From Lentzea sp. NBRC 102530 (GTDB lineage: Bacteria > Actinomycetota > Actinomycetes > Mycobacteriales > Pseudonocardiaceae), in NCBI RefSeq assembly GCF_030269365.1, contig NZ_BSTF01000002.1, positions 434,001-498,000 of the forward strand: a DNA stretch of 64,000 bases, given 5' to 3'. Shown here piece after piece: positions 1 to 64,000 of this stretch. Made by a program: the position numbers and the translations under genes. How positions within the stretch are numbered: the first letter of the stretch is position 1; each line of letters starts with the position of its first letter. Under the pieces are notes generated by a model, which did not search any database, was not told the origin of the DNA, and worked only from the letters and a program-made list of their open reading frames with translations.

Positions 1-392
1 AGGTCCGCGGACAACGCCCGCAGTTCAGCCTCGCGATCCCGCCCGAGGAACCACCCCTCGACCACGAGCACGCGTGCGGCGCTGCGCCGCAGGACGTCCA
101 GGGTCTCGGTGGCCGTGAACCGGGTGTTGATCGGCACCAGCGCCGCCCCCGCGTGCAACGCCCCGAGCGCCGCCACCACCCAGGCCCCGGAGTTCGGTGC
201 GCACAACGCCACCCGGTCACCCGGCCGCACGCCCATCCCGGCGAGCGCCCGCGCGGCCGTCAGCACGGCGGCACGCAACTCCCGGAACGAGAGGCGAACC
301 TCCCCGTCCACCAACGCCTCCGCGTCGATGTACGAAGCAGCGGCGCCTTCGAGCACGGCTGAAACCGTTTCCCTGCTTGGAACGTTCGACAC
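1..392 (-). CDS. fadD3: FadD3-like acyl-CoA synthetase, N-terminal part (cut by window edge)
   Basis: A GTG at 390-392 preceded by GGAGG opens a minus-strand frame that runs off the left edge. The visible ~130 residues have the N-terminal half of an AMP-forming acyl-CoA ligase: a LSFRELR segment, GVRPGDRVAL, and an ALHAGAALVPINTRF stretch typical of FadD proteins. The ANL P-loop and C-terminal domain lie outside the window. In mycobacteria FadD3 activates HIP, the propionate left after rings A/B are removed, to HIP-CoA. Identity rests mainly on context: it diverges from fadE30 across a KstR2 operator, exactly as in M. tuberculosis. The family assignment is secure and the FadD3 identity is likely. 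Confidence 0.85.
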   Translation of the reverse strand, partial: MSNVPSRETVSAVLEGAAASYIDAEALVDGEVRLSFRELRAAVLTAARALAGMGVRPGDRVALCAPNSGAWVVAALGALHAGAALVPINTRFTATETLDVLRRSAARVLVVEGWFLGRDREAELRALSAD

Positions 393-404
393 GACGCCCT
401 CCAA

Positions 405-418
405 AGCAAGTGCTTGGT
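405..418. promoter_or_regulatory. KstR2 operator between fadD3 and fadE30
   Basis: AGCAAGTGCTTGGT matches the published KstR2 consensus AnCAAGnnCTTGnT at every fixed position. It lies 12 bp from the fadD3 GTG and 17 bp from the fadE30 ATG, so one bound dimer could repress both divergent transcripts. In mycobacteria the effector that releases KstR2 is HIP-CoA, the product of FadD3. Confidence 0.9.
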
Positions 419-435
419 AGGTTAGAGTATGGCGC

Positions 436-1506
436 ATGGAGTCCTTCCGGCGCGAGGTGCGGGAATGGTTGTCCGCCAACCTCGTCGGTGAGTTCGCTGA
501 GCTTCGTGGCCTGGGTGGTCCCGGCCGCGAGCACGAGGCGTTCGAGGGCAGGCTGCGCTGGCACCGGCACCTCGCGCGGAGCGGCTGGACGTGCCTCGGC
601 TGGCCCGGCGAGCGCACGGTCGAGGAACAGGTGGTCTTCCACGAGGAGTACGCCGAGGCCGACGCCCCGGCCAAGGTCGACATCGTCGGCGAGGGCCTGC
701 TCGGGCCGACGCTCGTCGCGTTCGGCACGCGGCAGCAGAAGGAACGCTTCCTGCCCAGGATCCGCAGCCTCGACGAGCTGTGGTGCCAGGGCTACTCCGA
801 ACCGGGCGCGGGTTCGGACCTCGCCTCCGTCCAGACGAAAGCGCGCCTCGAAGGCGGCAGGTGGGTGATCGACGGCCAGAAGATCTGGACGTCCAACGCC
901 CACTACTCGGACTGGATCTTCGTGCTGTGCCGCACCGAGCCGGGTTCGCAACGCCACCACGGCCTGTCGTACCTGCTCGTGCCGATGGACCAGCCCGGCG
1001 TCGAGGTCAGGCCGATCCGCCAGCTCACCGGCACGTCCGAGTTCAACGAGGTCTTCTTCGACGGCGCCGTGACGGTCGAGGAGAACGTGGTCGGCGAGCC
1101 CGGCGAGGGCTGGAAGATCGCGATGGCCACCCTGGGGTTCGAACGCGGCACCGCGATGCTCGGCCACCAGGTCGGCTTCCGCCGGCAGCTCGACGCGATC
1201 ATGGCGAACAGCGACGACGAACGCCTCACCAGGGCGTGGGTGGAACTGCACGTCATGCGCTCGCACACACTCAGAACCCTCGACGACGAACCGGGGCCGG
1301 AGGCGTCCGTGCTGAAGCTCTTCTGGGCGGGCTGGCACCGCAGGCTCGGCGAACTCGCGATGGACTCCCTCGGCCCGGAGTCGATGATCGACGACAACGA
1401 GTGGCAGCGGATGTTCCTGTTCAGCCGCGCCGAGACCATCTACGGCGGGTCGGACGAGATCCAGCGCGAGATCATCGCCCACCGCATCCTGGGGCTGCCG
1501 CGATGA
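436..1506 (+). CDS. fadE30: FadE30 acyl-CoA dehydrogenase, ring C/D catabolism
   Basis: A 356-residue flavin-dependent acyl-CoA dehydrogenase. It shows the GYSEPGAGSDLAS flavin/substrate loop (about residues 119-131), the GQKIWTSNAHYSDW segment, and the C-terminal GGSDEIQREIIAHRILGLPR signature. FadE30 acts on 5-OH-HIP-CoA during breakdown of the bicyclic remnant of cholesterol. ATG 436 is the only good start. No Shine-Dalgarno is visible between the KstR2 box and the ATG, so a leaderless or very short leader is likely. It overlaps ipdF by ATGA. It is slightly shorter at the N-terminus than the ~385-residue mycobacterial protein. Confidence 0.92.
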   Translation: MESFRREVREWLSANLVGEFAELRGLGGPGREHEAFEGRLRWHRHLARSGWTCLGWPGERTVEEQVVFHEEYAEADAPAKVDIVGEGLLGPTLVAFGTRQQKERFLPRIRSLDELWCQGYSEPGAGSDLASVQTKARLEGGRWVIDGQKIWTSNAHYSDWIFVLCRTEPGSQRHHGLSYLLVPMDQPGVEVRPIRQLTGTSEFNEVFFDGAVTVEENVVGEPGEGWKIAMATLGFERGTAMLGHQVGFRRQLDAIMANSDDERLTRAWVELHVMRSHTLRTLDDEPGPEASVLKLFWAGWHRRLGELAMDSLGPESMIDDNEWQRMFLFSRAETIYGGSDEIQREIIAHRILGLPR

Positions 1507-2246
1507 CCGGTCACGACCTGCTCAAGGGCAAGATCGTCGTGGTCACGGCCGCGGCGGGCACCGGCATCGGCTCGGCCACCGCGCAGCGCTGCCTCGAAGA
1601 GGGCGCGACCGTGGTCATCAGCGACTGGCACGAGCGCAGGCTCGAGGAGACCCACGAGAAGCTCGGCACCGATCACGCCATCCCGTGCGACGTCACCAAG
1701 GAAGAGCAGGTGCAACGGCTCGTCGACGAGACCGTCGCCCGCCACGGCCGCATCGACGTGATGGTCAACAACGCCGGCCTCGGCGGTGAGAAGGCGATCA
1801 CGGACATGGCCGACGAGGAGTGGGCCAGGGTTCTCGACGTCACGCTCAACGGCACGTTCCGCTGCACCAGGGCCGCGTTACGCCACATGGTCGCCCAGCG
1901 AAGCGGTGTCGTCGTTAACAACTCCAGTGTGATCGGCTGGCGGGCCCAGAGGGGTCAAGCCCATTACGCCGCAGCGAAAGCGGGCGTCATGGCGCTGACC
2001 AGGTGCGCCGCGATGGACGTCGCCGAGCACGGCATCCGGGTGAACGCCGTCGCGCCCAGCTTGGCGGCGCACCCGTTCCTGGCCAAGGTCACCAGTGAGG
2101 AGTTGCTGACGGAGCTGGCGTCCCGGGAGGCCTTTGGGCGCGCCGCCGAGCCCTGGGAGGTCGCGAATGTGATCGTGTTCCTCGCCAGCGACTACTCGTC
2201 CTACCTGACGGGCGAGGTCGTCTCGGTGAGCAGTCAGCACCCGTGA
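1503..2246 (+). CDS. ipdF: IpdF short-chain dehydrogenase
   Basis: A 247-residue SDR. A glycine-rich cofactor loop (VVVTAAAGTGIGSATA, about residues 12-27), NNAG (about 87-90), and the YAAAK catalytic Tyr/Lys pair are visible. The family role is oxidoreduction of the ring hydroxyl/keto group in 5-OH-HIP-CoA-derived intermediates. The start ATG overlaps the fadE30 stop (ATGA), implying translational coupling, and kstR2 follows after 14 bp. The Rv3559c-Rv3560c pairing is conserved in mycobacteria. The C-terminus is a little shorter than many SDRs and ends soon after the TGEVVSV strand. Confidence 0.88.
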   Translation: MTGHDLLKGKIVVVTAAAGTGIGSATAQRCLEEGATVVISDWHERRLEETHEKLGTDHAIPCDVTKEEQVQRLVDETVARHGRIDVMVNNAGLGGEKAITDMADEEWARVLDVTLNGTFRCTRAALRHMVAQRSGVVVNNSSVIGWRAQRGQAHYAAAKAGVMALTRCAAMDVAEHGIRVNAVAPSLAAHPFLAKVTSEELLTELASREAFGRAAEPWEVANVIVFLASDYSSYLTGEVVSVSSQHP

Positions 2247-2260
2247 GGAAGGACCGAACG

Positions 2261-2857
2261 ATGAGCACCCGGAGGGCCGAGCTGCTGGAGCTCGCCGCGC
2301 AGATGTTCGCCGAACGCGGCTACGGCCAGACGACGGTGAGGGACATCGCGGACGCGGCGGGCATCCTGTCCGGCAGCCTGTACCACCACTTCGACTCGAA
2401 GGAGTCGATGGTGGACGAGATCCTGCGGACGTTCCTGGACGAGCTGTTCAGCTCGTACCGGGAGATCGTGGAGGCCGGTCTCGGTCCGAAGCAGACGTTG
2501 AAGGCGCTGGTGGTGGCGTCGTTCGAGTCGATCGACACCCGGCACGCGGCCGTCGCGATCTACCAGAACGAGGCCAAGCACCTCACCGGGATCGAGCGGT
2601 TCGCCTACATCGAGGACCGCAGCGTCGAGTTCCGCAAGCTGTGGACGGTGCTGCTGGAGGAGGGCATGAGCGCGGGCGTGTTCCGCGCCGACCTCGACGT
2701 GGACGTGGCGTACCGGTTCATCCGCGACACGGTGTGGGTGGCCGTGCGGTGGTACCGGCCGGAGGGCGACCTGGCGGCGGACGCGGTCGCCGACCAGTAC
2801 CTCGCGATCCTGCTCGACGGCATCGCCACGGGCCGCCGGAAGAACGCCAAGACGTAG
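2261..2857 (+). CDS. kstR2: KstR2, TetR-family repressor of ring C/D genes
   Basis: A 198-residue TetR regulator. The N-terminal helix-turn-helix (about residues 1-50) contains TTVRDIADAAGILSGSLYHH, nearly identical to mycobacterial KstR2. The C-terminal ligand domain has VYRFIRDT-like and VAVRWYRP segments also typical of KstR2. An in-frame GTG at 2243 would overlap ipdF, but ATG 2261 is preferred because GAGGAAGGA sits just upstream. It is encoded within the cluster it controls, behind the 405-418 operator, so negative autoregulation is expected. Confidence 0.94.
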   Translation: MSTRRAELLELAAQMFAERGYGQTTVRDIADAAGILSGSLYHHFDSKESMVDEILRTFLDELFSSYREIVEAGLGPKQTLKALVVASFESIDTRHAAVAIYQNEAKHLTGIERFAYIEDRSVEFRKLWTVLLEEGMSAGVFRADLDVDVAYRFIRDTVWVAVRWYRPEGDLAADAVADQYLAILLDGIATGRRKNAKT

Positions 2858-2881
2858 CAAGGACGGACAAGGAGGGCCCTC

Positions 2882-4027
2882 GTGGCCGAGGCGTACATCA
2901 TCGAGGCTGTGCGGACCCCGGCGGGCAGGCGTGGTGGCGAGCTCAGCCACGTGCACCCCGCCGATCTCGGCGCGCACGTGATCACGGCGCTGCTGGGCCG
3001 CGTCGACGTCGACCCGACGGACGTGGACGACGTGATCTTCGGCTGCGTGGACACCGTCGGCCCGCAGGCGGGCGACATCGCGCGGACGTCCTGGCTCGCC
3101 GCCGGTTTCCCCGAGCAGGTGCCGGGTGTGACGGTCGACCGGCAGTGCGGGTCGAGCCAGCAGGCGCTGCACTTCGCGGCGCAGGCGGTGATGAGCGGCA
3201 CGGCCGACGTCGTGGTCGCGGGCGGCGTGCAGAACATGTCGCAGGTGCCGATCGGCTCGGCGATGACGGCCGGTCCGGGAGCGAGGAGTCCGTTCGAGGG
3301 CTGCGAGGGCTGGCAGCACCGCTACGGCGACGAGGAGGTCAGCCAGTTCCGGGCGGCCGACCTGATCGCCGTGCGCTGGGACCTGTCACGGCGCGAGATG
3401 GAGGACTTCGCGCTGCAGAGCCACCTCCGGGCGATCACCGCGATCAAGGAGGGGCGGTTCGACCGGGAGATCGCGCCGGTGAACGGGATCGCGGCCGACG
3501 AGTGCCCGCGGCCGGACACCAGCGCGGAGAAGATGGCGAAGCTGCAACCGTTGCGGCCCGGGGGACGGACGACGGCCGCGCTGTCGTCGCAGATCTCCGA
3601 CGGCGCCTCGGCGGTGCTGGTCGTGTCGGAACGGGCGGTGCGCGAGCACAAGCTGACGCCGCGGGCGCGCGTGCACCACATGTCGGCGCGCGGATCGGAC
3701 CCGATCTACATGCTGACCGCGCCGATCCGGGCGACGAAGTACGCGCTCGACCGGGCCGGGATGTCCATTGCGGACATCGACCTGTTCGAGATCAACGAGG
3801 CGTTCGCGTCGGTCGCGATGGCGTGGGCCAAGGAGCTCGAGGTCGACCTCGGGCGCGTGAACGTCAACGGCGGGGCGTTGGCGCTGGGCCACCCGATCGG
3901 CGCGACGGGCACGAAGCTGTTCACGACGTTGCTGCACGAGCTGGAGCGCACGGGGGGCCGGTACGGGCTGCAGACGATGTGCGAGGGCGGCGGTCAGGCG
4001 AACGTGACGATCATCGAACGGCTCTGA
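2882..4027 (+). CDS. fadA6: FadA6 acetyl-CoA acyltransferase (thiolase)
   Basis: A 381-residue thiolase. Nucleophilic Cys89 sits in VDRQCGSSQQ, the GHPIGATGTK His loop is near residue 340, and CEGGGQANVTIIE carries the second Cys. FadA6 performs thiolytic cleavage of the linear acyl-CoA formed after the last steroid ring is opened. The start is GTG 2882 behind AAGGAGG. It lies 24 bp after kstR2 and its 3' end overlaps the convergent ipdC by 17 bp. Confidence 0.9.
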   Translation: MAEAYIIEAVRTPAGRRGGELSHVHPADLGAHVITALLGRVDVDPTDVDDVIFGCVDTVGPQAGDIARTSWLAAGFPEQVPGVTVDRQCGSSQQALHFAAQAVMSGTADVVVAGGVQNMSQVPIGSAMTAGPGARSPFEGCEGWQHRYGDEEVSQFRAADLIAVRWDLSRREMEDFALQSHLRAITAIKEGRFDREIAPVNGIAADECPRPDTSAEKMAKLQPLRPGGRTTAALSSQISDGASAVLVVSERAVREHKLTPRARVHHMSARGSDPIYMLTAPIRATKYALDRAGMSIADIDLFEINEAFASVAMAWAKELEVDLGRVNVNGGALALGHPIGATGTKLFTTLLHELERTGGRYGLQTMCEGGGQANVTIIERL

Positions 4028-5060
4028 GCCGGTCGATCGCGGTCTCGGCGTCCCGCACGATCGACTCGATGAGCTCGGCGCAGGTGGGCAGGTCGTGGAG
4101 GAGTCCCGCGACCTGACCCGACGCGAGCACGCCCGCATCCGTGCGGCCCTCGACCAGTCCTGCCTTGAGCAGCATCGGCGTGTTCGCGGCCATGATCACC
4201 TGGGACCAGGTGAGGTCCCTGCCGTGCTTCATCGCCAGGCCTTCGCGGATCATCGTGCGCCAGCTCAGCCCGGTGTGCTGCCGGAACCGGGCTGCGTTCG
4301 TGATCGCCCTGGTGAGGCTGCTGATCCGGCCGGCCTTCTCCAGGTGCTCGACCAGGTCCGAGCGCAGGACTCGGTGCGGCAGGCCGTCGACGCGCGTCGT
4401 CACGACAGTGCCGTTGAGATCCCGTTGCAGGTAGACCTGTTTCACCGGGTCCGGGACGGTGCTCTCCCGGGTGAGCAGGAACCGGGTGCCCATCGCGATG
4501 CCGGCCGCGCCGTACGCGAGCGCTGCCGCGAGCCCCCGGCCGTCGAAGAAGCCACCGGCCGCGACCACCGGGATGTCGACGGCGTCCAGCACGCTCGGCA
4601 GCAGCAACGTCGTGGCGACCCCGCCGGTGTGGCCGCCGCCCTCGCCGCCCTGGACGATCACGGCGTGCGCGCCCCACTTCGCGACCTTCTCCGCGTGCCT
4701 GGCCGCGCCGATCGACGGGATGACGACGACACCCGCGTCGGTCAGCTTCGCGATCATGTCCGGTTTCGGTGCCAGCGCGAAGGAAGCGACCTTCACCTCC
4801 TCGCGGATCAGCAGGTCGATCCGTTCGGGGGCGTCGTGGGCGTCCGCGCGCAGGTTCACGCCGAACGGCGCGGAGGTGCGCGACCGGGTCTCCTTGATCG
4901 CCGCTTCGAGTTCGGGGTAGGTCATGGTCGCCGAGGCGAGGACACCGAGGCCACCGGCTTCGGCGGTCGCGGAGACCAGCTTGGGCCCGGCGACCCAGCC
5001 CATCCCGGTCTGCACGACCGGGTGCCGCACGCCGACGAGGTCCGTCAGCGCGGTCCTCAT
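4011..5060 (-). CDS. ipdC: IpdC flavin oxidoreductase (nitronate monooxygenase family)
   Basis: A 349-residue FMN-type TIM barrel of the NMO/2-nitropropane dioxygenase family. Visible features are VVQTGMGWVAGP near the N-terminus, PFGVNLR, the phosphate-binding GGEGGGHTG loop and VVAAGGFFDGRGLAAALAYG. In M. tuberculosis IpdC introduces the ring double bond that precedes EchA20 ring hydrolysis. Its ATG overlaps the ipdB stop (ATGA). It is last in the minus-strand unit echA20-ipdA-ipdB-ipdC. Confidence 0.9.
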   Translation of the reverse strand: MRTALTDLVGVRHPVVQTGMGWVAGPKLVSATAEAGGLGVLASATMTYPELEAAIKETRSRTSAPFGVNLRADAHDAPERIDLLIREEVKVASFALAPKPDMIAKLTDAGVVVIPSIGAARHAEKVAKWGAHAVIVQGGEGGGHTGGVATTLLLPSVLDAVDIPVVAAGGFFDGRGLAAALAYGAAGIAMGTRFLLTRESTVPDPVKQVYLQRDLNGTVVTTRVDGLPHRVLRSDLVEHLEKAGRISSLTRAITNAARFRQHTGLSWRTMIREGLAMKHGRDLTWSQVIMAANTPMLLKAGLVEGRTDAGVLASGQVAGLLHDLPTCAELIESIVRDAETAIDRLRAVR

Positions 5061-5770
5061 GCCGGCACTTCCTTGTCCCGCTTGGCTCCGGGGTCGAGCC
5101 TGGTCCTGATCAGCTGCAGCTCCTCGTCGGTCGGGAGCCGGGTCTCGGTGACGTCCTCGGCGACGAGGTCGAACGACGTCTGCTCCCGCACCTCGTCGAC
5201 CGAGACGCCGGGGTGCACCGAGACGATCCGCATCGAGTGGCCGGGCGTGGCGAAGTCGAGCACGGCGAGGTTCGTGACGACGCGGTGGACGTCGTGGAAC
5301 GGTCCGGCCGCCTTGTCGTAGCCGACGCCCGAGACCACGTCCACGGCCTCGACCAGCACGCGCGGGCTGTGCTTCGGCACCCAGTAGCTGGTGCGGTGGT
5401 TGACGGTGTTGCCCGGTGCGCCGCGGAACCCGAGGAGTTGCCGGGTGGGTTTCGCGTGGTCGCCGATCGCCGAGATGTTCTGGTTGCCGAACCGGTCGAC
5501 CTGGTTCGCGCCCATCACGACGTGCCGCCGCCCGTGCGCGACCACGTCGAACACCTTCCGGTACGGCAGCCAGCCCTCCACAGTGGACTCCGGCGTGAGC
5601 AGGAACGCCTCGCCGTCGCTCAGCAGCAGGTCCGGTTCGGTGGTGAGCCGCGCCAGCCGCGCACCGAGCGACGGGATCAGGCCCATCGGGCTGGCGAGGG
5701 TCTCCCCGGCGCCCAGGAACAGGTCGGCGCAGGCGGCGACGCAGACCTCGGCCCGCGTGATGTCGCTCAT
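5057..5770 (-). CDS. ipdB: IpdB, CoA-transferase-fold hydrolase subunit beta
   Basis: A 237-residue member of the class I CoA-transferase beta-subunit fold (LASPMGLIPSLGARLARL, MGANQVDRFGNQNISAIG). IpdAB opens the last ring of COCHEA-CoA hydrolytically rather than transferring CoA. The ATG at 5770 overlaps the ipdA stop (ATGA), and the stop overlaps the ipdC start in the same way, as expected for an obligate heterodimer plus its upstream oxidoreductase. Confidence 0.92.
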   Translation of the reverse strand: MSDITRAEVCVAACADLFLGAGETLASPMGLIPSLGARLARLTTEPDLLLSDGEAFLLTPESTVEGWLPYRKVFDVVAHGRRHVVMGANQVDRFGNQNISAIGDHAKPTRQLLGFRGAPGNTVNHRTSYWVPKHSPRVLVEAVDVVSGVGYDKAAGPFHDVHRVVTNLAVLDFATPGHSMRIVSVHPGVSVDEVREQTSFDLVAEDVTETRLPTDEELQLIRTRLDPGAKRDKEVPA

Positions 5771-6564
5771 CGGAGGAACCTCTCGTAGAAGGCGGGCCAC
5801 TGCTCCAGGTCCGCGGCGGCGTTCGCGTACTCGCGTTGTAGCGCCTCGTCGCGCGGGTAGTCGGGTACGCAGCTCGTGAACCCCGCACCACCAGGGGCCT
5901 CCACCACGCCGTCGACCATCATCCGGTTGAGCAGCAACGTCTGCGGCGGGCCGTCGAACGTCTCCACGACCTGCTCGCACGAGACGTAGCGCCGGTCGGC
6001 GGCCAGGCAGAAGAGGTCGTCGAAGTACGGGTCGGGGCCGAGGTACTGGGCGTTGCCGTGCCTGTCCGCGCGGTTGAGGTGGACGAGCGCCACGTCGAGC
6101 TTGAGCGCCGGCATGGCGACGAGTTCCTCGCCGTCGTCGTAGGGCGACCGCACGGTCTTGATTTCCGGCGCGTACTTCAGGACGTCCGACCCCAGGCCCG
6201 CTCTGATCGGCAGGAACGGCAACCGGTGCGCGGCCGCCCGCAGCCCGGTCTGGAACATGCCCTCGTCGAGTTCGAGGACCTCGATCGCGCCGGTCTCGCG
6301 CGCCCGTTTGAACCACGGGTCGTACGGGATCGTGTCGAGCGAGACGAAGCCGTAGACCAGTTTGCGCACCTTGCCCGCCGCGCACAGCACTCCGGCGTCC
6401 GGGCCGCCGTAGGTGACGACGGTGAGGTCTTTCGCTTCGGACCTCAGCAAGGCTTTGACCAGGGTCATCGGCTTGCGCCGCGAGCCCCAGCCGCCGATGC
6501 CGACGGTCATCCCGTCCTTGATCTCGCCGACGACCTCGTCAGCTGTCATTCGCTTGTCGCGCAT
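5767..6564 (-). CDS. ipdA: IpdA, CoA-transferase-fold hydrolase subunit alpha
   Basis: A 265-residue alpha subunit. Diagnostic stretches are GIGGWGSRRKPM near the N-terminus, VVTYGGPDAGVLC, LPFLPIRAGLGSDVL and NRMMVDGVVEAPGGAGFT, all close to mycobacterial IpdA. ATG 6564 (MRDKRMTADE) is preferred over ATG 6549 because the mycobacterial protein begins with a similar MPDKR sequence and a GGACGG sits upstream. It overlaps the echA20 3' end by 26 bp. Confidence 0.92.
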   Translation of the reverse strand: MRDKRMTADEVVGEIKDGMTVGIGGWGSRRKPMTLVKALLRSEAKDLTVVTYGGPDAGVLCAAGKVRKLVYGFVSLDTIPYDPWFKRARETGAIEVLELDEGMFQTGLRAAAHRLPFLPIRAGLGSDVLKYAPEIKTVRSPYDDGEELVAMPALKLDVALVHLNRADRHGNAQYLGPDPYFDDLFCLAADRRYVSCEQVVETFDGPPQTLLLNRMMVDGVVEAPGGAGFTSCVPDYPRDEALQREYANAAADLEQWPAFYERFLR

Positions 6565-7306
6565 GGTTTCCGTCCAGGAAGGCCTGCCGGGCGTGGTCCG
6601 ACGCACCGGTGAGGTTCAGCTCGAAGGTGAAGCCCTGCTCGAAGCGGTAGCTCTGGTGCACGCGCTGCGGGTCGATGCCGTTGATCGCCTCCTTGGCCGC
6701 GCGGATCACCGACGTGTCCTTCTTCGCGATCTCTTCGGCGATCTCGCGTGCCGCGTCGTCGAGCTGCGCGCGCGGGACGACTTCGACGACGCTGCCGTGG
6801 TGGTGGAGGGTGTGCGCGCTGACGTTGCGGGCCGTGTAGTACAGCGTCCGCATGAGGTGCTGCGGCACGAGCCTGGCCAGGTGCGTGGCCGCGCCGAGCG
6901 CGCCCCGGTCGACCTCGGGCAGGCCGAACGTGGCGTCGTCGGAGGCCACGACGATGTCCGCGTTGCCGACCAGCCCGACCCCGCCGCCGAGGCAGAAGCC
7001 GTTCACCGCGGCGATCACCGGCACCTCGCAGTCGTACACGGCCGCGAAGGCCTTGAAGCACCCCCGGTTCGCCGCGACGAGCGCGTTGTAGCCCTCGGTC
7101 CGCTGGATCTCCTTCAGGTCGACGCCCGCGCAGAAGCCGCGGTTCTCGGCCCTGAGGATCACCACGCGCGCGTCCGGGTCCTCGCCCGCCGCCGTGATGG
7201 TCCTGCCCAGCTCGAACCAGCCCTGCGACGGGATGGCGTTGACCGGCGGGTAGTCGATGGTGACTTCGATGATGCCGTTTTCGGTGTGGCTGCTGGAGAT
7301 TCCCAT
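6539..7306 (-). CDS. echA20: EchA20 crotonase-family ring hydrolase
   Basis: A 255-residue crotonase. The first oxyanion region reads NRGFCAGVDLKEIQ (about residues 55-68) and the second NGFCLGGGVGLVGNADIV (about 101-118). EchA20 hydrolyses ring D of the bicyclic CoA intermediate, giving the IpdAB substrate. It is the first gene of the minus-strand unit, started by ATG 7306 behind GGAAGG. A KstR2-like box lies 16 bp upstream. Confidence 0.9.
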   Translation of the reverse strand: MGISSSHTENGIIEVTIDYPPVNAIPSQGWFELGRTITAAGEDPDARVVILRAENRGFCAGVDLKEIQRTEGYNALVAANRGCFKAFAAVYDCEVPVIAAVNGFCLGGGVGLVGNADIVVASDDATFGLPEVDRGALGAATHLARLVPQHLMRTLYYTARNVSAHTLHHHGSVVEVVPRAQLDDAAREIAEEIAKKDTSVIRAAKEAINGIDPQRVHQSYRFEQGFTFELNLTGASDHARQAFLDGNHARQANDS

Positions 7307-7321
7307 GGAGCCGCCTTCCGA

Positions 7322-7335
7322 ACCAAGCGATTGCT
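7322..7335. promoter_or_regulatory. KstR2-like operator with one mismatch
   Basis: ACCAAGCGATTGCT fits AnCAAGnnCTTGnT with a single change (CTTG to ATTG). A longer near-palindrome, ACCAAGCGATTGCTTGGT (7322-7339), contains it. It lies between divergent echA20 and the SDR at 7370, where an operator is expected. Confidence 0.75.
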
Positions 7336-7369
7336 TGGTAATTTAGCAGTGCCGGAGCGACCGGGGTAG

Positions 7370-8128
7370 GTGCTGGTGGAACTGGACCTCGACGGAGCAG
7401 TGGTCCTGGTGACGGGCGGAGTGCGGGGTGTCGGTCTCGGCATCACCCGTGCGTTCCTGTCGGCGGGCGCTGTCGTTGTCACGTGTGCCCGTCGTCCCGC
7501 CGAGGTCGAGGGCGCGTCGTTCGTGCCGTGCGACGTCCGGGACGCGGACCAGGTGTCCGGGCTGGTGGCCGCGGTGGTGGCGGAGCACGGGCGGTTGGAC
7601 GTGGTGGTCAACAACGCGGGCGGTGCGCCGTTCGCGTTGGCGGACAGGGCTTCGCCGCGCTTCCACTCGAAGATCGTCGAGCTGAACCTGCTGGCACCGT
7701 TGCTGGTGTCGCAGGCGGCGAACGCGGTCATGCAGGAGCAGGGTTCCGGGGCGATCGTGAACGTCAGCAGCGTGAGCGGGCGGAGGCCGTCGCCGGGGAC
7801 CGCCGCCTACGGGGCCGCGAAGGCCGGTCTGGACAGTCTGACGTCGTCGCTCGCCGTCGAGTGGGCGCCGAAGGTGCGGGTCAACGCGCTGGCCGTGGGG
7901 ATGGTGCGGACGGAACAGTCCCATCTGCACTACGGCTCGGAGGCCGGGATCGAGGCCGTGGCGAGGACCGTGCCGCTGGGACGCCTCGCGACGCCGGACG
8001 AAGTCGGTGCGTGCGCGGTGTTCCTGGCTTCACCGCTGGCCTCTTACGTGAGTGGCGCGACGTTGGTCGTGCATGGCGGGGGAGAGGCACCCGCGTTCCT
8101 GACGGCAGCCGATGGGGGTAGTTCATGA
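7370..8128 (+). CDS. SDR of the ring C/D cluster (position of Rv3549c)
   Basis: A 252-residue short-chain dehydrogenase. The VLVTGGVRGVGLGITRAF cofactor loop (about residues 11-28), NNAGG, and YGAAKAG catalytic Tyr/Lys are visible. It heads a two-gene plus-strand unit driven from the 7322-7335 region and overlaps the next SDR by ATGA. GTG 7370 is used; GTG 7376 is possible and neither has a strong ribosome binding site. Its position matches Rv3549c, a KstR2-regulon SDR whose exact step is not settled. Confidence 0.85.
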   Translation: MLVELDLDGAVVLVTGGVRGVGLGITRAFLSAGAVVVTCARRPAEVEGASFVPCDVRDADQVSGLVAAVVAEHGRLDVVVNNAGGAPFALADRASPRFHSKIVELNLLAPLLVSQAANAVMQEQGSGAIVNVSSVSGRRPSPGTAAYGAAKAGLDSLTSSLAVEWAPKVRVNALAVGMVRTEQSHLHYGSEAGIEAVARTVPLGRLATPDEVGACAVFLASPLASYVSGATLVVHGGGEAPAFLTAADGGSS

Positions 8129-8979
8129 GCCGGGTCGTGATCGTGACGGGTGCGGGGCGGGGCATCGGCCGGGCGCACGCGCTGGCGTTCGGCGCTTCGG
8201 GCGCACGGGTCGTGGTGAACGACCTGTCGGCCGAGGTCGCCGGCGAGGTCGCCGCGATGATCGGGCCCACCGCGATCGTGAACACCGACGACGTGGGCAC
8301 GTGGTCCGGTGCCCAGCGGTTGGTCTCGTCAGCGGTCGAGGCGTTCGGCGGGCTGGACGTGCTGGTCAACAACGCGGGCATCGTGCGGGACCGGATGGTC
8401 GTGGGGTGCGGTGAGGACGAGTGGGACGAGGTCGTCCGGGTGCACCTGAAGGGGCACTTCGCGACCTTGCACCACGCTGCCGCGCATTGGCGTGCCGTGG
8501 CGAAGGCGGGCGGGGCGGTCAGCGGCCGGGTGATCAACACGTCGTCCGGTGCCGGGCTCTTCGGCAGTGTCGGGCAGGCGAACTACTCGGCGGCCAAGGC
8601 GGGCATCGCGTCGTTGACGCTGGTCGCGGCCGCGGAACTGGCCCGCTACGGCGTGACGGTCAACGCGATCGCGCCCGCCGCGCGGACGCGGATGACCGAG
8701 GCGACGTTCGCGGACGTGATGGCGGCCCCTGCCGAGGGGTTCGACGCGATGTCGCCGGAGAACGTCTCGCCGCTGGTGGTGTGGCTCGGCAGTGAGGAGG
8801 CCGGGGACGTCACGGGCCGGATGTTCGAGGTCGACGGCGGGCGGGTGTGCGTGGTGCACGGGTGGCAGCGGGGACCGGAGATCGACAAGGGGGCGCGGTG
8901 GTCGCCGGACGAACTGGGTGTGGTCGTGCGCAAGCTGGTGGCGGACGATCATCCGACGCCGGTCTACGGAGCCGAGTAA
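8125..8979 (+). CDS. SDR, 17-beta-HSD4-like (position of Rv3548c)
   Basis: A 284-residue SDR. VIVTGAGRGIGRAHALAFG (about residues 4-22), NNAGIVRDRMV, and YSAAKAGIASLTLVAA are the cofactor and catalytic signatures. The NNAGIVRDRMV stretch and extended C-terminal tail are shared with multifunctional-enzyme-type 17-beta-hydroxysteroid dehydrogenases such as Hsd4A, whose homologue lies at 33493. Coupled to the preceding SDR by ATGA. In mycobacteria this pair belongs to the KstR2 regulon. Confidence 0.87.
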   Translation: MSRVVIVTGAGRGIGRAHALAFGASGARVVVNDLSAEVAGEVAAMIGPTAIVNTDDVGTWSGAQRLVSSAVEAFGGLDVLVNNAGIVRDRMVVGCGEDEWDEVVRVHLKGHFATLHHAAAHWRAVAKAGGAVSGRVINTSSGAGLFGSVGQANYSAAKAGIASLTLVAAAELARYGVTVNAIAPAARTRMTEATFADVMAAPAEGFDAMSPENVSPLVVWLGSEEAGDVTGRMFEVDGGRVCVVHGWQRGPEIDKGARWSPDELGVVVRKLVADDHPTPVYGAE

Positions 8980-8989
8980 CTTCGATCAT

Positions 8990-11144
<2,155 letters not shown>

Positions 11145-11157
11145 CTAGGAGGTGCCT

Positions 11158-12384
11158 GTGGGCAAGCCCCGCATCCCGGAAGGCTTCGACTTCACCGACC
11201 CCGACATGTACGCGAGTCGGTTGCCGTTCGAGGAGTTCGCCGAACTGCGCCGCACCGCGCCGATCTGGTGGAACTCGATCCCCCAGGGGTCGGCGGGGTT
11301 CCCCGACGACGGCTTCTGGGTGGTGACGAAGCACCGGGACGTCAAGGAGGTCTCGCGCAACAGCGAGCTGTTCTCCAGCCGCGAGAACACGGCGATCATC
11401 CGGTTCAAGGAGGACATGCCGCGCGACAACATCGAGATGCAGCGGCTGCTGCTGCTGAACATGGATCCGCCCACGCACACCAAGCAGCGTGCGATCGTCT
11501 CGCGCGGGTTCACGCCCCGTGCCGTCAACTCGCTGCGCGAGGCGCTGGCGTCGCGGGCCGAGCGGATCGTCGCCGAGGCGTTGGAGAAGGGCAGCGGGGA
11601 CTTCGTGTCGGACGTCGCCTGCGAGTTGCCGTTGCAGGCGATCGCGGAGCTGATCGGGATCCCGCAGGACGACCGGCGCAAGATCTTCGACTGGTCGAAC
11701 CAGATGATCGCCTACGACGACCCCGAGTTCGAGATCGAGCCGCTGACCGCGGCCACCGAGCTGCTCGGGTACTCGTGGACGATGGCGGAGGACCGGCGGA
11801 AGTGCCCGCGCCAGGACATCGTCACCAAACTCGTGCAGGCGGACGTGGACGGGGCCGGGCTGGCTTCCGAGGAGTTCGGGTTCTTCGTGCTGTTGCTGGC
11901 GGTGGCCGGCAACGAGACGACTCGGAACGCGATCACCCACGGGATGAAGGCGTTCTTCGACCACCCCGAGCAGTGGGAGCTGTTCAAGGCCGAGCGGCCG
12001 GCCACCGCCGGGGACGAGATCGTCCGGTGGGCCACGCCGGTGGTGTCGTTCCAGCGCACGGCGATGGCGGACACCGAGCTGGGCGGCGTGGAGATCAAGC
12101 AGGGGCAACGGATCGGGATGTTCTACTCGTCGGCCAACTTCGACGAAGAGGTGTTCGAGGCGCCGGAGAGCTTCGACATCACCCGGGACCCGAACCCGCA
12201 CCTCGGGTTCGGGGGGAGTGGTGCGCACTTCTGCATCGGGGCGAACCTGGCCCGGTTGGAGATCGACCTGATCTTCAACGCCATCGCCGACGCCATGCCG
12301 AACATCAAGCAGGTGGCCGAGCCGCGGCGGCTGCGGTCGGGGTGGCTCAACGGGATCAAGGAGTTCCGCGTCCAGTACGCGTGA
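11158..12384 (+). CDS. cyp125: CYP125 steroid C26-monooxygenase
   Basis: A 408-residue cytochrome P450. The I-helix reads AGNETTRNAITHG (about residues 250-262) and the heme loop FGGSGAHFCIGANLAR puts the heme-ligand Cys at residue 359. The C-terminal RRLRSGWLNGIKEF is shared with M. tuberculosis CYP125A1. The enzyme oxidises the terminal side-chain carbon of cholest-4-en-3-one to alcohol, aldehyde and acid. GTG 11158 is preferred over GTG 11152, which is part of the AGGAGG. The electron partner may be the ferredoxin at 32127. Confidence 0.95.
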   Translation: MGKPRIPEGFDFTDPDMYASRLPFEEFAELRRTAPIWWNSIPQGSAGFPDDGFWVVTKHRDVKEVSRNSELFSSRENTAIIRFKEDMPRDNIEMQRLLLLNMDPPTHTKQRAIVSRGFTPRAVNSLREALASRAERIVAEALEKGSGDFVSDVACELPLQAIAELIGIPQDDRRKIFDWSNQMIAYDDPEFEIEPLTAATELLGYSWTMAEDRRKCPRQDIVTKLVQADVDGAGLASEEFGFFVLLLAVAGNETTRNAITHGMKAFFDHPEQWELFKAERPATAGDEIVRWATPVVSFQRTAMADTELGGVEIKQGQRIGMFYSSANFDEEVFEAPESFDITRDPNPHLGFGGSGAHFCIGANLARLEIDLIFNAIADAMPNIKQVAEPRRLRSGWLNGIKEFRVQYA

Positions 12385-12387
12385 GAG

Positions 12388-12431
12388 ACGGCTGAGGGCC
12401 CCTCCGGTGTCGCGGAGGGGCCCTCAGCCGT
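12388..12431. terminator. Bidirectional hairpin terminator
   Basis: A perfect 19-bp inverted repeat (12388-12406 with 12413-12431) has a 6-nt loop. It starts 3 bp after the cyp125 stop and ends 10 bp before the stop of the convergent gene, so it can serve both. There is no clear T-run. Confidence 0.9.
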
Positions 12432-12441
12432 CCGTGCCCTG

Positions 12442-12888
12442 TTACGATTCGACGCGCAGAGTCGCCATCGCTCGTTCCGTCTCCCAGAACGCCCGCACCG
12501 ACTTGATCAGCCCGTCCTCGCCCACGTTGTAGACGAACACGCCCTCGGTGTCGACGCGGGCGCTGCCGGGCAGGAACGCGCTGATCGTCCCCACGTTCGC
12601 ACACTCGCTGCCGGCCGCGAACGAGTCGTGGATCGCGAACTCGAACCGCTCCACGTTGGCGATCGCGAGGTCCCAGAACGCCGCGATCGCCTCCTTGCCG
12701 TGGTGGCCCTTGCCCTCGGTGTCGAACATCGACGGCCCCACCGGGTCCTCGACGACGGCGTCCTCGGCGAACAGGGCGAGCCACTCGTCCTTCCTGCCGC
12801 TCGACACGGCCTCCATGGAACGCCAGGACGCCACCCGTGCCGGGGTTTCGGTCTTGGACGCCGTCCAAGTCACGGCTGCTGCGGTCAC
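12442..12888 (-). CDS. Ketosteroid isomerase-like (NTF2 fold) protein
   Basis: A 148-residue NTF2-fold protein. LALFAEDAVVEDPVG (residues 37-51) matches the classic delta-5-3-ketosteroid isomerase segment, with Asp48 at the position of the catalytic base. A C-terminal VRAFWETE segment corresponds to AYWSE of the Pseudomonas enzyme. Shifting the 5,6 double bond to 4,5 is an early step in sterol oxidation, so the assignment fits the cluster, but SnoaL-type relatives have other activities. GTG 12888 overlaps the preceding gene's TGA (GTGA). It is the last gene of a five-gene minus-strand unit. Confidence 0.75.
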   Translation of the reverse strand: MTAAAVTWTASKTETPARVASWRSMEAVSSGRKDEWLALFAEDAVVEDPVGPSMFDTEGKGHHGKEAIAAFWDLAIANVERFEFAIHDSFAAGSECANVGTISAFLPGSARVDTEGVFVYNVGEDGLIKSVRAFWETERAMATLRVES

Positions 12889-13745
12889 GCGAACTCTCCG
12901 ATCACCTCGTCGGCGAAGCGCCGAAGTCCGTCCTTCTTGGCCTGGAGGGAGCCGTCGAAGCCGACGCCGTAGAACAGCCACGGCACGACGATCGTGTCGG
13001 TCACGCCGACCTCGGCCAGTTGCTTGTAGCCGTCGAGGCCGAAGCGGTCGATGCAGACGGCCTGGATCTCGAACGGCCGCTCGAACGCCCCCCGGTCGTC
13101 GAGCGTCGCGATGACCGACTTGAGCTCCTCGAACTTGATCATCGCCGAGGTCCAGCCGTCACCCACGCGGGCCGCGCGCTTCAGGGCCGCCGGGCTGTGG
13201 CCGCCCACGTAGAACGGAACGGGAGAGGTGGGGGCCGGGGACATCTGCAGGCGGTCGAAGTCGAAGTAGTCGCCGTGGTACTCGACCATGCCGCCGGCCA
13301 GGACCAGCTTGAGGACGTCGATCATCTCGTCCACGCGGGGGCCGCGGTTCTTGAACGGGACGCCGCACCACTCGAACTCCTCGGGGGACCAGCCGAGGCC
13401 CACGCCGAAGCCGAAGCGGTTGCCCGTCAGGTGGGCCACGGAGCCGACCTGGCGGGCCAGCAGCAGTGGGTTGCGGGAACCCAGCTTCAACACCTGTGTG
13501 TAGAAGTGGATCCGGGACGTCACGGCGCCCATCGCCGCGGCCGCCACGAACGGGTCCACCCACGGGGTGTCGGCGTTCCACATCCGGGAGCCGTCCGGGG
13601 TGTACGGGTAGTCGGCGGAGACCTTCTCGGAGAAGAAGAGGGAGTCCGGGAGGGCGATGGACGCATAGCCGCACTCCTCGGCGCACTGGGCCAGCTCGGT
13701 CAGTTGGTCGAGCGGGCTCATGGCGATGCCTACGGTGAACTTCAC
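12885..13745 (-). CDS. LLM-class flavin/F420-dependent oxidoreductase
   Basis: A 286-residue luciferase-like barrel. LPDSLFFSEKV, FGFGVGLGWSPEEFEWCGVPF and VGGHSPAALKRAARVGDGW are typical of F420-dependent LLM enzymes. Starts with GTG 13745, overlapping the ltp3 stop (GTGA). A second, longer LLM gene lies at 16937. The substrate is unknown, though a redox step on a steroid CoA ester is plausible from position. Confidence 0.82.
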   Translation of the reverse strand: MKFTVGIAMSPLDQLTELAQCAEECGYASIALPDSLFFSEKVSADYPYTPDGSRMWNADTPWVDPFVAAAAMGAVTSRIHFYTQVLKLGSRNPLLLARQVGSVAHLTGNRFGFGVGLGWSPEEFEWCGVPFKNRGPRVDEMIDVLKLVLAGGMVEYHGDYFDFDRLQMSPAPTSPVPFYVGGHSPAALKRAARVGDGWTSAMIKFEELKSVIATLDDRGAFERPFEIQAVCIDRFGLDGYKQLAEVGVTDTIVVPWLFYGVGFDGSLQAKKDGLRRFADEVIGEFA

Positions 13746-14884
13746 GGCTTCTCCGATCCGACTACCCACATGGCGAAGAACTGCGAGCCGCCGCCGTAGG
13801 CGTGGCCCAGTGCTACTCGTGCGCCGTCCACCTGGTGGTCTCCCGCGGTGCCCATGACCTGCATGGCCGCCTCGGCGAACCTCAGCAACCCGGAGGCGCC
13901 GATCGGATTGGACGACAGGACACCGCCGCTCGGGTTCACCGGGAGGCGGCCGCCGAGAGCGGTCTCGCCCGCCTCGGTGAGCTTCCAGCCCTGGCCGACG
14001 TCGGTGAAACCGAGGTTCTCCAGCCACATCGGTTCGAACCAGGAGAACGGCACGTAGATCTCGGCCGCGTCCACTTCGGACAGCGGGTCGGTGATGCCCG
14101 CCTGCTTCCACAGGGCGCGGGCGGCGTCCTGGCCCGCCTGCGGGTTGACCTGGTCGCGGCCGGCGAACGTGGTGGGCTCGGTGCGCATCGCGGTGGCACG
14201 GATCCAGGCGGCCCTGCCCGAGGTGGGTTCGGCGGAGATCACCACCGCGCAGGCGCCGTCGGAGGACGGGCACGTCTCGTCGTAGCGGATCGGGTCCCAC
14301 AGCATGGTGGAGGCCTGGACGGACTCGACGGTGATGTCCGGTTGTTTGAGGTGCGCGTACGGGTTGAGAGCGCCGTTGCGGCGGTCCTTGGCGGCGACCA
14401 TCGCGCCCACGTGTTCGGGGGCGCCGGCACGGCGGATGTAGGAACGCACGTGCGGGGCGAAGTAGCCACCCGCGCCCGCGTGCACCGGCATGGTGAACGG
14501 GGTGGGCACGGACAGCGCCCACATGGCGTTCGACTCGGACTGCTTCTCGAACGCCACGGCGAGCACCCGGTCGTGGACGCCGGACTGGACCAGGGACGCG
14601 GCCACGTTGCCGGTGCTGCCACCCACCGAGCCGGCGGTGTGCACGCGCAGCAACGGTTTGCCGACGGCGCCCAGGGCGTCGGCCAGGAACAGCTCGGGCA
14701 TCATGACGCCCTCGAACAGGTCCGGTGCCTTGCCGAGGACCACGGCGTCGATGTCGGGCCAGTCGACGTTCGCGTCGGCCATCGCCCGGTCGATCGCCTC
14801 GCGGCACAGGCCCGCCATCGACACGTCGAGGCGCTTGGCCGCGTGGTGCGTCTGGCCGGTGCCGACCACTGCTGCCGGTCGCAT
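13742..14884 (-). CDS. ltp3: Ltp3-like thiolase-fold protein (retro-aldolase family)
   Basis: A 380-residue thiolase-superfamily protein of the SCP-x/lipid-transfer type. VVGTGQTHHA at the N-terminus, VNPSGGVLSSNPIGASGLLR, and ALGHAYGGGSQFF at the C-terminus are family hallmarks. Position after ltp4 and length suggest Rv3523 (Ltp3). Ltp3/Ltp4 have been implicated in side-chain degradation of C24-branched sterols in rhodococci, acting with DUF35 partners. Its ATG shares one base with the upstream stop (TGATG). Confidence 0.82.
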   Translation of the reverse strand: MRPAAVVGTGQTHHAAKRLDVSMAGLCREAIDRAMADANVDWPDIDAVVLGKAPDLFEGVMMPELFLADALGAVGKPLLRVHTAGSVGGSTGNVAASLVQSGVHDRVLAVAFEKQSESNAMWALSVPTPFTMPVHAGAGGYFAPHVRSYIRRAGAPEHVGAMVAAKDRRNGALNPYAHLKQPDITVESVQASTMLWDPIRYDETCPSSDGACAVVISAEPTSGRAAWIRATAMRTEPTTFAGRDQVNPQAGQDAARALWKQAGITDPLSEVDAAEIYVPFSWFEPMWLENLGFTDVGQGWKLTEAGETALGGRLPVNPSGGVLSSNPIGASGLLRFAEAAMQVMGTAGDHQVDGARVALGHAYGGGSQFFAMWVVGSEKP

Positions 14885-15939
14885 CACGCACGCCCTTCCA
14901 TGACACAGACGAGGTTCTGCTGGAGCAACGGGCCGCTGGTCGCGTGGCCCAGGACCTTGGAAGCCGAGCCGTCGTGGACGCGGCGGGCGGCCTCGCCGAT
15001 GCGGGCGAGACCGGCGGAGAACATCGGGTTGCCCGCGAGGACGCCGCCGGACGGGTTCACGCTCACGTCGTCGCCGAGGCCCAGTGCCTGGCGGAGCAGG
15101 ATCTCCTGGTGGGTGAACGGCGCGTGCAACTCGGCGACCTGGACGCCGTCCACCCCGGCCGCCTTGCCCGCCGCCACGGCGGAAGGAGACGTCGTCAGGT
15201 CGCGGGTGCCGAAGGACGGCGAGTCGGTGCGGTGCTGGAAACCCGTGATCCACGCCGGTCGCTCGCACAGCTCTCGCGCGCGGTCCCCGGCGGCCAGCAC
15301 GATCGTCGCGGCGCCGTCGGTGATCGGGGCGCAGTCGTGGCGCCGCAACGGGTCCGCGACGTACGGCGACGCGAGGAGCTCGTCGGCCCCGACCTCGCCC
15401 GAGAGCTGGGCCAGCGGGTTCGAGAGGGCGTTGCGGCGGCTTCGGGCGGCCACGGAGGCCATCGCGCGTTCGTCCCACAGGCCGTTCTCGATGCCCATTC
15501 GCGCCTGGATGCCGGCGAGCCCGAGCGTGTCCGGCCACAGTGGAGTGACGAGGTACGGGTCGAGCTGCATCGCCATCACGCGGCGGAGCTGGCCCGCGGA
15601 GGACTTGCCGAAGCCGTAGACGAGGGCGGTGTCGACCTCGCCGCAGAGCAGCTTGACCCACGCCTCGTAGAGCGCCCACGCGGCGTCCATCTCGACGTGC
15701 GACTCGGCGATCGGCGGGAACGCCCCGATCGCGTCGACCGCGGAGACGAACGAGAACGCGCGGCCCGCCAGGTAGTCCGACGAGCCCGAGCACCAGAACC
15801 CGATGTCGGTCTTGGTGAGCCCGAGGCCGCCGAGCACCTCGTGGAAGATCGGGACCAGCATCTCGACACCGTTGGTGGTGCCGTCGGTCTCGCGCACGCA
15901 GGGCGTCTGCGCGAAGCCGACTACCGCAATGTCACGCAC
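14884..15939 (-). CDS. ltp4: Ltp4-like thiolase-fold protein (retro-aldolase family)
   Basis: A 351-residue thiolase-fold protein. IAVVGFAQTPCVRETDG opens the protein, followed by GFWCSGSSDYLAGRAFSFV, an ITDGAAT segment, and VNPSGGVLAGNPMFSAGLARIGE. Length and position next to the DUF35 gene match Rv3522 (Ltp4). GTG 15939 has GAGG upstream and lies 7 bp after the DUF35 stop. Probably forms a complex with the DUF35 protein and perhaps Ltp3. Confidence 0.82.
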   Translation of the reverse strand: MRDIAVVGFAQTPCVRETDGTTNGVEMLVPIFHEVLGGLGLTKTDIGFWCSGSSDYLAGRAFSFVSAVDAIGAFPPIAESHVEMDAAWALYEAWVKLLCGEVDTALVYGFGKSSAGQLRRVMAMQLDPYLVTPLWPDTLGLAGIQARMGIENGLWDERAMASVAARSRRNALSNPLAQLSGEVGADELLASPYVADPLRRHDCAPITDGAATIVLAAGDRARELCERPAWITGFQHRTDSPSFGTRDLTTSPSAVAAGKAAGVDGVQVAELHAPFTHQEILLRQALGLGDDVSVNPSGGVLAGNPMFSAGLARIGEAARRVHDGSASKVLGHATSGPLLQQNLVCVMEGRA

Positions 15940-15946
15940 GCGAGCC

Positions 15947-16891
15947 TCACAGGTGCTGGGAGTAGGAGTCGAACGGCGCGTCCGGCTCACCGGACGGCCT
16001 GAAGTGGTCGATGTTCTGCATGGTCGGGCCCCACTCCTCGCGCGGCTTCCACACGGCCTCGACGCGCATGCCCATCCGCACGTCCTCCGGCGCGACGCCG
16101 AGCAGCAGGTGCAGGAACGGGATGTCCGCGCCGTCGAGCAACACGTACGCCGAGACGTACGGAGGCGGGATGCGCTGACCCAGGAACGGGACGTTGACCA
16201 CGCAGTACGTCGTGATCGTGCCGTGGTCGGCGAGCTCGACCTGGTCCGTCGTCGGCACGCCGTCGGTCGGGCACGCCGGGCGCGGCGGGAAGTAGACCTT
16301 CTCGCAGGACGGGCAGCGCTGGCCGAGCAGCCTGCCCTCCATGAGACCGCGCAGGAACGGGTCCTCGGTCGGCGATGCCGAGTGCGTGTAGTGCAGGTTG
16401 ACCGGGGTGGTCACCATCGTGACGTCGTCGGCCGCCACGGGCTCGTCAGCGGGTTCGTCGGAGATCTCGAAGCACTCGATGTCGGTGATGGCGCCGACGC
16501 GTTCCGCACGCCATCGCACCCGCACGCGTGCGCCGGTGGAGATCTGGTCCGGCGTGCCGGCGTCGACGGCGTGCAGCAGCGAGGTGTCCGCGCCGTCGAG
16601 CTGGATGAGCGCCCACGCGAACGGCCGGTCGAGCGGCTGTCCCTCGAGGGGCTCGGGAATCCACGACCACCCGCGCACGACACCGGTCGCCGCCACGTCC
16701 ACGAACTCGTGGAGGCTTTCGGCGGTCACGGGGTCGTACTCGAGCGGCGGCACGTGCACGCGCCCGTCCGAGCCGCGGATCCCGGTCACCCTGCGGCGGC
16801 GCAGATCCGAGAGGAACCGGCCCAGCGTCGGGCCGAGGGAGCGCGTGTAGTCGAAGCCAACGTCGAGTGGAGCACTCAGCGGCCGAGTCAC
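15947..16891 (-). CDS. DUF35 OB-fold/zinc-ribbon acyl-CoA-associated protein (Rv3521-like)
   Basis: A 314-residue protein. The N-terminal half looks like a partial OB-fold/hot-dog segment (about residues 1-130). The C-terminal half is a DUF35 unit: zinc ribbon RCPSCEKVYFPPRPACPTDG followed by an OB fold (TTYCVVNVPFLGQRIPPPYV and beyond). The fourth ribbon ligand is Asp where Cys is usual. DUF35 proteins bind thiolase-fold retro-aldolases, as ChsH2 binds Ltp2. First gene of the minus-strand unit DUF35-ltp4-ltp3-LLM-KSI, started by GTG 16891 and divergent from the LLM gene at 16937. Confidence 0.85.
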   Translation of the reverse strand: MTRPLSAPLDVGFDYTRSLGPTLGRFLSDLRRRRVTGIRGSDGRVHVPPLEYDPVTAESLHEFVDVAATGVVRGWSWIPEPLEGQPLDRPFAWALIQLDGADTSLLHAVDAGTPDQISTGARVRVRWRAERVGAITDIECFEISDEPADEPVAADDVTMVTTPVNLHYTHSASPTEDPFLRGLMEGRLLGQRCPSCEKVYFPPRPACPTDGVPTTDQVELADHGTITTYCVVNVPFLGQRIPPPYVSAYVLLDGADIPFLHLLLGVAPEDVRMGMRVEAVWKPREEWGPTMQNIDHFRPSGEPDAPFDSYSQHL

Positions 16892-16900
16892 AGATCAAAG

Positions 16901-16914
16901 TGAAACAGGTTCTC
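16901..16914. promoter_or_regulatory. KstR box in the DUF35/LLM divergent promoter
   Basis: TGAAACAGGTTCTC matches TnnAACnnGTTnnA except the last base. It lies in the 45-bp gap between the two divergent starts and could control both units. Confidence 0.8.
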
Positions 16915-16936
16915 GAAATGGTGGCAAGATGGCTGC

Positions 16937-17965
16937 ATGAAGCTCGGTCTGCAGCTCGGGTACTGGGGTGCTCAGCCGCCCCTGAACGCCGCTGAACTCG
17001 TGGCGGCGGCGGAGGAATTCGGCTTCGACGCGGTGTTCGCCGCCGAGGCGTGGGGCTCGGACGCGTTCACCCCGTTGGCGTGGTGGGGATCCGAGACGAC
17101 GAGGGTGCGGCTCGGGACGTCCGTCGTGCAGATGTCGGCACGCACGCCGGCCGCCTGCGCCATGCACGCGCTGACGCTCGACCACCTCTCCGGCGGGCGG
17201 TTCGTCCTCGGGCTCGGCGTGTCCGGGCCGCAGGTCGTGGAGGGCTGGTACGGGCGGCCGTTCGCGAAACCCCTTGCCAGGACCAGGGAGTACGTGTCGA
17301 TCCTGCGGCAGGTCATGGCACGCGAGGCTCCCGTCCGCAACGACGGGCCGCACCACCCGTTGCCCTACCAGGGGCCGGGGGCGCTGGGGCTGGGCAAGCC
17401 GTTGAAGCCCATCACCCACCCGCTGCGCGCTGACCTGCCCATCTGGCTCGGCGCGGAGGGGCCGAAGAACGTCGCGCTGACGTCGGAGATCGCGGACGGG
17501 TGGCTCGCGATCTATTACGCGCCAAGGCTCGCGGACATGTACAACGAGTGGCTGGACGAGGGCTTCGCGAAGTCCGGTCGGAGCAGGCAGAACTTCGAGG
17601 TCGCGGCCACGTGTCAGGTCGTCGTGACGGACGATCCGGCGTCGGTGCGGGCGATGCTGAAGCCGTTCGTCGCTTTGTACATCGGCGGAATGGGCGCGCC
17701 CGGGATGAACTTCCACGCCGAGGTGTTCACGCGCATGGGCTACGGCGAGGTCGTCGAGGACATCGGCAGGCTCTTCCAGGCCGGGCGCAAGGACGAGGCC
17801 GCGCGGGTGGTTCCGGACGAGTTGGTGGCCGAGATCAGCATCGTCGGGAACGCCGAGCACGTCCGCGAGGAGGTCCGCCGGTGGGAGAAGGCGGGGGTCA
17901 CGACGCTGCTCGTCGGATGCCGCGACGTTGCCTCGATCAAGGCCTTGTCGGAGGCTTGTCAGTAG
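16937..17965 (+). CDS. LLM-class F420-dependent oxidoreductase (Rv3520c-like)
   Basis: A 342-residue luciferase-like barrel. LGLQLGYWGAQPP at the N-terminus, LGTSVVQMSARTPAACAMHA, DHLSGGRFVLGLGVSGPQV and LPIWLGAEGPKNVALT match the F420-dependent LLM family. Divergent position from the DUF35 gene corresponds to Rv3520c/Rv3521, a KstR-regulon pair. Its substrate has not been established. The next KstR box begins 2 bp after its stop. Confidence 0.85.
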   Translation: MKLGLQLGYWGAQPPLNAAELVAAAEEFGFDAVFAAEAWGSDAFTPLAWWGSETTRVRLGTSVVQMSARTPAACAMHALTLDHLSGGRFVLGLGVSGPQVVEGWYGRPFAKPLARTREYVSILRQVMAREAPVRNDGPHHPLPYQGPGALGLGKPLKPITHPLRADLPIWLGAEGPKNVALTSEIADGWLAIYYAPRLADMYNEWLDEGFAKSGRSRQNFEVAATCQVVVTDDPASVRAMLKPFVALYIGGMGAPGMNFHAEVFTRMGYGEVVEDIGRLFQAGRKDEAARVVPDELVAEISIVGNAEHVREEVRRWEKAGVTTLLVGCRDVASIKALSEACQ

Positions 17966-17966
17966 G

Positions 17967-17980
17967 TGAAACGCGTTCTA
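17967..17980. promoter_or_regulatory. KstR box upstream of the FadD gene at 17991
   Basis: TGAAACGCGTTCTA matches TnnAACnnGTTnnA fully. It ends 10 bp before the GTG start, so it overlaps the core promoter or transcription start. Confidence 0.88.
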
Positions 17981-17990
17981 CTTTGAGGGT

Positions 17991-19502
17991 GTGGTCACAG
18001 GACTCTGGAACATCGCCGCCGATCAGCCGGACCTGACCGCGCTGGTCGATCCGAGTGGTCGCGAGATCACCTACTCCGAGCTCGCGGGCGCCGCGAACCG
18101 CTACGGGCGCGGGTTCCGGGCCCTGGGCCTGCACCCTGGCGACAGCATCGTGCTGATGCTGCCCAACAGCGCCGAACTGGTGGCGGTGTACTTCGCCGCC
18201 TACCAGACCGGCCTCTACGTCGTGATGGCCAACTGGCACCTGACCGGCGCCGAGGTCGCTTACCTCGTGCAGGACAGCGGTGCCCAGGCCGTCGTGGCCC
18301 ACGAACGGTTCGCGGCGGCCGCCGTGGAGGCGGCCGCGAGCCTTCCCGCGCAGGCCCGGTTCGCGGTCGGGGAGATCGACGGGTTCACCCCGCTCGCCGA
18401 GCTCGGGGACGACGGCGAGGGCAGGCCGGAGGGGCGCACCACCGGGTCGCCGATGCTCTACACCTCCGGCACGACCGGACGGCCGAAGGGCGTGCGCAGG
18501 CCGTTGACCGGCGCCGACCCCGACACCGTGCCGCCGAGCGCCGCCTGGTTCTTCGGCATCTTCGGGATCAAGCCGCACGACGGGCACGTGCACCTGTGCG
18601 GGTCACCGCTCTACCACACGGCCGTGCTGAACTTCGTGACCATCTCGATCCAGCTGGGCCACACCGCGGTGCTGATGGACCACTGGGCGCCCGAGGAGAT
18701 GCTGCGGCTGATCGAACGGCACAAGGTCACCCACAGCCACATGGTGCCGACCCAGTTCCACCGGCTGCTGGCGCTGCCGGACGACGTCAAGGCGCGCTAC
18801 GACATGTCGTCGTTGCGGGCGATGATCCACGGCGCGGCTCCGTGCCCGATCGAGGTCAAGCGCCGCATGCTCGACTGGTGGGGACCGGTCGTGGTCGAGT
18901 ACTACGCGGCCACCGAGGGCGGCGGCACCGCGATCACCGCGACGGAATGGCTGCGGAAACCCGGATCCGTCGGGCTGCCGTGGCCGACGTCGGAGATCAA
19001 GATCCTCGGCGAGGACGGCACCGAGCTGCCGGTGGGCGAGCAGGGGCTCGTCTACATGCGGATGGGCGACTCGACGTTCGAGTACCACAAGGACTCCGAG
19101 AAGACCCGCGCCGCGCGCGTCGGCAAGCTGTTCACGTTGCAGGACATCGGGTACCTCGACGAGGACGGCTACCTGTTCCTGTGCGACCGCAAGAACGACA
19201 TGATCATCTCCGGCGGCGTGAACATCTACCCGGCCGAGATCGAGGGCGAGCTGATCTGCCACCCGAAGGTCGCGGACGTGGCGGTGTTCGGTGTGCCGCA
19301 CCCCGACTGGGGCGAGGCGATCAAGGCGGTGGTGCAGCCGGCGGACGGCGTCGTCGGGGACGACGCGCTGACCGAGGAGCTGCTGGAGTTCGCGGGGACG
19401 AGGCTCGCGAAGTTCAAGCTGCCGCGGACCGTCGAGTACCTGGCCGAGCTGCCGCGCGACCCGAACGGCAAGCTGTACAAGCGGAAGCTGCGCCATGCGT
19501 GA
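17991..19502 (+). CDS. FadD-family acyl-CoA synthetase, KstR-controlled
   Basis: A 503-residue AMP-forming ligase. The P-loop MLYTSGTTGRPKGVRRP (about residues 155-171), YYAATEGGGTAIT motif, and the C-terminal KNDMIISGGVNIYPAEIE and DPNGKLYKRKL motifs (last Lys catalytic for adenylation) are complete. It resembles the FadD4/FadD13-type more than mycobacterial FadD17 or FadD19. The operator suggests a sterol-derived acid as substrate. GTG 17991 is the start. It overlaps the PPOX gene by 8 bp. Confidence 0.87.
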   Translation: MVTGLWNIAADQPDLTALVDPSGREITYSELAGAANRYGRGFRALGLHPGDSIVLMLPNSAELVAVYFAAYQTGLYVVMANWHLTGAEVAYLVQDSGAQAVVAHERFAAAAVEAAASLPAQARFAVGEIDGFTPLAELGDDGEGRPEGRTTGSPMLYTSGTTGRPKGVRRPLTGADPDTVPPSAAWFFGIFGIKPHDGHVHLCGSPLYHTAVLNFVTISIQLGHTAVLMDHWAPEEMLRLIERHKVTHSHMVPTQFHRLLALPDDVKARYDMSSLRAMIHGAAPCPIEVKRRMLDWWGPVVVEYYAATEGGGTAITATEWLRKPGSVGLPWPTSEIKILGEDGTELPVGEQGLVYMRMGDSTFEYHKDSEKTRAARVGKLFTLQDIGYLDEDGYLFLCDRKNDMIISGGVNIYPAEIEGELICHPKVADVAVFGVPHPDWGEAIKAVVQPADGVVGDDALTEELLEFAGTRLAKFKLPRTVEYLAELPRDPNGKLYKRKLRHA

Positions 19503-19947
19503 CGCGATCAGGATGTCGGCCGCCGAGGTCGAGGAGTTCCTGCGCGGGCAGAAGACGCTGATCGTCGCCACCATCGGCCGGAACGGGCTGCCGCACCTCG
19601 CCCCGATGTGGTTCGCGTGGGTGGACGGCGAGATCGTGTTCTGCACGGACCGCAAGTCGCAGAAGATCCTGAACCTGCGGCGGGATCCGCGCTGCAGCGT
19701 GCTGGCCGAGGCGGGGGAGACCTACGACCAGCTGCGCGGCGTGCACATGGAGGGCGTCACCGAGTTCACCGACCTCGGCCCGGTCGTGGACGCCGTGGTG
19801 GCGCGCAACTTCGGCGAGGTGGGCGACGACCCCCAGGCGCGTGCAGCGTTGAAGAAGGCGATGGCGCGGCGGGCCGCCGTGATCTTCCGCCCGACCAAGA
19901 CCGCCAGCTGGGACCACCGGAAGACGATGTCGGGAGTGACACCGTGA
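19495..19947 (+). CDS. PPOX-family (F420/flavin split-barrel) protein
   Basis: A 150-residue split-barrel protein of the pyridoxamine phosphate oxidase superfamily. VATIGRNGLPHLAPMWFAWV and VFCTDRKSQKILNLRRDPRCSV are the two conserved halves of the cofactor site. The size suggests an F420-dependent reductase or biliverdin-reductase-like member. It lies between an acyl-CoA ligase and a ketosteroid dehydrogenase with overlaps of 8 and 4 bp, so co-translation is likely. The substrate is unknown. Confidence 0.8.
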   Translation: MRDAIRMSAAEVEEFLRGQKTLIVATIGRNGLPHLAPMWFAWVDGEIVFCTDRKSQKILNLRRDPRCSVLAEAGETYDQLRGVHMEGVTEFTDLGPVVDAVVARNFGEVGDDPQARAALKKAMARRAAVIFRPTKTASWDHRKTMSGVTP

Positions 19948-21650
19948 CCCTGAACCGCCGTCAGGTGCTCGCCGGAGCCGGGCTCGCGCTGGCTTCGGGA
20001 CTGGTCAAAACCGGGACGGCGTCGGCCGACCTGGGAGAGTTCGACGTCGTGGTGGTCGGGGCCGGTGCGGCGGGCATGACCGCCGCGCTGACCGCCGCCC
20101 AACGCGGCCTGAGCTGCGTGGTCGTGGAGAAGGCGCCGACGTACGGCGGCTCCGCGGCCCGGTCCGGCGCGGGCATCTGGATCCCGAACAACGAGGTGAT
20201 CCTCGCCGCCGGCATCCCCGACACGCCCGCCAAGGCCGCGCAGTACCTGGCGGCCGTCGTCGGCGACATCCCGTTGGCGCGCCAGCAGGCGTACCTGGCC
20301 CACGGTCCGCAGATGATCTCGTTCGTGATGCGCAACAGCCCGCTGCGCTTCCGGCACATGGACGGCTACAGCGACTACTACCCGGAGCTCCCCGGCGGCA
20401 TCGCGAGGGGCCGTTCGATCGAACCCGAGGTGCTCGACGGCCGCGTCCTCGGCGCCGAACTGGCGAACCTCAACGCCCCGTACCTGACCCCGCCCGCCGG
20501 CCTGGTGATCTACGGCGCCGACTACAAGTGGCTCGCGTTGGCCCTGGTGAACGCGAAGGGTGCGGCGACGGCCGCGGCGGCGCTGGCCAGGGGGACCGCG
20601 GCGGCGTTGGCGGGCCAGAAACCGTTGACGATGGGCCAGGCCCTGGCGGGAGGTCTGCGGGCGGGACTCCTGCAGTCGAACGTCCCGGTCTGGCTGAACA
20701 CCGGTCTCGAGGACCTGGTCGTGCAGAACGGCGCGGTGCGCGGGGTCGTGACGTCCCGCGGGGTCGTGCGCGCCCGCCGCGGTGTGATCATGGGCTCCGG
20801 CGGCTTCGAGCACAACGCGGCCATGCGCGCCCAGTACCAGCGCCAGCCGATCGGTACACAGTGGACGGTGGGCGCGCGCGAGAACACCGGTGACGGCCAC
20901 CGCGCCGGACTGCGCGCGGGCGCCGCGGTCGACCTGATGGACGACGCCTGGTGGGGCCCGGCCATCCCGACGCCCGGCTCACCGTACTTCTGCCTCGCCG
21001 AACGCACCCTCCCCGGCGGCCTGATGATCAACGCCGCGGGCAGGCGCTTCGTGAACGAGGCCGGCCCCTACAGCGACGTCGTGCACGTCATGTACGACGA
21101 GAACCCGACGGACCCCTGCATCCCCGCCTGGCTCATCGTCGACCAGAACTACCGCAACAGGTACCTGTTCGCCGACGTGGCACCGGCCCTGCCGTTGCCG
21201 GAGGGCTGGTACCAGTCCGGTGCCGTGGTGAAGAACTGGTCTTTGGACGGCCTCGCCGCGGCCATCGGCGTGCCGGGCGCGAACCTGAAGTCGACCGTGA
21301 GCCGCTTCAACGGCCAGGCCGTGACCGGCCGCGACGCCGACTTCCACCGCGGCGACAGCGCCTACGACCACTACTACACCGATCCGGCCGTCTTCCCGAA
21401 CTCGTGCCTCGCCCCGCTGTGGCTGGCGCCGTTCTACGCGTTCAAGATCGTGCCCGGCGACCTGGGCACCAAGGGCGGGCTCGTCACCGACGCGCGGGCA
21501 CGGGTGCTGCGGCCGGACGGCTCGGTGATCCCCGGGCTGTACGCGGCGGGCAACGTGAGCTCGGCCGTCATGGGCCGCAGCTACGCGGGCGCGGGCTCGA
21601 CGATCGGCCCCGCCATGACGTTCGGGTACATCGCGGCCAACGACGTCTAG
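19944..21650 (+). CDS. kstD: 3-ketosteroid delta-1-dehydrogenase with Tat-like signal
   Basis: A 568-residue FAD enzyme. The dinucleotide motif VVVGAGAAGMTAALTAAQRG starts near residue 35, GGSAARSGAGIWIPNNEV follows, and the C-terminal AGNVSSAVMGRSYAGAG holds the family's catalytic Tyr/Gly region. KstD introduces the C1-C2 double bond in ring A, a prerequisite for ring B opening. Unusually the protein starts with NRRQVLAG, a hydrophobic stretch, and TASA, resembling a twin-arginine signal peptide; M. tuberculosis KstD starts directly at the FAD domain. GTG 19944 overlaps the PPOX stop (GTGA), and no later start with a ribosome binding site was seen. Confidence 0.9.
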   Translation: MTLNRRQVLAGAGLALASGLVKTGTASADLGEFDVVVVGAGAAGMTAALTAAQRGLSCVVVEKAPTYGGSAARSGAGIWIPNNEVILAAGIPDTPAKAAQYLAAVVGDIPLARQQAYLAHGPQMISFVMRNSPLRFRHMDGYSDYYPELPGGIARGRSIEPEVLDGRVLGAELANLNAPYLTPPAGLVIYGADYKWLALALVNAKGAATAAAALARGTAAALAGQKPLTMGQALAGGLRAGLLQSNVPVWLNTGLEDLVVQNGAVRGVVTSRGVVRARRGVIMGSGGFEHNAAMRAQYQRQPIGTQWTVGARENTGDGHRAGLRAGAAVDLMDDAWWGPAIPTPGSPYFCLAERTLPGGLMINAAGRRFVNEAGPYSDVVHVMYDENPTDPCIPAWLIVDQNYRNRYLFADVAPALPLPEGWYQSGAVVKNWSLDGLAAAIGVPGANLKSTVSRFNGQAVTGRDADFHRGDSAYDHYYTDPAVFPNSCLAPLWLAPFYAFKIVPGDLGTKGGLVTDARARVLRPDGSVIPGLYAAGNVSSAVMGRSYAGAGSTIGPAMTFGYIAANDV

Positions 21651-22369
21651 GAACACCGGCAGAGCGCGGGTACGTCGGCGAACCGCACCTGCTCGGTGAT
21701 CTGCACGAACGGCCAGCCACCGGTCTCCGCGAGCAGGAGATCGGTGGTCGTGCTGTCGCCCGCGACCAGGCACACGGTCCGGCCGTCCGTCAGCGCCGTC
21801 CTGACCGCGTCGGTGAACCCCGGCGTGCCTTTGGGGTGCCCGACCTCACCCGACACGAACACCCGCGCGAACCGGTCCGCGAGGCCGGACAGCCGGATCT
21901 TGGCGCGCTGCAACGACCGGCAGCCGTCCGTGGCGAGCCACAGCTCGTGCCGTTCGGCCAGGGAGTCCAAAGCGGACTCGACGCCGGGGAACGGCCGCAC
22001 CAGGGCTTGGCGCAGCCGCCGGAACGCCGACGCGGCGGTGTGAGCGTCGGCCGCGCTCCCCAGATCGGCCAACGCCAGTCGCCACGCCCGCACGTCGTTG
22101 CCCACCAACGCCTCGACGACCTCGGGCGGCATCGGCAGTTCGTGGAAGTCGGCCCACAACGCTTCCCAGGAGGCGACCCGTTCGACCTCGCGGTGCGTGG
22201 CGGTCCGGTTCTCGCGCCACTCCCGGCGAGCCGCGGCCAGCACGACGTCGACCGCCTGCTCGGTGGCCGGGATCGAGAGCTCACCGAGCACGGCGGCGAT
22301 GGCGGCACGGGCCGCCGCGCCGTCCGGGATCAGGCAGTCGTCGAGGTCGATGATGACAACGGAACTCAC
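21647..22369 (-). CDS. HAD-superfamily hydrolase
   Basis: A 240-residue haloacid-dehalogenase-like phosphatase. Motif I is IIDLDDCL (Asp9 nucleophile, Asp11 acid/base), motif II lies at LATDG, motif III at HPKGTP and motif IV at VAGDSTTTD. A helical cap sits between motifs I and II. The substrate is unknown. Its TAG shares the palindrome CTAG with the convergent kstD stop (4-bp overlap). Starts with GTG 22369. Confidence 0.85.
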   Translation of the reverse strand: MSSVVIIDLDDCLIPDGAAARAAIAAVLGELSIPATEQAVDVVLAAARREWRENRTATHREVERVASWEALWADFHELPMPPEVVEALVGNDVRAWRLALADLGSAADAHTAASAFRRLRQALVRPFPGVESALDSLAERHELWLATDGCRSLQRAKIRLSGLADRFARVFVSGEVGHPKGTPGFTDAVRTALTDGRTVCLVAGDSTTTDLLLAETGGWPFVQITEQVRFADVPALCRCS

Positions 22370-22378
22370 CAGGCGATG

Positions 22379-23170
22379 CTAACGACCTTTGAACTCCGGC
22401 TTGCGCTTCTCCGCGAACGCCCGCGGTCCCTCCTTGGCGTCCTCGCTGGAGAACACCTCCATGCCGAGCCGGGCGTCCACTGTGAACGCCTCGTTCTCGT
22501 GCATCACCTCGGTCTCCCGCATGGTCTGCAGGATCTTCTGCACCGCGATCGGTCCGTTGGCCGTGATCAACGCGGCCAGCTCCAGCGCTTTGTCGAGCGC
22601 CTGACCGTCCGGCACCACGTGCCCGATCAGCCCGATCTCCTTGGCCTCGGCGGCCCGGATGTGCCGCCCGGTCAGCAGGAGGTCCGCCGCCACGGTGTAC
22701 GGGATCTGCCGGGGCAACCGGACCGCCGAGCCGCCCAGGGGGAACAGGCCCCAGCGCGCCTCGGACACGCCGAACCGCGCGCTTTCGCCCGCCACCCGGA
22801 TGTCCGTCGCCTGCAGGATCTCCGTGCCGCCGGCGACCGCCGGGCCTTCCACCGCGGCGATGAGCGGTTTCGTCAATCGACGACCTTTGAGCAGTGGTTC
22901 GATGACGGAGAAGTCGAACTTGCCGGCGTTCTCGCTGGGGTGGTTGGACGTCATGGCCTTGAGGTCGGCGCCCGCGCAGAACGAGCCGCCCGCGCCGGTC
23001 AGCACGCACACGCGGACGTCCGGATCGGTGTCGACGCGGTCCCACGCGTCCTTCATGATGGCCAACATGGGGCCGGACAAGGCGTTGCGGACCTCGGGCC
23101 GGTTCATCGTGACCACCAGGACGTTGCCGACCAGGTCCACCAACGCGTGTGGTTCTGTCGTGGTCGTCAT
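22379..23170 (-). CDS. echA19: EchA19 enoyl-CoA hydratase
   Basis: A 263-residue crotonase. [15 protein letters not shown] (about residues 60-74) and [17 protein letters not shown] form the oxyanion hole; the Glu of the [12 protein letters not shown] segment is at the usual catalytic position. EchA19 hydrates the unsaturated side-chain CoA ester. ATG 23170 behind AGGAGG is chosen over a longer frame that crosses the operator. Divergent from fadD19, as Rv3516 is from Rv3515c. Confidence 0.9.
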
Positions 23171-23219
23171 TCGCGCGCCTCCTGGATCGAGTCTGACCGC
23201 ACGGGGGATTGTCCCGAAC

Positions 23220-23233
23220 AGTAACACGTTCTA
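23220..23233. promoter_or_regulatory. KstR box in the echA19/fadD19 divergent promoter
   Basis: AGTAACACGTTCTA matches TnnAACnnGTTnnA except the first base. It ends 11 bp before the fadD19 ATG. Confidence 0.85.
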
Positions 23234-23244
23234 CTTTGCCTGCT

Positions 23245-24831
23245 ATGGCCCTCAACGTCGCAGACCTCGTTGAACACGCCGCCGACACCGTGCCCGACCG
23301 GACCGCGCTCGTGTGCGGGTCCAAGAGGGTCACCTACGCCGAACTCGAGGAGCGAGCCAACAAACTGGCTCACCACCTGGCAAAGAACGGCGTGACGCAG
23401 GGTTCGCACGTGGGCCTCTACGCGCGCAACTCGATCGAACTGGTCGAAGCCATGATCGCGGTCTACAAGCTGCGGGCCGTGGCCATCAACGTGAACTACC
23501 GCTACACCAAGAACGAGTTGCAATACCTCTTCGGGGAAGCGGATCTGACCGCCCTCGTACACGAACGGCGGTACTCGCCACTCGTCGCGGAGGTCGGGGC
23601 GCCCGGCCACACCGTCGTGATCGACGACGAGACCGAGGAACCCTTCGAGGGCGCGGACTACGAGACCGCGCTCAGCGACGAATCGGGTGATCGCGACTTC
23701 GCCCCGCGCAGTCCCGACGACCTCTACATCCTCTTCACCGGCGGCACGACGGGCATGCCCAAGGGCGTGATGTGGCGGCACGAGGACGTGTGGCGCACGC
23801 TCGGCGGCGGCATCGACTTCGTCACCGGCGAACGGCTCGCCGACGAGTGGCAGCAGGCCAGGGCGGGCAAGGACTACGGGCTCATCCGGCTGTGCCTGCC
23901 GCCGCTGATCCACGGCGCGGCGCAGTGGGCCGTGCTGGGCGCGTTGTTCAGCGGCAGCACGGTGGTGCTGGTGCCCAAGTTCGACCCCGCCGAGATCTGG
24001 CAGGTGATCGAACGGGAAAAGGTTCAGGTCGCGGTCATCACCGGCGACGCGATGGGCCGGCCGTTGATCGAGGAGTTCCAGCGGGGCACGTACGACGCCT
24101 CGTCGCTCTACATCCTCAACAGCAGCGCCGCGCTCTTCTCCTACACGGTGAAGAAGCAGTACCACGAACACCTGCCGCACACGACGTTGCTGGAGTCCAT
24201 CGGGTCGAGCGAGACCGGGTCGACCGGCATCGGCGCGGTGCCCAAGGAGATGGTCAAGACCGACGGCACCAAGGTGAAGCTCAACGACGACACCATCGTC
24301 ATCGACGAGGACGGCAACAAGCTGGAGCCGTTGCCCGGTGTCATCGGCAAGCTCGCGCGTGGCGGGCACATCCCGATCGGCTACTACAAGGACCCCGAGA
24401 AGACCGCGCGGATGTTCGTGGAGGTCGACGGCAGGCGGTTCACCGTGCCCGGCGACTTCGCCCGGTTCGAGGAGGACGGCGACATCACGTTGCTGGGACG
24501 CGGCAACACGTGCGTCAACACCGGCGGCGAGAAGGTGTTCCCGGAAGAGGTCGAGGGCGTGCTGAAGTCCCACCCGGACGTCTTCGACGCGCTCGTCATC
24601 GGCATCCCGGACGACACGCTCGGCCAACGGGTCGGTGCGATCGTCGCACCCCGCGAGGGCGCGACCCCGACTTTGTCCGAACTGGACGCTCACGTCCGCG
24701 AGTCGCTCGCGGGCTACAAGGTGCCGCGCTCGCTGTGGCTCGTGCCCGAGATCGGCCGCACCCCGAGCGGCAAACCCGACTACCAGTGGGCGCAGCGCCA
24801 CGTGGAGGACCATGCGCACCAGCCTGTGTGA
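23245..24831 (+). CDS. fadD19: FadD19 steroid side-chain CoA ligase
   Basis: A 528-residue AMP-forming ligase. It shows FTGGTTGMPKGVMWRHED (about residues 167-184), IGSSETGSTG, GRGNTCVNTGGEKVFPEEVE and the C-terminal GYKVPRSLWLV followed by TPSGKPDYQWA. These match M. tuberculosis FadD19, which activates C26 steroid acids. ATG 23245 aligns with the mycobacterial start; the longer frame from 23209 crosses the KstR box. Overlaps the next gene by 20 bp. Confidence 0.93.
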   Translation: MALNVADLVEHAADTVPDRTALVCGSKRVTYAELEERANKLAHHLAKNGVTQGSHVGLYARNSIELVEAMIAVYKLRAVAINVNYRYTKNELQYLFGEADLTALVHERRYSPLVAEVGAPGHTVVIDDETEEPFEGADYETALSDESGDRDFAPRSPDDLYILFTGGTTGMPKGVMWRHEDVWRTLGGGIDFVTGERLADEWQQARAGKDYGLIRLCLPPLIHGAAQWAVLGALFSGSTVVLVPKFDPAEIWQVIEREKVQVAVITGDAMGRPLIEEFQRGTYDASSLYILNSSAALFSYTVKKQYHEHLPHTTLLESIGSSETGSTGIGAVPKEMVKTDGTKVKLNDDTIVIDEDGNKLEPLPGVIGKLARGGHIPIGYYKDPEKTARMFVEVDGRRFTVPGDFARFEEDGDITLLGRGNTCVNTGGEKVFPEEVEGVLKSHPDVFDALVIGIPDDTLGQRVGAIVAPREGATPTLSELDAHVRESLAGYKVPRSLWLVPEIGRTPSGKPDYQWAQRHVEDHAHQPV

Positions 24832-25900
24832 CCAGCTGGGCATCGAGCACCCCGTCTTCGGCTTCACGCCGTCCGAGCACGTGGCGGCGGCGATCAGCAG
24901 GGCCGGCGGGCTCGGTGTCCTCGGGTGCGTGCGGTTCAACGACGCGGAGGACCTCGACCGCGCGTTGACGTGGATGGACGAGAACACCGACGGCAAGCCG
25001 TACGGCGTCGACATCGTCATGCCGGCGAAGATCCCGGCCGAGGGTACGCAGATCGACCTCGCCGGGCTCATCCCGCAGAGCCACAAGGACTTCGTGGCGC
25101 AGACGTTGCTGAAGCTCGGTGTGCCCCCGCTGCCCGACGGAGAGGGCGGTGAGGGCGTGCTCGGCTGGCTGCACTCGGTCGCGCGGTCGCACGTGGACGT
25201 CGCCCTCGAACACCCGATCAGGCTCATCGCGAACGCCCTGGGTTCACCGCCCACCGACGTCATCGAACGCGTGCACGCGGCAGGCGTTCCGGTGGCCGCG
25301 CTGGCGGGCAAGGCCGAGCACGCGCGACGGCACGTGGCCAACGGCGTCGACATCGTGGTGGCACAGGGTTACGAGGCGGGCGGCCACACGGGTGAGGTCG
25401 CGACGATGGTGCTCGTGCCGGAGATCGTCGACGCCGTCGACGTCCCGGTGCTGGCCGCCGGGGGCATCGGCTCTGGCCGGCAGGCGGCTGCGGCACTGGC
25501 GCTCGGCGCGTCCGGCGTGTGGATGGGTTCGTACTGGCTCACCACGGCCGAGTACGCCCTGGGCAACTCCAGCACGCAGGAGGCGTTGCTCGCCGCCGGG
25601 TCGAGCGACACCGTCCGCACCCGCGTCTACACCGGCAAACCGGCGCGGCTGCTCAAGACCCGCTGGACCGAGGCGTGGACCGCGGCGGACGCCCCCGACC
25701 CGTTGCCGATGCCGTTGCAGAACCTGCTCGTCAGCGAGGCGCACCACCGGATCGCGCGGTCCGGCGACCCGTCGGTGGTGTCGATGCCGGTCGGGCAGAT
25801 CGTCGGGCGGATGAACGAGGTGCGGCCGGTCGCCGAGGTGATGGCGGACCTGCTGGCCGAGTACGCCCGGACCGTCGGGAGGCTCACGGGACTCGTGTGA
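24812..25900 (+). CDS. Nitronate monooxygenase-family flavoenzyme
   Basis: A 362-residue FMN TIM barrel. The sequence opens with TSLCDQLGIEHPVFGF and has AQGYEAGGHTGEVATM (phosphate loop, about residues 183-198) and PVLAAGGIGSGRQAAAALALG. It is only distantly similar to ipdC in this window, so a different flavin-dependent step is likely. Read-through from the fadD19 operator is expected because the genes overlap. In-frame upstream sequence belongs to a fadD19 shadow. Confidence 0.82.
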   Translation: MRTSLCDQLGIEHPVFGFTPSEHVAAAISRAGGLGVLGCVRFNDAEDLDRALTWMDENTDGKPYGVDIVMPAKIPAEGTQIDLAGLIPQSHKDFVAQTLLKLGVPPLPDGEGGEGVLGWLHSVARSHVDVALEHPIRLIANALGSPPTDVIERVHAAGVPVAALAGKAEHARRHVANGVDIVVAQGYEAGGHTGEVATMVLVPEIVDAVDVPVLAAGGIGSGRQAAAALALGASGVWMGSYWLTTAEYALGNSSTQEALLAAGSSDTVRTRVYTGKPARLLKTRWTEAWTAADAPDPLPMPLQNLLVSEAHHRIARSGDPSVVSMPVGQIVGRMNEVRPVAEVMADLLAEYARTVGRLTGLV

Positions 25901-25911
25901 TGCCCGACCCC

Positions 25912-25939
25912 TTGACCTGGCGACGCGGCGGGTTAGGGT
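25912..25939 (+). promoter_or_regulatory. Putative housekeeping promoter of the HAF-repeat array
   Basis: TTGACC (25912-25917) and TAGGGT (25934-25939) are separated by 16 bp. The ATG at 25973 follows a GGGGGGAA ribosome binding site. No KstR box is present, so the array is probably controlled separately from its neighbours. Confidence 0.55.
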
Positions 25940-25972
25940 GTGCGTCGGATACATCCGTTCTGGGGGGAACAC

Positions 25973-26938
25973 ATGAAGCGCGTCGTTCTGCCATGCCTTG
26001 TCGTGCTCGCGTCGCTCGTCGCCGCGCCGCAGGCCTCGGCGGCCGCCTGTCAGTACACCAAGCAGGACCTGCCCGTGCCTGCCGGAGTGGGTGACGTCTT
26101 CCTCAACGGCGGAAGCGCGAACAACAGCCGGATCGTCGGTCAGGCGCAGGCGGGGTCGTACACCCAGACCCTCTACTGGGCGAACGGCACCCTGCGGCAA
26201 CTGCCGCCGGCCGCGCCCGACGCGAGCACCTACGGGTTCGACGTCAACAACACGGGTGTCATCGCCGGCTTCGTGGTGGACTCGGTGAACGGGATCCCGG
26301 CGACGACGCGGGCGTTCCGCTACGAGAACGGCGCGTACGAGTTCCTGGAGACCGACGCGGGCAAGGACTCGGCCGCGCGAGCGGTCAACCAGGCGGGTGA
26401 CGTCGCCGGTCTGCACGGCGGCGACCTCTACCTGTGGCCGCGCGGGGGTGCCAGGAAGCTGATCGCCGCCCAGAGCGGCCAGGTGATGGGCATCTCCGAC
26501 GACGGCAAGATCGTGGCCAGGTCGTCGTCGGGGATCAAGGTGTTCGACGTCGGCGGTGGCCCGGTGGTGACCATCCCCGGTGGTGGGATCGGCACGGCGG
26601 TCATGGACAACGACAGGGTGTTCCTGGTCGCTCGAGCGTCCTCGGGCGAGCTGGTGACCTCGGAGTACGACCTCAACGGGGTGAAGGTCGCCGAGCACCC
26701 CGTCAACGGCAGGACGTTCGGGCGCAACGGCAGCGGCACGGTGTGGGGCACCTACTCGCAGCCCGACGCCACGCGGACCCACGCCCTGTGGCGCAGCACG
26801 GGCCGCACCGACGTGGTCGCGGACCCGATGCCGCTCGAGAGCGTCTACTCCGACATCACCGACGCCGCGACGCTGATCGGCACCCACCGCACGGACCAGG
26901 GCGTCCGCCCAGCGCGCTGGCTCTGGGTCTGCAGCTGA
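25973..26938 (+). CDS. Secreted HAF-repeat protein, paralogue 1 of 4
   Basis: A 321-residue protein with a Sec signal peptide ending APQASA and mature Cys in AACQYTKQ. The rest is built of ~40-residue units typical of HAF/beta-propeller repeats: NNSRIVG, VNNTGVIAG, AFRYENGAYEFLE, VNQAGDVAG, SDDGKIVA. It ends PARWLWVCS, so a second Cys lies next to the C-terminus. The paired terminal cysteines are positioned to close a propeller by a disulfide. Function is unknown. A start at 25940 is rejected because the ribosome binding site and signal peptide fit ATG 25973. Confidence 0.85.
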   Translation: MKRVVLPCLVVLASLVAAPQASAAACQYTKQDLPVPAGVGDVFLNGGSANNSRIVGQAQAGSYTQTLYWANGTLRQLPPAAPDASTYGFDVNNTGVIAGFVVDSVNGIPATTRAFRYENGAYEFLETDAGKDSAARAVNQAGDVAGLHGGDLYLWPRGGARKLIAAQSGQVMGISDDGKIVARSSSGIKVFDVGGGPVVTIPGGGIGTAVMDNDRVFLVARASSGELVTSEYDLNGVKVAEHPVNGRTFGRNGSGTVWGTYSQPDATRTHALWRSTGRTDVVADPMPLESVYSDITDAATLIGTHRTDQGVRPARWLWVCS

Positions 26939-26951
26939 TCCTGCTCGCTCT

Positions 26952-26985
26952 CCGGGGGCTGCGGCGACCACGCCGCGGCCCCCGG
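26952..26985 (+). terminator. Strong hairpin between paralogues 1 and 2
   Basis: A 15-bp GC-rich stem (26952-26966 with 26971-26985, one G-U pair) with loop ACCA. It begins 13 bp after the paralogue 1 stop. It may terminate or attenuate transcription, leaving paralogues 2-4 at a lower level or under another promoter. Confidence 0.7.
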
Positions 26986-27017
26986 TTCGCGGTCGGTCCA
27001 CACACTGGGGAGCTCGC

Positions 27018-27995
27018 GTGAAACGTCGTTCCGCCATCGCCGGTCTGCTCGGGGCGCTCGTCCTCGCGTCGGCCGTCGCCACGCCGCAGGCCGCGGCCGC
27101 CGCCTGCCGGTACGTTCGCCAGGACCTGCCGCTCCCGGCCGGGGTGACGTCCGCGGAGACCAGGGGGAGCAGCACCGACAACAGCCGCATCGTGGGTTCG
27201 TACGCCAATCGCGGTCTGGTGTGGACGAACAGCGCGCTGCGCGTGATGGCACCGCCGGCGTCGCCCTCCGGCACCGTTCGGCCGAGCGCGGTCACCAACA
27301 CCGGCGTCGTCGCCGGCACGCAGGAGATCCCGCTCGGCGGCGGCGGGTACGACAGCCGCGCGTTCCGCTACGAGAACAACGCCTACCAGCTGCTCGCGGT
27401 CGAACCGGGCGAGCAGTCGGCGGGCCACGCGATCAACGACGGCGGTGACGTCCTCGGCGTCGTGTGGCAGACGGCGACTCCCGCCACCCGCACCGTGGTG
27501 ATGTGGCCGCGCACCGGGCCGCGCAGGTCGTTCGGTGCCGGCGAGGCGGTCGGCATCGACGCCCAGCGCCGGATCCTGATGTCCGCGCCGAGTCCCGGTC
27601 AGGCGGGCTGGATCGTCGACGGCAACACCGGCGTGAAGACGACGCTGCCCGACGCGCGCACGCCGATGGTGCTCGACAACGGCCGGGTGCTGCACTTCGA
27701 GTTCGGCCCCGCCGGCACCCGGATCGTCGAGCTCGGCCTCACCGGCACGCGGCTCGCGACCCACGACGGCGGCGTGAACGTGTTCGGCCGCAACAACAGC
27801 GGCACGGTCTTCGGCACGTACGGCATCCCGCAGCCGAGTCTGTGGCGCCCGAGCGGCCGGACGGACGCGTTGCTGGACAAGACGTTCGACCCGCGCTTCC
27901 ACGCCGACGTCACCGATGCGGCGACCCTGATCGGCACCTACCGCGAGGCCGACGACAGCACGCACCCGGCCCGCTGGGTCTGGATCTGCAGTTGA
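27018..27995 (+). CDS. Secreted HAF-repeat protein, paralogue 2 of 4
   Basis: A 325-residue paralogue. The signal peptide ends in TPQAAAAA before Cys (ACRYVRQ). It shares NNSRIVG-type, VTNTGVVAGTQ, AFRYENNAYQLL, INDGGDVLG and RNNSGTVFG units with its neighbours and ends PARWVWICS. GTG 27018 has GGGGAG just upstream. Fifteen bases separate its stop from paralogue 3. No enzymatic motif was seen. Confidence 0.85.
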   Translation: MKRRSAIAGLLGALVLASAVATPQAAAAACRYVRQDLPLPAGVTSAETRGSSTDNSRIVGSYANRGLVWTNSALRVMAPPASPSGTVRPSAVTNTGVVAGTQEIPLGGGGYDSRAFRYENNAYQLLAVEPGEQSAGHAINDGGDVLGVVWQTATPATRTVVMWPRTGPRRSFGAGEAVGIDAQRRILMSAPSPGQAGWIVDGNTGVKTTLPDARTPMVLDNGRVLHFEFGPAGTRIVELGLTGTRLATHDGGVNVFGRNNSGTVFGTYGIPQPSLWRPSGRTDALLDKTFDPRFHADVTDAATLIGTYREADDSTHPARWVWICS

Positions 27996-28009
27996 GGAAC
28001 AGAGGAACG

Positions 28010-29005
28010 ATGAGACAGAGACGAGTGCTGGCCGGTCTGGTCGGCGTGCTGACCGCCGTGTCGGTCGTGGCGGCACCGCAGGCCTCGGCCGCCGGGTGCG
28101 TGTACAACCGCGTGGACCTGCCGCTGCCCGCGGGCGTCACCAGCGCGCACACGGAAGGCAGCAGCGCCAACAACAGCCGGATCGTCGGTGCGTACCGGGA
28201 CCCGAACGTCACCAAGGCCGCGCTCTGGGTGAACAGCACCCTGCGCGTGCTGCCCCCGGCCGTGTCGCCGTTCTACGACGTCTTCCCGGAAGACGTCAAC
28301 AACACGAGCGTCGTGGTCGGCAGCCAGGAATGGCGTGCCTCGGACCGCACGGCGACCCAGGCGTTCCGCTTCGAGAACAACGCCTACCAGTTCCTGTACA
28401 CCGCGCTGGACGAGAACTCCAGGGGGCAGTACGTGAACGAGGCGGGCGACGTCGTCGGCACCGTCTGGAAGCGGGCGAACCCCACCGAGCGCACCGTCGT
28501 GATGTGGCCGCGCGAGGGCGGGCGCAGGTCCTTCGGCCTGGGGCAGGCGAGCGGCCTCAGCGGCCGGAAGATCGTCAAGTACGACGAGGCGAATTCGAAG
28601 TCGCTGATCGTCGACGCCGACACGGGCGCCACCGTCGAGCTGCCCGGTGGACGGCCTCCGGCGGTCGTCGACGGCGGACGGGTGCTGACCTACCGGTGGG
28701 TCGACCAGGTCGTCGGCGGTGAGATCGCCGAGTGGGACCTCAACGGCGTCGAGGTCGCCATTCACCGGGGTGGTTACCAGCCGTACGGCCGGAACAACAG
28801 CGGCACGGTGTTCGGCGTGCTCGAGCCGATGCTCGGCAGCACCCCGAGCCTGTGGAGGCCGTCCGGCCGCACCGCCGTGGTGGCCGACAAGCTGCCGATC
28901 GCCCACTACTACGGTGACGTGACCGACGCGGCGACGCTGATCGGCACCTACAACGGCGAAGCGGACCAGCTGCGTCCGGCGCGGTGGCTGTGGGTGTGCA
29001 GCTGA
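28010..29005 (+). CDS. Secreted HAF-repeat protein, paralogue 3 of 4
   Basis: A 331-residue paralogue. MRQRRVLAG starts a signal peptide ending APQASA, with mature GCVYNRVD. Repeat units include NNSRIVGAY, VNNTSVVVGSQ, AFRFENNAYQFL, VNEAGDVVG and RNNSGTVFG. Ends PARWLWVCS. MRQRR gives two arginine pairs, but the +2 residue pattern is a poor Tat match, so Sec export is favoured. The start follows GAGGAACG. Stop and next start overlap as TGATG, suggesting coupled translation with paralogue 4. Confidence 0.85.
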   Translation: MRQRRVLAGLVGVLTAVSVVAAPQASAAGCVYNRVDLPLPAGVTSAHTEGSSANNSRIVGAYRDPNVTKAALWVNSTLRVLPPAVSPFYDVFPEDVNNTSVVVGSQEWRASDRTATQAFRFENNAYQFLYTALDENSRGQYVNEAGDVVGTVWKRANPTERTVVMWPREGGRRSFGLGQASGLSGRKIVKYDEANSKSLIVDADTGATVELPGGRPPAVVDGGRVLTYRWVDQVVGGEIAEWDLNGVEVAIHRGGYQPYGRNNSGTVFGVLEPMLGSTPSLWRPSGRTAVVADKLPIAHYYGDVTDAATLIGTYNGEADQLRPARWLWVCS

Positions 29006-29997
29006 TGCGATCGACGAACGCGCTCGCGGGACTGCTGGCGGCGCTCGTGGCGGCTTCGGCCTTCGCGGCACCGCAGGCGGTCGCCGCAGCCTGCCAGTAC
29101 ACGATCCAGGACCTCCCGTTGCCGCCGGTCCTCCCGATGAGGGCGGAGACCACCGGCAGCAGCACCAACAACAGCCGCATCGTCGGAGTCCGCACCGACA
29201 GCATGAACAAGCTGGGTTTGTTGTGGGTGAACAGCACGCTGCGCGAGATGCCCCAGGTCCCGCTCGTCGACGTCATCCCGGCGGCGGTCAACAACGTCAG
29301 CGTCGTCGCGGGCAGCCAGGAGTCCCGGCCGGACGGCGGATCCGTCGTCTCCCGGGCGTTCCGCTACGAGGCCGGCGTCTACACGATCCTGCAGACCGAG
29401 CCGGGCGAGCAGTCGTCGGCGCTCGGCATCAACGACGCGGGTGACGTCGTCGGGCTCGTGCGGACGAGTTCCACCGAAGCGGTCGCGGTGTGGCCGCGCA
29501 CCGGAACGCGCAAGCTCTTCGGCGCGGGCTACCCGCGCGGCATCGACGCCCAGCGCAGGGTCGCGGTGTCGGCGCCGGGGCCCGGTCAGTCGGGCTGGGT
29601 CCTCGACACCGACACGGGCACGAGGACCGAACTGCCCGGCTCCCGGGCACCGATGGTGTTCGACAACGGCCGCGTGCTCGCGTTCGAGGGTGGCCCGCTC
29701 AACGACCCGGACCTCCCGTACGGGATCGGTGAGTGGGACCTGACGGGGGTGAAGGTCGCCAAGCACCTCGGCGGGCTCGCCCCGTACGGCCGCAACGGCA
29801 GCGGCACGGTGTTCGGCCGGTACACCACGTCGGCGCCGAGCCTGTGGCGCCCGAGCGGCCGGACCGACGTGGTCGCCGAGCACCTGCCGCAGCACGGCTA
29901 CTACTCGGACATCACCGACGCGGCGACGTTGATCGGCACGTACGAGAACGCCGACCGGCAGATGCGCCCGGCCCGGTGGCTGTGGGTCTGCAGCTGA
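29005..29997 (+). CDS. Secreted HAF-repeat protein, paralogue 4 of 4
   Basis: A 330-residue paralogue. The signal peptide ends APQAVA, with mature AACQYTIQD. It carries NNSRIVGVR, VNNVSVVAGSQ, AFRYEAGVYTIL, INDAGDVVG and RNGSGTVFG units, and ends PARWLWVCS. ATG 29005 is inside the stop of paralogue 3. Its TGA is immediately next to the stop codon of convergent fadE27 at 29998, leaving no room for a separate terminator. Confidence 0.85.
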   Translation: MRSTNALAGLLAALVAASAFAAPQAVAAACQYTIQDLPLPPVLPMRAETTGSSTNNSRIVGVRTDSMNKLGLLWVNSTLREMPQVPLVDVIPAAVNNVSVVAGSQESRPDGGSVVSRAFRYEAGVYTILQTEPGEQSSALGINDAGDVVGLVRTSSTEAVAVWPRTGTRKLFGAGYPRGIDAQRRVAVSAPGPGQSGWVLDTDTGTRTELPGSRAPMVFDNGRVLAFEGGPLNDPDLPYGIGEWDLTGVKVAKHLGGLAPYGRNGSGTVFGRYTTSAPSLWRPSGRTDVVAEHLPQHGYYSDITDAATLIGTYENADRQMRPARWLWVCS

Positions 29998-30909
29998 TCA
30001 CATCGCGGCGCTGAGCTTGAGGAGCTGGGCGGTCGCCCCGCCCAGCTCGAACTCGGTGCGCTTGGCCGCGGTGAAGTAGCGGTGCACGTCGTGGCTCATG
30101 TCGATGCCGGTGCCGCCGTGGACGTGCACGGTCGTGTGCGCCACGCGGTGCCCGGCGTCGGCGGCCCAGAACTTCGCCGTGGCCACCTCGGCGTCGGCGT
30201 CGAGGCCCTCGGACAGGCGCCAGGCGGCCTGCCAGAGCGTGAGCCGGATCGCGGCGACGTCGATGTAGGCGTCGGCCAGTCTTTGGGCCACCGCCTGGAA
30301 ACTGCCGATCGGGCGTTCGAACTGCACGCGTGTCCGGGCGTACTCCGCCGTCAGTTCCAACGCGCGTTCGGTGATGCCGAGCTGGAGCGCGCACAGGCCG
30401 ACCGTGTAGCGGGTGATCAGCCAGTCGGGGTGCAGGCCGGGCACGACCTCGCCGCCGGAGCAGGCGAAGGTGCCGGCCTGCGAGCCGTCGACGAGTTCCT
30501 GGGACGTGATCTCCAGGTCGTCGGCGGCGGCGAGGAAGACCTGATCTCCTCGTGCGACGAGGAAAGCCGCCGCCTCCTCGGCGAAAGGGACCGTGGTCAG
30601 CACGCCGCCGGCCTCCTGCAACGCCACGGACAGCACGGTTCCCGGGGTCAGCCAGCGGTCGCGTTGCGCAGGGGTGCCGAACTCGACGAGCGCGCCCGCC
30701 GCGACCATCGTCGGCAGGTAGGGGACCGGGGAGACCGCGCGCCCCAGTTCGACCAGCACCGCGCACTGTTCCAGGACGCCGAACTCGTCGGGCTGCTCCG
30801 GTACGACACCGGACTTGACCAGGTCGGGCCAGGGCGTGTCGGACGAGTCGATGATCTTGCGGGTCAGCGCGGCCAGTTCGCGCTGGGCCTCGGTCGGGGT
30901 GAAGTCCAC
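29998..30909 (-). CDS. fadE27: FadE27-like acyl-CoA dehydrogenase subunit (short)
   Basis: A 303-residue acyl-CoA dehydrogenase-like subunit. GVLEQCAVLVELGRAVSPVP (N-terminal domain) and AEYARTRVQFERPIGSFQA, HVHGGTGIDMSHDVHRYF and TEFELGGATAQLLKL (C-terminal helical domain) match ChsE5. The mycobacterial protein is ~370 residues; here the N-terminal helix and central beta domain are reduced. FadE26-FadE27 form an alpha2beta2 enzyme that desaturates C26 steroid-CoA. GTG 30909 has GAGGAG upstream. Lies 11 bp after fadE26. Confidence 0.88.
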   Translation of the reverse strand: MDFTPTEAQRELAALTRKIIDSSDTPWPDLVKSGVVPEQPDEFGVLEQCAVLVELGRAVSPVPYLPTMVAAGALVEFGTPAQRDRWLTPGTVLSVALQEAGGVLTTVPFAEEAAAFLVARGDQVFLAAADDLEITSQELVDGSQAGTFACSGGEVVPGLHPDWLITRYTVGLCALQLGITERALELTAEYARTRVQFERPIGSFQAVAQRLADAYIDVAAIRLTLWQAAWRLSEGLDADAEVATAKFWAADAGHRVAHTTVHVHGGTGIDMSHDVHRYFTAAKRTEFELGGATAQLLKLSAAM

Positions 30910-30920
30910 GGAAGTCTCCT

Positions 30921-32081
30921 CTACCGGGGCACGGCGGGCAGTCCGAGACCCGCGCGCGCGATGATGTCCCGCTGGATCTCGTTGGTGCCGCCGCCGAACG
31001 TGAGGATCAGCGCCGAGCGGTGCATGCGTTCGACCCGGCCGTGCAGCAACGCCCCCGGTGAGCCGGCGCGCACGATCCCGTTGGCGCCCAGCACCTCCAT
31101 CAGCAGCCGGTAGCCCTCGGTCGCGAACTCGGTGCCGAACACCTTGGTCGCCGACGCCTCGGCCGGGGACGGCGCCTCGTCGGTGCCGGAGGCGATGCGC
31201 CAGTTGACGAGCTTGAGGAACTCGGTCCTGGCGTGCACGCGGGCGAGGTGCAGGCGCACCCACTCGTGTTGTGCGGCACCGGTTTCGTCCGCCCATTGAC
31301 GAACCTCGCGCAGCGCGGTCTGCAGCGGCGCGGCCGAGCACAGGGCGACGCGTTCGTGGTTGAGCTGGTTGGTGATGAGCTTCCAGCCCTTGTGCTCCTC
31401 GCCGATGAGGTTGCCGACCGGCACGCGCACGTTGTCGTAGAAGGTCGCGCTGGTCGTGGGCCCGGACATGGTGGGCACGGGCGTCCAGGAGAAGCCGGGG
31501 TCGGTGGTCGGCACCATGATGATGCTCAGGCCGCGGTGCCGCTGCGACTCCTGGTCGGTGCGGCAGGCGAGCCACACGTAGTCCGCGTACTGGATGAGGC
31601 TGGTCCACATCTTCTGGCCGTTGATCACGTACTCGTCGCCGTCGCGGACGGCCCGCGTGCGCAGCGCGGCGAGGTCGGTGCCCGCCTCCGGTTCGGAGTA
31701 GCCGATGGCGAAGTGCAGTTCGCCGGACGCGATCCTCGGCAGGTAGCAGGCCTTCTGCTCGGGAGTGCCGTAGGCCATGATCGTCGGCCCGATGGAGTTG
31801 AGCGTCAGGAACGGCACGGGCGCGCCGGCGGCGGACGCCTCGTCCAGGAAGATCAGCTGCTCGATCATCGGCCGGTTCCGGCCGCCGTACTCCTCGGGCC
31901 AGCCGATCGTCAGCCACCCGTCCAGCCCCATCTGGCGGACGGTGTCCTTGTAGACCCCGGCGTCGCCGTAGTCGCTGCCTCCGGCGAGCCCGGCCTTGCG
32001 TTCGGGCGTCATGAGCGCGGCGAAGTACGCCCGCAGCTCCTGGCGCAACTGCTCCTGTTCGGGCGTGAAACCGATGCGCAT
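30921..32081 (-). CDS. fadE26: FadE26 acyl-CoA dehydrogenase subunit
   Basis: A 386-residue subunit. FTPEQEQLRQELRAYF opens the protein, then APVPFLTLNSIGPTIMAYGT, FAIGYSEPEAGTDLAALRTR, NGQKMWTSLIQYADYVWLA and GGGTNEIQRDIIA. All are nearly identical to ChsE4 of M. tuberculosis. It pairs with FadE27 downstream. The start ATG 32081 lies 11 bp from a perfect KstR palindrome shared with fdxD. Confidence 0.94.
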   Translation of the reverse strand: MRIGFTPEQEQLRQELRAYFAALMTPERKAGLAGGSDYGDAGVYKDTVRQMGLDGWLTIGWPEEYGGRNRPMIEQLIFLDEASAAGAPVPFLTLNSIGPTIMAYGTPEQKACYLPRIASGELHFAIGYSEPEAGTDLAALRTRAVRDGDEYVINGQKMWTSLIQYADYVWLACRTDQESQRHRGLSIIMVPTTDPGFSWTPVPTMSGPTTSATFYDNVRVPVGNLIGEEHKGWKLITNQLNHERVALCSAAPLQTALREVRQWADETGAAQHEWVRLHLARVHARTEFLKLVNWRIASGTDEAPSPAEASATKVFGTEFATEGYRLLMEVLGANGIVRAGSPGALLHGRVERMHRSALILTFGGGTNEIQRDIIARAGLGLPAVPR

Positions 32082-32092
32082 GCCCGCTACTC

Positions 32093-32106
32093 TAGAACAA
32101 GTTCTA
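32093..32106. promoter_or_regulatory. KstR box between fadE26 and fdxD
   Basis: TAGAACAAGTTCTA is a full match to TnnAACnnGTTnnA, with both half-sites perfect. It lies in the 45-bp gap between the two divergent starts. Confidence 0.92.
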
Positions 32107-32126
32107 CTTGATGTCAGGAGGCCGCG

Positions 32127-32318
32127 ATGAAGGTCGGCGTCGACCCTTCGCTGTGCGAGGCGCACGGGGAGTGCATGACCATCCTGCCCGAGGTGTTCGA
32201 TCTCGATGACGACGAGGTCCTGCAGATCCGGGACGGTGAGCTGGCGTCGGCGGAGGAAGGGCCGGCGGAACGGGCCGTCGCGTCGTGCCCCAAGGGGGCG
32301 CTGCGCCTCTCACGCTGA
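32127..32318 (+). CDS. fdxD: FdxD-type 3Fe-4S ferredoxin
   Basis: A 63-residue ferredoxin. LCEAHGECM gives Cys-x2-His-x2-Cys, where His replaces the second Cys of a 4Fe-4S protein, and ASCPKGAL holds the last ligand. This pattern is typical of P450 redox partners. In M. tuberculosis fdxD adjoins fadE26 in the same way. It could deliver electrons to CYP125, although no reductase gene was seen. ATG 32127 has an AGGAGG 7 bp upstream. Confidence 0.92.
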   Translation: MKVGVDPSLCEAHGECMTILPEVFDLDDDEVLQIRDGELASAEEGPAERAVASCPKGALRLSR

Positions 32319-32335
32319 TGGGCCTTGTCAAGAAC

Positions 32336-32349
32336 AGGAACAGATTCTA
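32336..32349. promoter_or_regulatory. Degenerate KstR-like box upstream of the alcohol dehydrogenase
   Basis: AGGAACAGATTCTA matches TnnAACnnGTTnnA with two mismatches. Spacing and location (48 bp before the GTG) fit an operator, but binding may be weak. Confidence 0.45.
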
Positions 32350-32397
32350 GTGTCCGACGGGTTACTTCGGCCGTGAGCTCAGCGAGGAGTGATACCG

Positions 32398-33483
32398 GTG
32401 AAGGCTGCCGTGCTCAACCAGGTAGGCGACGACAAGCTCGAGCTCCGCGACGACGTGACGACCACACCCGTGGGACCGCAGGAGATCCGCATCAAGATCA
32501 AGGCGTGCGGTGTCTGCCACAGCGATCTGTCCGCAATGGACGGAACGCTGCCCGCGCTGGCCCCCGGCGTCGTCGGGCACGAGGGAGCCGGTGAGGTCGC
32601 CGAGATCGGGAGCGCCGTCACGTCGCTCGCGGTCGGCGACCACGTGGCGATCACATTCGTGCCGCCCTGCGGCAAGTGCGCCCAATGCGTCACCGGGCAG
32701 GCGCACCTCTGCCTGGTGCACACCATCTCCGCGTTCACCTCGCCCCGGTTCGTCGTCGGGGGCAACCCGGCGTTCGGGTACGCGGGGCTCGGCGCGTTCG
32801 CCGAGGAGATGGTGGTGCCCGCCGACGCGGCCGTGAAGATCGACGACGACGTGCCGTGGGACGTCGCCGCCCTGCTGTCGTGCGGAATCCTGACCGGAGT
32901 CGGCGCGGTGCTCAACACCGCCAAGGTCGAACCGGGCTCCAGCGTCGCCGTGATCGGCTGCGGCGGGGTCGGGGTCGCGGTGCTCCAGGGCGCGCGGCTC
33001 GCGGCGGCGGCCAAGATCGTCGCGGTGGATCCCGTGCTGGAGAAGCACGAGGTGGCGCGGAAGTTCGGTGCGACCCACGCGACGGTGCCGGACGGCATCG
33101 CGGACCTGAACAACCAGCTGAACACGGGAATGGGCTTCGACTACGTGTTCGACGTCGTCGGCCTGCCCGCGACGATCCGGCAGGCGTGGGACCTGACCCG
33201 GCGCGGCGGCCACACGGTCGTCGTCGGCGCCGGCCGCGCGGACGCCATGGTGTCGTTCAGCGCCCAGGAACTGTTCCTGCACGACAAGACGTTGCACGGC
33301 TCGTTCTACGGAACGGCGAACTTCCGCCGCGACGTGCCGCGGATGATCGCGCTGTGGCGGCAGGGGCGCCTCGACCTCGAGGGCATGATCAGCAAGCGGA
33401 TCAGGCTCGAGGACGTGAACGAGGGCCTGCAGGCGTTGCGAGGCGGAGGTTCGTTGATCCGCCAGGTGATCCTCTTCGATTAG
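32398..33483 (+). CDS. Zinc-dependent alcohol dehydrogenase (MDR)
   Basis: A 361-residue medium-chain dehydrogenase. CGVCHSDLSAMDG holds the catalytic zinc Cys and GHEGAGEV the zinc His/Glu. Structural-zinc cysteines lie in PPCGKCAQCVTGQAHLC, and VIGCGGVGVAVLQGARLA is the NAD(P) fold. Probably oxidises a sterol hydroxyl, perhaps the C26 alcohol made by CYP125, but this is inferred. GTG 32398 is preferred over GTG 32389 because GAGGAG ends at 32389. Confidence 0.87.
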   Translation: MKAAVLNQVGDDKLELRDDVTTTPVGPQEIRIKIKACGVCHSDLSAMDGTLPALAPGVVGHEGAGEVAEIGSAVTSLAVGDHVAITFVPPCGKCAQCVTGQAHLCLVHTISAFTSPRFVVGGNPAFGYAGLGAFAEEMVVPADAAVKIDDDVPWDVAALLSCGILTGVGAVLNTAKVEPGSSVAVIGCGGVGVAVLQGARLAAAAKIVAVDPVLEKHEVARKFGATHATVPDGIADLNNQLNTGMGFDYVFDVVGLPATIRQAWDLTRRGGHTVVVGAGRADAMVSFSAQELFLHDKTLHGSFYGTANFRRDVPRMIALWRQGRLDLEGMISKRIRLEDVNEGLQALRGGGSLIRQVILFD

Positions 33484-33492
33484 GAGTCTGCT

Positions 33493-34341
33493 GTGGACCT
33501 CGCGGGGAAGGTCGCCGTGGTCACCGGCGCCGGTGCCGGGCTCGGCCGGGCGGAGGCGCTGGAACTCGCGCGCGCCGGCGCGTCGATCGTGCTGAACGAC
33601 CTGCCGGGAGCGGCCGACGCCGCCGCGGCCGAGATCGAGCAACTGGGTGGGAAGTGCGTCGTCGTCGAGGGCGACGTGGGCGAGCGGGCGACCGCCGACG
33701 CCCTCGTCACCGCCGCGATGGAGCAGTTCGGCGGGCTGCACGTCGTGGTGAACAACGCGGGCGTGCTGCGCGACCGGATGCTGTTCAACATGACCGACGA
33801 CGAGTGGGACCTGGTCGTGCGGGTGCACCTGCGCGGTCACTTCCTGTTGTCGCGCAACGCCGTCGCGCTGTGGAAGCAGCAGTCGAAGGCGGCGGGCGCG
33901 CCCGTGTACGGGCGGATCGTCAACACCGCGTCGGAGGCGTTCCTGCTCGGGTCGGAAGGCCAGGCCAACTACGCCGCGGCCAAGGCGGGCATCGCGGCGC
34001 TGACCGTCGCGACGGCACGCGGCACGAGCCGTTATGGCGTGCGCGCCAACGCGATCTGCCCGCGCGCCCGCACCCGGATGACCGCGCACGTGTTCGGCGA
34101 CGCGCCCGCGGGCGACGACTCGCTGGACCCGTCGCACGTGGCCCGGTTCGTCGCGCACCTGGCCGGGCCGTCCGGCGAGAGGATCAACGGCCAGGTCTTC
34201 GTCGTCCACGGCGGCATGGTCGCGCTGATGGCACCCCCGACCGTCGAGCGGAAGTTCGACGCGTTGGCCGATCTCGACGGCCACTTCGCCGATCGCGATC
34301 CGCAGAGGACGTTCGCTTGCACGGAAACGATGGCCCTGTAG
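33493..34341 (+). CDS. hsd4A: Hsd4A 17-beta-hydroxysteroid/3-hydroxyacyl-CoA dehydrogenase
   Basis: A 282-residue SDR. VVTGAGAGLGRAEALELARA, NNAGVLRDRMLFNMTDDEWD, HLRGHFLLSRNA, and YAAAKAGIAALTVATARG are shared with Rv3502c (Hsd4A). The enzyme oxidises the side-chain 22-hydroxyl CoA ester and can act at C17. GTG 33493 follows TAGGAG and lies 9 bp after the alcohol dehydrogenase. Near fadE26 and fdxD, as in M. tuberculosis. Confidence 0.88.
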   Translation: MDLAGKVAVVTGAGAGLGRAEALELARAGASIVLNDLPGAADAAAAEIEQLGGKCVVVEGDVGERATADALVTAAMEQFGGLHVVVNNAGVLRDRMLFNMTDDEWDLVVRVHLRGHFLLSRNAVALWKQQSKAAGAPVYGRIVNTASEAFLLGSEGQANYAAAKAGIAALTVATARGTSRYGVRANAICPRARTRMTAHVFGDAPAGDDSLDPSHVARFVAHLAGPSGERINGQVFVVHGGMVALMAPPTVERKFDALADLDGHFADRDPQRTFACTETMAL

Positions 34342-34349
34342 GAGGAGCT

Positions 34350-35855
34350 GTGTCGCTCACCGTCCAACCGCACCGCGAGACCCTGGGCCTCAAGGACGGC
34401 CGGCTCCTCGTCGGCGGCGAGTTCCGCGAGGCGGACGAGACCTGGACCCACCACCACCCCGCCACCGGCGAGGAGATCGGCAACTTCGCCGTCGCCTCCG
34501 CGAAGGACGTGGACGCGGCGGTGCTCGCGGCCCGCAAGGCGTTCGACGAGGGCACCTGGCCGCGATCGCGTGCCTCCGAGCGCATCAAGGTCCTGCGTCG
34601 CTACGGCGACCTGCTGCGCGAGCACTCCGACGAGTTGCGCGGCCTGCAGGCGCTGGACAACGGCGTGCCGCTGTCGTTCGGGCAGATCTACGCCACCTCC
34701 GTCGGCATCGCGGCCGACATCTTCGACCACCACGCGGGCTGGATCGACAAGGTCGGCGGCCAGACGCTGCCGCCGTACCAGGGCGGCGACCACCTCGCGA
34801 TGACGTTCCGCGAACCCGTCGGCGTCGTCGCGGCGATCCTGCCGTGGAACGCGCCGTTCGTGCTGTTCGCCCAGAAGCTCGCGCCCGCCCTGGCCGCCGG
34901 GTGCACGGTCGTGGTGAAGCCGTCGGAGTACGCGTCGTTCTGCGTGATCCGCATGGTGGAGCTGCTGATCGAGGCAGGCCTGCCGGAAGGTGTGGTCAAC
35001 CTCGTCACCGGCCCCGGCAACCCCACCGGCGAGGCCCTGATCACCCACCCCGGCGTGGACAAGATCAGCTTCACCGGCAGCCGCGCCGTCGGCCGCCGGA
35101 TCGTCGAGGCGTCCGCCGGCACGATGAAGCGGGTTTCCCTGGAACTGGGCGGGAAGTCGCCCGCCATCGTCTTCGCGGACGCCCCGAACGTCGGCCTCGC
35201 CGCCATGACGTGCATGGGCATGGTCACGATGGGCCTGTCCGGCCAGGCGTGCGTCGCGCACACCCGTGCGTTGGTGCAGCGCGAGGTCCAGGACGAGTTC
35301 ATCTCGATGGCCCAGATGCTCGCGGGCGCGGTGACGTTCGGCGACCCGTTCGACCCGGCCGTGCTCGCGAGCCCGTTGATCAACTCCCGCCAGCTCGACC
35401 GCGTCCTCGGCTACATCGCCCAGGGCCAGGAGGCAGGTGCCCGGCTCGTCACCGGAGGCACGCGGCTCGACGGCGACTACGCGTCCGGCAACTTCGTGGC
35501 GCCGACGATCTTCGCCGACGCCACCAACGACATGGCCATCGCCCGCGACGAGATCTTCGGCCCGGTGCTGACCGTCGTGCCGTTCGACTCGGAGGAGGAA
35601 GCGATCCGCATCGCCAACGACACCGAGTACGGCCTGGGCGCGGGCGTCTACACCAACGACGTGCGCCGCGCGTTCCGCGTCTCGAAGTCGCTGCGGGTGG
35701 GCATGGTCGGCATCAACGGCTTCCAGCTCGAACCGCACATCCCGTTCGGCGGCTACAAGCAGTCGGGCCTCGGCCGTGAGGGCGGGCAGAGCGCCTACGA
35801 GGCGTACACCGAGCTGAAGACCGTGATGATGCCGTTGACCGACGAGATGATGTAG
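34350..35855 (+). CDS. NAD-dependent aldehyde dehydrogenase
   Basis: A 501-residue ALDH. ILPWNAPFVLFAQKLAPALA (about residues 164-183), ISFTGSRAVGRRI, the catalytic Glu in SLELGGKSPAIVF and catalytic Cys in GLSGQACVAHTR, plus EIFGPVLTVVPF, are all intact. A likely role is oxidation of a sterol side-chain aldehyde or of the aldehyde released by retro-aldol cleavage. GTG 34350 follows GGAGGAG. The long frame running to it from 32676 is a shadow. Confidence 0.88.
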   Translation: MSLTVQPHRETLGLKDGRLLVGGEFREADETWTHHHPATGEEIGNFAVASAKDVDAAVLAARKAFDEGTWPRSRASERIKVLRRYGDLLREHSDELRGLQALDNGVPLSFGQIYATSVGIAADIFDHHAGWIDKVGGQTLPPYQGGDHLAMTFREPVGVVAAILPWNAPFVLFAQKLAPALAAGCTVVVKPSEYASFCVIRMVELLIEAGLPEGVVNLVTGPGNPTGEALITHPGVDKISFTGSRAVGRRIVEASAGTMKRVSLELGGKSPAIVFADAPNVGLAAMTCMGMVTMGLSGQACVAHTRALVQREVQDEFISMAQMLAGAVTFGDPFDPAVLASPLINSRQLDRVLGYIAQGQEAGARLVTGGTRLDGDYASGNFVAPTIFADATNDMAIARDEIFGPVLTVVPFDSEEEAIRIANDTEYGLGAGVYTNDVRRAFRVSKSLRVGMVGINGFQLEPHIPFGGYKQSGLGREGGQSAYEAYTELKTVMMPLTDEMM

Positions 35856-36605
35856 ATGCGCCTGTCCGGGAAGGTCGCCCTGATCACCGGCGCTGCCCGA
35901 GGTCAGGGCGCGGCCGCGGCCCGCCGCTTCGTCGCCGAGGGCGCGTCGGTGATGATCACCGACGTGCTCGACGACCAGGGCAAGGAACTGGCTGCGGAGT
36001 TGGGGGCCGAGTACTGCCACCTCGACGTGTCGTCGGAGTCCTCGTGGGCTGAGGCCATGTCGTTCACCGAGTCCACGTTCGGCCACGTTTCGGTTCTGGT
36101 CAACAACGCCGGGATCCTGCACTTCTCGGCGCTGGCCGACACCACGCTGGCCGACTACCAGCGGGTGATCGGCATCAACCAGGTCGGGACGTTCCTCGGC
36201 ATGCGGTCCGTGGTGGAGTCGATGAAGTCGGCCGGCGGCGGGTCGATCGTGAACGTGTCGTCGGTCGAGGGGTTGGGCGGCATGCCCTATCTGACGGCGT
36301 ACACGGCGTCGAAGTTCGCGATTCGCGGCATGACCAAGGTGGCCGCGATGGAGCTGGGGCAGTTCGGGATCCGGGTGAACTCGGTGCACCCCGGCGCGAT
36401 CGACACGCCGATGGTGAGCGAGGCGCTGGGGCGGCCGATCGACGTGTCGCCGATCGGGAAGAAGCTGGCTTTGCGGCGGATCGGTCAGCCTGAGGACGTG
36501 GCCAACGTCGTGTTGTTCCTGGCCAGCGATGACAGCGCTTACTGCACCGGTGGGGAGTTCGTGGTGGATGGAGGGGCGACCGCGACGCATGCGCTGAGCG
36601 GGTGA
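35856..36605 (+). CDS. SDR similar to 3-alpha/20-beta-hydroxysteroid dehydrogenase
   Basis: A 249-residue SDR. VALITGAARGQGAAAARRFV, NNAGILHFSAL, VSSVEGLGGMPYLTAYTASK and VNSVHPGAIDTPM resemble M. tuberculosis Rv2002 and streptomycete 20-beta-HSD. The start ATG is immediately after the ALDH stop. It is the last gene clearly belonging to the steroid cluster. Confidence 0.85.
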   Translation: MRLSGKVALITGAARGQGAAAARRFVAEGASVMITDVLDDQGKELAAELGAEYCHLDVSSESSWAEAMSFTESTFGHVSVLVNNAGILHFSALADTTLADYQRVIGINQVGTFLGMRSVVESMKSAGGGSIVNVSSVEGLGGMPYLTAYTASKFAIRGMTKVAAMELGQFGIRVNSVHPGAIDTPMVSEALGRPIDVSPIGKKLALRRIGQPEDVANVVLFLASDDSAYCTGGEFVVDGGATATHALSG

Positions 36606-36656
36606 CATCGCGGCGAGTTCGGGGTTGGCATTCGGCGGATCACGTAGAACTGTCCG

Positions 36657-38183
36657 GTGGCTGACGGAAGCAGGCTCACCTTCACCCCGACCTGGCCGTT
36701 GTGTGCTCACGACGACTGCTCTGGCAGGCGGGTCGAGACGTTCTCGGCCTGCCTCGAACACCTCCGGGGTGGCGACCTGGAGGTGGTCCTGGAGCGACTC
36801 GGGCGAGGCGGTGACCTGGACCTGCGGGGAACCACCTTCAGTCCGAAGCTCCTTGACCGGCTCCTGGGAGCGTTGACCAAGAGCGCTGTCCACCAGTTCG
36901 AGCGTGCCGACTTCTCCTACTGCACCTTCCAGCGATACTCGGACCAGGACGGACCTGGCTACCGCGCGGAAGGGGTCATTCCGTTCGAGCAAGCCGTCTT
37001 CGGTGGTGCGGCCAGATTCGCGGGAGCCACCTTCGAGGGGACCGTGTCGTTCTACGACACGAAGTTCACGGCCGGGGCTACTTTCGAAGGAGCGGTGTTC
37101 CGCGGCCGCTTCTACTTCTACGGCGTGGAGGTCGACGACGAGGCGCTGTTCGCCGAGGCGCGGTTCGAGGAGGAAGCCCGCTTCGGCCTGTCGGGTGCGA
37201 AGTTCGTGGATCTGCGTGCCTCGATCTTCGTGAAGGCAGCCGTGTTCAGGGTGCGGGGGCGGGAGGTCTCGGCGTACGAGACGCGGTTCGAGGGCGGCGT
37301 CGAGTTCCAGGTCCAGGACGCCGAGGTGAGCCTGGGGCGCACGTACTTCGGCGCGCCGTCCTCGGTGAGCGGGGTGGACCCGACGCCCAGGCTGGTGTCG
37401 GTGCAGGGCACCGACGTGTCCGAGCTGACGATCGCGGACGTCGACCTGAGCCGGTGCCGATTCTCGGGCGCGCACCAGCTGGACAAGTTGCGGCTCGAAG
37501 GCTGGACGCCGTTCGCCGAGCCGCCGAAGGGCTGGCGCTGGGGGCGTCGTCAGGTGCTGGCCGAGGAGTTCCCGTGGCGTCTCGCTCGCACCAAGAACGC
37601 GGGCTGGGCCGACATCGACGGGAAGGACGTCGGGGCCGAGCGGTTGGCGGTGATGTACCGGTCGTTGCGCAAGGCCCTGGAGGACGGGAAGAACGAGGCC
37701 GGGGCCGGTGACTTCTACTACGGCGAGATGGAAGCGCGACGGCATGCGCGGACCACCAAGACCGGTGAGCGCGCGGTGCTGTGGGCGTACTGGTTGCTGT
37801 CGGGGTACGGGCAGCGGGCCAGCCGGGCGTTCGCGGCGTTGGCCGTGTTGGTGGGGGTGTTGTTCGTGCTGTTGACGTCGTACGGGTTGCCGGACGGCAC
37901 GGCGTTGCAGCAGATGACCGGCACGATTCCGCCCGCCGTGGCCGGGCATCCGCAGCAGGTGACGCTGGAGGTCAAGCCGGGGCCGGTGACGTTGCCGGCC
38001 GATCGGTGGACGGCGGATCGGATGAGCAAGGCCGTGCGGATCGCACTCGGGTCGGTGGTGTTCCGGGAGGCTGACCAGCGGCTGGCGCCCGCCGGTGTGT
38101 GGACGGTGATGGCGGGGCGGGCGTTCGGGCCGTTGCTGCTGGCGCTCGCGGTGCTGGCGATCAGGGCTCGCGTCAAGCGGTGA
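36657..38183 (+). CDS. Pentapeptide-repeat-like membrane protein
   Basis: A 508-residue protein of unknown function. The region about 75-230 is rich in alternating A-x-F units (AVFGGAARFAGATFEG, TKFTAGATFEGAVF, ARFEEEARF), giving a right-handed beta-helix-like pentapeptide repeat. After a linker, a conserved YWLLSGYGQRASRA leads into a transmembrane segment (about 395-412), an extracellular loop of ~70 residues and a second transmembrane segment at the C-terminus (about 480-502). GTG 36657 is used. The layout suggests a membrane sensor or channel-like protein. Confidence 0.78.
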   Translation: MADGSRLTFTPTWPLCAHDDCSGRRVETFSACLEHLRGGDLEVVLERLGRGGDLDLRGTTFSPKLLDRLLGALTKSAVHQFERADFSYCTFQRYSDQDGPGYRAEGVIPFEQAVFGGAARFAGATFEGTVSFYDTKFTAGATFEGAVFRGRFYFYGVEVDDEALFAEARFEEEARFGLSGAKFVDLRASIFVKAAVFRVRGREVSAYETRFEGGVEFQVQDAEVSLGRTYFGAPSSVSGVDPTPRLVSVQGTDVSELTIADVDLSRCRFSGAHQLDKLRLEGWTPFAEPPKGWRWGRRQVLAEEFPWRLARTKNAGWADIDGKDVGAERLAVMYRSLRKALEDGKNEAGAGDFYYGEMEARRHARTTKTGERAVLWAYWLLSGYGQRASRAFAALAVLVGVLFVLLTSYGLPDGTALQQMTGTIPPAVAGHPQQVTLEVKPGPVTLPADRWTADRMSKAVRIALGSVVFREADQRLAPAGVWTVMAGRAFGPLLLALAVLAIRARVKR

Positions 38184-38219
38184 TGGGCTCCCTTGCGTGG
38201 TTCAGGGCGTCGTGGTTAC

Positions 38220-38252
38220 GGTAAGGAAACTGAACCGGTAAGAAAATTGAAC
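38220..38252. repeat. Tandem direct repeat in the promoter of the 38265 operon
   Basis: GGTAAGGAAACTGAAC (38220-38235) and GGTAAGAAAATTGAAC (38237-38252) are 17 bp apart and differ at two positions. They lie directly before the ribosome binding site at 38255-38260. A possible operator for the HxlR regulator encoded in the same unit. Confidence 0.6.
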
Positions 38253-38264
38253 TGGGAGGACACC

Positions 38265-39362
38265 GTGGCTGACGTCCGGACCGTCGCCGAACTGGCCCGT
38301 GAGGTCGCGCCCAAGACCGAGGCCGGGGGTGCTCTGGCGCCGGAGCTGCTGGCGGCCATTGGGGAGTCCGGGCTGTTCAGGGCCGGTGTGCCGAAGGATT
38401 CGGGTGGGTTGGAGTTGCCGCCTGCCGAGACGTTGGCTGCCGCGTTGGAGATCGCTCGTGGGGATGCGTCGGCTGGGTGGTGCGTGTCGATCGCGGCCAC
38501 GTCCGGGCTGCTCGGTGGGTATTTGGCGGACGACGGGGCGCGCGAGGTCTTCGGGGATCCGCGGTCGGTCGCGGCCGGGGTGTGGGCGCCCAAGGGGCGT
38601 GGTGTCTCGGTCGACGGGGGTGTGGTGGTGTCCGGGCAGTGGTCGTTCTGTTCGGGGATCGGGCACGCCGACTGGTTGTTCGCGGGGTTCGTGCACGAGA
38701 AGGCGTTGAAGGTGGCCGCGATTCCGCGGGCCGAGCTGGAGGTGCTCGACACCTGGCACACGACTGGGTTGCGGGGGACCGGCAGTCACGACTGCGTGGC
38801 TCGGCAGGTGTTCGTGCCGCAGCGGCGGGTGCTGTCCGTTTTGGACGGTCCGGTGGGTGGCGGGGCGCTGTACCGCTTTCCGGTGTTCGGGTTCTTCGCG
38901 TTGTCGGTCGCGGCGGCCGCGCTCGGCAATGCGTTCGGGGCGTTGGACGACTTCGTGGCCTTGGCTGTCAACCGGAGTCCGCTCGGGTCCAGTCGGACGC
39001 TGGCTGAGCGCGGGTCCACGCAGGCCGCGGTGGCGTCGGCGACCGCGTCGGTGAGGGCAGCGAGGGCCTACTTCTTCGAGGCCGTCGAGGAGGCTTGGGA
39101 GGCGGCGCAGACCGGTGAGGTGCCGGTCGAGCTGAAGGCCGGGCTGCGGCTGGCGGCCACGCACGCGGCTCGGACCGGACGTGCTGTCGTGTCGGAGTTG
39201 TACGACCTCGCCGGTGGCGCGGCGATCTACGACGGGGCCGCGCTGCAACGCCGGTTCCGGGACGCGCACACGGCTTCCGCGCACTTCCAGGTCAACGCGG
39301 CCTCGTTCGAACTGCCCGGCAAGGTGCTGCTGGGCGTGCAGGCGCGGACGGAGCAGCTGTGA
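38265..39362 (+). CDS. Acyl-CoA dehydrogenase-like flavin monooxygenase (HsaA-like family)
   Basis: A 365-residue group D flavin monooxygenase/acyl-CoA dehydrogenase-fold protein. GLFRAGVPKDSGGLELPPAE, GDASAGWCVSI, VVVSGQWSFCSGIGHADWLF and TGLRGTGSHD form the flavin and substrate cleft. Related proteins include HsaA and DszC; the substrate here is not evident. GTG 38265 with GGGAGG is chosen over the longer frame from 38193, which would run through the direct repeats. Overlaps the LLM gene by GTGA. Confidence 0.8.
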   Translation: MADVRTVAELAREVAPKTEAGGALAPELLAAIGESGLFRAGVPKDSGGLELPPAETLAAALEIARGDASAGWCVSIAATSGLLGGYLADDGAREVFGDPRSVAAGVWAPKGRGVSVDGGVVVSGQWSFCSGIGHADWLFAGFVHEKALKVAAIPRAELEVLDTWHTTGLRGTGSHDCVARQVFVPQRRVLSVLDGPVGGGALYRFPVFGFFALSVAAAALGNAFGALDDFVALAVNRSPLGSSRTLAERGSTQAAVASATASVRAARAYFFEAVEEAWEAAQTGEVPVELKAGLRLAATHAARTGRAVVSELYDLAGGAAIYDGAALQRRFRDAHTASAHFQVNAASFELPGKVLLGVQARTEQL

Positions 39363-40300
39363 GCTCGGTCGGCGTGGTCACCCCGTTCTGGCTGGACCGG
39401 CCGCCCACTGAGGCGCTCGACATCGCCCAGGCGGCCGACGACGCGGGTTTCGAGACGTTGTGGATCGGCGAGATGGCCACCTTCGACGCGTTCGCCCTGG
39501 CCACCGCAGTCGGACTCAGGACGTCCAGGATCTCGCTGAGGATCGGGCCGCTCGCCGTGGGCGTGCGCAGCCCGGTGGCGCTCGCCCTGGGACTGTCCAC
39601 AGTGGTCGCCACCACGGGCAGGCAGGCCGGTCTGGCGCTGGGGGCGTCGAGCCCTCGGATCGTGACGGGGTGGCACGGCCGCGAGTGGGAACCCGTGCGC
39701 CGCATGAAGGAGACGATCAGGGACACCCGCGCGCTGCTCGACGGCAACCGCGTGTCGGGGTTCCGGCTCCAGCAACCGGTGCCGGGCACGTCGATCTCGG
39801 TGGCCGCGTTCGGGCCGGCGATGACGAAGGTGGCGGCGGCGGAAGGCGACGAGGTGGTGCTCAACCTGGTCAGCGCCGAGCACGTGGCAGAAGTCCGCAA
39901 GCGGCTGGTCGCCTCGCGACCTCTACCTCCACCCCTCGCCGTCTGGATCACCGCGGCCCTCGACCCAGGTCCCGAAACCCTCCACCAGATCCGCTCACAA
40001 CTGGCCGTCTACCTGGCCCCACCCGGCTACGGCGAGATGTTCACCGCCCTCGGCCACGGCGACCTCGTCGACCAGGCCAGGCAGGGCAGACCCCGCACCG
40101 AACTCGCCGCCGAAATCCCGCGTGACCTGCTCGAACAGGTCGGCGCGATCGGCTCGGCCCAGACCATCGCCGACCGCGTCGCCGAATACCACGAGGCAGG
40201 AGCCGGGCACGTGGGGCTGGTCCCGGCGACGGCCGAGGACCCGGCTGGGCGCAGACTGCTGAGGACACTGGCCCCCTTGCTCGCGGAGGAACGCCGATGA
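39359..40300 (+). CDS. LLM-class flavin-dependent oxidoreductase
   Basis: A 313-residue luciferase-like barrel. VGVVTPFWLDRPP, DDAGFETLWIGEM, IGPLAVGVRSPVALALGLST and LALGASSPRIVTGWHG are visible. It may supply reduced flavin or share a substrate with the monooxygenase before it. Overlaps its neighbours as GTGA and ATGA, so the three genes form one translational unit. Confidence 0.82.
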   Translation: MSSVGVVTPFWLDRPPTEALDIAQAADDAGFETLWIGEMATFDAFALATAVGLRTSRISLRIGPLAVGVRSPVALALGLSTVVATTGRQAGLALGASSPRIVTGWHGREWEPVRRMKETIRDTRALLDGNRVSGFRLQQPVPGTSISVAAFGPAMTKVAAAEGDEVVLNLVSAEHVAEVRKRLVASRPLPPPLAVWITAALDPGPETLHQIRSQLAVYLAPPGYGEMFTALGHGDLVDQARQGRPRTELAAEIPRDLLEQVGAIGSAQTIADRVAEYHEAGAGHVGLVPATAEDPAGRRLLRTLAPLLAEERR

Positions 40301-40740
40301 CCGACCCGGCCGGCCTGGACCGCCGCTTCCGAGGGGAGTCCGTCGGGCGCGCGCTCGACCTGGTGGGGGAGAAGTGGACGTTGCTGATCCTGCGCGAGGC
40401 GTTCTTCGGGGTGAAGCGGTACGGGCAGTTCGTGCGCAACCTCGGCATCCCGCGGCCCACCTTGTCGGCGCGGCTCAAGTCGCTGGTCGAGGCCGGGCTG
40501 GTGCGGCGGGTGCCGTACGCGGAGGACCGGGAGGAGTACCGGCTCACCCCGGCGGGGCTGGAGTTGTTCCCCGCCATCGTGATCCTCATGAAGTGGGGCG
40601 ACGCGCACGTGCCCGACCCGGACGGGCCGCCGATCGTGCTGGAGCACAACGCCTGCGGCAAGGCGGTCGACGCGTTCCTGGCCTGCCGGTGTTGCGGTGG
40701 CGAGATCACGGCGCACGACGTGACGGCCCGCGAGGGCTGA
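40297..40740 (+). CDS. HxlR-family transcriptional regulator
   Basis: A 147-residue winged-helix protein. ALDLVGEKWTLLILREAFFG (about residues 19-38) and TLSARLKSLVEAGLVRRVPY are HxlR hallmarks. A C-terminal Cys-rich segment (ACRCCGGEI plus an upstream NACGK) could bind metal or sense thiol state. Its ATG overlaps the LLM stop. It probably controls its own operon, possibly through the 38220-38252 repeat. Confidence 0.87.
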   Translation: MTDPAGLDRRFRGESVGRALDLVGEKWTLLILREAFFGVKRYGQFVRNLGIPRPTLSARLKSLVEAGLVRRVPYAEDREEYRLTPAGLELFPAIVILMKWGDAHVPDPDGPPIVLEHNACGKAVDAFLACRCCGGEITAHDVTAREG

Positions 40741-40757
40741 CCCACGCCGGGACACCT

Positions 40758-40787
40758 GCTGGCAGCCGCTGACAGCGGGCTGCCAGC
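40758..40787. terminator. Inverted repeat after the HxlR gene
   Basis: GCTGGCAGCC (40758-40767) pairs with GGCTGCCAGC (40778-40787), and an inner GCT/AGC extends the stem. It lies 17 bp after the HxlR stop and 53 bp before the ABC gene. A terminator or operator are both possible. Confidence 0.6.
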
Positions 40788-40840
40788 GCCCTGCCAGCCA
40801 GGAGGCGCACAGTTCCCCCGAGGGACCACAGGGAGGAACG

Positions 40841-41791
40841 ATGGCACTCGCGATCAGGGCTGAAGGCCTGGTCAAGCACTACGGGGAGACCAAGGCGCTG
40901 GACGGCGTCGACCTCGAGGTGCCGGAAGGGAAGGTCGTGGGCGTGCTCGGGCCGAACGGCGCGGGCAAGACCACGGCGGTGCGGGTGCTGGCGACGTTGC
41001 TGCGGCCGGACGCGGGGCACGCCACCGTGCACGGGCACGACGTGCTGAAGGACCCGCGGGCGGTCCGGTCGCTCATCGGGCTGACCGGGCAGTACGCGTC
41101 GGTGGACGAGGACCTCTCCGGCACGGAGAACCTCGTGCTGCTCGCCCGGCTGCTGGACCATTCGCGCGCGGGGGCGAAGGCGAAGGCCGCGGAGCTGCTG
41201 GAGCAGTTCGAACTCACCGATGCCGCACACCGGGCCGCCAAGACGTACTCGGGAGGCATGCGGCGGCGGCTCGACCTCGCGGCCAGCCTCGTCGGCAACC
41301 CGTCCGTGCTGTACCTGGACGAGCCGACCACGGGACTGGACCCGCACGCGCGCAACGAGGTGTGGGCCGTGGTGCGCAAGCTCGTCGCCAACGGCGTGAC
41401 GGTGCTGCTCACCACGCAGTACCTGGAGGAGGCCGACCAGCTCGCCGACTCGATCACGGTGTTCGACCACGGCCGCGTCGTGGCCGAGGGACGGCCGGAC
41501 GAGCTGAAGCGGCGCGTCGGCGGGCAGACGTTGCAGGTGCGGCCCACGTCGATGCACGACCTCGACGCGGTCTACCGCATCCTCGGTGACCTCACCGGCG
41601 TCAGGCCGACACGCGACGACGACACGGGACTGCTGACGGCGCCGGTGAACGACCCGGTGCTGCTGTCCACTTTGGTCAGGAAGCTCGACGAGGCCGGCAT
41701 CACCGCGGACGAACTGGCGCTGCGGCTGCCCTCGCTCGACGAGGTCTTCCTGGCGCTCACCGGCAAGCAGAACGAGGGGAGCCTGGTGTGA
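40841..41791 (+). CDS. DrrA-like ABC transporter ATP-binding protein
   Basis: A 316-residue ABC ATPase. Walker A is GPNGAGKTT, the signature YSGGMRRRLDLA and Walker B LYLDEPTTGLD. A C-terminal DrrA-type extension (from about residue 220) ends DEVFLALTGK. Energises the membrane subunit encoded immediately after it (GTGA overlap). This family exports hydrophobic drugs and antibiotics; the substrate is unknown. Confidence 0.9.
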   Translation: MALAIRAEGLVKHYGETKALDGVDLEVPEGKVVGVLGPNGAGKTTAVRVLATLLRPDAGHATVHGHDVLKDPRAVRSLIGLTGQYASVDEDLSGTENLVLLARLLDHSRAGAKAKAAELLEQFELTDAAHRAAKTYSGGMRRRLDLAASLVGNPSVLYLDEPTTGLDPHARNEVWAVVRKLVANGVTVLLTTQYLEEADQLADSITVFDHGRVVAEGRPDELKRRVGGQTLQVRPTSMHDLDAVYRILGDLTGVRPTRDDDTGLLTAPVNDPVLLSTLVRKLDEAGITADELALRLPSLDEVFLALTGKQNEGSLV

Positions 41792-42561
41792 GCACCATCG
41801 CGTTGGACAGGGGCGTGCGCCACGGCTTCACGCTGGCCTGGCGGGGAATCCTGAAGATCCGCAAGAACCCGGAACAGCTGATGGACGTCACGCTGGCGCC
41901 GATCGTCTTCCTGGTGATGTTCACCTACCTGTTCGGTGGCGCGCTCGCCGGCAACACGGACGCGTACCTGCAGATGCTGGTGCCGGGCATCATGGTGATG
42001 AACATCCTGCAGGCCAGCATGACCGCGGGCGTGCAGATGAACACGGACGTCTCGAAGGGCGTGTTCGACCGGTTCCGCTCGATGCCGATCGCCCGCTCGG
42101 CGCCGTTGGTAGGGGCGGTGCTCGCGGACATCGTGCGGTACGTCGTGTGCATCGTCGTGCTGCTGGTGGTCGCCACGATCATGGGCTTCCGGGTGCAGAC
42201 GGGGCCCGCCGAACTGTTCATCGCGGCCGGGCTGACGATCGCGTTCGGACTGTGCTTCTGCTGGGCCTCGGTGTTCGTGGGCATGCTGCTCAAGACGCCG
42301 CAGGCGGTGCAGGGCCTGATGTTCGTGCTGATCATGCCGCTGACGTTCGGCAGCAACGTCTTCGTCGGCACCTCGACGATGCCGGGCTGGCTCAGGGCGT
42401 GGGCGGACGTCAGCCCGGTGAGCCTGCTGTCGGACGCGTTGCGCGGCCTGCTGAACGGCGGGGCGATCGCCGGGCCGCTCACGGGATCACTGATCTGGAT
42501 GGTCGGCGTGGTCGCGGTGTTCTTCCCGCTCGCGATGTGGGCGTACCGCAAGCGCGTGTAG
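41788..42561 (+). CDS. DrrB-like ABC transporter permease
   Basis: A 257-residue ABC-2 type permease. About six transmembrane segments are visible, including APIVFLVMFTYLFGGALAG, VVCIVVLLVVATIMGF and MVGVVAVFFPLAMWAY. MPIARSAPLVGAVLADIVRY is the typical cytoplasmic motif. Coupled to the ATPase gene. Probably one homodimeric permease per exporter. Confidence 0.9.
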   Translation: MSTIALDRGVRHGFTLAWRGILKIRKNPEQLMDVTLAPIVFLVMFTYLFGGALAGNTDAYLQMLVPGIMVMNILQASMTAGVQMNTDVSKGVFDRFRSMPIARSAPLVGAVLADIVRYVVCIVVLLVVATIMGFRVQTGPAELFIAAGLTIAFGLCFCWASVFVGMLLKTPQAVQGLMFVLIMPLTFGSNVFVGTSTMPGWLRAWADVSPVSLLSDALRGLLNGGAIAGPLTGSLIWMVGVVAVFFPLAMWAYRKRV

Positions 42562-42581
42562 CGCCAGGGCTGTCCACTTCG

Positions 42582-42609
42582 TTGTCCTGTCCCGGTTCTC
42601 CGGTAACGA
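42582..42609 (+). promoter_or_regulatory. Putative promoter of the Cys-rich peptide gene
   Basis: TTGTCC (42582-42587) and TAACGA (42604-42609) are 16 bp apart, 68 bp before the small ORF at 42677. Weak evidence by eye only. Confidence 0.35.
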
Positions 42610-42676
42610 GGTCCCGCCGGCCTCCGATCGGACCGACGCGATCGCAGACCGGGAAATCGAGACGACGGAGGCAGCG

Positions 42677-42790
42677 ATGGCTTGCGCCTGCATCAAGGAC
42701 CGAGGATCGAAGTGCGCGTGGTGCAAGGAGGCCGAGGCGCACAAGATCCCGACCTCGCGCCACAAGTGCCAGTGGGGCACGTGTTCCTGA
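42677..42790 (+). CDS. 37-residue Cys-rich small protein
   Basis: ATG 42677 has GGAGGCAGCG immediately upstream, an excellent ribosome binding site, and TGA at 42788. The peptide has six Cys (3, 5, 13, 16, 31, 36) and two His (22, 29), including CACIKDRGSKCAWCK and KCQWGTC. No signal peptide. The Cys spacing suggests metal binding (zinc-knuckle or metallothionein-like), but a disulfide-rich or modified peptide is also possible. It sits downstream of the ABC exporter and converges on the AfsR-type regulator. I do not recognise the family. Confidence 0.6.
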   Translation: MACACIKDRGSKCAWCKEAEAHKIPTSRHKCQWGTCS

Positions 42791-42808
42791 GAACGACGAG
42801 GGCGGGCT

Positions 42809-45800
42809 TCAGCCGGTGCTGAGGCCCGCTTCGGCGCGCACCCGGCGCATCGCCTCGGCCTTGCTGATCGTCAACGGCTCGGGTTCCCCCAGTTCGGCCA
42901 CCATCCGCCGCACGTCCGGGTCGCCCAGGTCGAGGCGGCCGCGGATCAGCTGGGCCAGCGCCAGCAACCGCACGGCCGCCTCGGTGCGGCCCTGTGCGAG
43001 CCGCACACGGGCCAGGAGTTCGGTCACGCCCGAGAGGTCCGGCATGTCCCCGCGGCCCGACGTGGTGCCGACCGCGACCGCCGCGCACGACTCCGCCTCG
43101 TCCGGATCACCCTCGGCGAGCGCGATCCGCGCGTCCAGGATCGCCGACCACTCCGTGACGAACGGCCCGAGGAACGCCGCGACCGAGGCCGCGTCCTTGA
43201 ACCGCGTGCTCAGCTCGCGCGCCTCCGGAATGCGGTCCGACCGCAGCATGACCTCGGCCTTGGCGTAGCCGATCATCAGGTTCAGCTGGTCGTTCCCGGC
43301 GTCGCGGACGAACTTCTCGGCCTGCTCGACCTCGCGCGCCGCCGCCTCGTTGTCGCCGAGCCGGGCGTACTCGACCGCGAGCCGCCACCGCTGCTGCACG
43401 GCGTCCTCGACGGACCCCAGTTCCCGCGCCACCTCGAGACCCTGCCGGTACAGGGCGATCGCGGCCAGGTTGTCGCCGGTGTGCGAGACGAACGCGGCCT
43501 TCATGCCGAGCGTCATCGCCGAACCCCACCGGTCGCCGACCGCCACGAACTGGTCGTACGCGCGGTCGCGGGCCTGCTCGGCCCCGGCCAGGTCGCCGTC
43601 CTCGCTGAGGATGAAGCTCATCGCCCAGTCCGCGCCCGCGCGGGCCCACGCGTCCTCGCTCGCCGCCGCGCGGTGCACCTCGCGCCGCGCGAGTTCCTTG
43701 TTCTGGCTCAGGAACGCGAGCATCGGCAGGGCGATCGCGAGGGACGGGTACTTCTGGGTGGCGCCGGTGTTCACGCAGTCCTCGATGACCTGCGAGGCCT
43801 CGATCGGCTCCGGCAGGCCGGGGATCGCGGACATGATCAGCCGCATCGCCCGGAACGTCGCGACGACGTCCGGCGGCAGGTCGTCGGCCAGCGCGAGCAC
43901 CTCGCGCACCGACCGTTCCGACCGCTCGTTGTCGCCCTTGATCAGCCAGTACCAGAACACGCCGCCGAGGATGTCGGCCGCGAGACCCGACTCGCGGTCG
44001 TCGATCGCCCCGCGCAACGCGGCCACGACGTTGTCCTGCTCCGCCTGGTAGACCTTGATCGCCTCGAGCTGCCGCGCGGTGCGGACGAACGGCTCCCAGC
44101 GCGCGGTCAGGTCCCGGTAGTAGCGCCGGAACCGGCCGACGAACTCCTGCTTCTCCCCGGACGCCTCGAGCTGCTCCGCCGCGTACACCCGGATCGTCTC
44201 CAGCATCCGGTACCGCGCCTCGCCGTCCAGCTCGACGACGTCCACGATGGACTTCTCGACCAGCGACGTCAGCACGTACAGCGCGTCCTCGCCGCACACC
44301 GCCTCGACCGCCACGAGGTCCGCGCCCGCCGGGAACACCGCGAGCCTGCGCGCGAGCACGAGCTCGTCGGAGGTGAGCAGGTCCCAGCTCCACTCCACGA
44401 CCGCCCGCAACGTCCGCTGCCGCGGCAACGCGGTGCGACTGCCCGAGGTGAGCAGCCGGAACCGGTCGTCCAGGCGCTGCGTGATCTGCCGGATCGTCAT
44501 GGACCGCAACCGCGCGGCCGCGAGCTCCAACGCGAGCGGCATGCCGTCGAGCCTGCGGCACACCAGCTTCACGTCCTCCACGGTGGACTCGTCCAGCCGG
44601 AACCCGGGCTTGACCGCGTTCGCCCGGTCCACGAACAGCCGCACCGCGCCGAAGTCCGCCACGTCCGCCTGGCCGTTCGGCACGGCCAGCGGCCCGATCG
44701 GGCACAGCGACTCGCCGTCGATCGCCAGCGGTTCCCGGCTGGTCGCGATGATCCTGAGGTTCGGCACCCGGCGCAGCAGCAGGCCGGTGAACTCCGCGGC
44801 CGCCGAGACGAGGTGCTCGCAGTTGTCCAGCACCAGCACCGACTCGCCCGCGCCGAGCACCTCGGCGATGCGGTCCATGCCCTCGTTGGGCCGTCGCATC
44901 GGGTCGCCGGTGGAGGCCATCCGCAACTCGAACGCCTTGAGCACCACACCCGGCAGGTCCTCGGCCGCATGGATGCCGGCGAGCGCCGCGAACCACACGC
45001 GACCCTTGCCGTGCAACGGGTGCCGGGCCGCGACCTCGGTGGCGAGCCGCGTCTTGCCGGCACCGCCAGGCCCGACCAGCGTCACCAGCCGCGCCTGCCC
45101 GAGCAGCCCGGTGATCTCCCGCAGTTCGTCGTCCCGCCCGACGAAACTGGTGAGCCGCACCGGAAGCCGGTCCACCACCGGCCGCGGCCCGAGTTCCCCG
45201 CGCAGCGCCGCGAGGTGCACGTCCTGCAGTTCCTGTGACGGGTCGACGCCCAGTTCGTCGGCGAGCCGGCCGCGCACCTCGGCGTAGACGTGCAACGCGT
45301 CGGACTGCCTGCCCTGAGCGCACAACGCCCGCATCAGCAGCCCCGCCAGCCGTTCCCGCAACGGGTGCTTCTCATGCAACGCCGTCAGCGCCGCCACGTC
45401 CAGCTCGCCGCGATCTTCCTCCGCCGCCAGCCGCGCCTCGTCGAGCCGGGTGGCGACGGCCCCGGCGAACGGCGCCTCCCGCACGTCGGCGAGCGCCTCT
45501 CCCCGCCACAGCGCCAACGCCTCGTCCAGCCGCCCGGCCGCGCGCAGCCGGTCGAACCGGAACACGTCGACGTCCTCGGCGCTCACCCCCAGCCGGTACC
45601 CGCCGGGTTCCAACGCGACCGGGCAGACCTTGCGCAGCCGCGAGACCAGCGACTGCAGGGCGTTCGCGCCGTCGGCGGGAGGCTGCTCGCCCCACAGGTC
45701 GTCGATCAGCGTCGTCGCCGGCACCGGACGGCCGGGGTCGAGCGCGAGGCGGGCGACGAGCATGCGGACGCGGGCGCCACCGATGTCGACCGGGGTGCCG

Positions 45801-45844
45801 TCCTCCGCCTCGACCGCGGTCGGGCCCAGCAATGCCACGCGCAC
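42809..45844 (-). CDS. AfsR/SARP-type regulator with NB-ARC ATPase
   Basis: A 1011-residue multidomain regulator. An OmpR-like winged helix (about 1-95), a bacterial transcriptional activation domain (about 96-240), and an NB-ARC STAND ATPase with P-loop VTLVGPGGAGKTRLATEV (near residue 257) and VLVLDNCEHLV are followed by helical TPR-like repeats to the end. Proteins of this type activate secondary-metabolite or stress genes. No biosynthetic gene cluster is in view; the adjacent exporter and the divergent island at 46246 are candidate targets. Starts at GTG 45844; GTG 45838 is possible. Confidence 0.88.
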   Translation of the reverse strand: MRVALLGPTAVEAEDGTPVDIGGARVRMLVARLALDPGRPVPATTLIDDLWGEQPPADGANALQSLVSRLRKVCPVALEPGGYRLGVSAEDVDVFRFDRLRAAGRLDEALALWRGEALADVREAPFAGAVATRLDEARLAAEEDRGELDVAALTALHEKHPLRERLAGLLMRALCAQGRQSDALHVYAEVRGRLADELGVDPSQELQDVHLAALRGELGPRPVVDRLPVRLTSFVGRDDELREITGLLGQARLVTLVGPGGAGKTRLATEVAARHPLHGKGRVWFAALAGIHAAEDLPGVVLKAFELRMASTGDPMRRPNEGMDRIAEVLGAGESVLVLDNCEHLVSAAAEFTGLLLRRVPNLRIIATSREPLAIDGESLCPIGPLAVPNGQADVADFGAVRLFVDRANAVKPGFRLDESTVEDVKLVCRRLDGMPLALELAAARLRSMTIRQITQRLDDRFRLLTSGSRTALPRQRTLRAVVEWSWDLLTSDELVLARRLAVFPAGADLVAVEAVCGEDALYVLTSLVEKSIVDVVELDGEARYRMLETIRVYAAEQLEASGEKQEFVGRFRRYYRDLTARWEPFVRTARQLEAIKVYQAEQDNVVAALRGAIDDRESGLAADILGGVFWYWLIKGDNERSERSVREVLALADDLPPDVVATFRAMRLIMSAIPGLPEPIEASQVIEDCVNTGATQKYPSLAIALPMLAFLSQNKELARREVHRAAASEDAWARAGADWAMSFILSEDGDLAGAEQARDRAYDQFVAVGDRWGSAMTLGMKAAFVSHTGDNLAAIALYRQGLEVARELGSVEDAVQQRWRLAVEYARLGDNEAAAREVEQAEKFVRDAGNDQLNLMIGYAKAEVMLRSDRIPEARELSTRFKDAASVAAFLGPFVTEWSAILDARIALAEGDPDEAESCAAVAVGTTSGRGDMPDLSGVTELLARVRLAQGRTEAAVRLLALAQLIRGRLDLGDPDVRRMVAELGEPEPLTISKAEAMRRVRAEAGLSTG

Positions 45845-46245
45845 CCCACCAGCTTTCCAGACGTCGTCACGACACGGGCGCGCCAGGCCGAACGCCCATG
45901 CCAGCCGATCAAGGAATTGGATTTGTTTTTCCTATTGCGGCGAGGTGCGGCACGGCCGAACGGGTGAAGGCGCGAATTCGCGGTAGCTCGGCGTAACGCT
46001 CGGAGTGGGCGGCTCGATCACATTGGCGCCTGGACGTCATGAAACGCAGGCGAACGCTACCGGGGCGTTCGCGGGCGGTCTGAAGAAAAGGCCGACAGAA
46101 TGCGCGAAGCATGTCCGATATCAGCTCTGAGCTGGTGTTATCTGCGAAAGTGGACATCCTGTCGGCGATTTTCTGGACAGAAGTAGGACAAAGTCCTCAA
46201 TGCTGTCGTCTAACGCTTCGTCGTGCCGATCGGAGAGGACGAGTC
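45845..46245. other. Divergent intergenic region with GGACA motifs
   Basis: A 401-bp gap between the AfsR-type gene and the chaperone/signalling operon. It is less GC-rich than its surroundings (for example around 45910-45940). GGACA occurs at 46152-46156, 46175-46179 and 46186-46190, and inverted TGTCC at 46112-46116. No CIRCE or HAIR heat-shock operator was seen. An in-frame ATG at 46111 exists, but the residues it would add look non-coding. Confidence 0.5.
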
Positions 46246-49191
46246 GTGCCCGGAGAAAGCCTGAACGTGCTGACCGGATCACCTGAGTCGGGTCAGCGGA
46301 GCCCGACTTGCCGCGGGTGTGCCACGCCGAGAGAAAACAGCGACAGGTTCTGCGGGAACTGCGGGCTGCCGGCCGACGCGGTCGTGGTGGCGCGCACGGA
46401 GGCCCCGCCGCTCCCGGCGCCGCCGCCCCGGCCGGAACGGAGAGCGGGAGCCGACATCGGCGAGGTGACCCGCCTCGCCGGCACGACGAGGCAGACGCAC
46501 CTGACGTCGTTGCTGTCCGCTCCGGCGCCCCTTTGCGTCGCGTGCGGTGCGGACATGGCGGACGGGCCGTGCGCGTCCTGTGGCACGCAACCGGACTTCC
46601 TGGCAGCACCGCCACAAGACGCCATCGGCGGTGTGTTCGAGTACCGCAAGATGCTGCGCAAGCGCCGGGCGATGCGCATCGGGACGAGCGCCGAGGGACC
46701 GTTGTTCCTCCTGCACGACGGCACCGTCGAGGCCCGCGACCCGGCCACGCTGAAGCCCGCGCCGATCCCTTTGCCCGCAGGAGAACACGAGTGGTTGAGC
46801 CCGGCGGCCGTGGTGCTGCGGATCGCGCTTGCCGTGGACTCGGCGCAGGTGAGTCTGCCGTGGACGTCCCGCGTGCTGCTCGACCACGCTTTCGCTCACG
46901 CCCGGTCGCACCTCGGGCTGGGCCGCCGCCTCGCGCTGGACGCGATGAACCTCGGCCACGTCGACCTCGCCGCCCACTGCGGGCTCGGCGAGTCCGAACA
47001 GGCTTGGCTGCGGCTGCTCTCGGCGGCCCGGCGCGGTGACGCCGCCGACCTGGTCGACGCGGCCGCCGCCCTGCCACCGGACCGGTACCGGCCCAAGATC
47101 GCGGCACTGGCGGTGTTCGCGGGAGCGGTACGCGGGGTGCGCGGTGCGGCGGAACGACTCGCGCCGTCACTGGCGGCCTTCGCGGAGACGGAACCGCTCG
47201 CAGGTCTCCTGCAACGCGCGCTCGGCATCACCGCCACCACGCCCGCTCGCCGTCGCGCGGACGTCGCGTTGCTGGCGGGGCTGGTCAACGCCCCCGCGCC
47301 GGTCCTCGCACTCGCCACCGCGTCGTTGCCCGAGATCGGTCTGGAGGACGCGCGACTGCTCGGCGCCAAGGGCAAGGTCGCGGCACTGCACGGCACGCCC
47401 CGCTCAGCCTCCGGCCTCGTCTCCGGGAGTGATCTCGACGCCGCACCGCTGTCCGTCGTGGACGGTTTGGCCGATGCGGGAGTGCTGACCGCCCAGCAGG
47501 TCCAGGGCCTGCGCCGGACCCCGGACGAGATCGCCTACCTGCTCGCCAGGACCAGTCCGCAGGACCTCACCGACGAGCAGGTGGTCCAGTCGGGCCACGT
47601 GGACGAGCAGGTGCGGCGCACGCACGAACGCGGGGTCGCCGACGCGGGCGAGAAGGCACCGGACTGCGCGATGGGCCGGCACCTGCGCGTCCTGGAGGCG
47701 TTGTCCCGCAACAGACTCGACGACGTGCGGACCGACGAGGCGTTGCCGGAGCACGCCGAGACCGTCAACAGACTGGTCACGGGCCTGCGCCGGGCCGCCG
47801 AGCAGGGCGACGCGACCGCCGCGCTGGACGAGGTCGTGTTGGGCGACCGCACCACCTGGCAGCCGTTGGTGACCGCGCTGGGCGCCAGTGCCTTGCTGCA
47901 CGGCGAGGTCGCGCGCAGGAGGGTCCCCGCCTTCGCCGACTGGCTCTCCCTGGTGGCGGCCAGGGAACGGCTGTTCGTCGCCGACTGGGCAGGTGCCGCG
48001 TACGAGGCGAGGAACTGCCTCGCGCACGCCACCGACGAGGCGGTGCGCGACGAGGCGCACAACCTGCTGGCGTGCGCCCTGCACCACCTGGGCCAGCACG
48101 GAACAGCGCTCGGCGAGCTGGAAGCGGCGATCGAGGGCGAGTACTCGGTCGCGCTGCTCGCCAACATCGCCGTCGTCGCGATGCACCTCGACCGGGAACT
48201 CGGCGCCCGGCACCTCGCCAGGGTCGTGCGCGAGGCGCCGTCCCAGGCGATGCGGGCCAACGCCGCTTTGCGCGCCATGCGGATGTGGCGCAGCGACGGG
48301 TCGAAGATCTGGGAGGGTGAGGACCGCGCGGCCGACAAGCTGCCCGCGATGCTGCGCGAGCCGTTGCGGACGATCGTCACGCAGCCCATCGGTCTCGACG
48401 AGTTCCGCGAGGTCGCCGACGTGCTCGCCCGGTTCGACGCGGAATGGCTGCGCGCGCCGCAGAGCCTCGCCGGATCTCCGCACCGGGCCACGCTCGAAGC
48501 GACGTTCTACCGCGCCAGGGCCAGCGAGGACATGTACACGGCGATCGTGAACGTGCTCGGCACGATCACCGACTGGGCCGGTGCGCCGGACTGGATCCGC
48601 GAGGAACGCGACGACCTGGTGCACCAGACGAAGGAGTACCTGTTCGACCACCTCGACGACCCGGACAACGTCGCCGGTGTCGTGGCGCTCGCGATCGCCC
48701 GCCAGGTCACCGGACTCGCGAAGTACGACCACGTCTGCTTGCTGCTGCTGGGAACCGCGACGCTGACCTACCACGTCACCACCCGCGAGGAGGAGATCGC
48801 GGTCTCCCTCGTCGAGTCCTACCTCGCGGCCCGGCAGGCGGCCACGACCCTCACCGAGGACCAGCAGGAGAGGCTCACCGGGCTGCTGGAACTCACCCAG
48901 CGCCGCATCGGGTTCAACCTCTACCAGGCACGGGAGCGCGAGGTCGAGGCCAGGATCGACACCTACAACCGCGCGCTCGGCCTGCTCAACCAGGCGCAGA
49001 CGGGCAGTCCCGCCTGGTTCGCGGGGCGGCAGGAAGTCGCCGCGACCGTCGACATGTGCACGCGGGTCCGTGAGCAGCTCACGCCGTGGGTGCGCGGAGC
49101 CGACAGCGGAGACCTGCGCTCGTTGCTCATGGACCTCCTCGAGCACGTCCGCGAGCTGGAGACCAAGGCCCGCCGCGTGCTGGGCAACTGA
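46246..49191 (+). CDS. Large double zinc-ribbon, helical-repeat scaffold protein
   Basis: A 981-residue protein that I do not recognise as a named family. Two zinc ribbons open it: Cys22, 25, 36, 39 and Cys97, 100, 109, 112, separated by a Pro-rich linker. A short beta segment follows (FEYRKMLRKRRAMRIG), and from about residue 190 the protein is almost entirely helical with TPR-like stretches (AHNLLACALHHLGQHGTALG, about 605-625). No catalytic motif. It probably serves as a scaffold or sensor for the genes behind it. GTG 46246 follows GGAGAGGA. Confidence 0.7.
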   Translation: MPGESLNVLTGSPESGQRSPTCRGCATPRENSDRFCGNCGLPADAVVVARTEAPPLPAPPPRPERRAGADIGEVTRLAGTTRQTHLTSLLSAPAPLCVACGADMADGPCASCGTQPDFLAAPPQDAIGGVFEYRKMLRKRRAMRIGTSAEGPLFLLHDGTVEARDPATLKPAPIPLPAGEHEWLSPAAVVLRIALAVDSAQVSLPWTSRVLLDHAFAHARSHLGLGRRLALDAMNLGHVDLAAHCGLGESEQAWLRLLSAARRGDAADLVDAAAALPPDRYRPKIAALAVFAGAVRGVRGAAERLAPSLAAFAETEPLAGLLQRALGITATTPARRRADVALLAGLVNAPAPVLALATASLPEIGLEDARLLGAKGKVAALHGTPRSASGLVSGSDLDAAPLSVVDGLADAGVLTAQQVQGLRRTPDEIAYLLARTSPQDLTDEQVVQSGHVDEQVRRTHERGVADAGEKAPDCAMGRHLRVLEALSRNRLDDVRTDEALPEHAETVNRLVTGLRRAAEQGDATAALDEVVLGDRTTWQPLVTALGASALLHGEVARRRVPAFADWLSLVAARERLFVADWAGAAYEARNCLAHATDEAVRDEAHNLLACALHHLGQHGTALGELEAAIEGEYSVALLANIAVVAMHLDRELGARHLARVVREAPSQAMRANAALRAMRMWRSDGSKIWEGEDRAADKLPAMLREPLRTIVTQPIGLDEFREVADVLARFDAEWLRAPQSLAGSPHRATLEATFYRARASEDMYTAIVNVLGTITDWAGAPDWIREERDDLVHQTKEYLFDHLDDPDNVAGVVALAIARQVTGLAKYDHVCLLLLGTATLTYHVTTREEEIAVSLVESYLAARQAATTLTEDQQERLTGLLELTQRRIGFNLYQAREREVEARIDTYNRALGLLNQAQTGSPAWFAGRQEVAATVDMCTRVREQLTPWVRGADSGDLRSLLMDLLEHVRELETKARRVLGN

Positions 49192-49205
49192 ACGGAGGCA
49201 GTGCG

Positions 49206-49607
49206 ATGGACAACCGCAACCCGTACCTGCTGCTGGGCGTGGACTACGGTGCCGACGCCGCGACGGCCCGCCGGTCGTTCGCCCGCGCCGCCAGGAGGAT
49301 GCGCCGCGCGGGCGGGGACGCGTCGATCTCGATCGAGGACCTCAACCGGGCCCTGCACGAGATCCAGCAACGCGACCACGACCCGGCCGACGCCGTGGAC
49401 CAGTTCCGCGTGCCGGCCAACCCCGAGGTGTTCCGGCCGGGCAGCACCGGCGCGTTCGCTCCCGGCCCGCTGCCGCTGGCCCGCGCGACCGCCGTGAGCG
49501 AGTCCGATGTGGACGTTCTGGAGGACTGGCTCGCGGACGACCTCTGGGAACTGCTGGGCGCCGTCGCACCCCGCCTCACCCAGTTCGACGACGGATACCC
49601 CCGGTAG
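49206..49607 (+). CDS. J-domain-like protein lacking HPD
   Basis: A 133-residue protein. NPYLLLGVDYGAD (residues 5-17) and the basic helix ARRSFARAARRMRR (21-34) match helices I and II of a DnaJ J-domain, and IEDLNRALHEIQQ matches helix III. The loop where HPD should be reads AGGDASIS, so the motif that stimulates Hsp70 ATPase is absent. The C-terminal half is acidic and unmatched. It lies one gene before a GrpE-like and two before an Hsp70-like gene, which supports a co-chaperone origin. ATG 49206 follows GGAGG. Confidence 0.65.
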   Translation: MDNRNPYLLLGVDYGADAATARRSFARAARRMRRAGGDASISIEDLNRALHEIQQRDHDPADAVDQFRVPANPEVFRPGSTGAFAPGPLPLARATAVSESDVDVLEDWLADDLWELLGAVAPRLTQFDDGYPR

Positions 49608-49620
49608 GAGAGGACAGTCG

Positions 49621-50115
49621 ATGACGCGCAAGACCAGGGAAGCCGCAGCCCGGCTGGAGCGGCTCGAGCACATGGTCGACGGCATCAGCCGGTCGATCGA
49701 GAAGATCGAGGTCGCGACGATCGTGCGCGACCCGTCGTCCGGCCTGGCGGCCGAGGCGTACGAGGGGCTGCGCAAGCAGGTCATCGCTGCGGCGGGTGAC
49801 CGGATGAGACACCTGCACCAGCTCGCGCGCTTCGCCGAGGCGATCGACTCGGGGCACGTCGCGGCGTTGCCGGACCTCGTGCGCGAGTGGACGGCCCAGG
49901 CCGGGCTGCTCAAGATCCACGACCCCGCTGACGTGCGCTGCTACGAAGTGCTCGGCGGCGAGGGAGACCAGTTGCGGGTGCTGAGGTTCGCCTACGTCGA
50001 CGAGATCACCGGCCGGGTCGTCGTCATGGGCCAGGCAGAGCGTGTGCAGTCCACAGTGGACTCGGGTGCGCACCGGCGGATGGACGTCGGTGACCAGGAA
50101 GAGGTGCGTTCGTGA
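49621..50115 (+). CDS. GrpE-like nucleotide-exchange factor
   Basis: A 164-residue protein. A long helical N-terminal part (AAARLERLEHMVDGISRSIE, probable coiled coil) leads to a small beta domain (GLLKIHDPADVRCYEVLGG and RVVVMGQAERV), the GrpE layout. Similarity is weak, so the call relies on layout and on the GTGA overlap with the Hsp70-like gene. It would release ADP from that Hsp70. ATG 49621 follows GGAGAGGA. Confidence 0.65.
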   Translation: MTRKTREAAARLERLEHMVDGISRSIEKIEVATIVRDPSSGLAAEAYEGLRKQVIAAAGDRMRHLHQLARFAEAIDSGHVAALPDLVREWTAQAGLLKIHDPADVRCYEVLGGEGDQLRVLRFAYVDEITGRVVVMGQAERVQSTVDSGAHRRMDVGDQEEVRS

Positions 50116-51818
50116 ACCCGTTCGGAATCGACTTCGGCACGACGAACTCCGTGCTGGCCCAGTGGAACGGCCGATCGGTGGACGTGCTGCCGATCGACAG
50201 CCCTCCGGCGGCGTGGGAGGCGATGGGGTTCGACAAGGTCATGCCTTCCGTCATCGGGATCGAGCCTTCCGGTGCGACGCGGTTCGGGTGGCACGGCAAG
50301 CAGATGGACGGGAACAAGCTCGAAGCCGTCAAGCGCTTGTTCGCGACCGAGGAGTTCGTCGAGATCGGCGGGCACTCGACGTCCGTCGAGGAGGCCGCGG
50401 CGCTTCTGTTCGGGCACATCCGCAGCGCGTCGCCGGGGCTCACCGTGGACCGGGCCGTCGTGACCATCCCGGCGAACAGCCGCGGGCTGGCGCGGTTCCG
50501 CACGAAGCTCTGCGCCGGTCTCGCCGGGATCGAGGTGCAGGCACTGTTGAACGAGCCCACCGCCGCGGCGATGGCGTACTCGGTCGACGCGACCCGCGAC
50601 CAGAACGTGCTGGTCTTCGACTGGGGTGGCGGCACGCTCGACGTCACCGTGCTGGAGACCATCGAGGGCGTGTTCATCGAGCGCGCCTCGAAGGGCATCC
50701 CCCGCAGCGGCGGCATCGACCTCGACGGTGCGTTCGGGCAGGCCGTGCTCGACGCGCTGCCGGTGCGGCCGTCGTGGAGCCCGGTCCAGCAGGCGCAGTT
50801 CCGGTTGGAGATCGAGCGCGCCAAGATCCTGCTGTCCACTCAGGACGAAGTGAACATGAGACTCCCGGACGGCAGGTACTTCCCCGTCACGAGGGCGATG
50901 TTCACCAAGTCGATCCGGTCGTACCTCGACGAGGCCCGGCGGCCGATCGAGCAGTGCCTCGCGGACCTGTCGATCAGCCCCGACTCGATCGACCAGCTCG
51001 TGATGGTCGGCGGCAGCAGCAAGATCCCCGCCGCCCGCACGATGGTGTCGGAGCTGCTCGGACGGGAACCCGCCGGCGGCTGCGACCCGATGACCGCGGT
51101 CGCCCAGGGTGCCGCCATCGCGTCGGCGATCCTGCTGGGACAGCTGGACAAGGACTTCTTCGTCGCGACCGAGCACGCGCTCGGCACCGTGATCCACGAC
51201 GACCACCAGCGGGCGAGCTTCAGCGTGCTGATCCCGCGCAACCACCAGCTGCCCGCCAAGGCGACCGACACCTACAACCCGGCGGTGCAGGGGCAGAAGG
51301 AAGTCCGGATCCAGGTCATCGAGGGCGACCCCGACAAGGGCATCGACCACGAGGACAACGTGATCCTGCGCGAGTGGAAAATCGCGGTCGACCCGGATCT
51401 CAGCATCATGGAGAACGCCTTCACGATCACCTACGAGTACAACGTCGACGGCATCCTGCACATCGTCGTGACCGAGATCAGGACCGGCAAGGTGTTGCTG
51501 CGCGACGACGTCTCGTGGGGTGTCACGAAGGACAGGTCGAAGCTCGTCGAGCTGGCCAAGCGGGTCAGCACCACGATCGACAACGGCTCCGTGAACGGCT
51601 CCGGCGCGCGGCACGCGGCCGTGCGCCCCGCCGATCCCGAGGTCGCGGCGCTCACCACCAAGGCGCGGTCGAAGGTCGTGCCGTTCGTCGACGACGAGGA
51701 GGCGTCGCGGATCGAGGCGATCTGCGCGGACCTGGAGAGCGCCACCGGCGCGGGCGTCGACGAGTGCAAGGAGGCGCTCTCCAGTGCGTTGCGCCCGTAC
51801 GCCTACCTCCTCGTCTGA
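50112..51818 (+). CDS. Divergent Hsp70 (DnaK-like) chaperone ATPase
   Basis: A 568-residue Hsp70 homologue. The nucleotide-binding domain is intact: GIDFGTTNSVLAQW (phosphate 1, residues 5-18), ALLNEPTAAAMAYSVD, VFDWGGGTLDVTVL (phosphate 2) and LVMVGGSSKIPAARTMV (adenosine). The linker region differs from the DnaK DLLLLDV-type sequence. The beta substrate-binding domain (RASFSVLIPRNHQLPAKA onward) is recognisable and the C-terminal lid is short with no EEVD-like tail. Likely a specialised chaperone rather than the housekeeping DnaK, whose own operon would be elsewhere. Confidence 0.9.
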   Translation: MNPFGIDFGTTNSVLAQWNGRSVDVLPIDSPPAAWEAMGFDKVMPSVIGIEPSGATRFGWHGKQMDGNKLEAVKRLFATEEFVEIGGHSTSVEEAAALLFGHIRSASPGLTVDRAVVTIPANSRGLARFRTKLCAGLAGIEVQALLNEPTAAAMAYSVDATRDQNVLVFDWGGGTLDVTVLETIEGVFIERASKGIPRSGGIDLDGAFGQAVLDALPVRPSWSPVQQAQFRLEIERAKILLSTQDEVNMRLPDGRYFPVTRAMFTKSIRSYLDEARRPIEQCLADLSISPDSIDQLVMVGGSSKIPAARTMVSELLGREPAGGCDPMTAVAQGAAIASAILLGQLDKDFFVATEHALGTVIHDDHQRASFSVLIPRNHQLPAKATDTYNPAVQGQKEVRIQVIEGDPDKGIDHEDNVILREWKIAVDPDLSIMENAFTITYEYNVDGILHIVVTEIRTGKVLLRDDVSWGVTKDRSKLVELAKRVSTTIDNGSVNGSGARHAAVRPADPEVAALTTKARSKVVPFVDDEEASRIEAICADLESATGAGVDECKEALSSALRPYAYLLV

Positions 51819-52473
51819 CAGCGCCCGGATCGTGCCGATCTACCTGGTGTGCGACCTGTCCGCCTCGATGGCGGCCGGTGATCGCACCAGGGCCCTGCAC
51901 GACTCCGTCACCGCGTTGCGCGACGCGATCTGGGCGAACCCGGTCGTGAGCGACACCGCGCGGGTCGCCGTGCTCGGGTTCGCGACCTCGGCGTGGGTCG
52001 TGCTCCCGTTGTGCGACATCGCGACGATCGACGAGATCCCGCCACTCGCCCCGGCCGGACTCACCAGCTACAGCGCCGCGTTCCGGCTCGTCGCCGCGAC
52101 GATCGAGGCGGACGTCGCGCAACTCGCGGCCGACGAGTTCGGCGTCTGGCGGCCGATGGTGTTCTTCATCAGCGACGGCGAACCGACCGACAGCCGCTCC
52201 GAGTGGCAGGCGGAGCACCGGCGGCTGCTGGATCCCTCCCTGCCGTGGCGTCCCGAGATCGTGTCGTTCGCGATCGGGGACGCCAACGCCGCGACGCTCG
52301 CCCAGGTGGCGACGACGAGGTGTTTCGCCGCCCGGTCCGGGGAGGTCGTGGAGAACGCGATCGCGGGTATCGCGGACCTCGTGATCCGCAGCGTGGTCGC
52401 CTCGGGCACAGCGGGCGCACCCGTGCTGCCCAGGGGCGTGCCCGCCGGGTTCGACGAGGTGGACGTCCTGTGA
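51784..52473 (+). CDS. TerY-like von Willebrand factor A protein 1
   Basis: A 229-residue vWA domain with a complete metal-ion-dependent adhesion site: DLSAS (Asp24, Ser26, Ser28), the Thr of GLTSYSAAF, and ISDGEPTD. Such single-domain vWA proteins resemble TerY and usually act as assembly platforms with kinases and phosphatases. GTG 51784 has AAGGAGG 9 bp upstream and overlaps the Hsp70-like gene by 35 bp; GTG 51832 would avoid the overlap but lacks a ribosome binding site. Confidence 0.87.
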   Translation: MRCARTPTSSSDSARIVPIYLVCDLSASMAAGDRTRALHDSVTALRDAIWANPVVSDTARVAVLGFATSAWVVLPLCDIATIDEIPPLAPAGLTSYSAAFRLVAATIEADVAQLAADEFGVWRPMVFFISDGEPTDSRSEWQAEHRRLLDPSLPWRPEIVSFAIGDANAATLAQVATTRCFAARSGEVVENAIAGIADLVIRSVVASGTAGAPVLPRGVPAGFDEVDVL

Positions 52474-53357
52474 AGGCGGCGGTCGTGCACGCGGCCGACG
52501 TGACCGAGGGCGATGTGCTGGGGGAGGGCGGGCAGGGCAGGGTCACCGAGGTGCGCGCGCTCCGCGGCGTGCCGGTGCGCGACCTCGTGGTCAAGCGGTA
52601 CCACGACGACATCGCGATCAACCCGGCCGCGCTCAGCCGGCTCGTGGCGGTGCGCCGGTCGATGTCCGAAGCGGACGCGGCGGCGCTGGACGAAGTGGCG
52701 TGCTGGCCACACGCGGTGCTGGTCGACGGTGACCGGGCGGTCGGCGCGCTGCTGCCGCGGGTTCCGGCCGGGTTCACGTTCGGGCTGCGCATGCCGGGAG
52801 GTGGTAGCTCGGTCGTGTTGCGGGAGTTGCAGTTCCTCATCGCCGACCCGAGGTCGTTGCGACGCAGGGGGATCGAGGATCCCGACGGCGCGACGCGTCT
52901 GCGGGTGCTCGCGCACTGCACCGAGGTCGGGGCGCTGCTGCACCGGCACGGTGTGGTGCTCGGTGATCTGTCGGTGAAGAACGTGCTGTGGTGCACAGGT
53001 CCCGCTGTCTACCTCGTCGACTGCGACGGCGTACGGCTGGGTGGTGCAGATCCCGTGTCGCCGCAACCGAACTCTCCGGGCTGGGACGACCCGTTGTTCC
53101 CCGGCACGCAGAACCAGCAGTCCGATGTGTACAAAACCGCCCTCGTCGTGTTGCGCACCGCGGCGAGGAACTTCCACACCAGAGACCCGGAACTCGCGGC
53201 GGACGTGCTGGGCCGCGGGCTCCTGCCGTTGCTGCGGGCCTCGCTGCACGCCGAGCCGGGCAGCAGGCCGCCGCTGCGGGCCTGGCGAGAACCGTTGCTG
53301 CGGCGGGCGGACGAACTCAGCACATCCACCACACCGGAAGGGGTGACCGGCCGATGA
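52470..53357 (+). CDS. TerY-P type protein kinase 1
   Basis: A 295-residue kinase-fold protein. GEGGQG (residues 18-23) is the nucleotide loop and Lys42 in VVKRY the phosphate anchor. LGDLSVKN is the catalytic loop with HRD changed to LGD, and VDCDGV replaces DFG. Key Asp, Lys and Asn residues remain, so activity is plausible. No membrane segment. Overlaps both vWA neighbours (GTGA and ATGA). Confidence 0.85.
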   Translation: MKAAVVHAADVTEGDVLGEGGQGRVTEVRALRGVPVRDLVVKRYHDDIAINPAALSRLVAVRRSMSEADAAALDEVACWPHAVLVDGDRAVGALLPRVPAGFTFGLRMPGGGSSVVLRELQFLIADPRSLRRRGIEDPDGATRLRVLAHCTEVGALLHRHGVVLGDLSVKNVLWCTGPAVYLVDCDGVRLGGADPVSPQPNSPGWDDPLFPGTQNQQSDVYKTALVVLRTAARNFHTRDPELAADVLGRGLLPLLRASLHAEPGSRPPLRAWREPLLRRADELSTSTTPEGVTGR

Positions 53358-54094
53358 GTGAGGACAAGGCCAAGCTGCTGCCGTTCTACCTGGTCATCGA
53401 CGTCTCGTACTCGATGGACGGCGAGAACATCCTGGCAGCCAATGACATCATGCCCTCGCTGCTCGAGGCGCTCGCACAGAACCCGATCCTGAGCGACAAG
53501 GTGAGGTTCTGCCTCATCGACTTCTCCGACGACGCGCAGGTCCTGCTGCCGTTGTGCGACATCCTCGATCCCGCGATGACGGTGACCGGCCTCGCGGTGC
53601 GGGGCGGCACGTCGTACGCGGCCGCGTTCCGGGTGCTGCGCAAGACGATCGAGAACGACGTCGCCCAGCTCAAGGGCGACCACTACAGCGTGCACCGGCC
53701 GGCCGTGTTCTTCCTGAGCGACGGCGAGACGACCGACGAGGACCACGAGTGGCGCGCGGCGTTCCGCGACCTCACAGAGTACGACCGGCAGACCGGCACC
53801 GGGTTCGCGATGTACCCGAACTTCATCCCGTTCGGTGTGGCGCAGGCGGACCCGTCGGCGCTGCAGCAGCTGATCCACCCGTCGACCGGCAGCAAGCAGA
53901 TGCGCATGTTCATGATGGACAAGGGCAACTCGCCGGCCGAGGCGATCAGGGCGATGGCCGAGATCCTGGTCTCCAGCGTGGTGAACTCGGGCAACGTCAT
54001 GGCGGGAGGCTCGTCCGGCATCGTGCTGCCGGACACCACCCAGCTCCCGGCGGGCATCAGCTCCTACGGCGCCGACGACGACGATTTCCTGTGA
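53354..54094 (+). CDS. TerY-like von Willebrand factor A protein 2
   Basis: A 246-residue vWA domain similar to the one at 51784. FYLVIDVSYSM (Asp16, Ser18, Ser20), RGGTSYAAAF and FLSDGETTD make a full metal site. It differs from the first in a longer C-terminal insertion around GSKQMRMFMMDKGN and in an acidic DDDDFL end. ATG 53354 overlaps the kinase stop. Confidence 0.88.
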   Translation: MSEDKAKLLPFYLVIDVSYSMDGENILAANDIMPSLLEALAQNPILSDKVRFCLIDFSDDAQVLLPLCDILDPAMTVTGLAVRGGTSYAAAFRVLRKTIENDVAQLKGDHYSVHRPAVFFLSDGETTDEDHEWRAAFRDLTEYDRQTGTGFAMYPNFIPFGVAQADPSALQQLIHPSTGSKQMRMFMMDKGNSPAEAIRAMAEILVSSVVNSGNVMAGGSSGIVLPDTTQLPAGISSYGADDDDFL

Positions 54095-54126
54095 CCGGAC
54101 GGACAACGCGCGACGAGGAGACACCG

Positions 54127-55089
54127 ATGTCCCGTGGCAAGCACGCGGCAGGCACCGAACTCGGCGAGGAGCCGGTGACCTGGGAGGAGGGCGCGCGGCC
54201 GTGCGCCGTCGGCGATCCCGGTAGGGCGGCGAGCACCGTGCTGACCGAACGGGACAGCAGGTTCCTGTTCCGCAACGACTTCCTGGTCGACGGCGCCCGG
54301 CTGCCCCGAGCGGACGCCCCGGTGGCCGACCTGCGCGCCGCGTGCGTGCGGGGCCTGAAGAACCGCTACTACGGCAAGGTGTGCCAGGACGACTACGGGT
54401 TCCTGGTCACGAAGGACGAGCAGTGGCTCGTGATCGCGGTGGCCGACGGCGTGGCGCAGGGCTCTCACTCACACGTCGCCGCTGGGATCGTCGCCCGTGG
54501 AGGCTGCGAGACGCTCGCGAAGGCGCTGGCCGACGAGCACCCTTCGCGGATCGACTGGACGAGGTTGCTGCACCGGCTCGCCGACGACGTCGTCCGTCAC
54601 GGGCAGCAGCACCTCGGCCTCAGAGACCGCGTCGACGTCTCGGGTACCCTGGCGACCACGGCGTTGTTCGCGATCGTCGGGCTGCAACCGGACGAGGACG
54701 GGTTCCTGCCGGCGTTCGTGCTGCCGTTCGGTGATTCGTCGGCGTGGCTGTTGCGGCCGCGCGACGGCCGGAAGTGGATCCCGTTGCAGGCGGTGAAGAA
54801 CGAGGGCAACGTGATCGCCACGTCCGCCACCGACGCGATTCCGCTGGTACCGCACGAACTCCCACCGGCTCTGGAGACGAGTCTCGCACCCGGAGAGGCG
54901 CTCGTGCTGATGACCGACGGCGTAGGTGACCCGCTCGGCACGGGTGACGGAGAGGTCGGCCGGTTCCTCGCCGACGCCTGGAGCTCACCGCCCGAAGCGC
55001 TCACGTTCGCGTCGCAGGCGAACTTCGCGCGGCGCAGCTTCGACGACGACCGCACCGTCGTGGCGGTGTGGCCGGTGCCCCGGCCGTGA
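54127..55089 (+). CDS. PP2C-family Ser/Thr phosphatase
   Basis: A 320-residue PP2C phosphatase. QDDYGFL (Asp88/Asp89), AVADGVAQGSHSH (Asp107, Gly108), LPFGDSSAWLL, LMTDGVGDPLG and FDDDRTVVAVW supply the metal-binding aspartates. About 75 residues precede the domain and are unmatched. ATG 54127 with GAGGAG is chosen; GTG 54091 is an alternative overlapping the vWA stop. It would reverse the work of the two kinases. Confidence 0.88.
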   Translation: MSRGKHAAGTELGEEPVTWEEGARPCAVGDPGRAASTVLTERDSRFLFRNDFLVDGARLPRADAPVADLRAACVRGLKNRYYGKVCQDDYGFLVTKDEQWLVIAVADGVAQGSHSHVAAGIVARGGCETLAKALADEHPSRIDWTRLLHRLADDVVRHGQQHLGLRDRVDVSGTLATTALFAIVGLQPDEDGFLPAFVLPFGDSSAWLLRPRDGRKWIPLQAVKNEGNVIATSATDAIPLVPHELPPALETSLAPGEALVLMTDGVGDPLGTGDGEVGRFLADAWSSPPEALTFASQANFARRSFDDDRTVVAVWPVPRP

Positions 55090-56054
55090 CCGACGAGGTG
55101 GACCTCGCGGAGCTGGGCGAGGTCGGCCGGCAGATCGGCAAGGGCGGCCAGGCGATCGTGTACCTCGCGCCCGGCCTCACCCTGCCCGACGTGTCAGGAC
55201 CGCTGGTCTACAAGGCATACCTGGGTCAGCAGTCGGCACCGCACGGCCTGCGCGCGATCGTCCGCGTGCGCAGCGCGATGGACACCCGCGACCGGCAACG
55301 CCTCGACACCGTCGCGGCCTGGCCGGTCCGGGTGGTGCGGTGCGAGGGACGCGTGGTCGGGGTGCTGATGCCGTTGATCCCGGACTCCTTCTTCCAGGAG
55401 CGGTTCCTGCCCACCGGTCGGCCCAGCCGCGATCCACGTGAGGCGCAGAACCTGTTCGTGGCGCCGGAACTGGCGGTGCGCCTGGGCATGCCGTCGTTGA
55501 CCGGGGCGGACCGGATGGCGGTGTGCCGGGATTTGGCAGGGGCGTTGTCGTTCCTGCACGACAAAGGAATCGTCTATGGCGATGTGAACGCCAAGAACGA
55601 GCTCTTTCGGCTTGCCCCGGAGCCGACGGTGATGCTGGTGGACTGTGATGCGGTGAGGATTCGGGGGAGTGCCGCGGTTGTGCGGCAGTTGAGCGCGCCG
55701 GACTGGGATCCGCCGGAGGGCGCGGTCCTCACCCAGGCCACCGATGTGTACAAGCTGGCGTTGTTCGTGCTTCGGGTGCTCACGCCGGGTCCGCAGGCCT
55801 CCACGGCGCGGGATCCGGAACGGGTGCGGCGGATGCTCGACGGTGCCGGGTGGGACCTGCTGGCGCGGTCGTTGTCAGTGCGGGCCAAGGACCGTCCGCC
55901 GGCTTCGGCCTGGTACGCCTACCTGGCTCGGCGAACGCCTCGGCGTGGTTCCACGGCGGTCGATGTGGCGCGGGTGGCGGAGCCGCGGGCGCCGATGGTG
56001 ACGAGCGGGTGGCGGCGGGATCCGGCTACCGGCAGATGGGTGCCGGCGACGTGA
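55086..56054 (+). CDS. TerY-P type protein kinase 2
   Basis: A 322-residue kinase-fold protein. GKGGQA (residues 18-23), Lys43 in LVYKAY, YGDVNAKNELF (HRD changed to YGD) and VDCDAVR (DFG changed to DCD) mirror kinase 1. C-terminal Arg-rich tail with GWRRDPATGRWVP, a short motif often seen at the ends of actinobacterial proteins. GTG 55086 overlaps the PP2C stop. Last gene of the plus-strand operon; 10 bp separate it from the convergent protease gene. Confidence 0.85.
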   Translation: MTDEVDLAELGEVGRQIGKGGQAIVYLAPGLTLPDVSGPLVYKAYLGQQSAPHGLRAIVRVRSAMDTRDRQRLDTVAAWPVRVVRCEGRVVGVLMPLIPDSFFQERFLPTGRPSRDPREAQNLFVAPELAVRLGMPSLTGADRMAVCRDLAGALSFLHDKGIVYGDVNAKNELFRLAPEPTVMLVDCDAVRIRGSAAVVRQLSAPDWDPPEGAVLTQATDVYKLALFVLRVLTPGPQASTARDPERVRRMLDGAGWDLLARSLSVRAKDRPPASAWYAYLARRTPRRGSTAVDVARVAEPRAPMVTSGWRRDPATGRWVPAT

Positions 56055-56064
56055 GCCGCGTGGG

Positions 56065-57117
56065 TCAGGGGGCGTTCTTGGGTCGTGTGCGGGTCCACAC
56101 CATGCGGCCGCCCTGCTGTTCCCAGCACGTTCGCAGGTCGTCGATGTCGATCATGACGCCGGGTTTCCAGGTGGGGTCGTTGGCGATGAAGCCGACGAGC
56201 TTGCCTTCGAACTTGACGGTTCCGGTGATGTAGAGGCTGTGGCGATGCGGATGGGGGTGCGCTTCACTGGCGGAGCGCAGCCGCTCGGGGAGCTTGTCGT
56301 AGCGCTCGATCATCTCGTGGGCGTCGACGTCGACCGCGACGCCGTATCCCTTGTCCACAAGTGCCGCCACGTCCTCGACGCCCATGTCGTCCAGCTTGTA
56401 GGCGTCGAGACCGAGCGACTTCAGCAATGCGATCTGCTGGTCGCGGGTGGTGCCACCCCACTGCGCCTTGTCCTCGCCGTCCGTCTTGCACAGGCCTTGG
56501 TCGATGGCCGATTGCACGTGCTCGTCCGGCGTCCTCTCCACGCCCTGCAGCGCCGCCATCTCCCGCGTGTTCTCGAGTCCGCAGGTGTTCTTGGGTCCCA
56601 CGTGGTTGTGGTCCTGCCGGTTCCACACCTTGACCGCCTCCAGTGGACGGCCTCCGATCTGAACGTCCGGGTAGTCGTTCAACGCCCCGATGCGCTTCTC
56701 GGCGATGATCCGCTTGGTGTAGTCGCGTGCGGTCACGTCGGCAGGGGCCAGGCCGATCTTCTGGAGGAGCCGGAATGCGCCGTCGTCCTGGGAACCGGAG
56801 GACCCTGACGAGTCGTCGACGAAGGCGGTCATCGCGTGGTCCTTGGGCGCGAGACGGGCGTCCGAGGACCGCTTCAGCGGCTCGTAGTCGAGTTTACTCG
56901 ACACGTCCGGTGCCGCGGGCCGTTCGGCGGGCGGCTGGGCGAGGTCGTGCTGGCGGGCGCCGGACAGACCCAGGTGACCGAGCCGGCGTTCGAGCTTGTT
57001 GTGTTCCGGAGCGAGCTCGTGGTTCGGGGCTGTTTCGGGTTTGGTCTTCGGCTCCACCTCGAAGGCCGGTCTGAACTCAGGCGTCTCGTGGCCGCCGCCG
57101 AACCTCTCCACGGTCAT
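56065..57117 (-). CDS. Papain/C39-like cysteine protease-fold protein, possible toxin
   Basis: A 350-residue protein. The first ~110 residues are polar, Pro- and Glu-rich and probably disordered. The C-terminal part has the papain-like triad: Cys179 in GPKNTCGLENT, His293 in HRHSLYITG and Asn313/Asp314 in IANDPTW. Related domains occur in C39 peptidases and in polymorphic toxins. No signal peptide. ATG 57117 overlaps the HerA-like stop (ATGA). It could be an effector cut loose by, or acting on, the neighbouring machinery, but this is an inference. Confidence 0.7.
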   Translation of the reverse strand: MTVERFGGGHETPEFRPAFEVEPKTKPETAPNHELAPEHNKLERRLGHLGLSGARQHDLAQPPAERPAAPDVSSKLDYEPLKRSSDARLAPKDHAMTAFVDDSSGSSGSQDDGAFRLLQKIGLAPADVTARDYTKRIIAEKRIGALNDYPDVQIGGRPLEAVKVWNRQDHNHVGPKNTCGLENTREMAALQGVERTPDEHVQSAIDQGLCKTDGEDKAQWGGTTRDQQIALLKSLGLDAYKLDDMGVEDVAALVDKGYGVAVDVDAHEMIERYDKLPERLRSASEAHPHPHRHSLYITGTVKFEGKLVGFIANDPTWKPGVMIDIDDLRTCWEQQGGRMVWTRTRPKNAP

Positions 57118-59858
57118 ACCTCCCACAGCGGTTTGAGCAGGAACGCGGGCCAGCTGGAGTCAAGTCCTGTCTGGTCCAGGGCACGGGTCAGGCGGAACGC
57201 GGGTGCTCCCTCTGCGAGGGACGACGTGAGGTCGTCGATGACCGGTGGCTCACCGCCCAGCACGGCGCGAGTGGGCACCCCGTCGCGGTCGGCGAGATCG
57301 GCGACGGCCGAGAGCTGCTCGGCCCAGGTGGTTCCGGGCACGTCGAGGCCCGCCTTCCGCCACGCGGCGGTGCGCGGGTGGGGAACGGCCGGGTCGTCGC
57401 CGGGACCGGGTCCGGCCAGCAGGGCGGTGACGATGCGGGCCCAGCGGAACTGGCCGACGCGCCACCGCGGTTCCGGCCTGCCGACGACAGCGCCGGAACC
57501 AGCTTGGTCCCGCATCACCTGCCCGACCTGCCGGGCCAGGTCACTCGGGGCGTACCAGCGCAGGACGTGCACGCTGCGGCGCGCGGTCGAGGCGTCGGCG
57601 GCCGCGGCGATCGCGCAGTCGAGGATCGGTGGCGGTTCGGCGTGCAGGCGGGCGCGGAACGCCGGGGACAGCGCGCCGAGTTGCTCGCCGCAGAGGTGGG
57701 CGATGGTCGTGATCTCCGCCCACAAAGAGATCGCCGGGCCTTCGGGCAGGTGTTCGGCGCGCACGATGCGGTCCAGGGGGCAGGCGCACCGAGATGGGCA
57801 TGCCGGGCCGCGCGGCGAGACCGGAGGTGTTGTGATCACGGGAGAGCGGGACTCGCGGGCGCGTCCCGCCGCGTCGACGGCCACCAGGACCGGTCGGTCC
57901 ATGCCGTCGGCGTGGGCCGCGGCGACGCCGGGGGAGAGGCTGACGACGTGCTGCGACTGGTCGTCGTCGAGGTTCATGGTGGCGCCCACGAAGTCGCGGT
58001 CGTCCTGGGCGGGCAGGCGGTGCACCAGTTTGACGGCGCTGTTCTTCACCACGTCCGGGAGGAGTTTGGCCGGGATCTGCTCGGCCACGACGATGCCCTC
58101 GCCGTACGCGCGGACCTCGGCGAAGAGGTTCGCGAACAGCGTGACGGCCTGAGCTGCGGCGGTGCCCGGTTCCACGTGCCGCAGCAGGCGGTGAGCTTCC
58201 TCCACGACGGTCACGTGCGCCAGGCCCGGACGCACGAGGCCGTGTTTCTCGCGCAGGCGCAGCCATTCGAACATCCGCAGCATCACGCAGCCGATGAAGA
58301 ACGCCTTGTCGTTGTCGTCGCCCAGGTCCTCGATCTCGAAGATGGTGTTGCGGGTCAGCAGGCGGTCGAGGTCGAGGCGGTGGCCGCCCTCGAAGAAACG
58401 GCCGGGGGTGCCCGTGCTGAGGCTGCCGATCCGCACGCTCACGAAGCCCCGCATGTTGCGCTCGCTCTCCGGGCCGTAGCCGATGTCGTCGACGGCGGCG
58501 AGCGCGTGGCGTTGCAGGTCGCTGAGCGTTGGCCAACGGGGGAGCACGCGCGGCGCCGCGACCAGGGACTCGCCGAGGGGCAGGTTCCAGCCGAGAGACG
58601 TGTAGCAGCTCGTCAGGGCGCGGGCGAGGATCTGGGGGAACGGTTCCTGCGCGTCGAACGAGGCGGTGAACAGGGCCCGCACCATGTCCACGTGCGTCTG
58701 CAACGGGAAGTGGACGCGCCGGCCCGCCACGACGGTCGAGCTGGGTTCCAGCGGGTTGAGGGAGGCGGGGACGGCACCGGGCGTGCCGGGTCGGATCACC
58801 AAGACCTCGGCGGGGGCGATCCGGCCGGCGATCGCCGCGTACTCGGCCTTGGCGGGCTCGACCACGAGCCACGGGATCTTCCTGCCGGACAACGCTTCCA
58901 GCAAGGTGCGCACAGTCTGTGACTTGCCCGCACCGGTGGCGCCGGTGACGAAGACGTGCCGGTTCACGCTGTCGGCCGACACGCCGAACGGCAGCGACGG
59001 CGTGTCCGTTCCGTCGAGCACGCGGCCGAGCACCAGGTCGCCGGACGTCTCGGGGGTGCGGTCGAACGCCGGGGTGGTGGTGACCCGGATGCCCGGCAGT
59101 TCGCGCAGCGGTGGCCGCAGCAGCGCCGTCACGGCGGGCGTCGCCGCATCGCACGCGACGCCCCAGTCCAGGCCCGACCTGGGGCCCGTGGACCGCACCC
59201 GCACCGGGCCGTCGACGCCGCTGACCATCGCGGCGAGCGCGCCGGCCACGCCCTCGTCCTGCCCGGCGGTCCACACCCGCAGCCGCCACGCGCCGAGCGC
59301 GAACGCCTGGTCGAGGTGTTTGAGCTCGGCCTCGGCCCGCGCCAGGCGGAGGCGTTCCGAACCCCGTCCCGAACGCCGCCGTTCCAGGTCGTCGATCAGG
59401 TCGGACAGGTCGGTGACCCGGGATTCCACGGAGGACACCGGGCACGGTTCGGCGACGACGAACAACGCGGCCGGACGGTCCGGCACCAACTCGAACACGT
59501 CGTCGAGCACGGGAGGCGGTTCGTCGGGTTCCTCCCGCAGGCCGTCCAGGGCGAGTTCGGCGGGACGCCAGTGCGGCAGCCGGCCGACCGCGCGGGCGAG
59601 CTGGTCCGGGCGCAGCGCGGATCCCTTCGCGCCGGGCGGGAACGGCACCGCGGTGTCGGTCGCGACCCCGCCCACCAGCAGCGCGAACCGGCCGTGCGGA
59701 CGGGTGCGGATCCAGCAGCACGCGACGGTGCGCCCAGCGGCGTGTGCGAGGGCGAGTTGGGGCAGCAACCGGGCGCGCAGTTCGGTCAGGTCTTCCAGGC
59801 GTGGCAAGGAAAGCACCTGGTGCGTCAGCAGCGTCGTCTCGGCGGGAGGCATGGTCAC
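57114..59858 (-). CDS. HerA/FtsK-like P-loop ATPase
   Basis: A 914-residue HerA-type ATPase. Walker A reads VTGATGAGKSQTVR (near residue 305) and Walker B VTVVEEAHRLL (near residue 550). ALSGRKIPWLVVEPAKAEY and IVVAEQIPAKLLPDVVKNS are also typical of DUF87/HerA proteins found in defence and DNA-processing systems. The first ~280 residues and the last ~250 are unmatched. GTG 59858 overlaps the upstream stop (GTGA); ATG 59852 is an alternative. The frame continuing to 60386 is a shadow. Confidence 0.85.
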   Translation of the reverse strand: MTMPPAETTLLTHQVLSLPRLEDLTELRARLLPQLALAHAAGRTVACCWIRTRPHGRFALLVGGVATDTAVPFPPGAKGSALRPDQLARAVGRLPHWRPAELALDGLREEPDEPPPVLDDVFELVPDRPAALFVVAEPCPVSSVESRVTDLSDLIDDLERRRSGRGSERLRLARAEAELKHLDQAFALGAWRLRVWTAGQDEGVAGALAAMVSGVDGPVRVRSTGPRSGLDWGVACDAATPAVTALLRPPLRELPGIRVTTTPAFDRTPETSGDLVLGRVLDGTDTPSLPFGVSADSVNRHVFVTGATGAGKSQTVRTLLEALSGRKIPWLVVEPAKAEYAAIAGRIAPAEVLVIRPGTPGAVPASLNPLEPSSTVVAGRRVHFPLQTHVDMVRALFTASFDAQEPFPQILARALTSCYTSLGWNLPLGESLVAAPRVLPRWPTLSDLQRHALAAVDDIGYGPESERNMRGFVSVRIGSLSTGTPGRFFEGGHRLDLDRLLTRNTIFEIEDLGDDNDKAFFIGCVMLRMFEWLRLREKHGLVRPGLAHVTVVEEAHRLLRHVEPGTAAAQAVTLFANLFAEVRAYGEGIVVAEQIPAKLLPDVVKNSAVKLVHRLPAQDDRDFVGATMNLDDDQSQHVVSLSPGVAAAHADGMDRPVLVAVDAAGRARESRSPVITTPPVSPRGPACPSRCACPLDRIVRAEHLPEGPAISLWAEITTIAHLCGEQLGALSPAFRARLHAEPPPILDCAIAAAADASTARRSVHVLRWYAPSDLARQVGQVMRDQAGSGAVVGRPEPRWRVGQFRWARIVTALLAGPGPGDDPAVPHPRTAAWRKAGLDVPGTTWAEQLSAVADLADRDGVPTRAVLGGEPPVIDDLTSSLAEGAPAFRLTRALDQTGLDSSWPAFLLKPLWEV

Positions 59859-61381
59859 GGTCCCAGTGGTGTCGGTGACGTGCGGCCGGACCGGGCGATC
59901 GCCGGGTCGCAGAACGTGATCATCGCGGTGCGGCCGTTGCGGTACAGCGCGACACCGTCGTCGAGGCGCTGGAACGTCTCCGGCGGCACCACGTGCTCGT
60001 GCACGCGTCCCCAGCTCGTCTGGCTGGTGACGCCCGTCGAACCACCGGTCCCGTGCGTCGTGCTGGTGCTGGTGCTCAACGAGGTCGACACGGACTTGCC
60101 GAAGTTGCGGCCGAAGTTGAGCGCGCCGGTGAGCGTCCCGCTGCTGCTGGACCCGGAACTCCGGCTGGTGCTGGTGCTGACCCCGACGGTCTTGGCCTGG
60201 GACTCGTTCCACTGCTCGGTCTCGTTCTCCGACAACGAGAAACCGTTGACCACGAAGGTGAACTCCTTGCCGAACTGGTTGGCGGCGAACTCCGCGTCCT
60301 GCCGGTTCGGCAGTCTCGCCCACAGCGCGGCGTCGGCGCCGCCGTGCCCGACGACGGTCTGCGCCTCCTGGGTCACCCTGCCCCACAGAAGGACCAGCTG
60401 TTTGCCTGGACGTTGCGAGGTGCTCATGAGCGCGTCGAGCACCTCGGGGGCGAGTGCCTCGGCACCCGCCACGACGAGCAGGTCCGGCAGCTTGTACGGG
60501 GCCGCGAACGCGAGCATCGACGTGCGGGCCAGCAACTCCCGCGCGAGTTCCGCGTCCTGCGTGCTGCCGCCGCGCTCGGCCTCGTAGGTGCGGACGCGGA
60601 ACGGGCCGCCGCCGGACGTCCTGGCCGCGCGGGCGGGATCACGGGCGTAGGCGAGCAACCCGGCCAGGTCGCCGTGCAGGTCGTTCAGCCGGGCGGCCAC
60701 GTGCTGGCTGCCGCTCACGACGTCGGCGCGGTAGTCGCGCAGGTCGCTGTCCTCGCGCCGGCTGAACGAGGTGGTGATCGTCCGCGGCGGGTGCCCGAGC
60801 AGCAACGCGATCGCGTCGCGCAGCCGGACCAGGTCGTTGGAAACGTCGAGGAGTTGTTGCACACGGCCGAGTTCCTGCCTGGCCCGCAACGCGTCGTTGC
60901 GCCCCTGTCCGCCCGCGGCCGGTCGCAGCACGTCCGTCACGAGCGCCGCGAGCTCGTCCGGCGTGCGCTTGCCGAAGACGTCCACTGTGGAGCCCCGGGC
61001 GGACAGCACGTCGGACCGGACGGCAGGAACGCCGGGCGCGCGCCGCACCGGGTCGAACAGGTCCATCTGGGTGAGGTTGACCAGGCGCACCCGGCCGGGG
61101 AACGACATCGAGAACGTGACCAACAGGCTTGACCACAACGCCGCCGTGCCACCGAACACCGGCAGCAGGGGCACGTCGTCCCACACCATCACCGGGTACC
61201 ACGCGGGTTGGGTGTGGTGCAAGGTGATGATCCGCTGCTGGTCGTCCTCGACCTGCTTGCGCCACAGGGCGTTGGCCTGCGCCGGGTCGATGCCGGAGGC
61301 GGGTGGCGGTCGGTCGAAGTACGGGCTGACCGGCATCGGACCGTGGGCCACCGCCTGCCAGCCGAGCACGAGCCCGCTCAC
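59855..61381 (-). CDS. HerA-associated protein with Ser/Thr-rich region
   Basis: A 508-residue protein of unknown family. The N-terminal part (YFDRPPP, then VFGGTAALWSSLLVTFSMSF) is alpha/beta-like. A long helical middle (RQELGRVQQLLDVSNDLVRL) follows. About residues 410-470 are rich in Ser, Thr and Gly (STSTSRSSGSSSSG). It heads the unit with the HerA-like ATPase and the protease-like gene. GTG 61381 has GGAGG 6 bp upstream; a second GTG precedes it. Confidence 0.7.
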   Translation of the reverse strand: MSGLVLGWQAVAHGPMPVSPYFDRPPPASGIDPAQANALWRKQVEDDQQRIITLHHTQPAWYPVMVWDDVPLLPVFGGTAALWSSLLVTFSMSFPGRVRLVNLTQMDLFDPVRRAPGVPAVRSDVLSARGSTVDVFGKRTPDELAALVTDVLRPAAGGQGRNDALRARQELGRVQQLLDVSNDLVRLRDAIALLLGHPPRTITTSFSRREDSDLRDYRADVVSGSQHVAARLNDLHGDLAGLLAYARDPARAARTSGGGPFRVRTYEAERGGSTQDAELARELLARTSMLAFAAPYKLPDLLVVAGAEALAPEVLDALMSTSQRPGKQLVLLWGRVTQEAQTVVGHGGADAALWARLPNRQDAEFAANQFGKEFTFVVNGFSLSENETEQWNESQAKTVGVSTSTSRSSGSSSSGTLTGALNFGRNFGKSVSTSLSTSTSTTHGTGGSTGVTSQTSWGRVHEHVVPPETFQRLDDGVALYRNGRTAMITFCDPAIARSGRTSPTPLGP

Positions 61382-61473
61382 CACGCACCTCCGGAAGTCG
61401 TTGTGCCGGAACCTCTTCCGCAACCGGCGGGTCGGGGCCTATCGTCGGCGGCACCCGGTGCGAGGAGGTCGCG

Positions 61474-61974
61474 GTGCTCAGCAGGTTCTTCAACCCCGTT
61501 GGCGGGCAACCGATCCCGGACCGGCTGCCGAAGGACGGCTGGGTCGACGTGCCCGGTGCGTTCCGGTTCGGCTACCCGTGGCCGTGGCAGCTGGTCGACG
61601 GCGGAGGCCTCGTGGACGGCTCCGGAGCGGACCAGGAGAACCACGTCTTCGCAACCCTCACAGCCCCGCACACGACGGTTGTGCCGCAGGTGCAGTTCTG
61701 GCCGCAGCACGGCGCGTTCGACGGGTCGGGCTCGGTGGTCCGCGAGTTGCCGGCGCTCTACCGGGGAGTGGTGGTGGAGTCGCGGAGGGTGCTCGTCGGC
61801 GGGCAGAACGCGTTCGTCTTCGTCCTCGACCTCCCTGGCGGGTGGCGGGTCTCGCGGCTCGTCGCCGACGGTCCCCGCTTCCCGCTGCACGGCGAGCTGA
61901 GGGTGCCGCAGGTGAGTGCGGCCGGGTACGAGTGGCACTGGTGCTCGATGCTGGGATCGATGCAGTGGAGGTGA
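61474..61974 (+). CDS. Hypothetical protein of the 61-64 kb island
   Basis: A 166-residue soluble protein. Trp- and Phe-rich beta-like segments (FRFGYPWPWQLV, VVVESRRVLVGGQNAFVFVL, WRVSRLVADG) suggest a small barrel. No known domain recognised. GTG 61474 has GAGGAGG upstream. Divergent from the HerA-associated gene and convergent with the zinc-ribbon gene. Confidence 0.65.
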   Translation: MLSRFFNPVGGQPIPDRLPKDGWVDVPGAFRFGYPWPWQLVDGGGLVDGSGADQENHVFATLTAPHTTVVPQVQFWPQHGAFDGSGSVVRELPALYRGVVVESRRVLVGGQNAFVFVLDLPGGWRVSRLVADGPRFPLHGELRVPQVSAAGYEWHWCSMLGSMQWR

Positions 61975-61987
61975 CGGTGCCGCCATC

Positions 61988-62758
61988 TCATTTCCTCAGC
62001 ACGGTCGTGCCGGCGGACGTGCCTGTGAGCAGGAGCTTCTTGGCGTAGCAGTCGTCCTTGCCGATGCCCTGGGCGTCGCACCAGGAGTTGGCCTCGGCGC
62101 CCTCGCTGAACGTGCGGGGCACCACGGTGACCCAGAAGTCCTTGCCGTCGTAGCTGGCGAACTCGCCGGACCACAGCAGCAGCGCCTCCGGGTAGCGGCG
62201 TTGCACGGCGCGGTAGTCGGCCCAGATCTCCTGGTAGCCGAACGTCGCGCTGTTGACGACGAGCCCGTACTTCTTCGAGGAGAGCTGCGGTATCCACACG
62301 CCCACGAGCGCGTTGACCGACGCCCGGTCGCGGGCGACCCGCTGGTCCAGGGCCTGCCGCGCGAGGGCGTCGCTGGTGAACACGTCGGGCTGGGTCGTTG
62401 TCGTGGGCGGCACCGTCGTCACCGGTGCGGTGGTCTGCCAGGCGGGCGGCGTCGGGCCTGCCGAAGGGGTACCCGCGGTGTTCCGGGTCGAGCCGTCCTG
62501 CGCGGCCAGGGCGAACACGATGACGACCAGGACGGCGACGACGGTCGCCAGCCCACCCGTCAGCGCCCAGGACGGGCCGCGTGGCCGCACCGCGCGCACG
62601 GGCGGCGGTGACAGCGGTGGCCAGACAGGGGCCCCCACCGGTCCGGGTGCGGTGTGGACGGCGACGGCGGCCGGTGCCTGCCGCAGATGTGCACCACAAT
62701 TCGTGCAGTAGTTCAGTCCCGGTCGGACGGTGCCACCGCAACTGCCGCAGGCGATCAA
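61988..62758 (-). CDS. Zinc-ribbon, single-transmembrane protein
   Basis: A 256-residue protein with TTG start (62758, GAGG 12 bp upstream). N-terminal zinc ribbon ACGSCGGTVRPGLNYCTNCG (Cys4, 7, 18, 21), then a Pro-rich linker, one transmembrane segment (about 69-86) and a Thr/Pro-rich stretch before a predicted external domain with two close Cys residues (SWCDAQGIGKDDCY). Domain order suggests a sensor with a cytoplasmic ribbon. Its ribbon resembles those at the N-terminus of the 46246 protein. Confidence 0.75.
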   Translation of the reverse strand: MIACGSCGGTVRPGLNYCTNCGAHLRQAPAAVAVHTAPGPVGAPVWPPLSPPPVRAVRPRGPSWALTGGLATVVAVLVVIVFALAAQDGSTRNTAGTPSAGPTPPAWQTTAPVTTVPPTTTTQPDVFTSDALARQALDQRVARDRASVNALVGVWIPQLSSKKYGLVVNSATFGYQEIWADYRAVQRRYPEALLLWSGEFASYDGKDFWVTVVPRTFSEGAEANSWCDAQGIGKDDCYAKKLLLTGTSAGTTVLRK

Positions 62759-62934
62759 TCCCGGTCACCTCTTCGTTCCGTCTCCGGCGTTCTCGACGTG
62801 CTCTTCTTTCACTTCGTCTGACCGGTGTCTCGGCGTTACCGGGTGCGTCCAAAAAATTGTCACCTATTTCTTGCAACGTCCGGAGAGCAGTCGGCGATGC
62901 ACCGGTCAGGCATTGACGGGCAGAGGAGCGGAAC

Positions 62935-63327
62935 GTGGAAGCGTTGTGGGTGTTGGTGATCATCTTGTTGCTCGGCTGGGCGATTTTCACCCAGGTGCGG
63001 GCGCGTACTCAGCTGGATGTCACGGCAGCGCTGAGCGAGCAGCAGGCCGGGCAGCTCGTGATGGAGCACTTCGGTGTCATGTGGAGTCAGGTGGAAGGCC
63101 CCGGTCACCTGAACTTCAAGCCCAGGCTGCGGAAGTGGCCGCCGACGATCTCGGTCAACTTCACCACCAGCGGCACCGCGCAGTGCGAGGTGTCGATCTG
63201 GACGTCGCACTGGACGAGCCACTACGGCGTGATGGGTCACGCCCAGCTGGCCTGGCGCAAGGAGGCGGCGCTGGCCCGCAAGCTGAGCAACGCGGACTCG
63301 GCGGCGAATTGGCTGAAGGGTGCGTGA
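62935..63327 (+). CDS. Small membrane-anchored hypothetical protein
   Basis: A 130-residue protein. One N-terminal transmembrane helix (WVLVIILLLGWAIFT, residues 5-19) anchors a ~100-residue domain containing beta-like NFKPRLRKWPPTISVNFTTS and WTSHYGVMGHAQLAW. GTG 62935 follows GAGGAG. Function unknown; position between the zinc-ribbon and TIR genes is the only clue. Confidence 0.65.
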   Translation: MEALWVLVIILLLGWAIFTQVRARTQLDVTAALSEQQAGQLVMEHFGVMWSQVEGPGHLNFKPRLRKWPPTISVNFTTSGTAQCEVSIWTSHWTSHYGVMGHAQLAWRKEAALARKLSNADSAANWLKGA

Positions 63328-63381
63328 CCATCAATTCGTCCACGATTTGTCCACTTCCTGCGGACGGATTCGGCGGCGGTC

Positions 63382-64000
63382 ATGATCTTCATCAACTACC
63401 GCACCGGCGACGGTGATTTCGCTGCCGTTCTGATCGACCGGCACCTCGCCGGCGTGTTCGGCGAGGACCGCGTCTTCCTGGCGTCGAGATCTATTCCTGC
63501 CGGAATGGATTTCGATAGGGAAATCGAATCGAGGCTGGCGGACTGCGTCGTCGTCCTCGCGGTGATCGGGTCGCAGTGGCTCGACGTGCGCGACGCCGCT
63601 GGGACGCGCAGGCTCGACCACCCGGACGACTGGGTGCGGCGCGAACTGGTGCTTGCCCGGCAGTGGGGGATCACCGTCATCCCGGTGTTCCTCGACGCCA
63701 CCCCGCGCCTTCCCGCGGCGCGCCTCCCGGACGACCTGGCCGGGCTGGCCGCCGCCCAGTACTGGCGGCTGCGCCACCGCAACGCCGTCGAGGACCTCGG
63801 GGTGATCACCCGGCTCACCGGTGACCTGATGACGATCACCGAACTCGACCTGCGCGCCTACCTCAAGGCGTTGGCGGACCTGGTGAACGGCACCGGCTCC
63901 TGGCTGCCGTACCGGACGCTCGGCGACGGCTACCTCGAACGCCGGGTCACCGTGCACGACGAGGTGCCGGAGCGGAGCCCGTTCGTGCCGGAGGGCGAGA
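63382..64000 (+). CDS. TIR-domain protein (cut by window edge)
   Basis: ATG 63382 opens a frame that continues beyond the window. MIFINYRTGD is the first TIR strand, VFLASRSIPAGMDF the BB-loop region and DWVRRELVLARQWG holds the candidate catalytic Glu88. Bacterial TIR domains often cleave NAD+ or make cyclic ADP-ribose signals in antiphage defence. The part from about residue 150 is helical and begins an unidentified C-terminal domain. The ribosome binding site is weak, so another start is possible. Confidence 0.8.
   Translation, partial: MIFINYRTGDGDFAAVLIDRHLAGVFGEDRVFLASRSIPAGMDFDREIESRLADCVVVLAVIGSQWLDVRDAAGTRRLDHPDDWVRRELVLARQWGITVIPVFLDATPRLPAARLPDDLAGLAAAQYWRLRHRNAVEDLGVITRLTGDLMTITELDLRAYLKALADLVNGTGSWLPYRTLGDGYLERRVTVHDEVPERSPFVPEGE

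What the first reader, a model, noticed from the sequence alone, without database searches (positions are those of the whole stretch)
46246..56054. Hsp70/GrpE/J-like module fused in one operon with a duplicated vWA-kinase-PP2C signalling module
Nine plus-strand genes read as one unit, most through ATGA/GTGA overlaps: zinc-ribbon scaffold, J-like, GrpE-like, Hsp70-like, vWA, kinase, vWA, PP2C, kinase. TerY-P triads of vWA, kinase and PP2C are known from comparative genomics; having a dedicated chaperone trio upstream and two copies of vWA and kinase is unusual. A workable model is that the kinases and phosphatase set the state of a vWA-scaffolded complex that the Hsp70 assembles or disassembles. 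This is the best candidate here for an undescribed system.
Basis: partly seen in the sequence, partly recalled or inferred. Interest (0 to 1): 0.88.

Follow-up and report, generated by a model that had tools for sequence, protein, structure and literature searches.

The report
Phospho-gated Hsp70 immune island
A bacterium, likely a Lentzea, carries a 20.7-kilobase block of genes, missing from the same spot in the close relatives compared, that encodes an Hsp70 chaperone with predicted helper proteins in one run with two kinase-like proteins and a phosphatase, and that likely works as an anti-virus alarm which would release a nearby predicted suicide (TIR) protein.

Summary
The nine-gene run is real and at the stated coordinates: five of eight junctions are 4-nt overlaps, the other three are 13-14 nt. 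The same nine genes stand in the same order in G031 and G655 (two other genera); G662 has seven. The run is half of a ~20.7-kb island (45862 to ~66578, past the window end): in seven of eight aligned congeners both flanks continue with 32-43 bp between them. The other half holds HerA, zinc-ribbon/TM and TIR-NACHT-like genes. The J-like and GrpE-like proteins match no Pfam family but are predicted to fold as J domain and GrpE. The J-fold lacks HPD in all 120 listed homologues, and the Hsp70 lacks the arginine and linker aspartate that HPD acts on. Kaur 2020 described both halves as separate themes of GTPase systems; no GAP1 or GTPase was found here. Best reading: a mobile conflict (immune) system with a dedicated chaperone set gated by phosphorylation. 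Function is inferred, untested.

The parts
46246..49191 (+). zinc-ribbon (four CxxC) + TPR-like protein, 981 aa
   Evidence: DZR and TPR hits below cut-off; CxxC at 22, 36, 97, 109; homologues in 12 loci incl. the window
49206..49607 (+). predicted J-fold protein without HPD, 133 aa
49621..50115 (+). predicted GrpE-fold protein, 164 aa
   Evidence: no sequence-profile match
50112..51818 (+). Hsp70 of a divergent subfamily (no R167, no linker D393 equivalents), 568 aa
51832..52473 (+). vWA1, MIDAS residues kept
52470..53357 (+). kinase-like 1 (VVK, GDLSVKN, DCD motifs kept)
   Evidence: (APH, below cut-off)
53354..54094 (+). vWA2, MIDAS residues kept
54091..55089 (+). PP2C phosphatase, metal-site acids kept
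55086..56054 (+). kinase-like 2 (VYK, GDVNAKN, DCD motifs kept)
   Evidence: (Pkinase, below cut-off)
56065..57126 (-). unknown 353-aa protein (convergent), 29% identical in G655
57114..59860 (-). HerA-like ATPase (start approximate), 57% identical in G655
59855..61423 (-). unknown 522-aa protein, 55% identical in G655
61474..61974 (+). 166-aa ORF, 40% identical in G655
61988..62758 (-). zinc-ribbon + transmembrane protein; homologue near all four family operons
62935..63327 (+). 130-aa ORF with N-terminal hydrophobic stretch; homologue in G655 and G662
63382..64000 (+). TIR-NACHT-like-HEAT protein, 1066 aa; runs past the window to about 66582 in contig numbering carried on from the window
   Evidence: TIR_2 31.7 bits, cut-off 28; HEAT_2 below cut-off; NACHT 16.5 bits, below cut-off 26.7
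45862..64000 (.). island; left edge 45861/45862, right edge about 66578, beyond the window

Best explanation
A 20.7-kb island, absent from the same site in the congeners compared, encodes in one nine-gene run an Hsp70 with a predicted J-fold protein lacking HPD, a predicted GrpE-fold protein and a zinc-ribbon/TPR-like protein, plus two vWA proteins, two kinase-like proteins and a PP2C phosphatase, and beyond them HerA-like and TIR-NACHT-like genes; it likely works as an immune alarm in which the chaperone set would sense protein-folding disturbance during infection and the kinase/phosphatase pair would set the threshold at which a TIR-type effector is released. Shown: gene content, order, conservation, island edges, kept catalytic motifs, loss of HPD and of its Hsp70 contacts. 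Inferred: that the proteins form one pathway, that the cue is infection, and that the TIR protein is the effector. Proposed mechanism (untested): the J-fold protein would dock on Hsp70 through its basic helix II but could not trigger hydrolysis the DnaJ way; phosphorylation by the operon's kinases, reversed by PP2C and organised on the vWA proteins, would replace the HPD trigger. When clients flood the Hsp70, the vWA/TPR scaffold would be remodelled and the effector freed. In three relatives a DA1-like HExGH metallopeptidase follows kinase 2 and may be a further effector; no such gene was found in the window.
For: Island: in seven of eight aligned congeners homology stops at 45861-45869 and resumes at 66575-66584; flanks are 0.05-5.0 kb apart in 15 of 23 other congeners against 22.8 kb here. 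Same operon plus HerA/ZnR-TM/TIR block, same order, in another genus (G655). Sporadic: this Hsp70 in 4 of 390 family genomes (lower bound). TIR match within about 12 kb of vWA2 in all four, while those genomes hold 10-15 TIR matches in 7-11 Mb (0.02-0.03 expected per 24 kb, my arithmetic), against 1 of 22 sister loci within about 10 kb. A GAP1-N2/DO-GTPase conflict system lies beside the operon in G662. Precedent: bNACHT25 needs DnaJ, with the HPD residues H33 and D35, for phage defence (PMC12169576, abstract and passages). HPD absent from the J loop in 120 of 120 listed (of 288 found); R167 position never R, D393 position V in 120 of 120 listed (of 1675 found); HPD-R167-D393 is a published trigger network (PMC7289447, PMC8215388, passages). 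Kinase, PP2C and MIDAS residues kept.
Against: No experiment. Outside the family none of the 8 cassette loci L015-L022 showed a TIR match in the DNA held (tblastn with one TIR query), so the TIR link is a feature of four genomes; window and G655 share one island and are not independent; the TIR proteins differ (TIR-NACHT-like-HEAT in window and, by homology, G655; a 203-aa TIR in G031; others in G662). Two DUF4407-type genomes, G051 and G703, have a TIR match 24-25 kb from vWA2, so distance limits matter and were chosen afterwards. No PADLOC family matches strongly. The core goes with DUF4407 in most family genomes and five cassette loci show no switch gene, so coupling is not obligatory. Loss of R167/D393 also covers Streptomyces Hsp70s whose loci gave no J-like match, so it does not prove co-evolution with this J protein. 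Defence islands gather unrelated systems.
Confidence: 0.38

Rival explanations
1. The chaperone-switch operon is a stress or envelope-signalling module (assembly or disassembly of a vWA-scaffolded complex), not immunity; the HerA and TIR genes are passengers in the same island.
For: The core occurs mostly with a DUF4407 membrane protein and with TIR in only 1 of 22 such loci; cassettes without switch or TIR match exist (e.g. L015, L021 with about 10-kb flanks); no TIR match near any of the 8 cassette loci outside the family.
Against: Sporadic, island-borne, TIR match near 4 of 4 operons in the family; a conflict system next door in G662.
Confidence: 0.29
2. Two independent modules (Zr-J-GrpE-Hsp70 cassette and vWA-PP2C-kinase core) are merely co-transferred and co-transcribed without functional coupling.
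For: Each is found without the other. On the vWA2 tree the four chaperone-linked rows are not resolved as one clade (one origin in 11% of bootstrap trees).
Against: 4-nt overlaps inside the switch and between GrpE and Hsp70, same gene order in three genera, permuted but still joined in Actinoplanes L022 and partly in L019; all 22 sister vWA2 form one side of a branch without the chaperone-linked ones, weak support 80/37.
Confidence: 0.22
3. It is a decayed GTPase-centred (GAP1-N2) system of Kaur 2020 that lost its GTPase and GAP1.
For: Shares the HSP70/GrpE/DnaJ-TPR theme and the kinase/PP2C/vWA theme of that paper; the Hsp70 beside GAP1 in G662 also lacks R167 (N there).
Against: GAP1-M matched in 1 of 16 genomes tested, not in the window's own; the Hsp70 beside GAP1 in G662 is more DnaK-like (336 bits) and keeps the linker D; the themes are described as non-overlapping.
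Confidence: 0.08

Closest known systems
GAP1-N2 GTPase-centric conflict systems, themes 2 and 3 (Kaur et al. 2020, PMC7159879)
   Same: Theme 2 has HSP70, GrpE and an FNIII protein fused to DnaJ or TPR; theme 3 has an active kinase, PP2C and stand-alone vWA; actinobacterial, in mobile neighbourhoods
   Different: No DO-GTPase or GAP1 hit in the island, and no GAP1-M in the own genome; two themes said to be non-overlapping are joined in one run; vWA and kinase are doubled; J-fold has no HPD
TerY-P triad (as described in passages of PMC11090510, which cites Anantharaman 2012 and Gao 2020; those two not read)
   Same: vWA + PP2C + kinase, attached to other conflict modules; duplicated vWA also seen in some Type III-A CoCoNuTs
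   Different: Kinases lack a zinc ribbon (no CxxC); the zinc ribbons sit on the TPR-like protein; chaperone set instead of a restriction system
bNACHT25 with host DnaJ (PMC12169576, abstract and passages)
   Same: NLR-like protein whose phage defence depends on the Hsp70/Hsp40 cycle; here a TIR-NACHT-like gene and an Hsp70 set share one island
   Different: bNACHT25 uses the housekeeping chaperone and needs HPD; here the chaperones are island-encoded and the J partner lacks HPD; the link to TIR is by neighbourhood only
DnaK-DnaJ-GrpE machine
   Same: Hsp70 NBD motifs kept; J-fold and GrpE-fold by prediction
   Different: HPD, R167 and D393 positions lost; separate from the genome's own dnaK-grpE locus

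Membership tests
Hsp70 (PF00012) | profile match over curated cut-off | tested here: met
   205.1 bits, cut-off 20.6
Hsp70 with canonical J trigger (DnaK type) | R167 and linker D393 | tested here: not met
   R in 0 of 120, V at D393 position in 120 of 120 listed homologues incl. the window; own DnaK keeps both
J-domain protein | J-domain fold | tested here: met
J-domain protein | HPD in the helix II/III loop | tested here: not met
   0 of 120 listed homologues; 4 of 120 hold the letters HPD only after helix III
GrpE | GrpE fold | tested here: met
GrpE | sequence-profile similarity to GrpE | tested here: not met
   no Pfam hit; hhalign to own GrpE probability 0.2
GAP1-N2 GTPase-centric system | DO-GTPase and GAP1 present | tested here: not met
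   no such hit among the island proteins scanned; GAP1-M absent from own genome
TerY-P triad | vWA + PP2C + kinase adjacent | tested here: met
   53354-56054; kinase Pfam score below cut-off, motifs kept
TerY-P triad | zinc ribbon or OB-fold fused to the kinase C-terminus | tested here: inconclusive
   no CxxC in either kinase, so no zinc ribbon of that type; OB-fold not tested
TIR-NACHT (NLR-like) effector | TIR and NACHT domains | tested here: inconclusive
   TIR_2 over cut-off; NACHT E 0.008, below cut-off
anti-phage defence system | protects against phage | not testable with these tools
   needs phage assays

The most novel reading that the evidence does not exclude
A private, mobile Hsp70 machine for immunity that has abandoned the universal HPD trigger: an HPD-less J protein, a GrpE-fold factor and an R167-less Hsp70 form a chaperone cycle driven by phosphorylation (two kinases, one PP2C, two vWA scaffolds) instead of J-stimulated hydrolysis, and it arms a TIR-NACHT NLR-like effector, i.e. 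a dedicated counterpart of the DnaJ-bNACHT25 axis.
Probability: 0.2. Interest if true: 0.93.

Novelty: new variant of a known kind. Interest (0 to 1): 0.74.

Why it matters
If right, bacteria have built an immune switch around a dedicated Hsp70, joining chaperone guarding (as in bNACHT25) with kinase/phosphatase thresholding. The HPD-less J protein with an Hsp70 lacking R167 and D393 is a natural test of how an Hsp70 can be driven without the canonical J trigger. The interchangeable core (chaperones or DUF4407 in front, DA1-like peptidase behind in relatives) also gives a rule by which such systems can be found.

Tried and rejected
GTPase-centred membership: GAP1-M searched in 16 genomes, matched in 1 (G161), not in the own genome (G655 and G662 were not in that call). 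Known defence families: PADLOC gave weak kinase hits (best MkoA 1.1e-6) and a weak PDC-M61B hit to Hsp70, and HerA hits for the neighbour. Plasmid carriage: no match for Hsp70 at 1e-60, one weak vWA2 match. Foreign composition: island GC 0.706 against flanks 0.715 and 0.703, so composition does not show it. Sequence link GrpE-like to GrpE by hhalign failed; only the predicted fold links them. A DA1-like gene in the window was sought and not found: hits at E 0.025 or worse only. Phylum-wide J search (396 genomes): the own gene, one 36-bit hit (G497, not followed) and four weaker hits that were not inspected. Names: the window's genus (Lentzea) and G031 (Actinophytocola gossypii, same 32,512-base contig) are inferred from names of protein hits; G655 and G662 are unnamed. 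My gene caller is a GC3 heuristic; starts are approximate. That the island was gained, not lost by relatives, is parsimony.

Papers. PMC7159879: passages and sections 27 and 29. PMC11090510: passages. PMC12169576: abstract and passages. PMC8195603: passages. PMC7289447 and PMC8215388: passages. Others appear as search listings only. No paper describing the joined operon turned up in the open library (listings of at most 20 rows each; some hit thousands of papers).
Full report

2. It is a conserved unit. In G031 (protein hits on its 32,512-base contig are labelled Actinophytocola gossypii) all nine genes recur in the same order (Hsp70 72%, vWA2 73%, kinase 2 66%). G655 (another genus, unnamed) has the same nine in order. 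G662 (same genus as G655) has Zr-J-GrpE-Hsp70-vWA2-PP2C-kinase 2 without vWA1 and kinase 1 in the run. In Actinoplanes (L022) the switch stands before the cassette: vWA1, vWA2, PP2C, kinase, Zr, J, Hsp70, with no GrpE or kinase 1 match. L019 has vWA1 beside the cassette and vWA2-PP2C divergent; L017 has vWA1.

3. It is modular. Family-wide (390 genomes) this Hsp70 was found in 4 but a close vWA2 (300 bits or more) in 25. I examined the 22 loci of the other 21 genomes: 20 have a kinase and a DUF4407 protein upstream of vWA2-PP2C, 14 of these 20 also a second kinase and a DA1-like gene downstream; 2 have a zinc-ribbon/TM homologue upstream and a kinase downstream (DUF4407 by Pfam in L142, 256 bits). 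A DA1-like gene follows kinase 2 in 3 of 4 chaperone operons, not in the window; HExGH is present in all 8 DA1-like sequences looked at. On the vWA2 tree (35 rows) the 22 sister rows are one side of a branch (80/37, weak); the chaperone-linked rows lie outside it but are not resolved as one clade. Of 12 loci with the chaperone cassette (window, G031, G655, G662, L015-L022; L022 without GrpE), 7 have switch genes in the DNA held and 5 (L015, L016, L018, L020, L021) do not; L016, L018 and L020 are contigs under 9 kb. The L loci come from a capped scan.

4. It is half of an island. The left neighbour (regulator, 42809-45844) is found in 23 of 24 genomes of the genus and the right neighbour gene in 20 of 24, own included. 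In 15 of the 23 other genomes the two lie on one contig 0.05 to 5.0 kb apart; here the distance is 22.8 kb. Of the other eight, four have them on different contigs or far apart and four lack one or both. Of eight relatives aligned, seven keep homology to 45861-45869 and again from 66575-66584 with 32-43 bp between; the eighth (L179) keeps it to 45844 and resumes at 68696. So operon and HerA/ZnR-TM/TIR block form one island; none of the 23 congeners had this Hsp70. The other half recurs in the same order in G655: unknown protein 29%, HerA 57%, 522-aa protein 55%, ORF 40%, ZnR-TM 39%, 130-aa ORF 67%, TIR protein 53% over 1070 residues; G655 has in addition the DA1-like gene and a 346-aa gene between. 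No integrase was noticed in the gene list, and composition equals that of the flanks.

5. TIR link. TIR_2 matches number 11, 10, 15 and 11 in the four genomes, i.e. 0.02 to 0.03 expected in a 24-kb stretch; each of the four operons has one within about 12 kb of vWA2. With a 10-kb limit it is 3 of 4 against 1 of 22 sister loci (Fisher p 0.006; limit chosen afterwards, a few sister stretches shorter). Against it: G051 and G703, DUF4407-type, have a TIR match 24-25 kb away, and none of the 8 cassette loci outside the family gave a TIR match in the DNA held. Window and G655 share one island, so there are three independent cases, with different TIR proteins. The window's protein has TIR over cut-off, NACHT and HEAT below cut-off.

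6. The chaperone set is not DnaK-like in its trigger. In the 120 listed J-like homologues (of 288) none has HPD in the J loop (four have the letters after helix III). In the 120 listed Hsp70 homologues (of 1675, own included) the R167 position is A (114), V (4), M (1) or gap (1), and the D393 position is V in all, within an invariant V-x-x-EHALG linker; the GGGT phosphate motif stays in 119. Published work makes D35 of HPD, R167 and D393 one network (PMC7289447, PMC8215388; passages). The same double loss covers 41 of the 80 scanned loci (L015-L053, L057, L061), including Streptomyces loci in which no J-like match was found, whereas 37 of the other 39 keep D393. So the Hsp70 clade left the canonical trigger before or apart from this J protein. 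The D481 position is D in the window.

7. Mechanism. Shown: inventory, order, island edges, kept kinase, phosphatase and vWA motifs, lost J trigger. Inferred: the kinases and PP2C act on the chaperone set; the vWA and TPR/zinc-ribbon proteins scaffold it; the cue is folding disturbance by phage; TIR (and DA1-like in relatives) are effectors. The bNACHT25 work, where an NLR-like protein needs DnaJ with a working HPD for phage defence (PMC12169576), makes a dedicated chaperone beside a TIR-NACHT-like gene plausible, but it also shows that the known case needs the trigger that is missing here.

8. Against known systems. Kaur 2020 describes HSP70-GrpE-DnaJ/TPR and kinase-PP2C-vWA as two of three non-overlapping themes of GTPase-centred systems. 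Here both are one run, with no GTPase or GAP1 hit; a GAP1-N2 system lies beside the operon in G662. It is therefore a new variant of a known kind, with one feature (an Hsp70 set without the J trigger) that I did not meet in the searches listed under Tried and rejected.

Noticed in passing
L140-L142, L145-L161: Kinase-DUF4407-vWA2-PP2C operons in 20 of 22 sister loci (14 with a second kinase and a DA1-like gene); only three papers in the library mention DUF4407 (listing only).
   Followed up: partly
L107:15662-16408, L097:7499-8197 (-), L108:5876-6577 (-): DA1-like zinc metallopeptidase (HExGH, CxxC pairs) closes the chaperone operon in G655, G031 and G662 but was not found in the window.
   Followed up: partly
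L171:701-10836: GAP1-N2/DO-GTPase system with vWA, Hsp70 and a second GTPase-like TM protein about 6 kb from the chaperone operon in G662.
   Followed up: partly
L023-L047 (mostly Streptomyces), e.g. L030:3830-12037: Another GrpE-like/Hsp70 pair of the same Hsp70 clade; in L030 it lies behind 1245-aa and 579-aa proteins; no J-like match.
   Followed up: no
L017:4218-5546, L019:2092-3456: An about 440-aa protein of unknown fold directly upstream of vWA1 beside the cassette, 63% identical between the two.
   Followed up: no
window 56065-57126 (-): 353-aa protein without Pfam match, 29% identical in G655; a peptidase-like look (Cys and His stretches) is a guess, untested.
   Followed up: no
G497:C1:4582791-4583132: Possible remote J-like homologue (36 bits) outside the family.
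   Followed up: no
L017, L019, L022 vWA1: MIDAS threonine replaced by serine in vWA1 beside cassettes outside the family, reminiscent of the second vWA in Type III-A CoCoNuTs that lacks the threonine.
   Followed up: no
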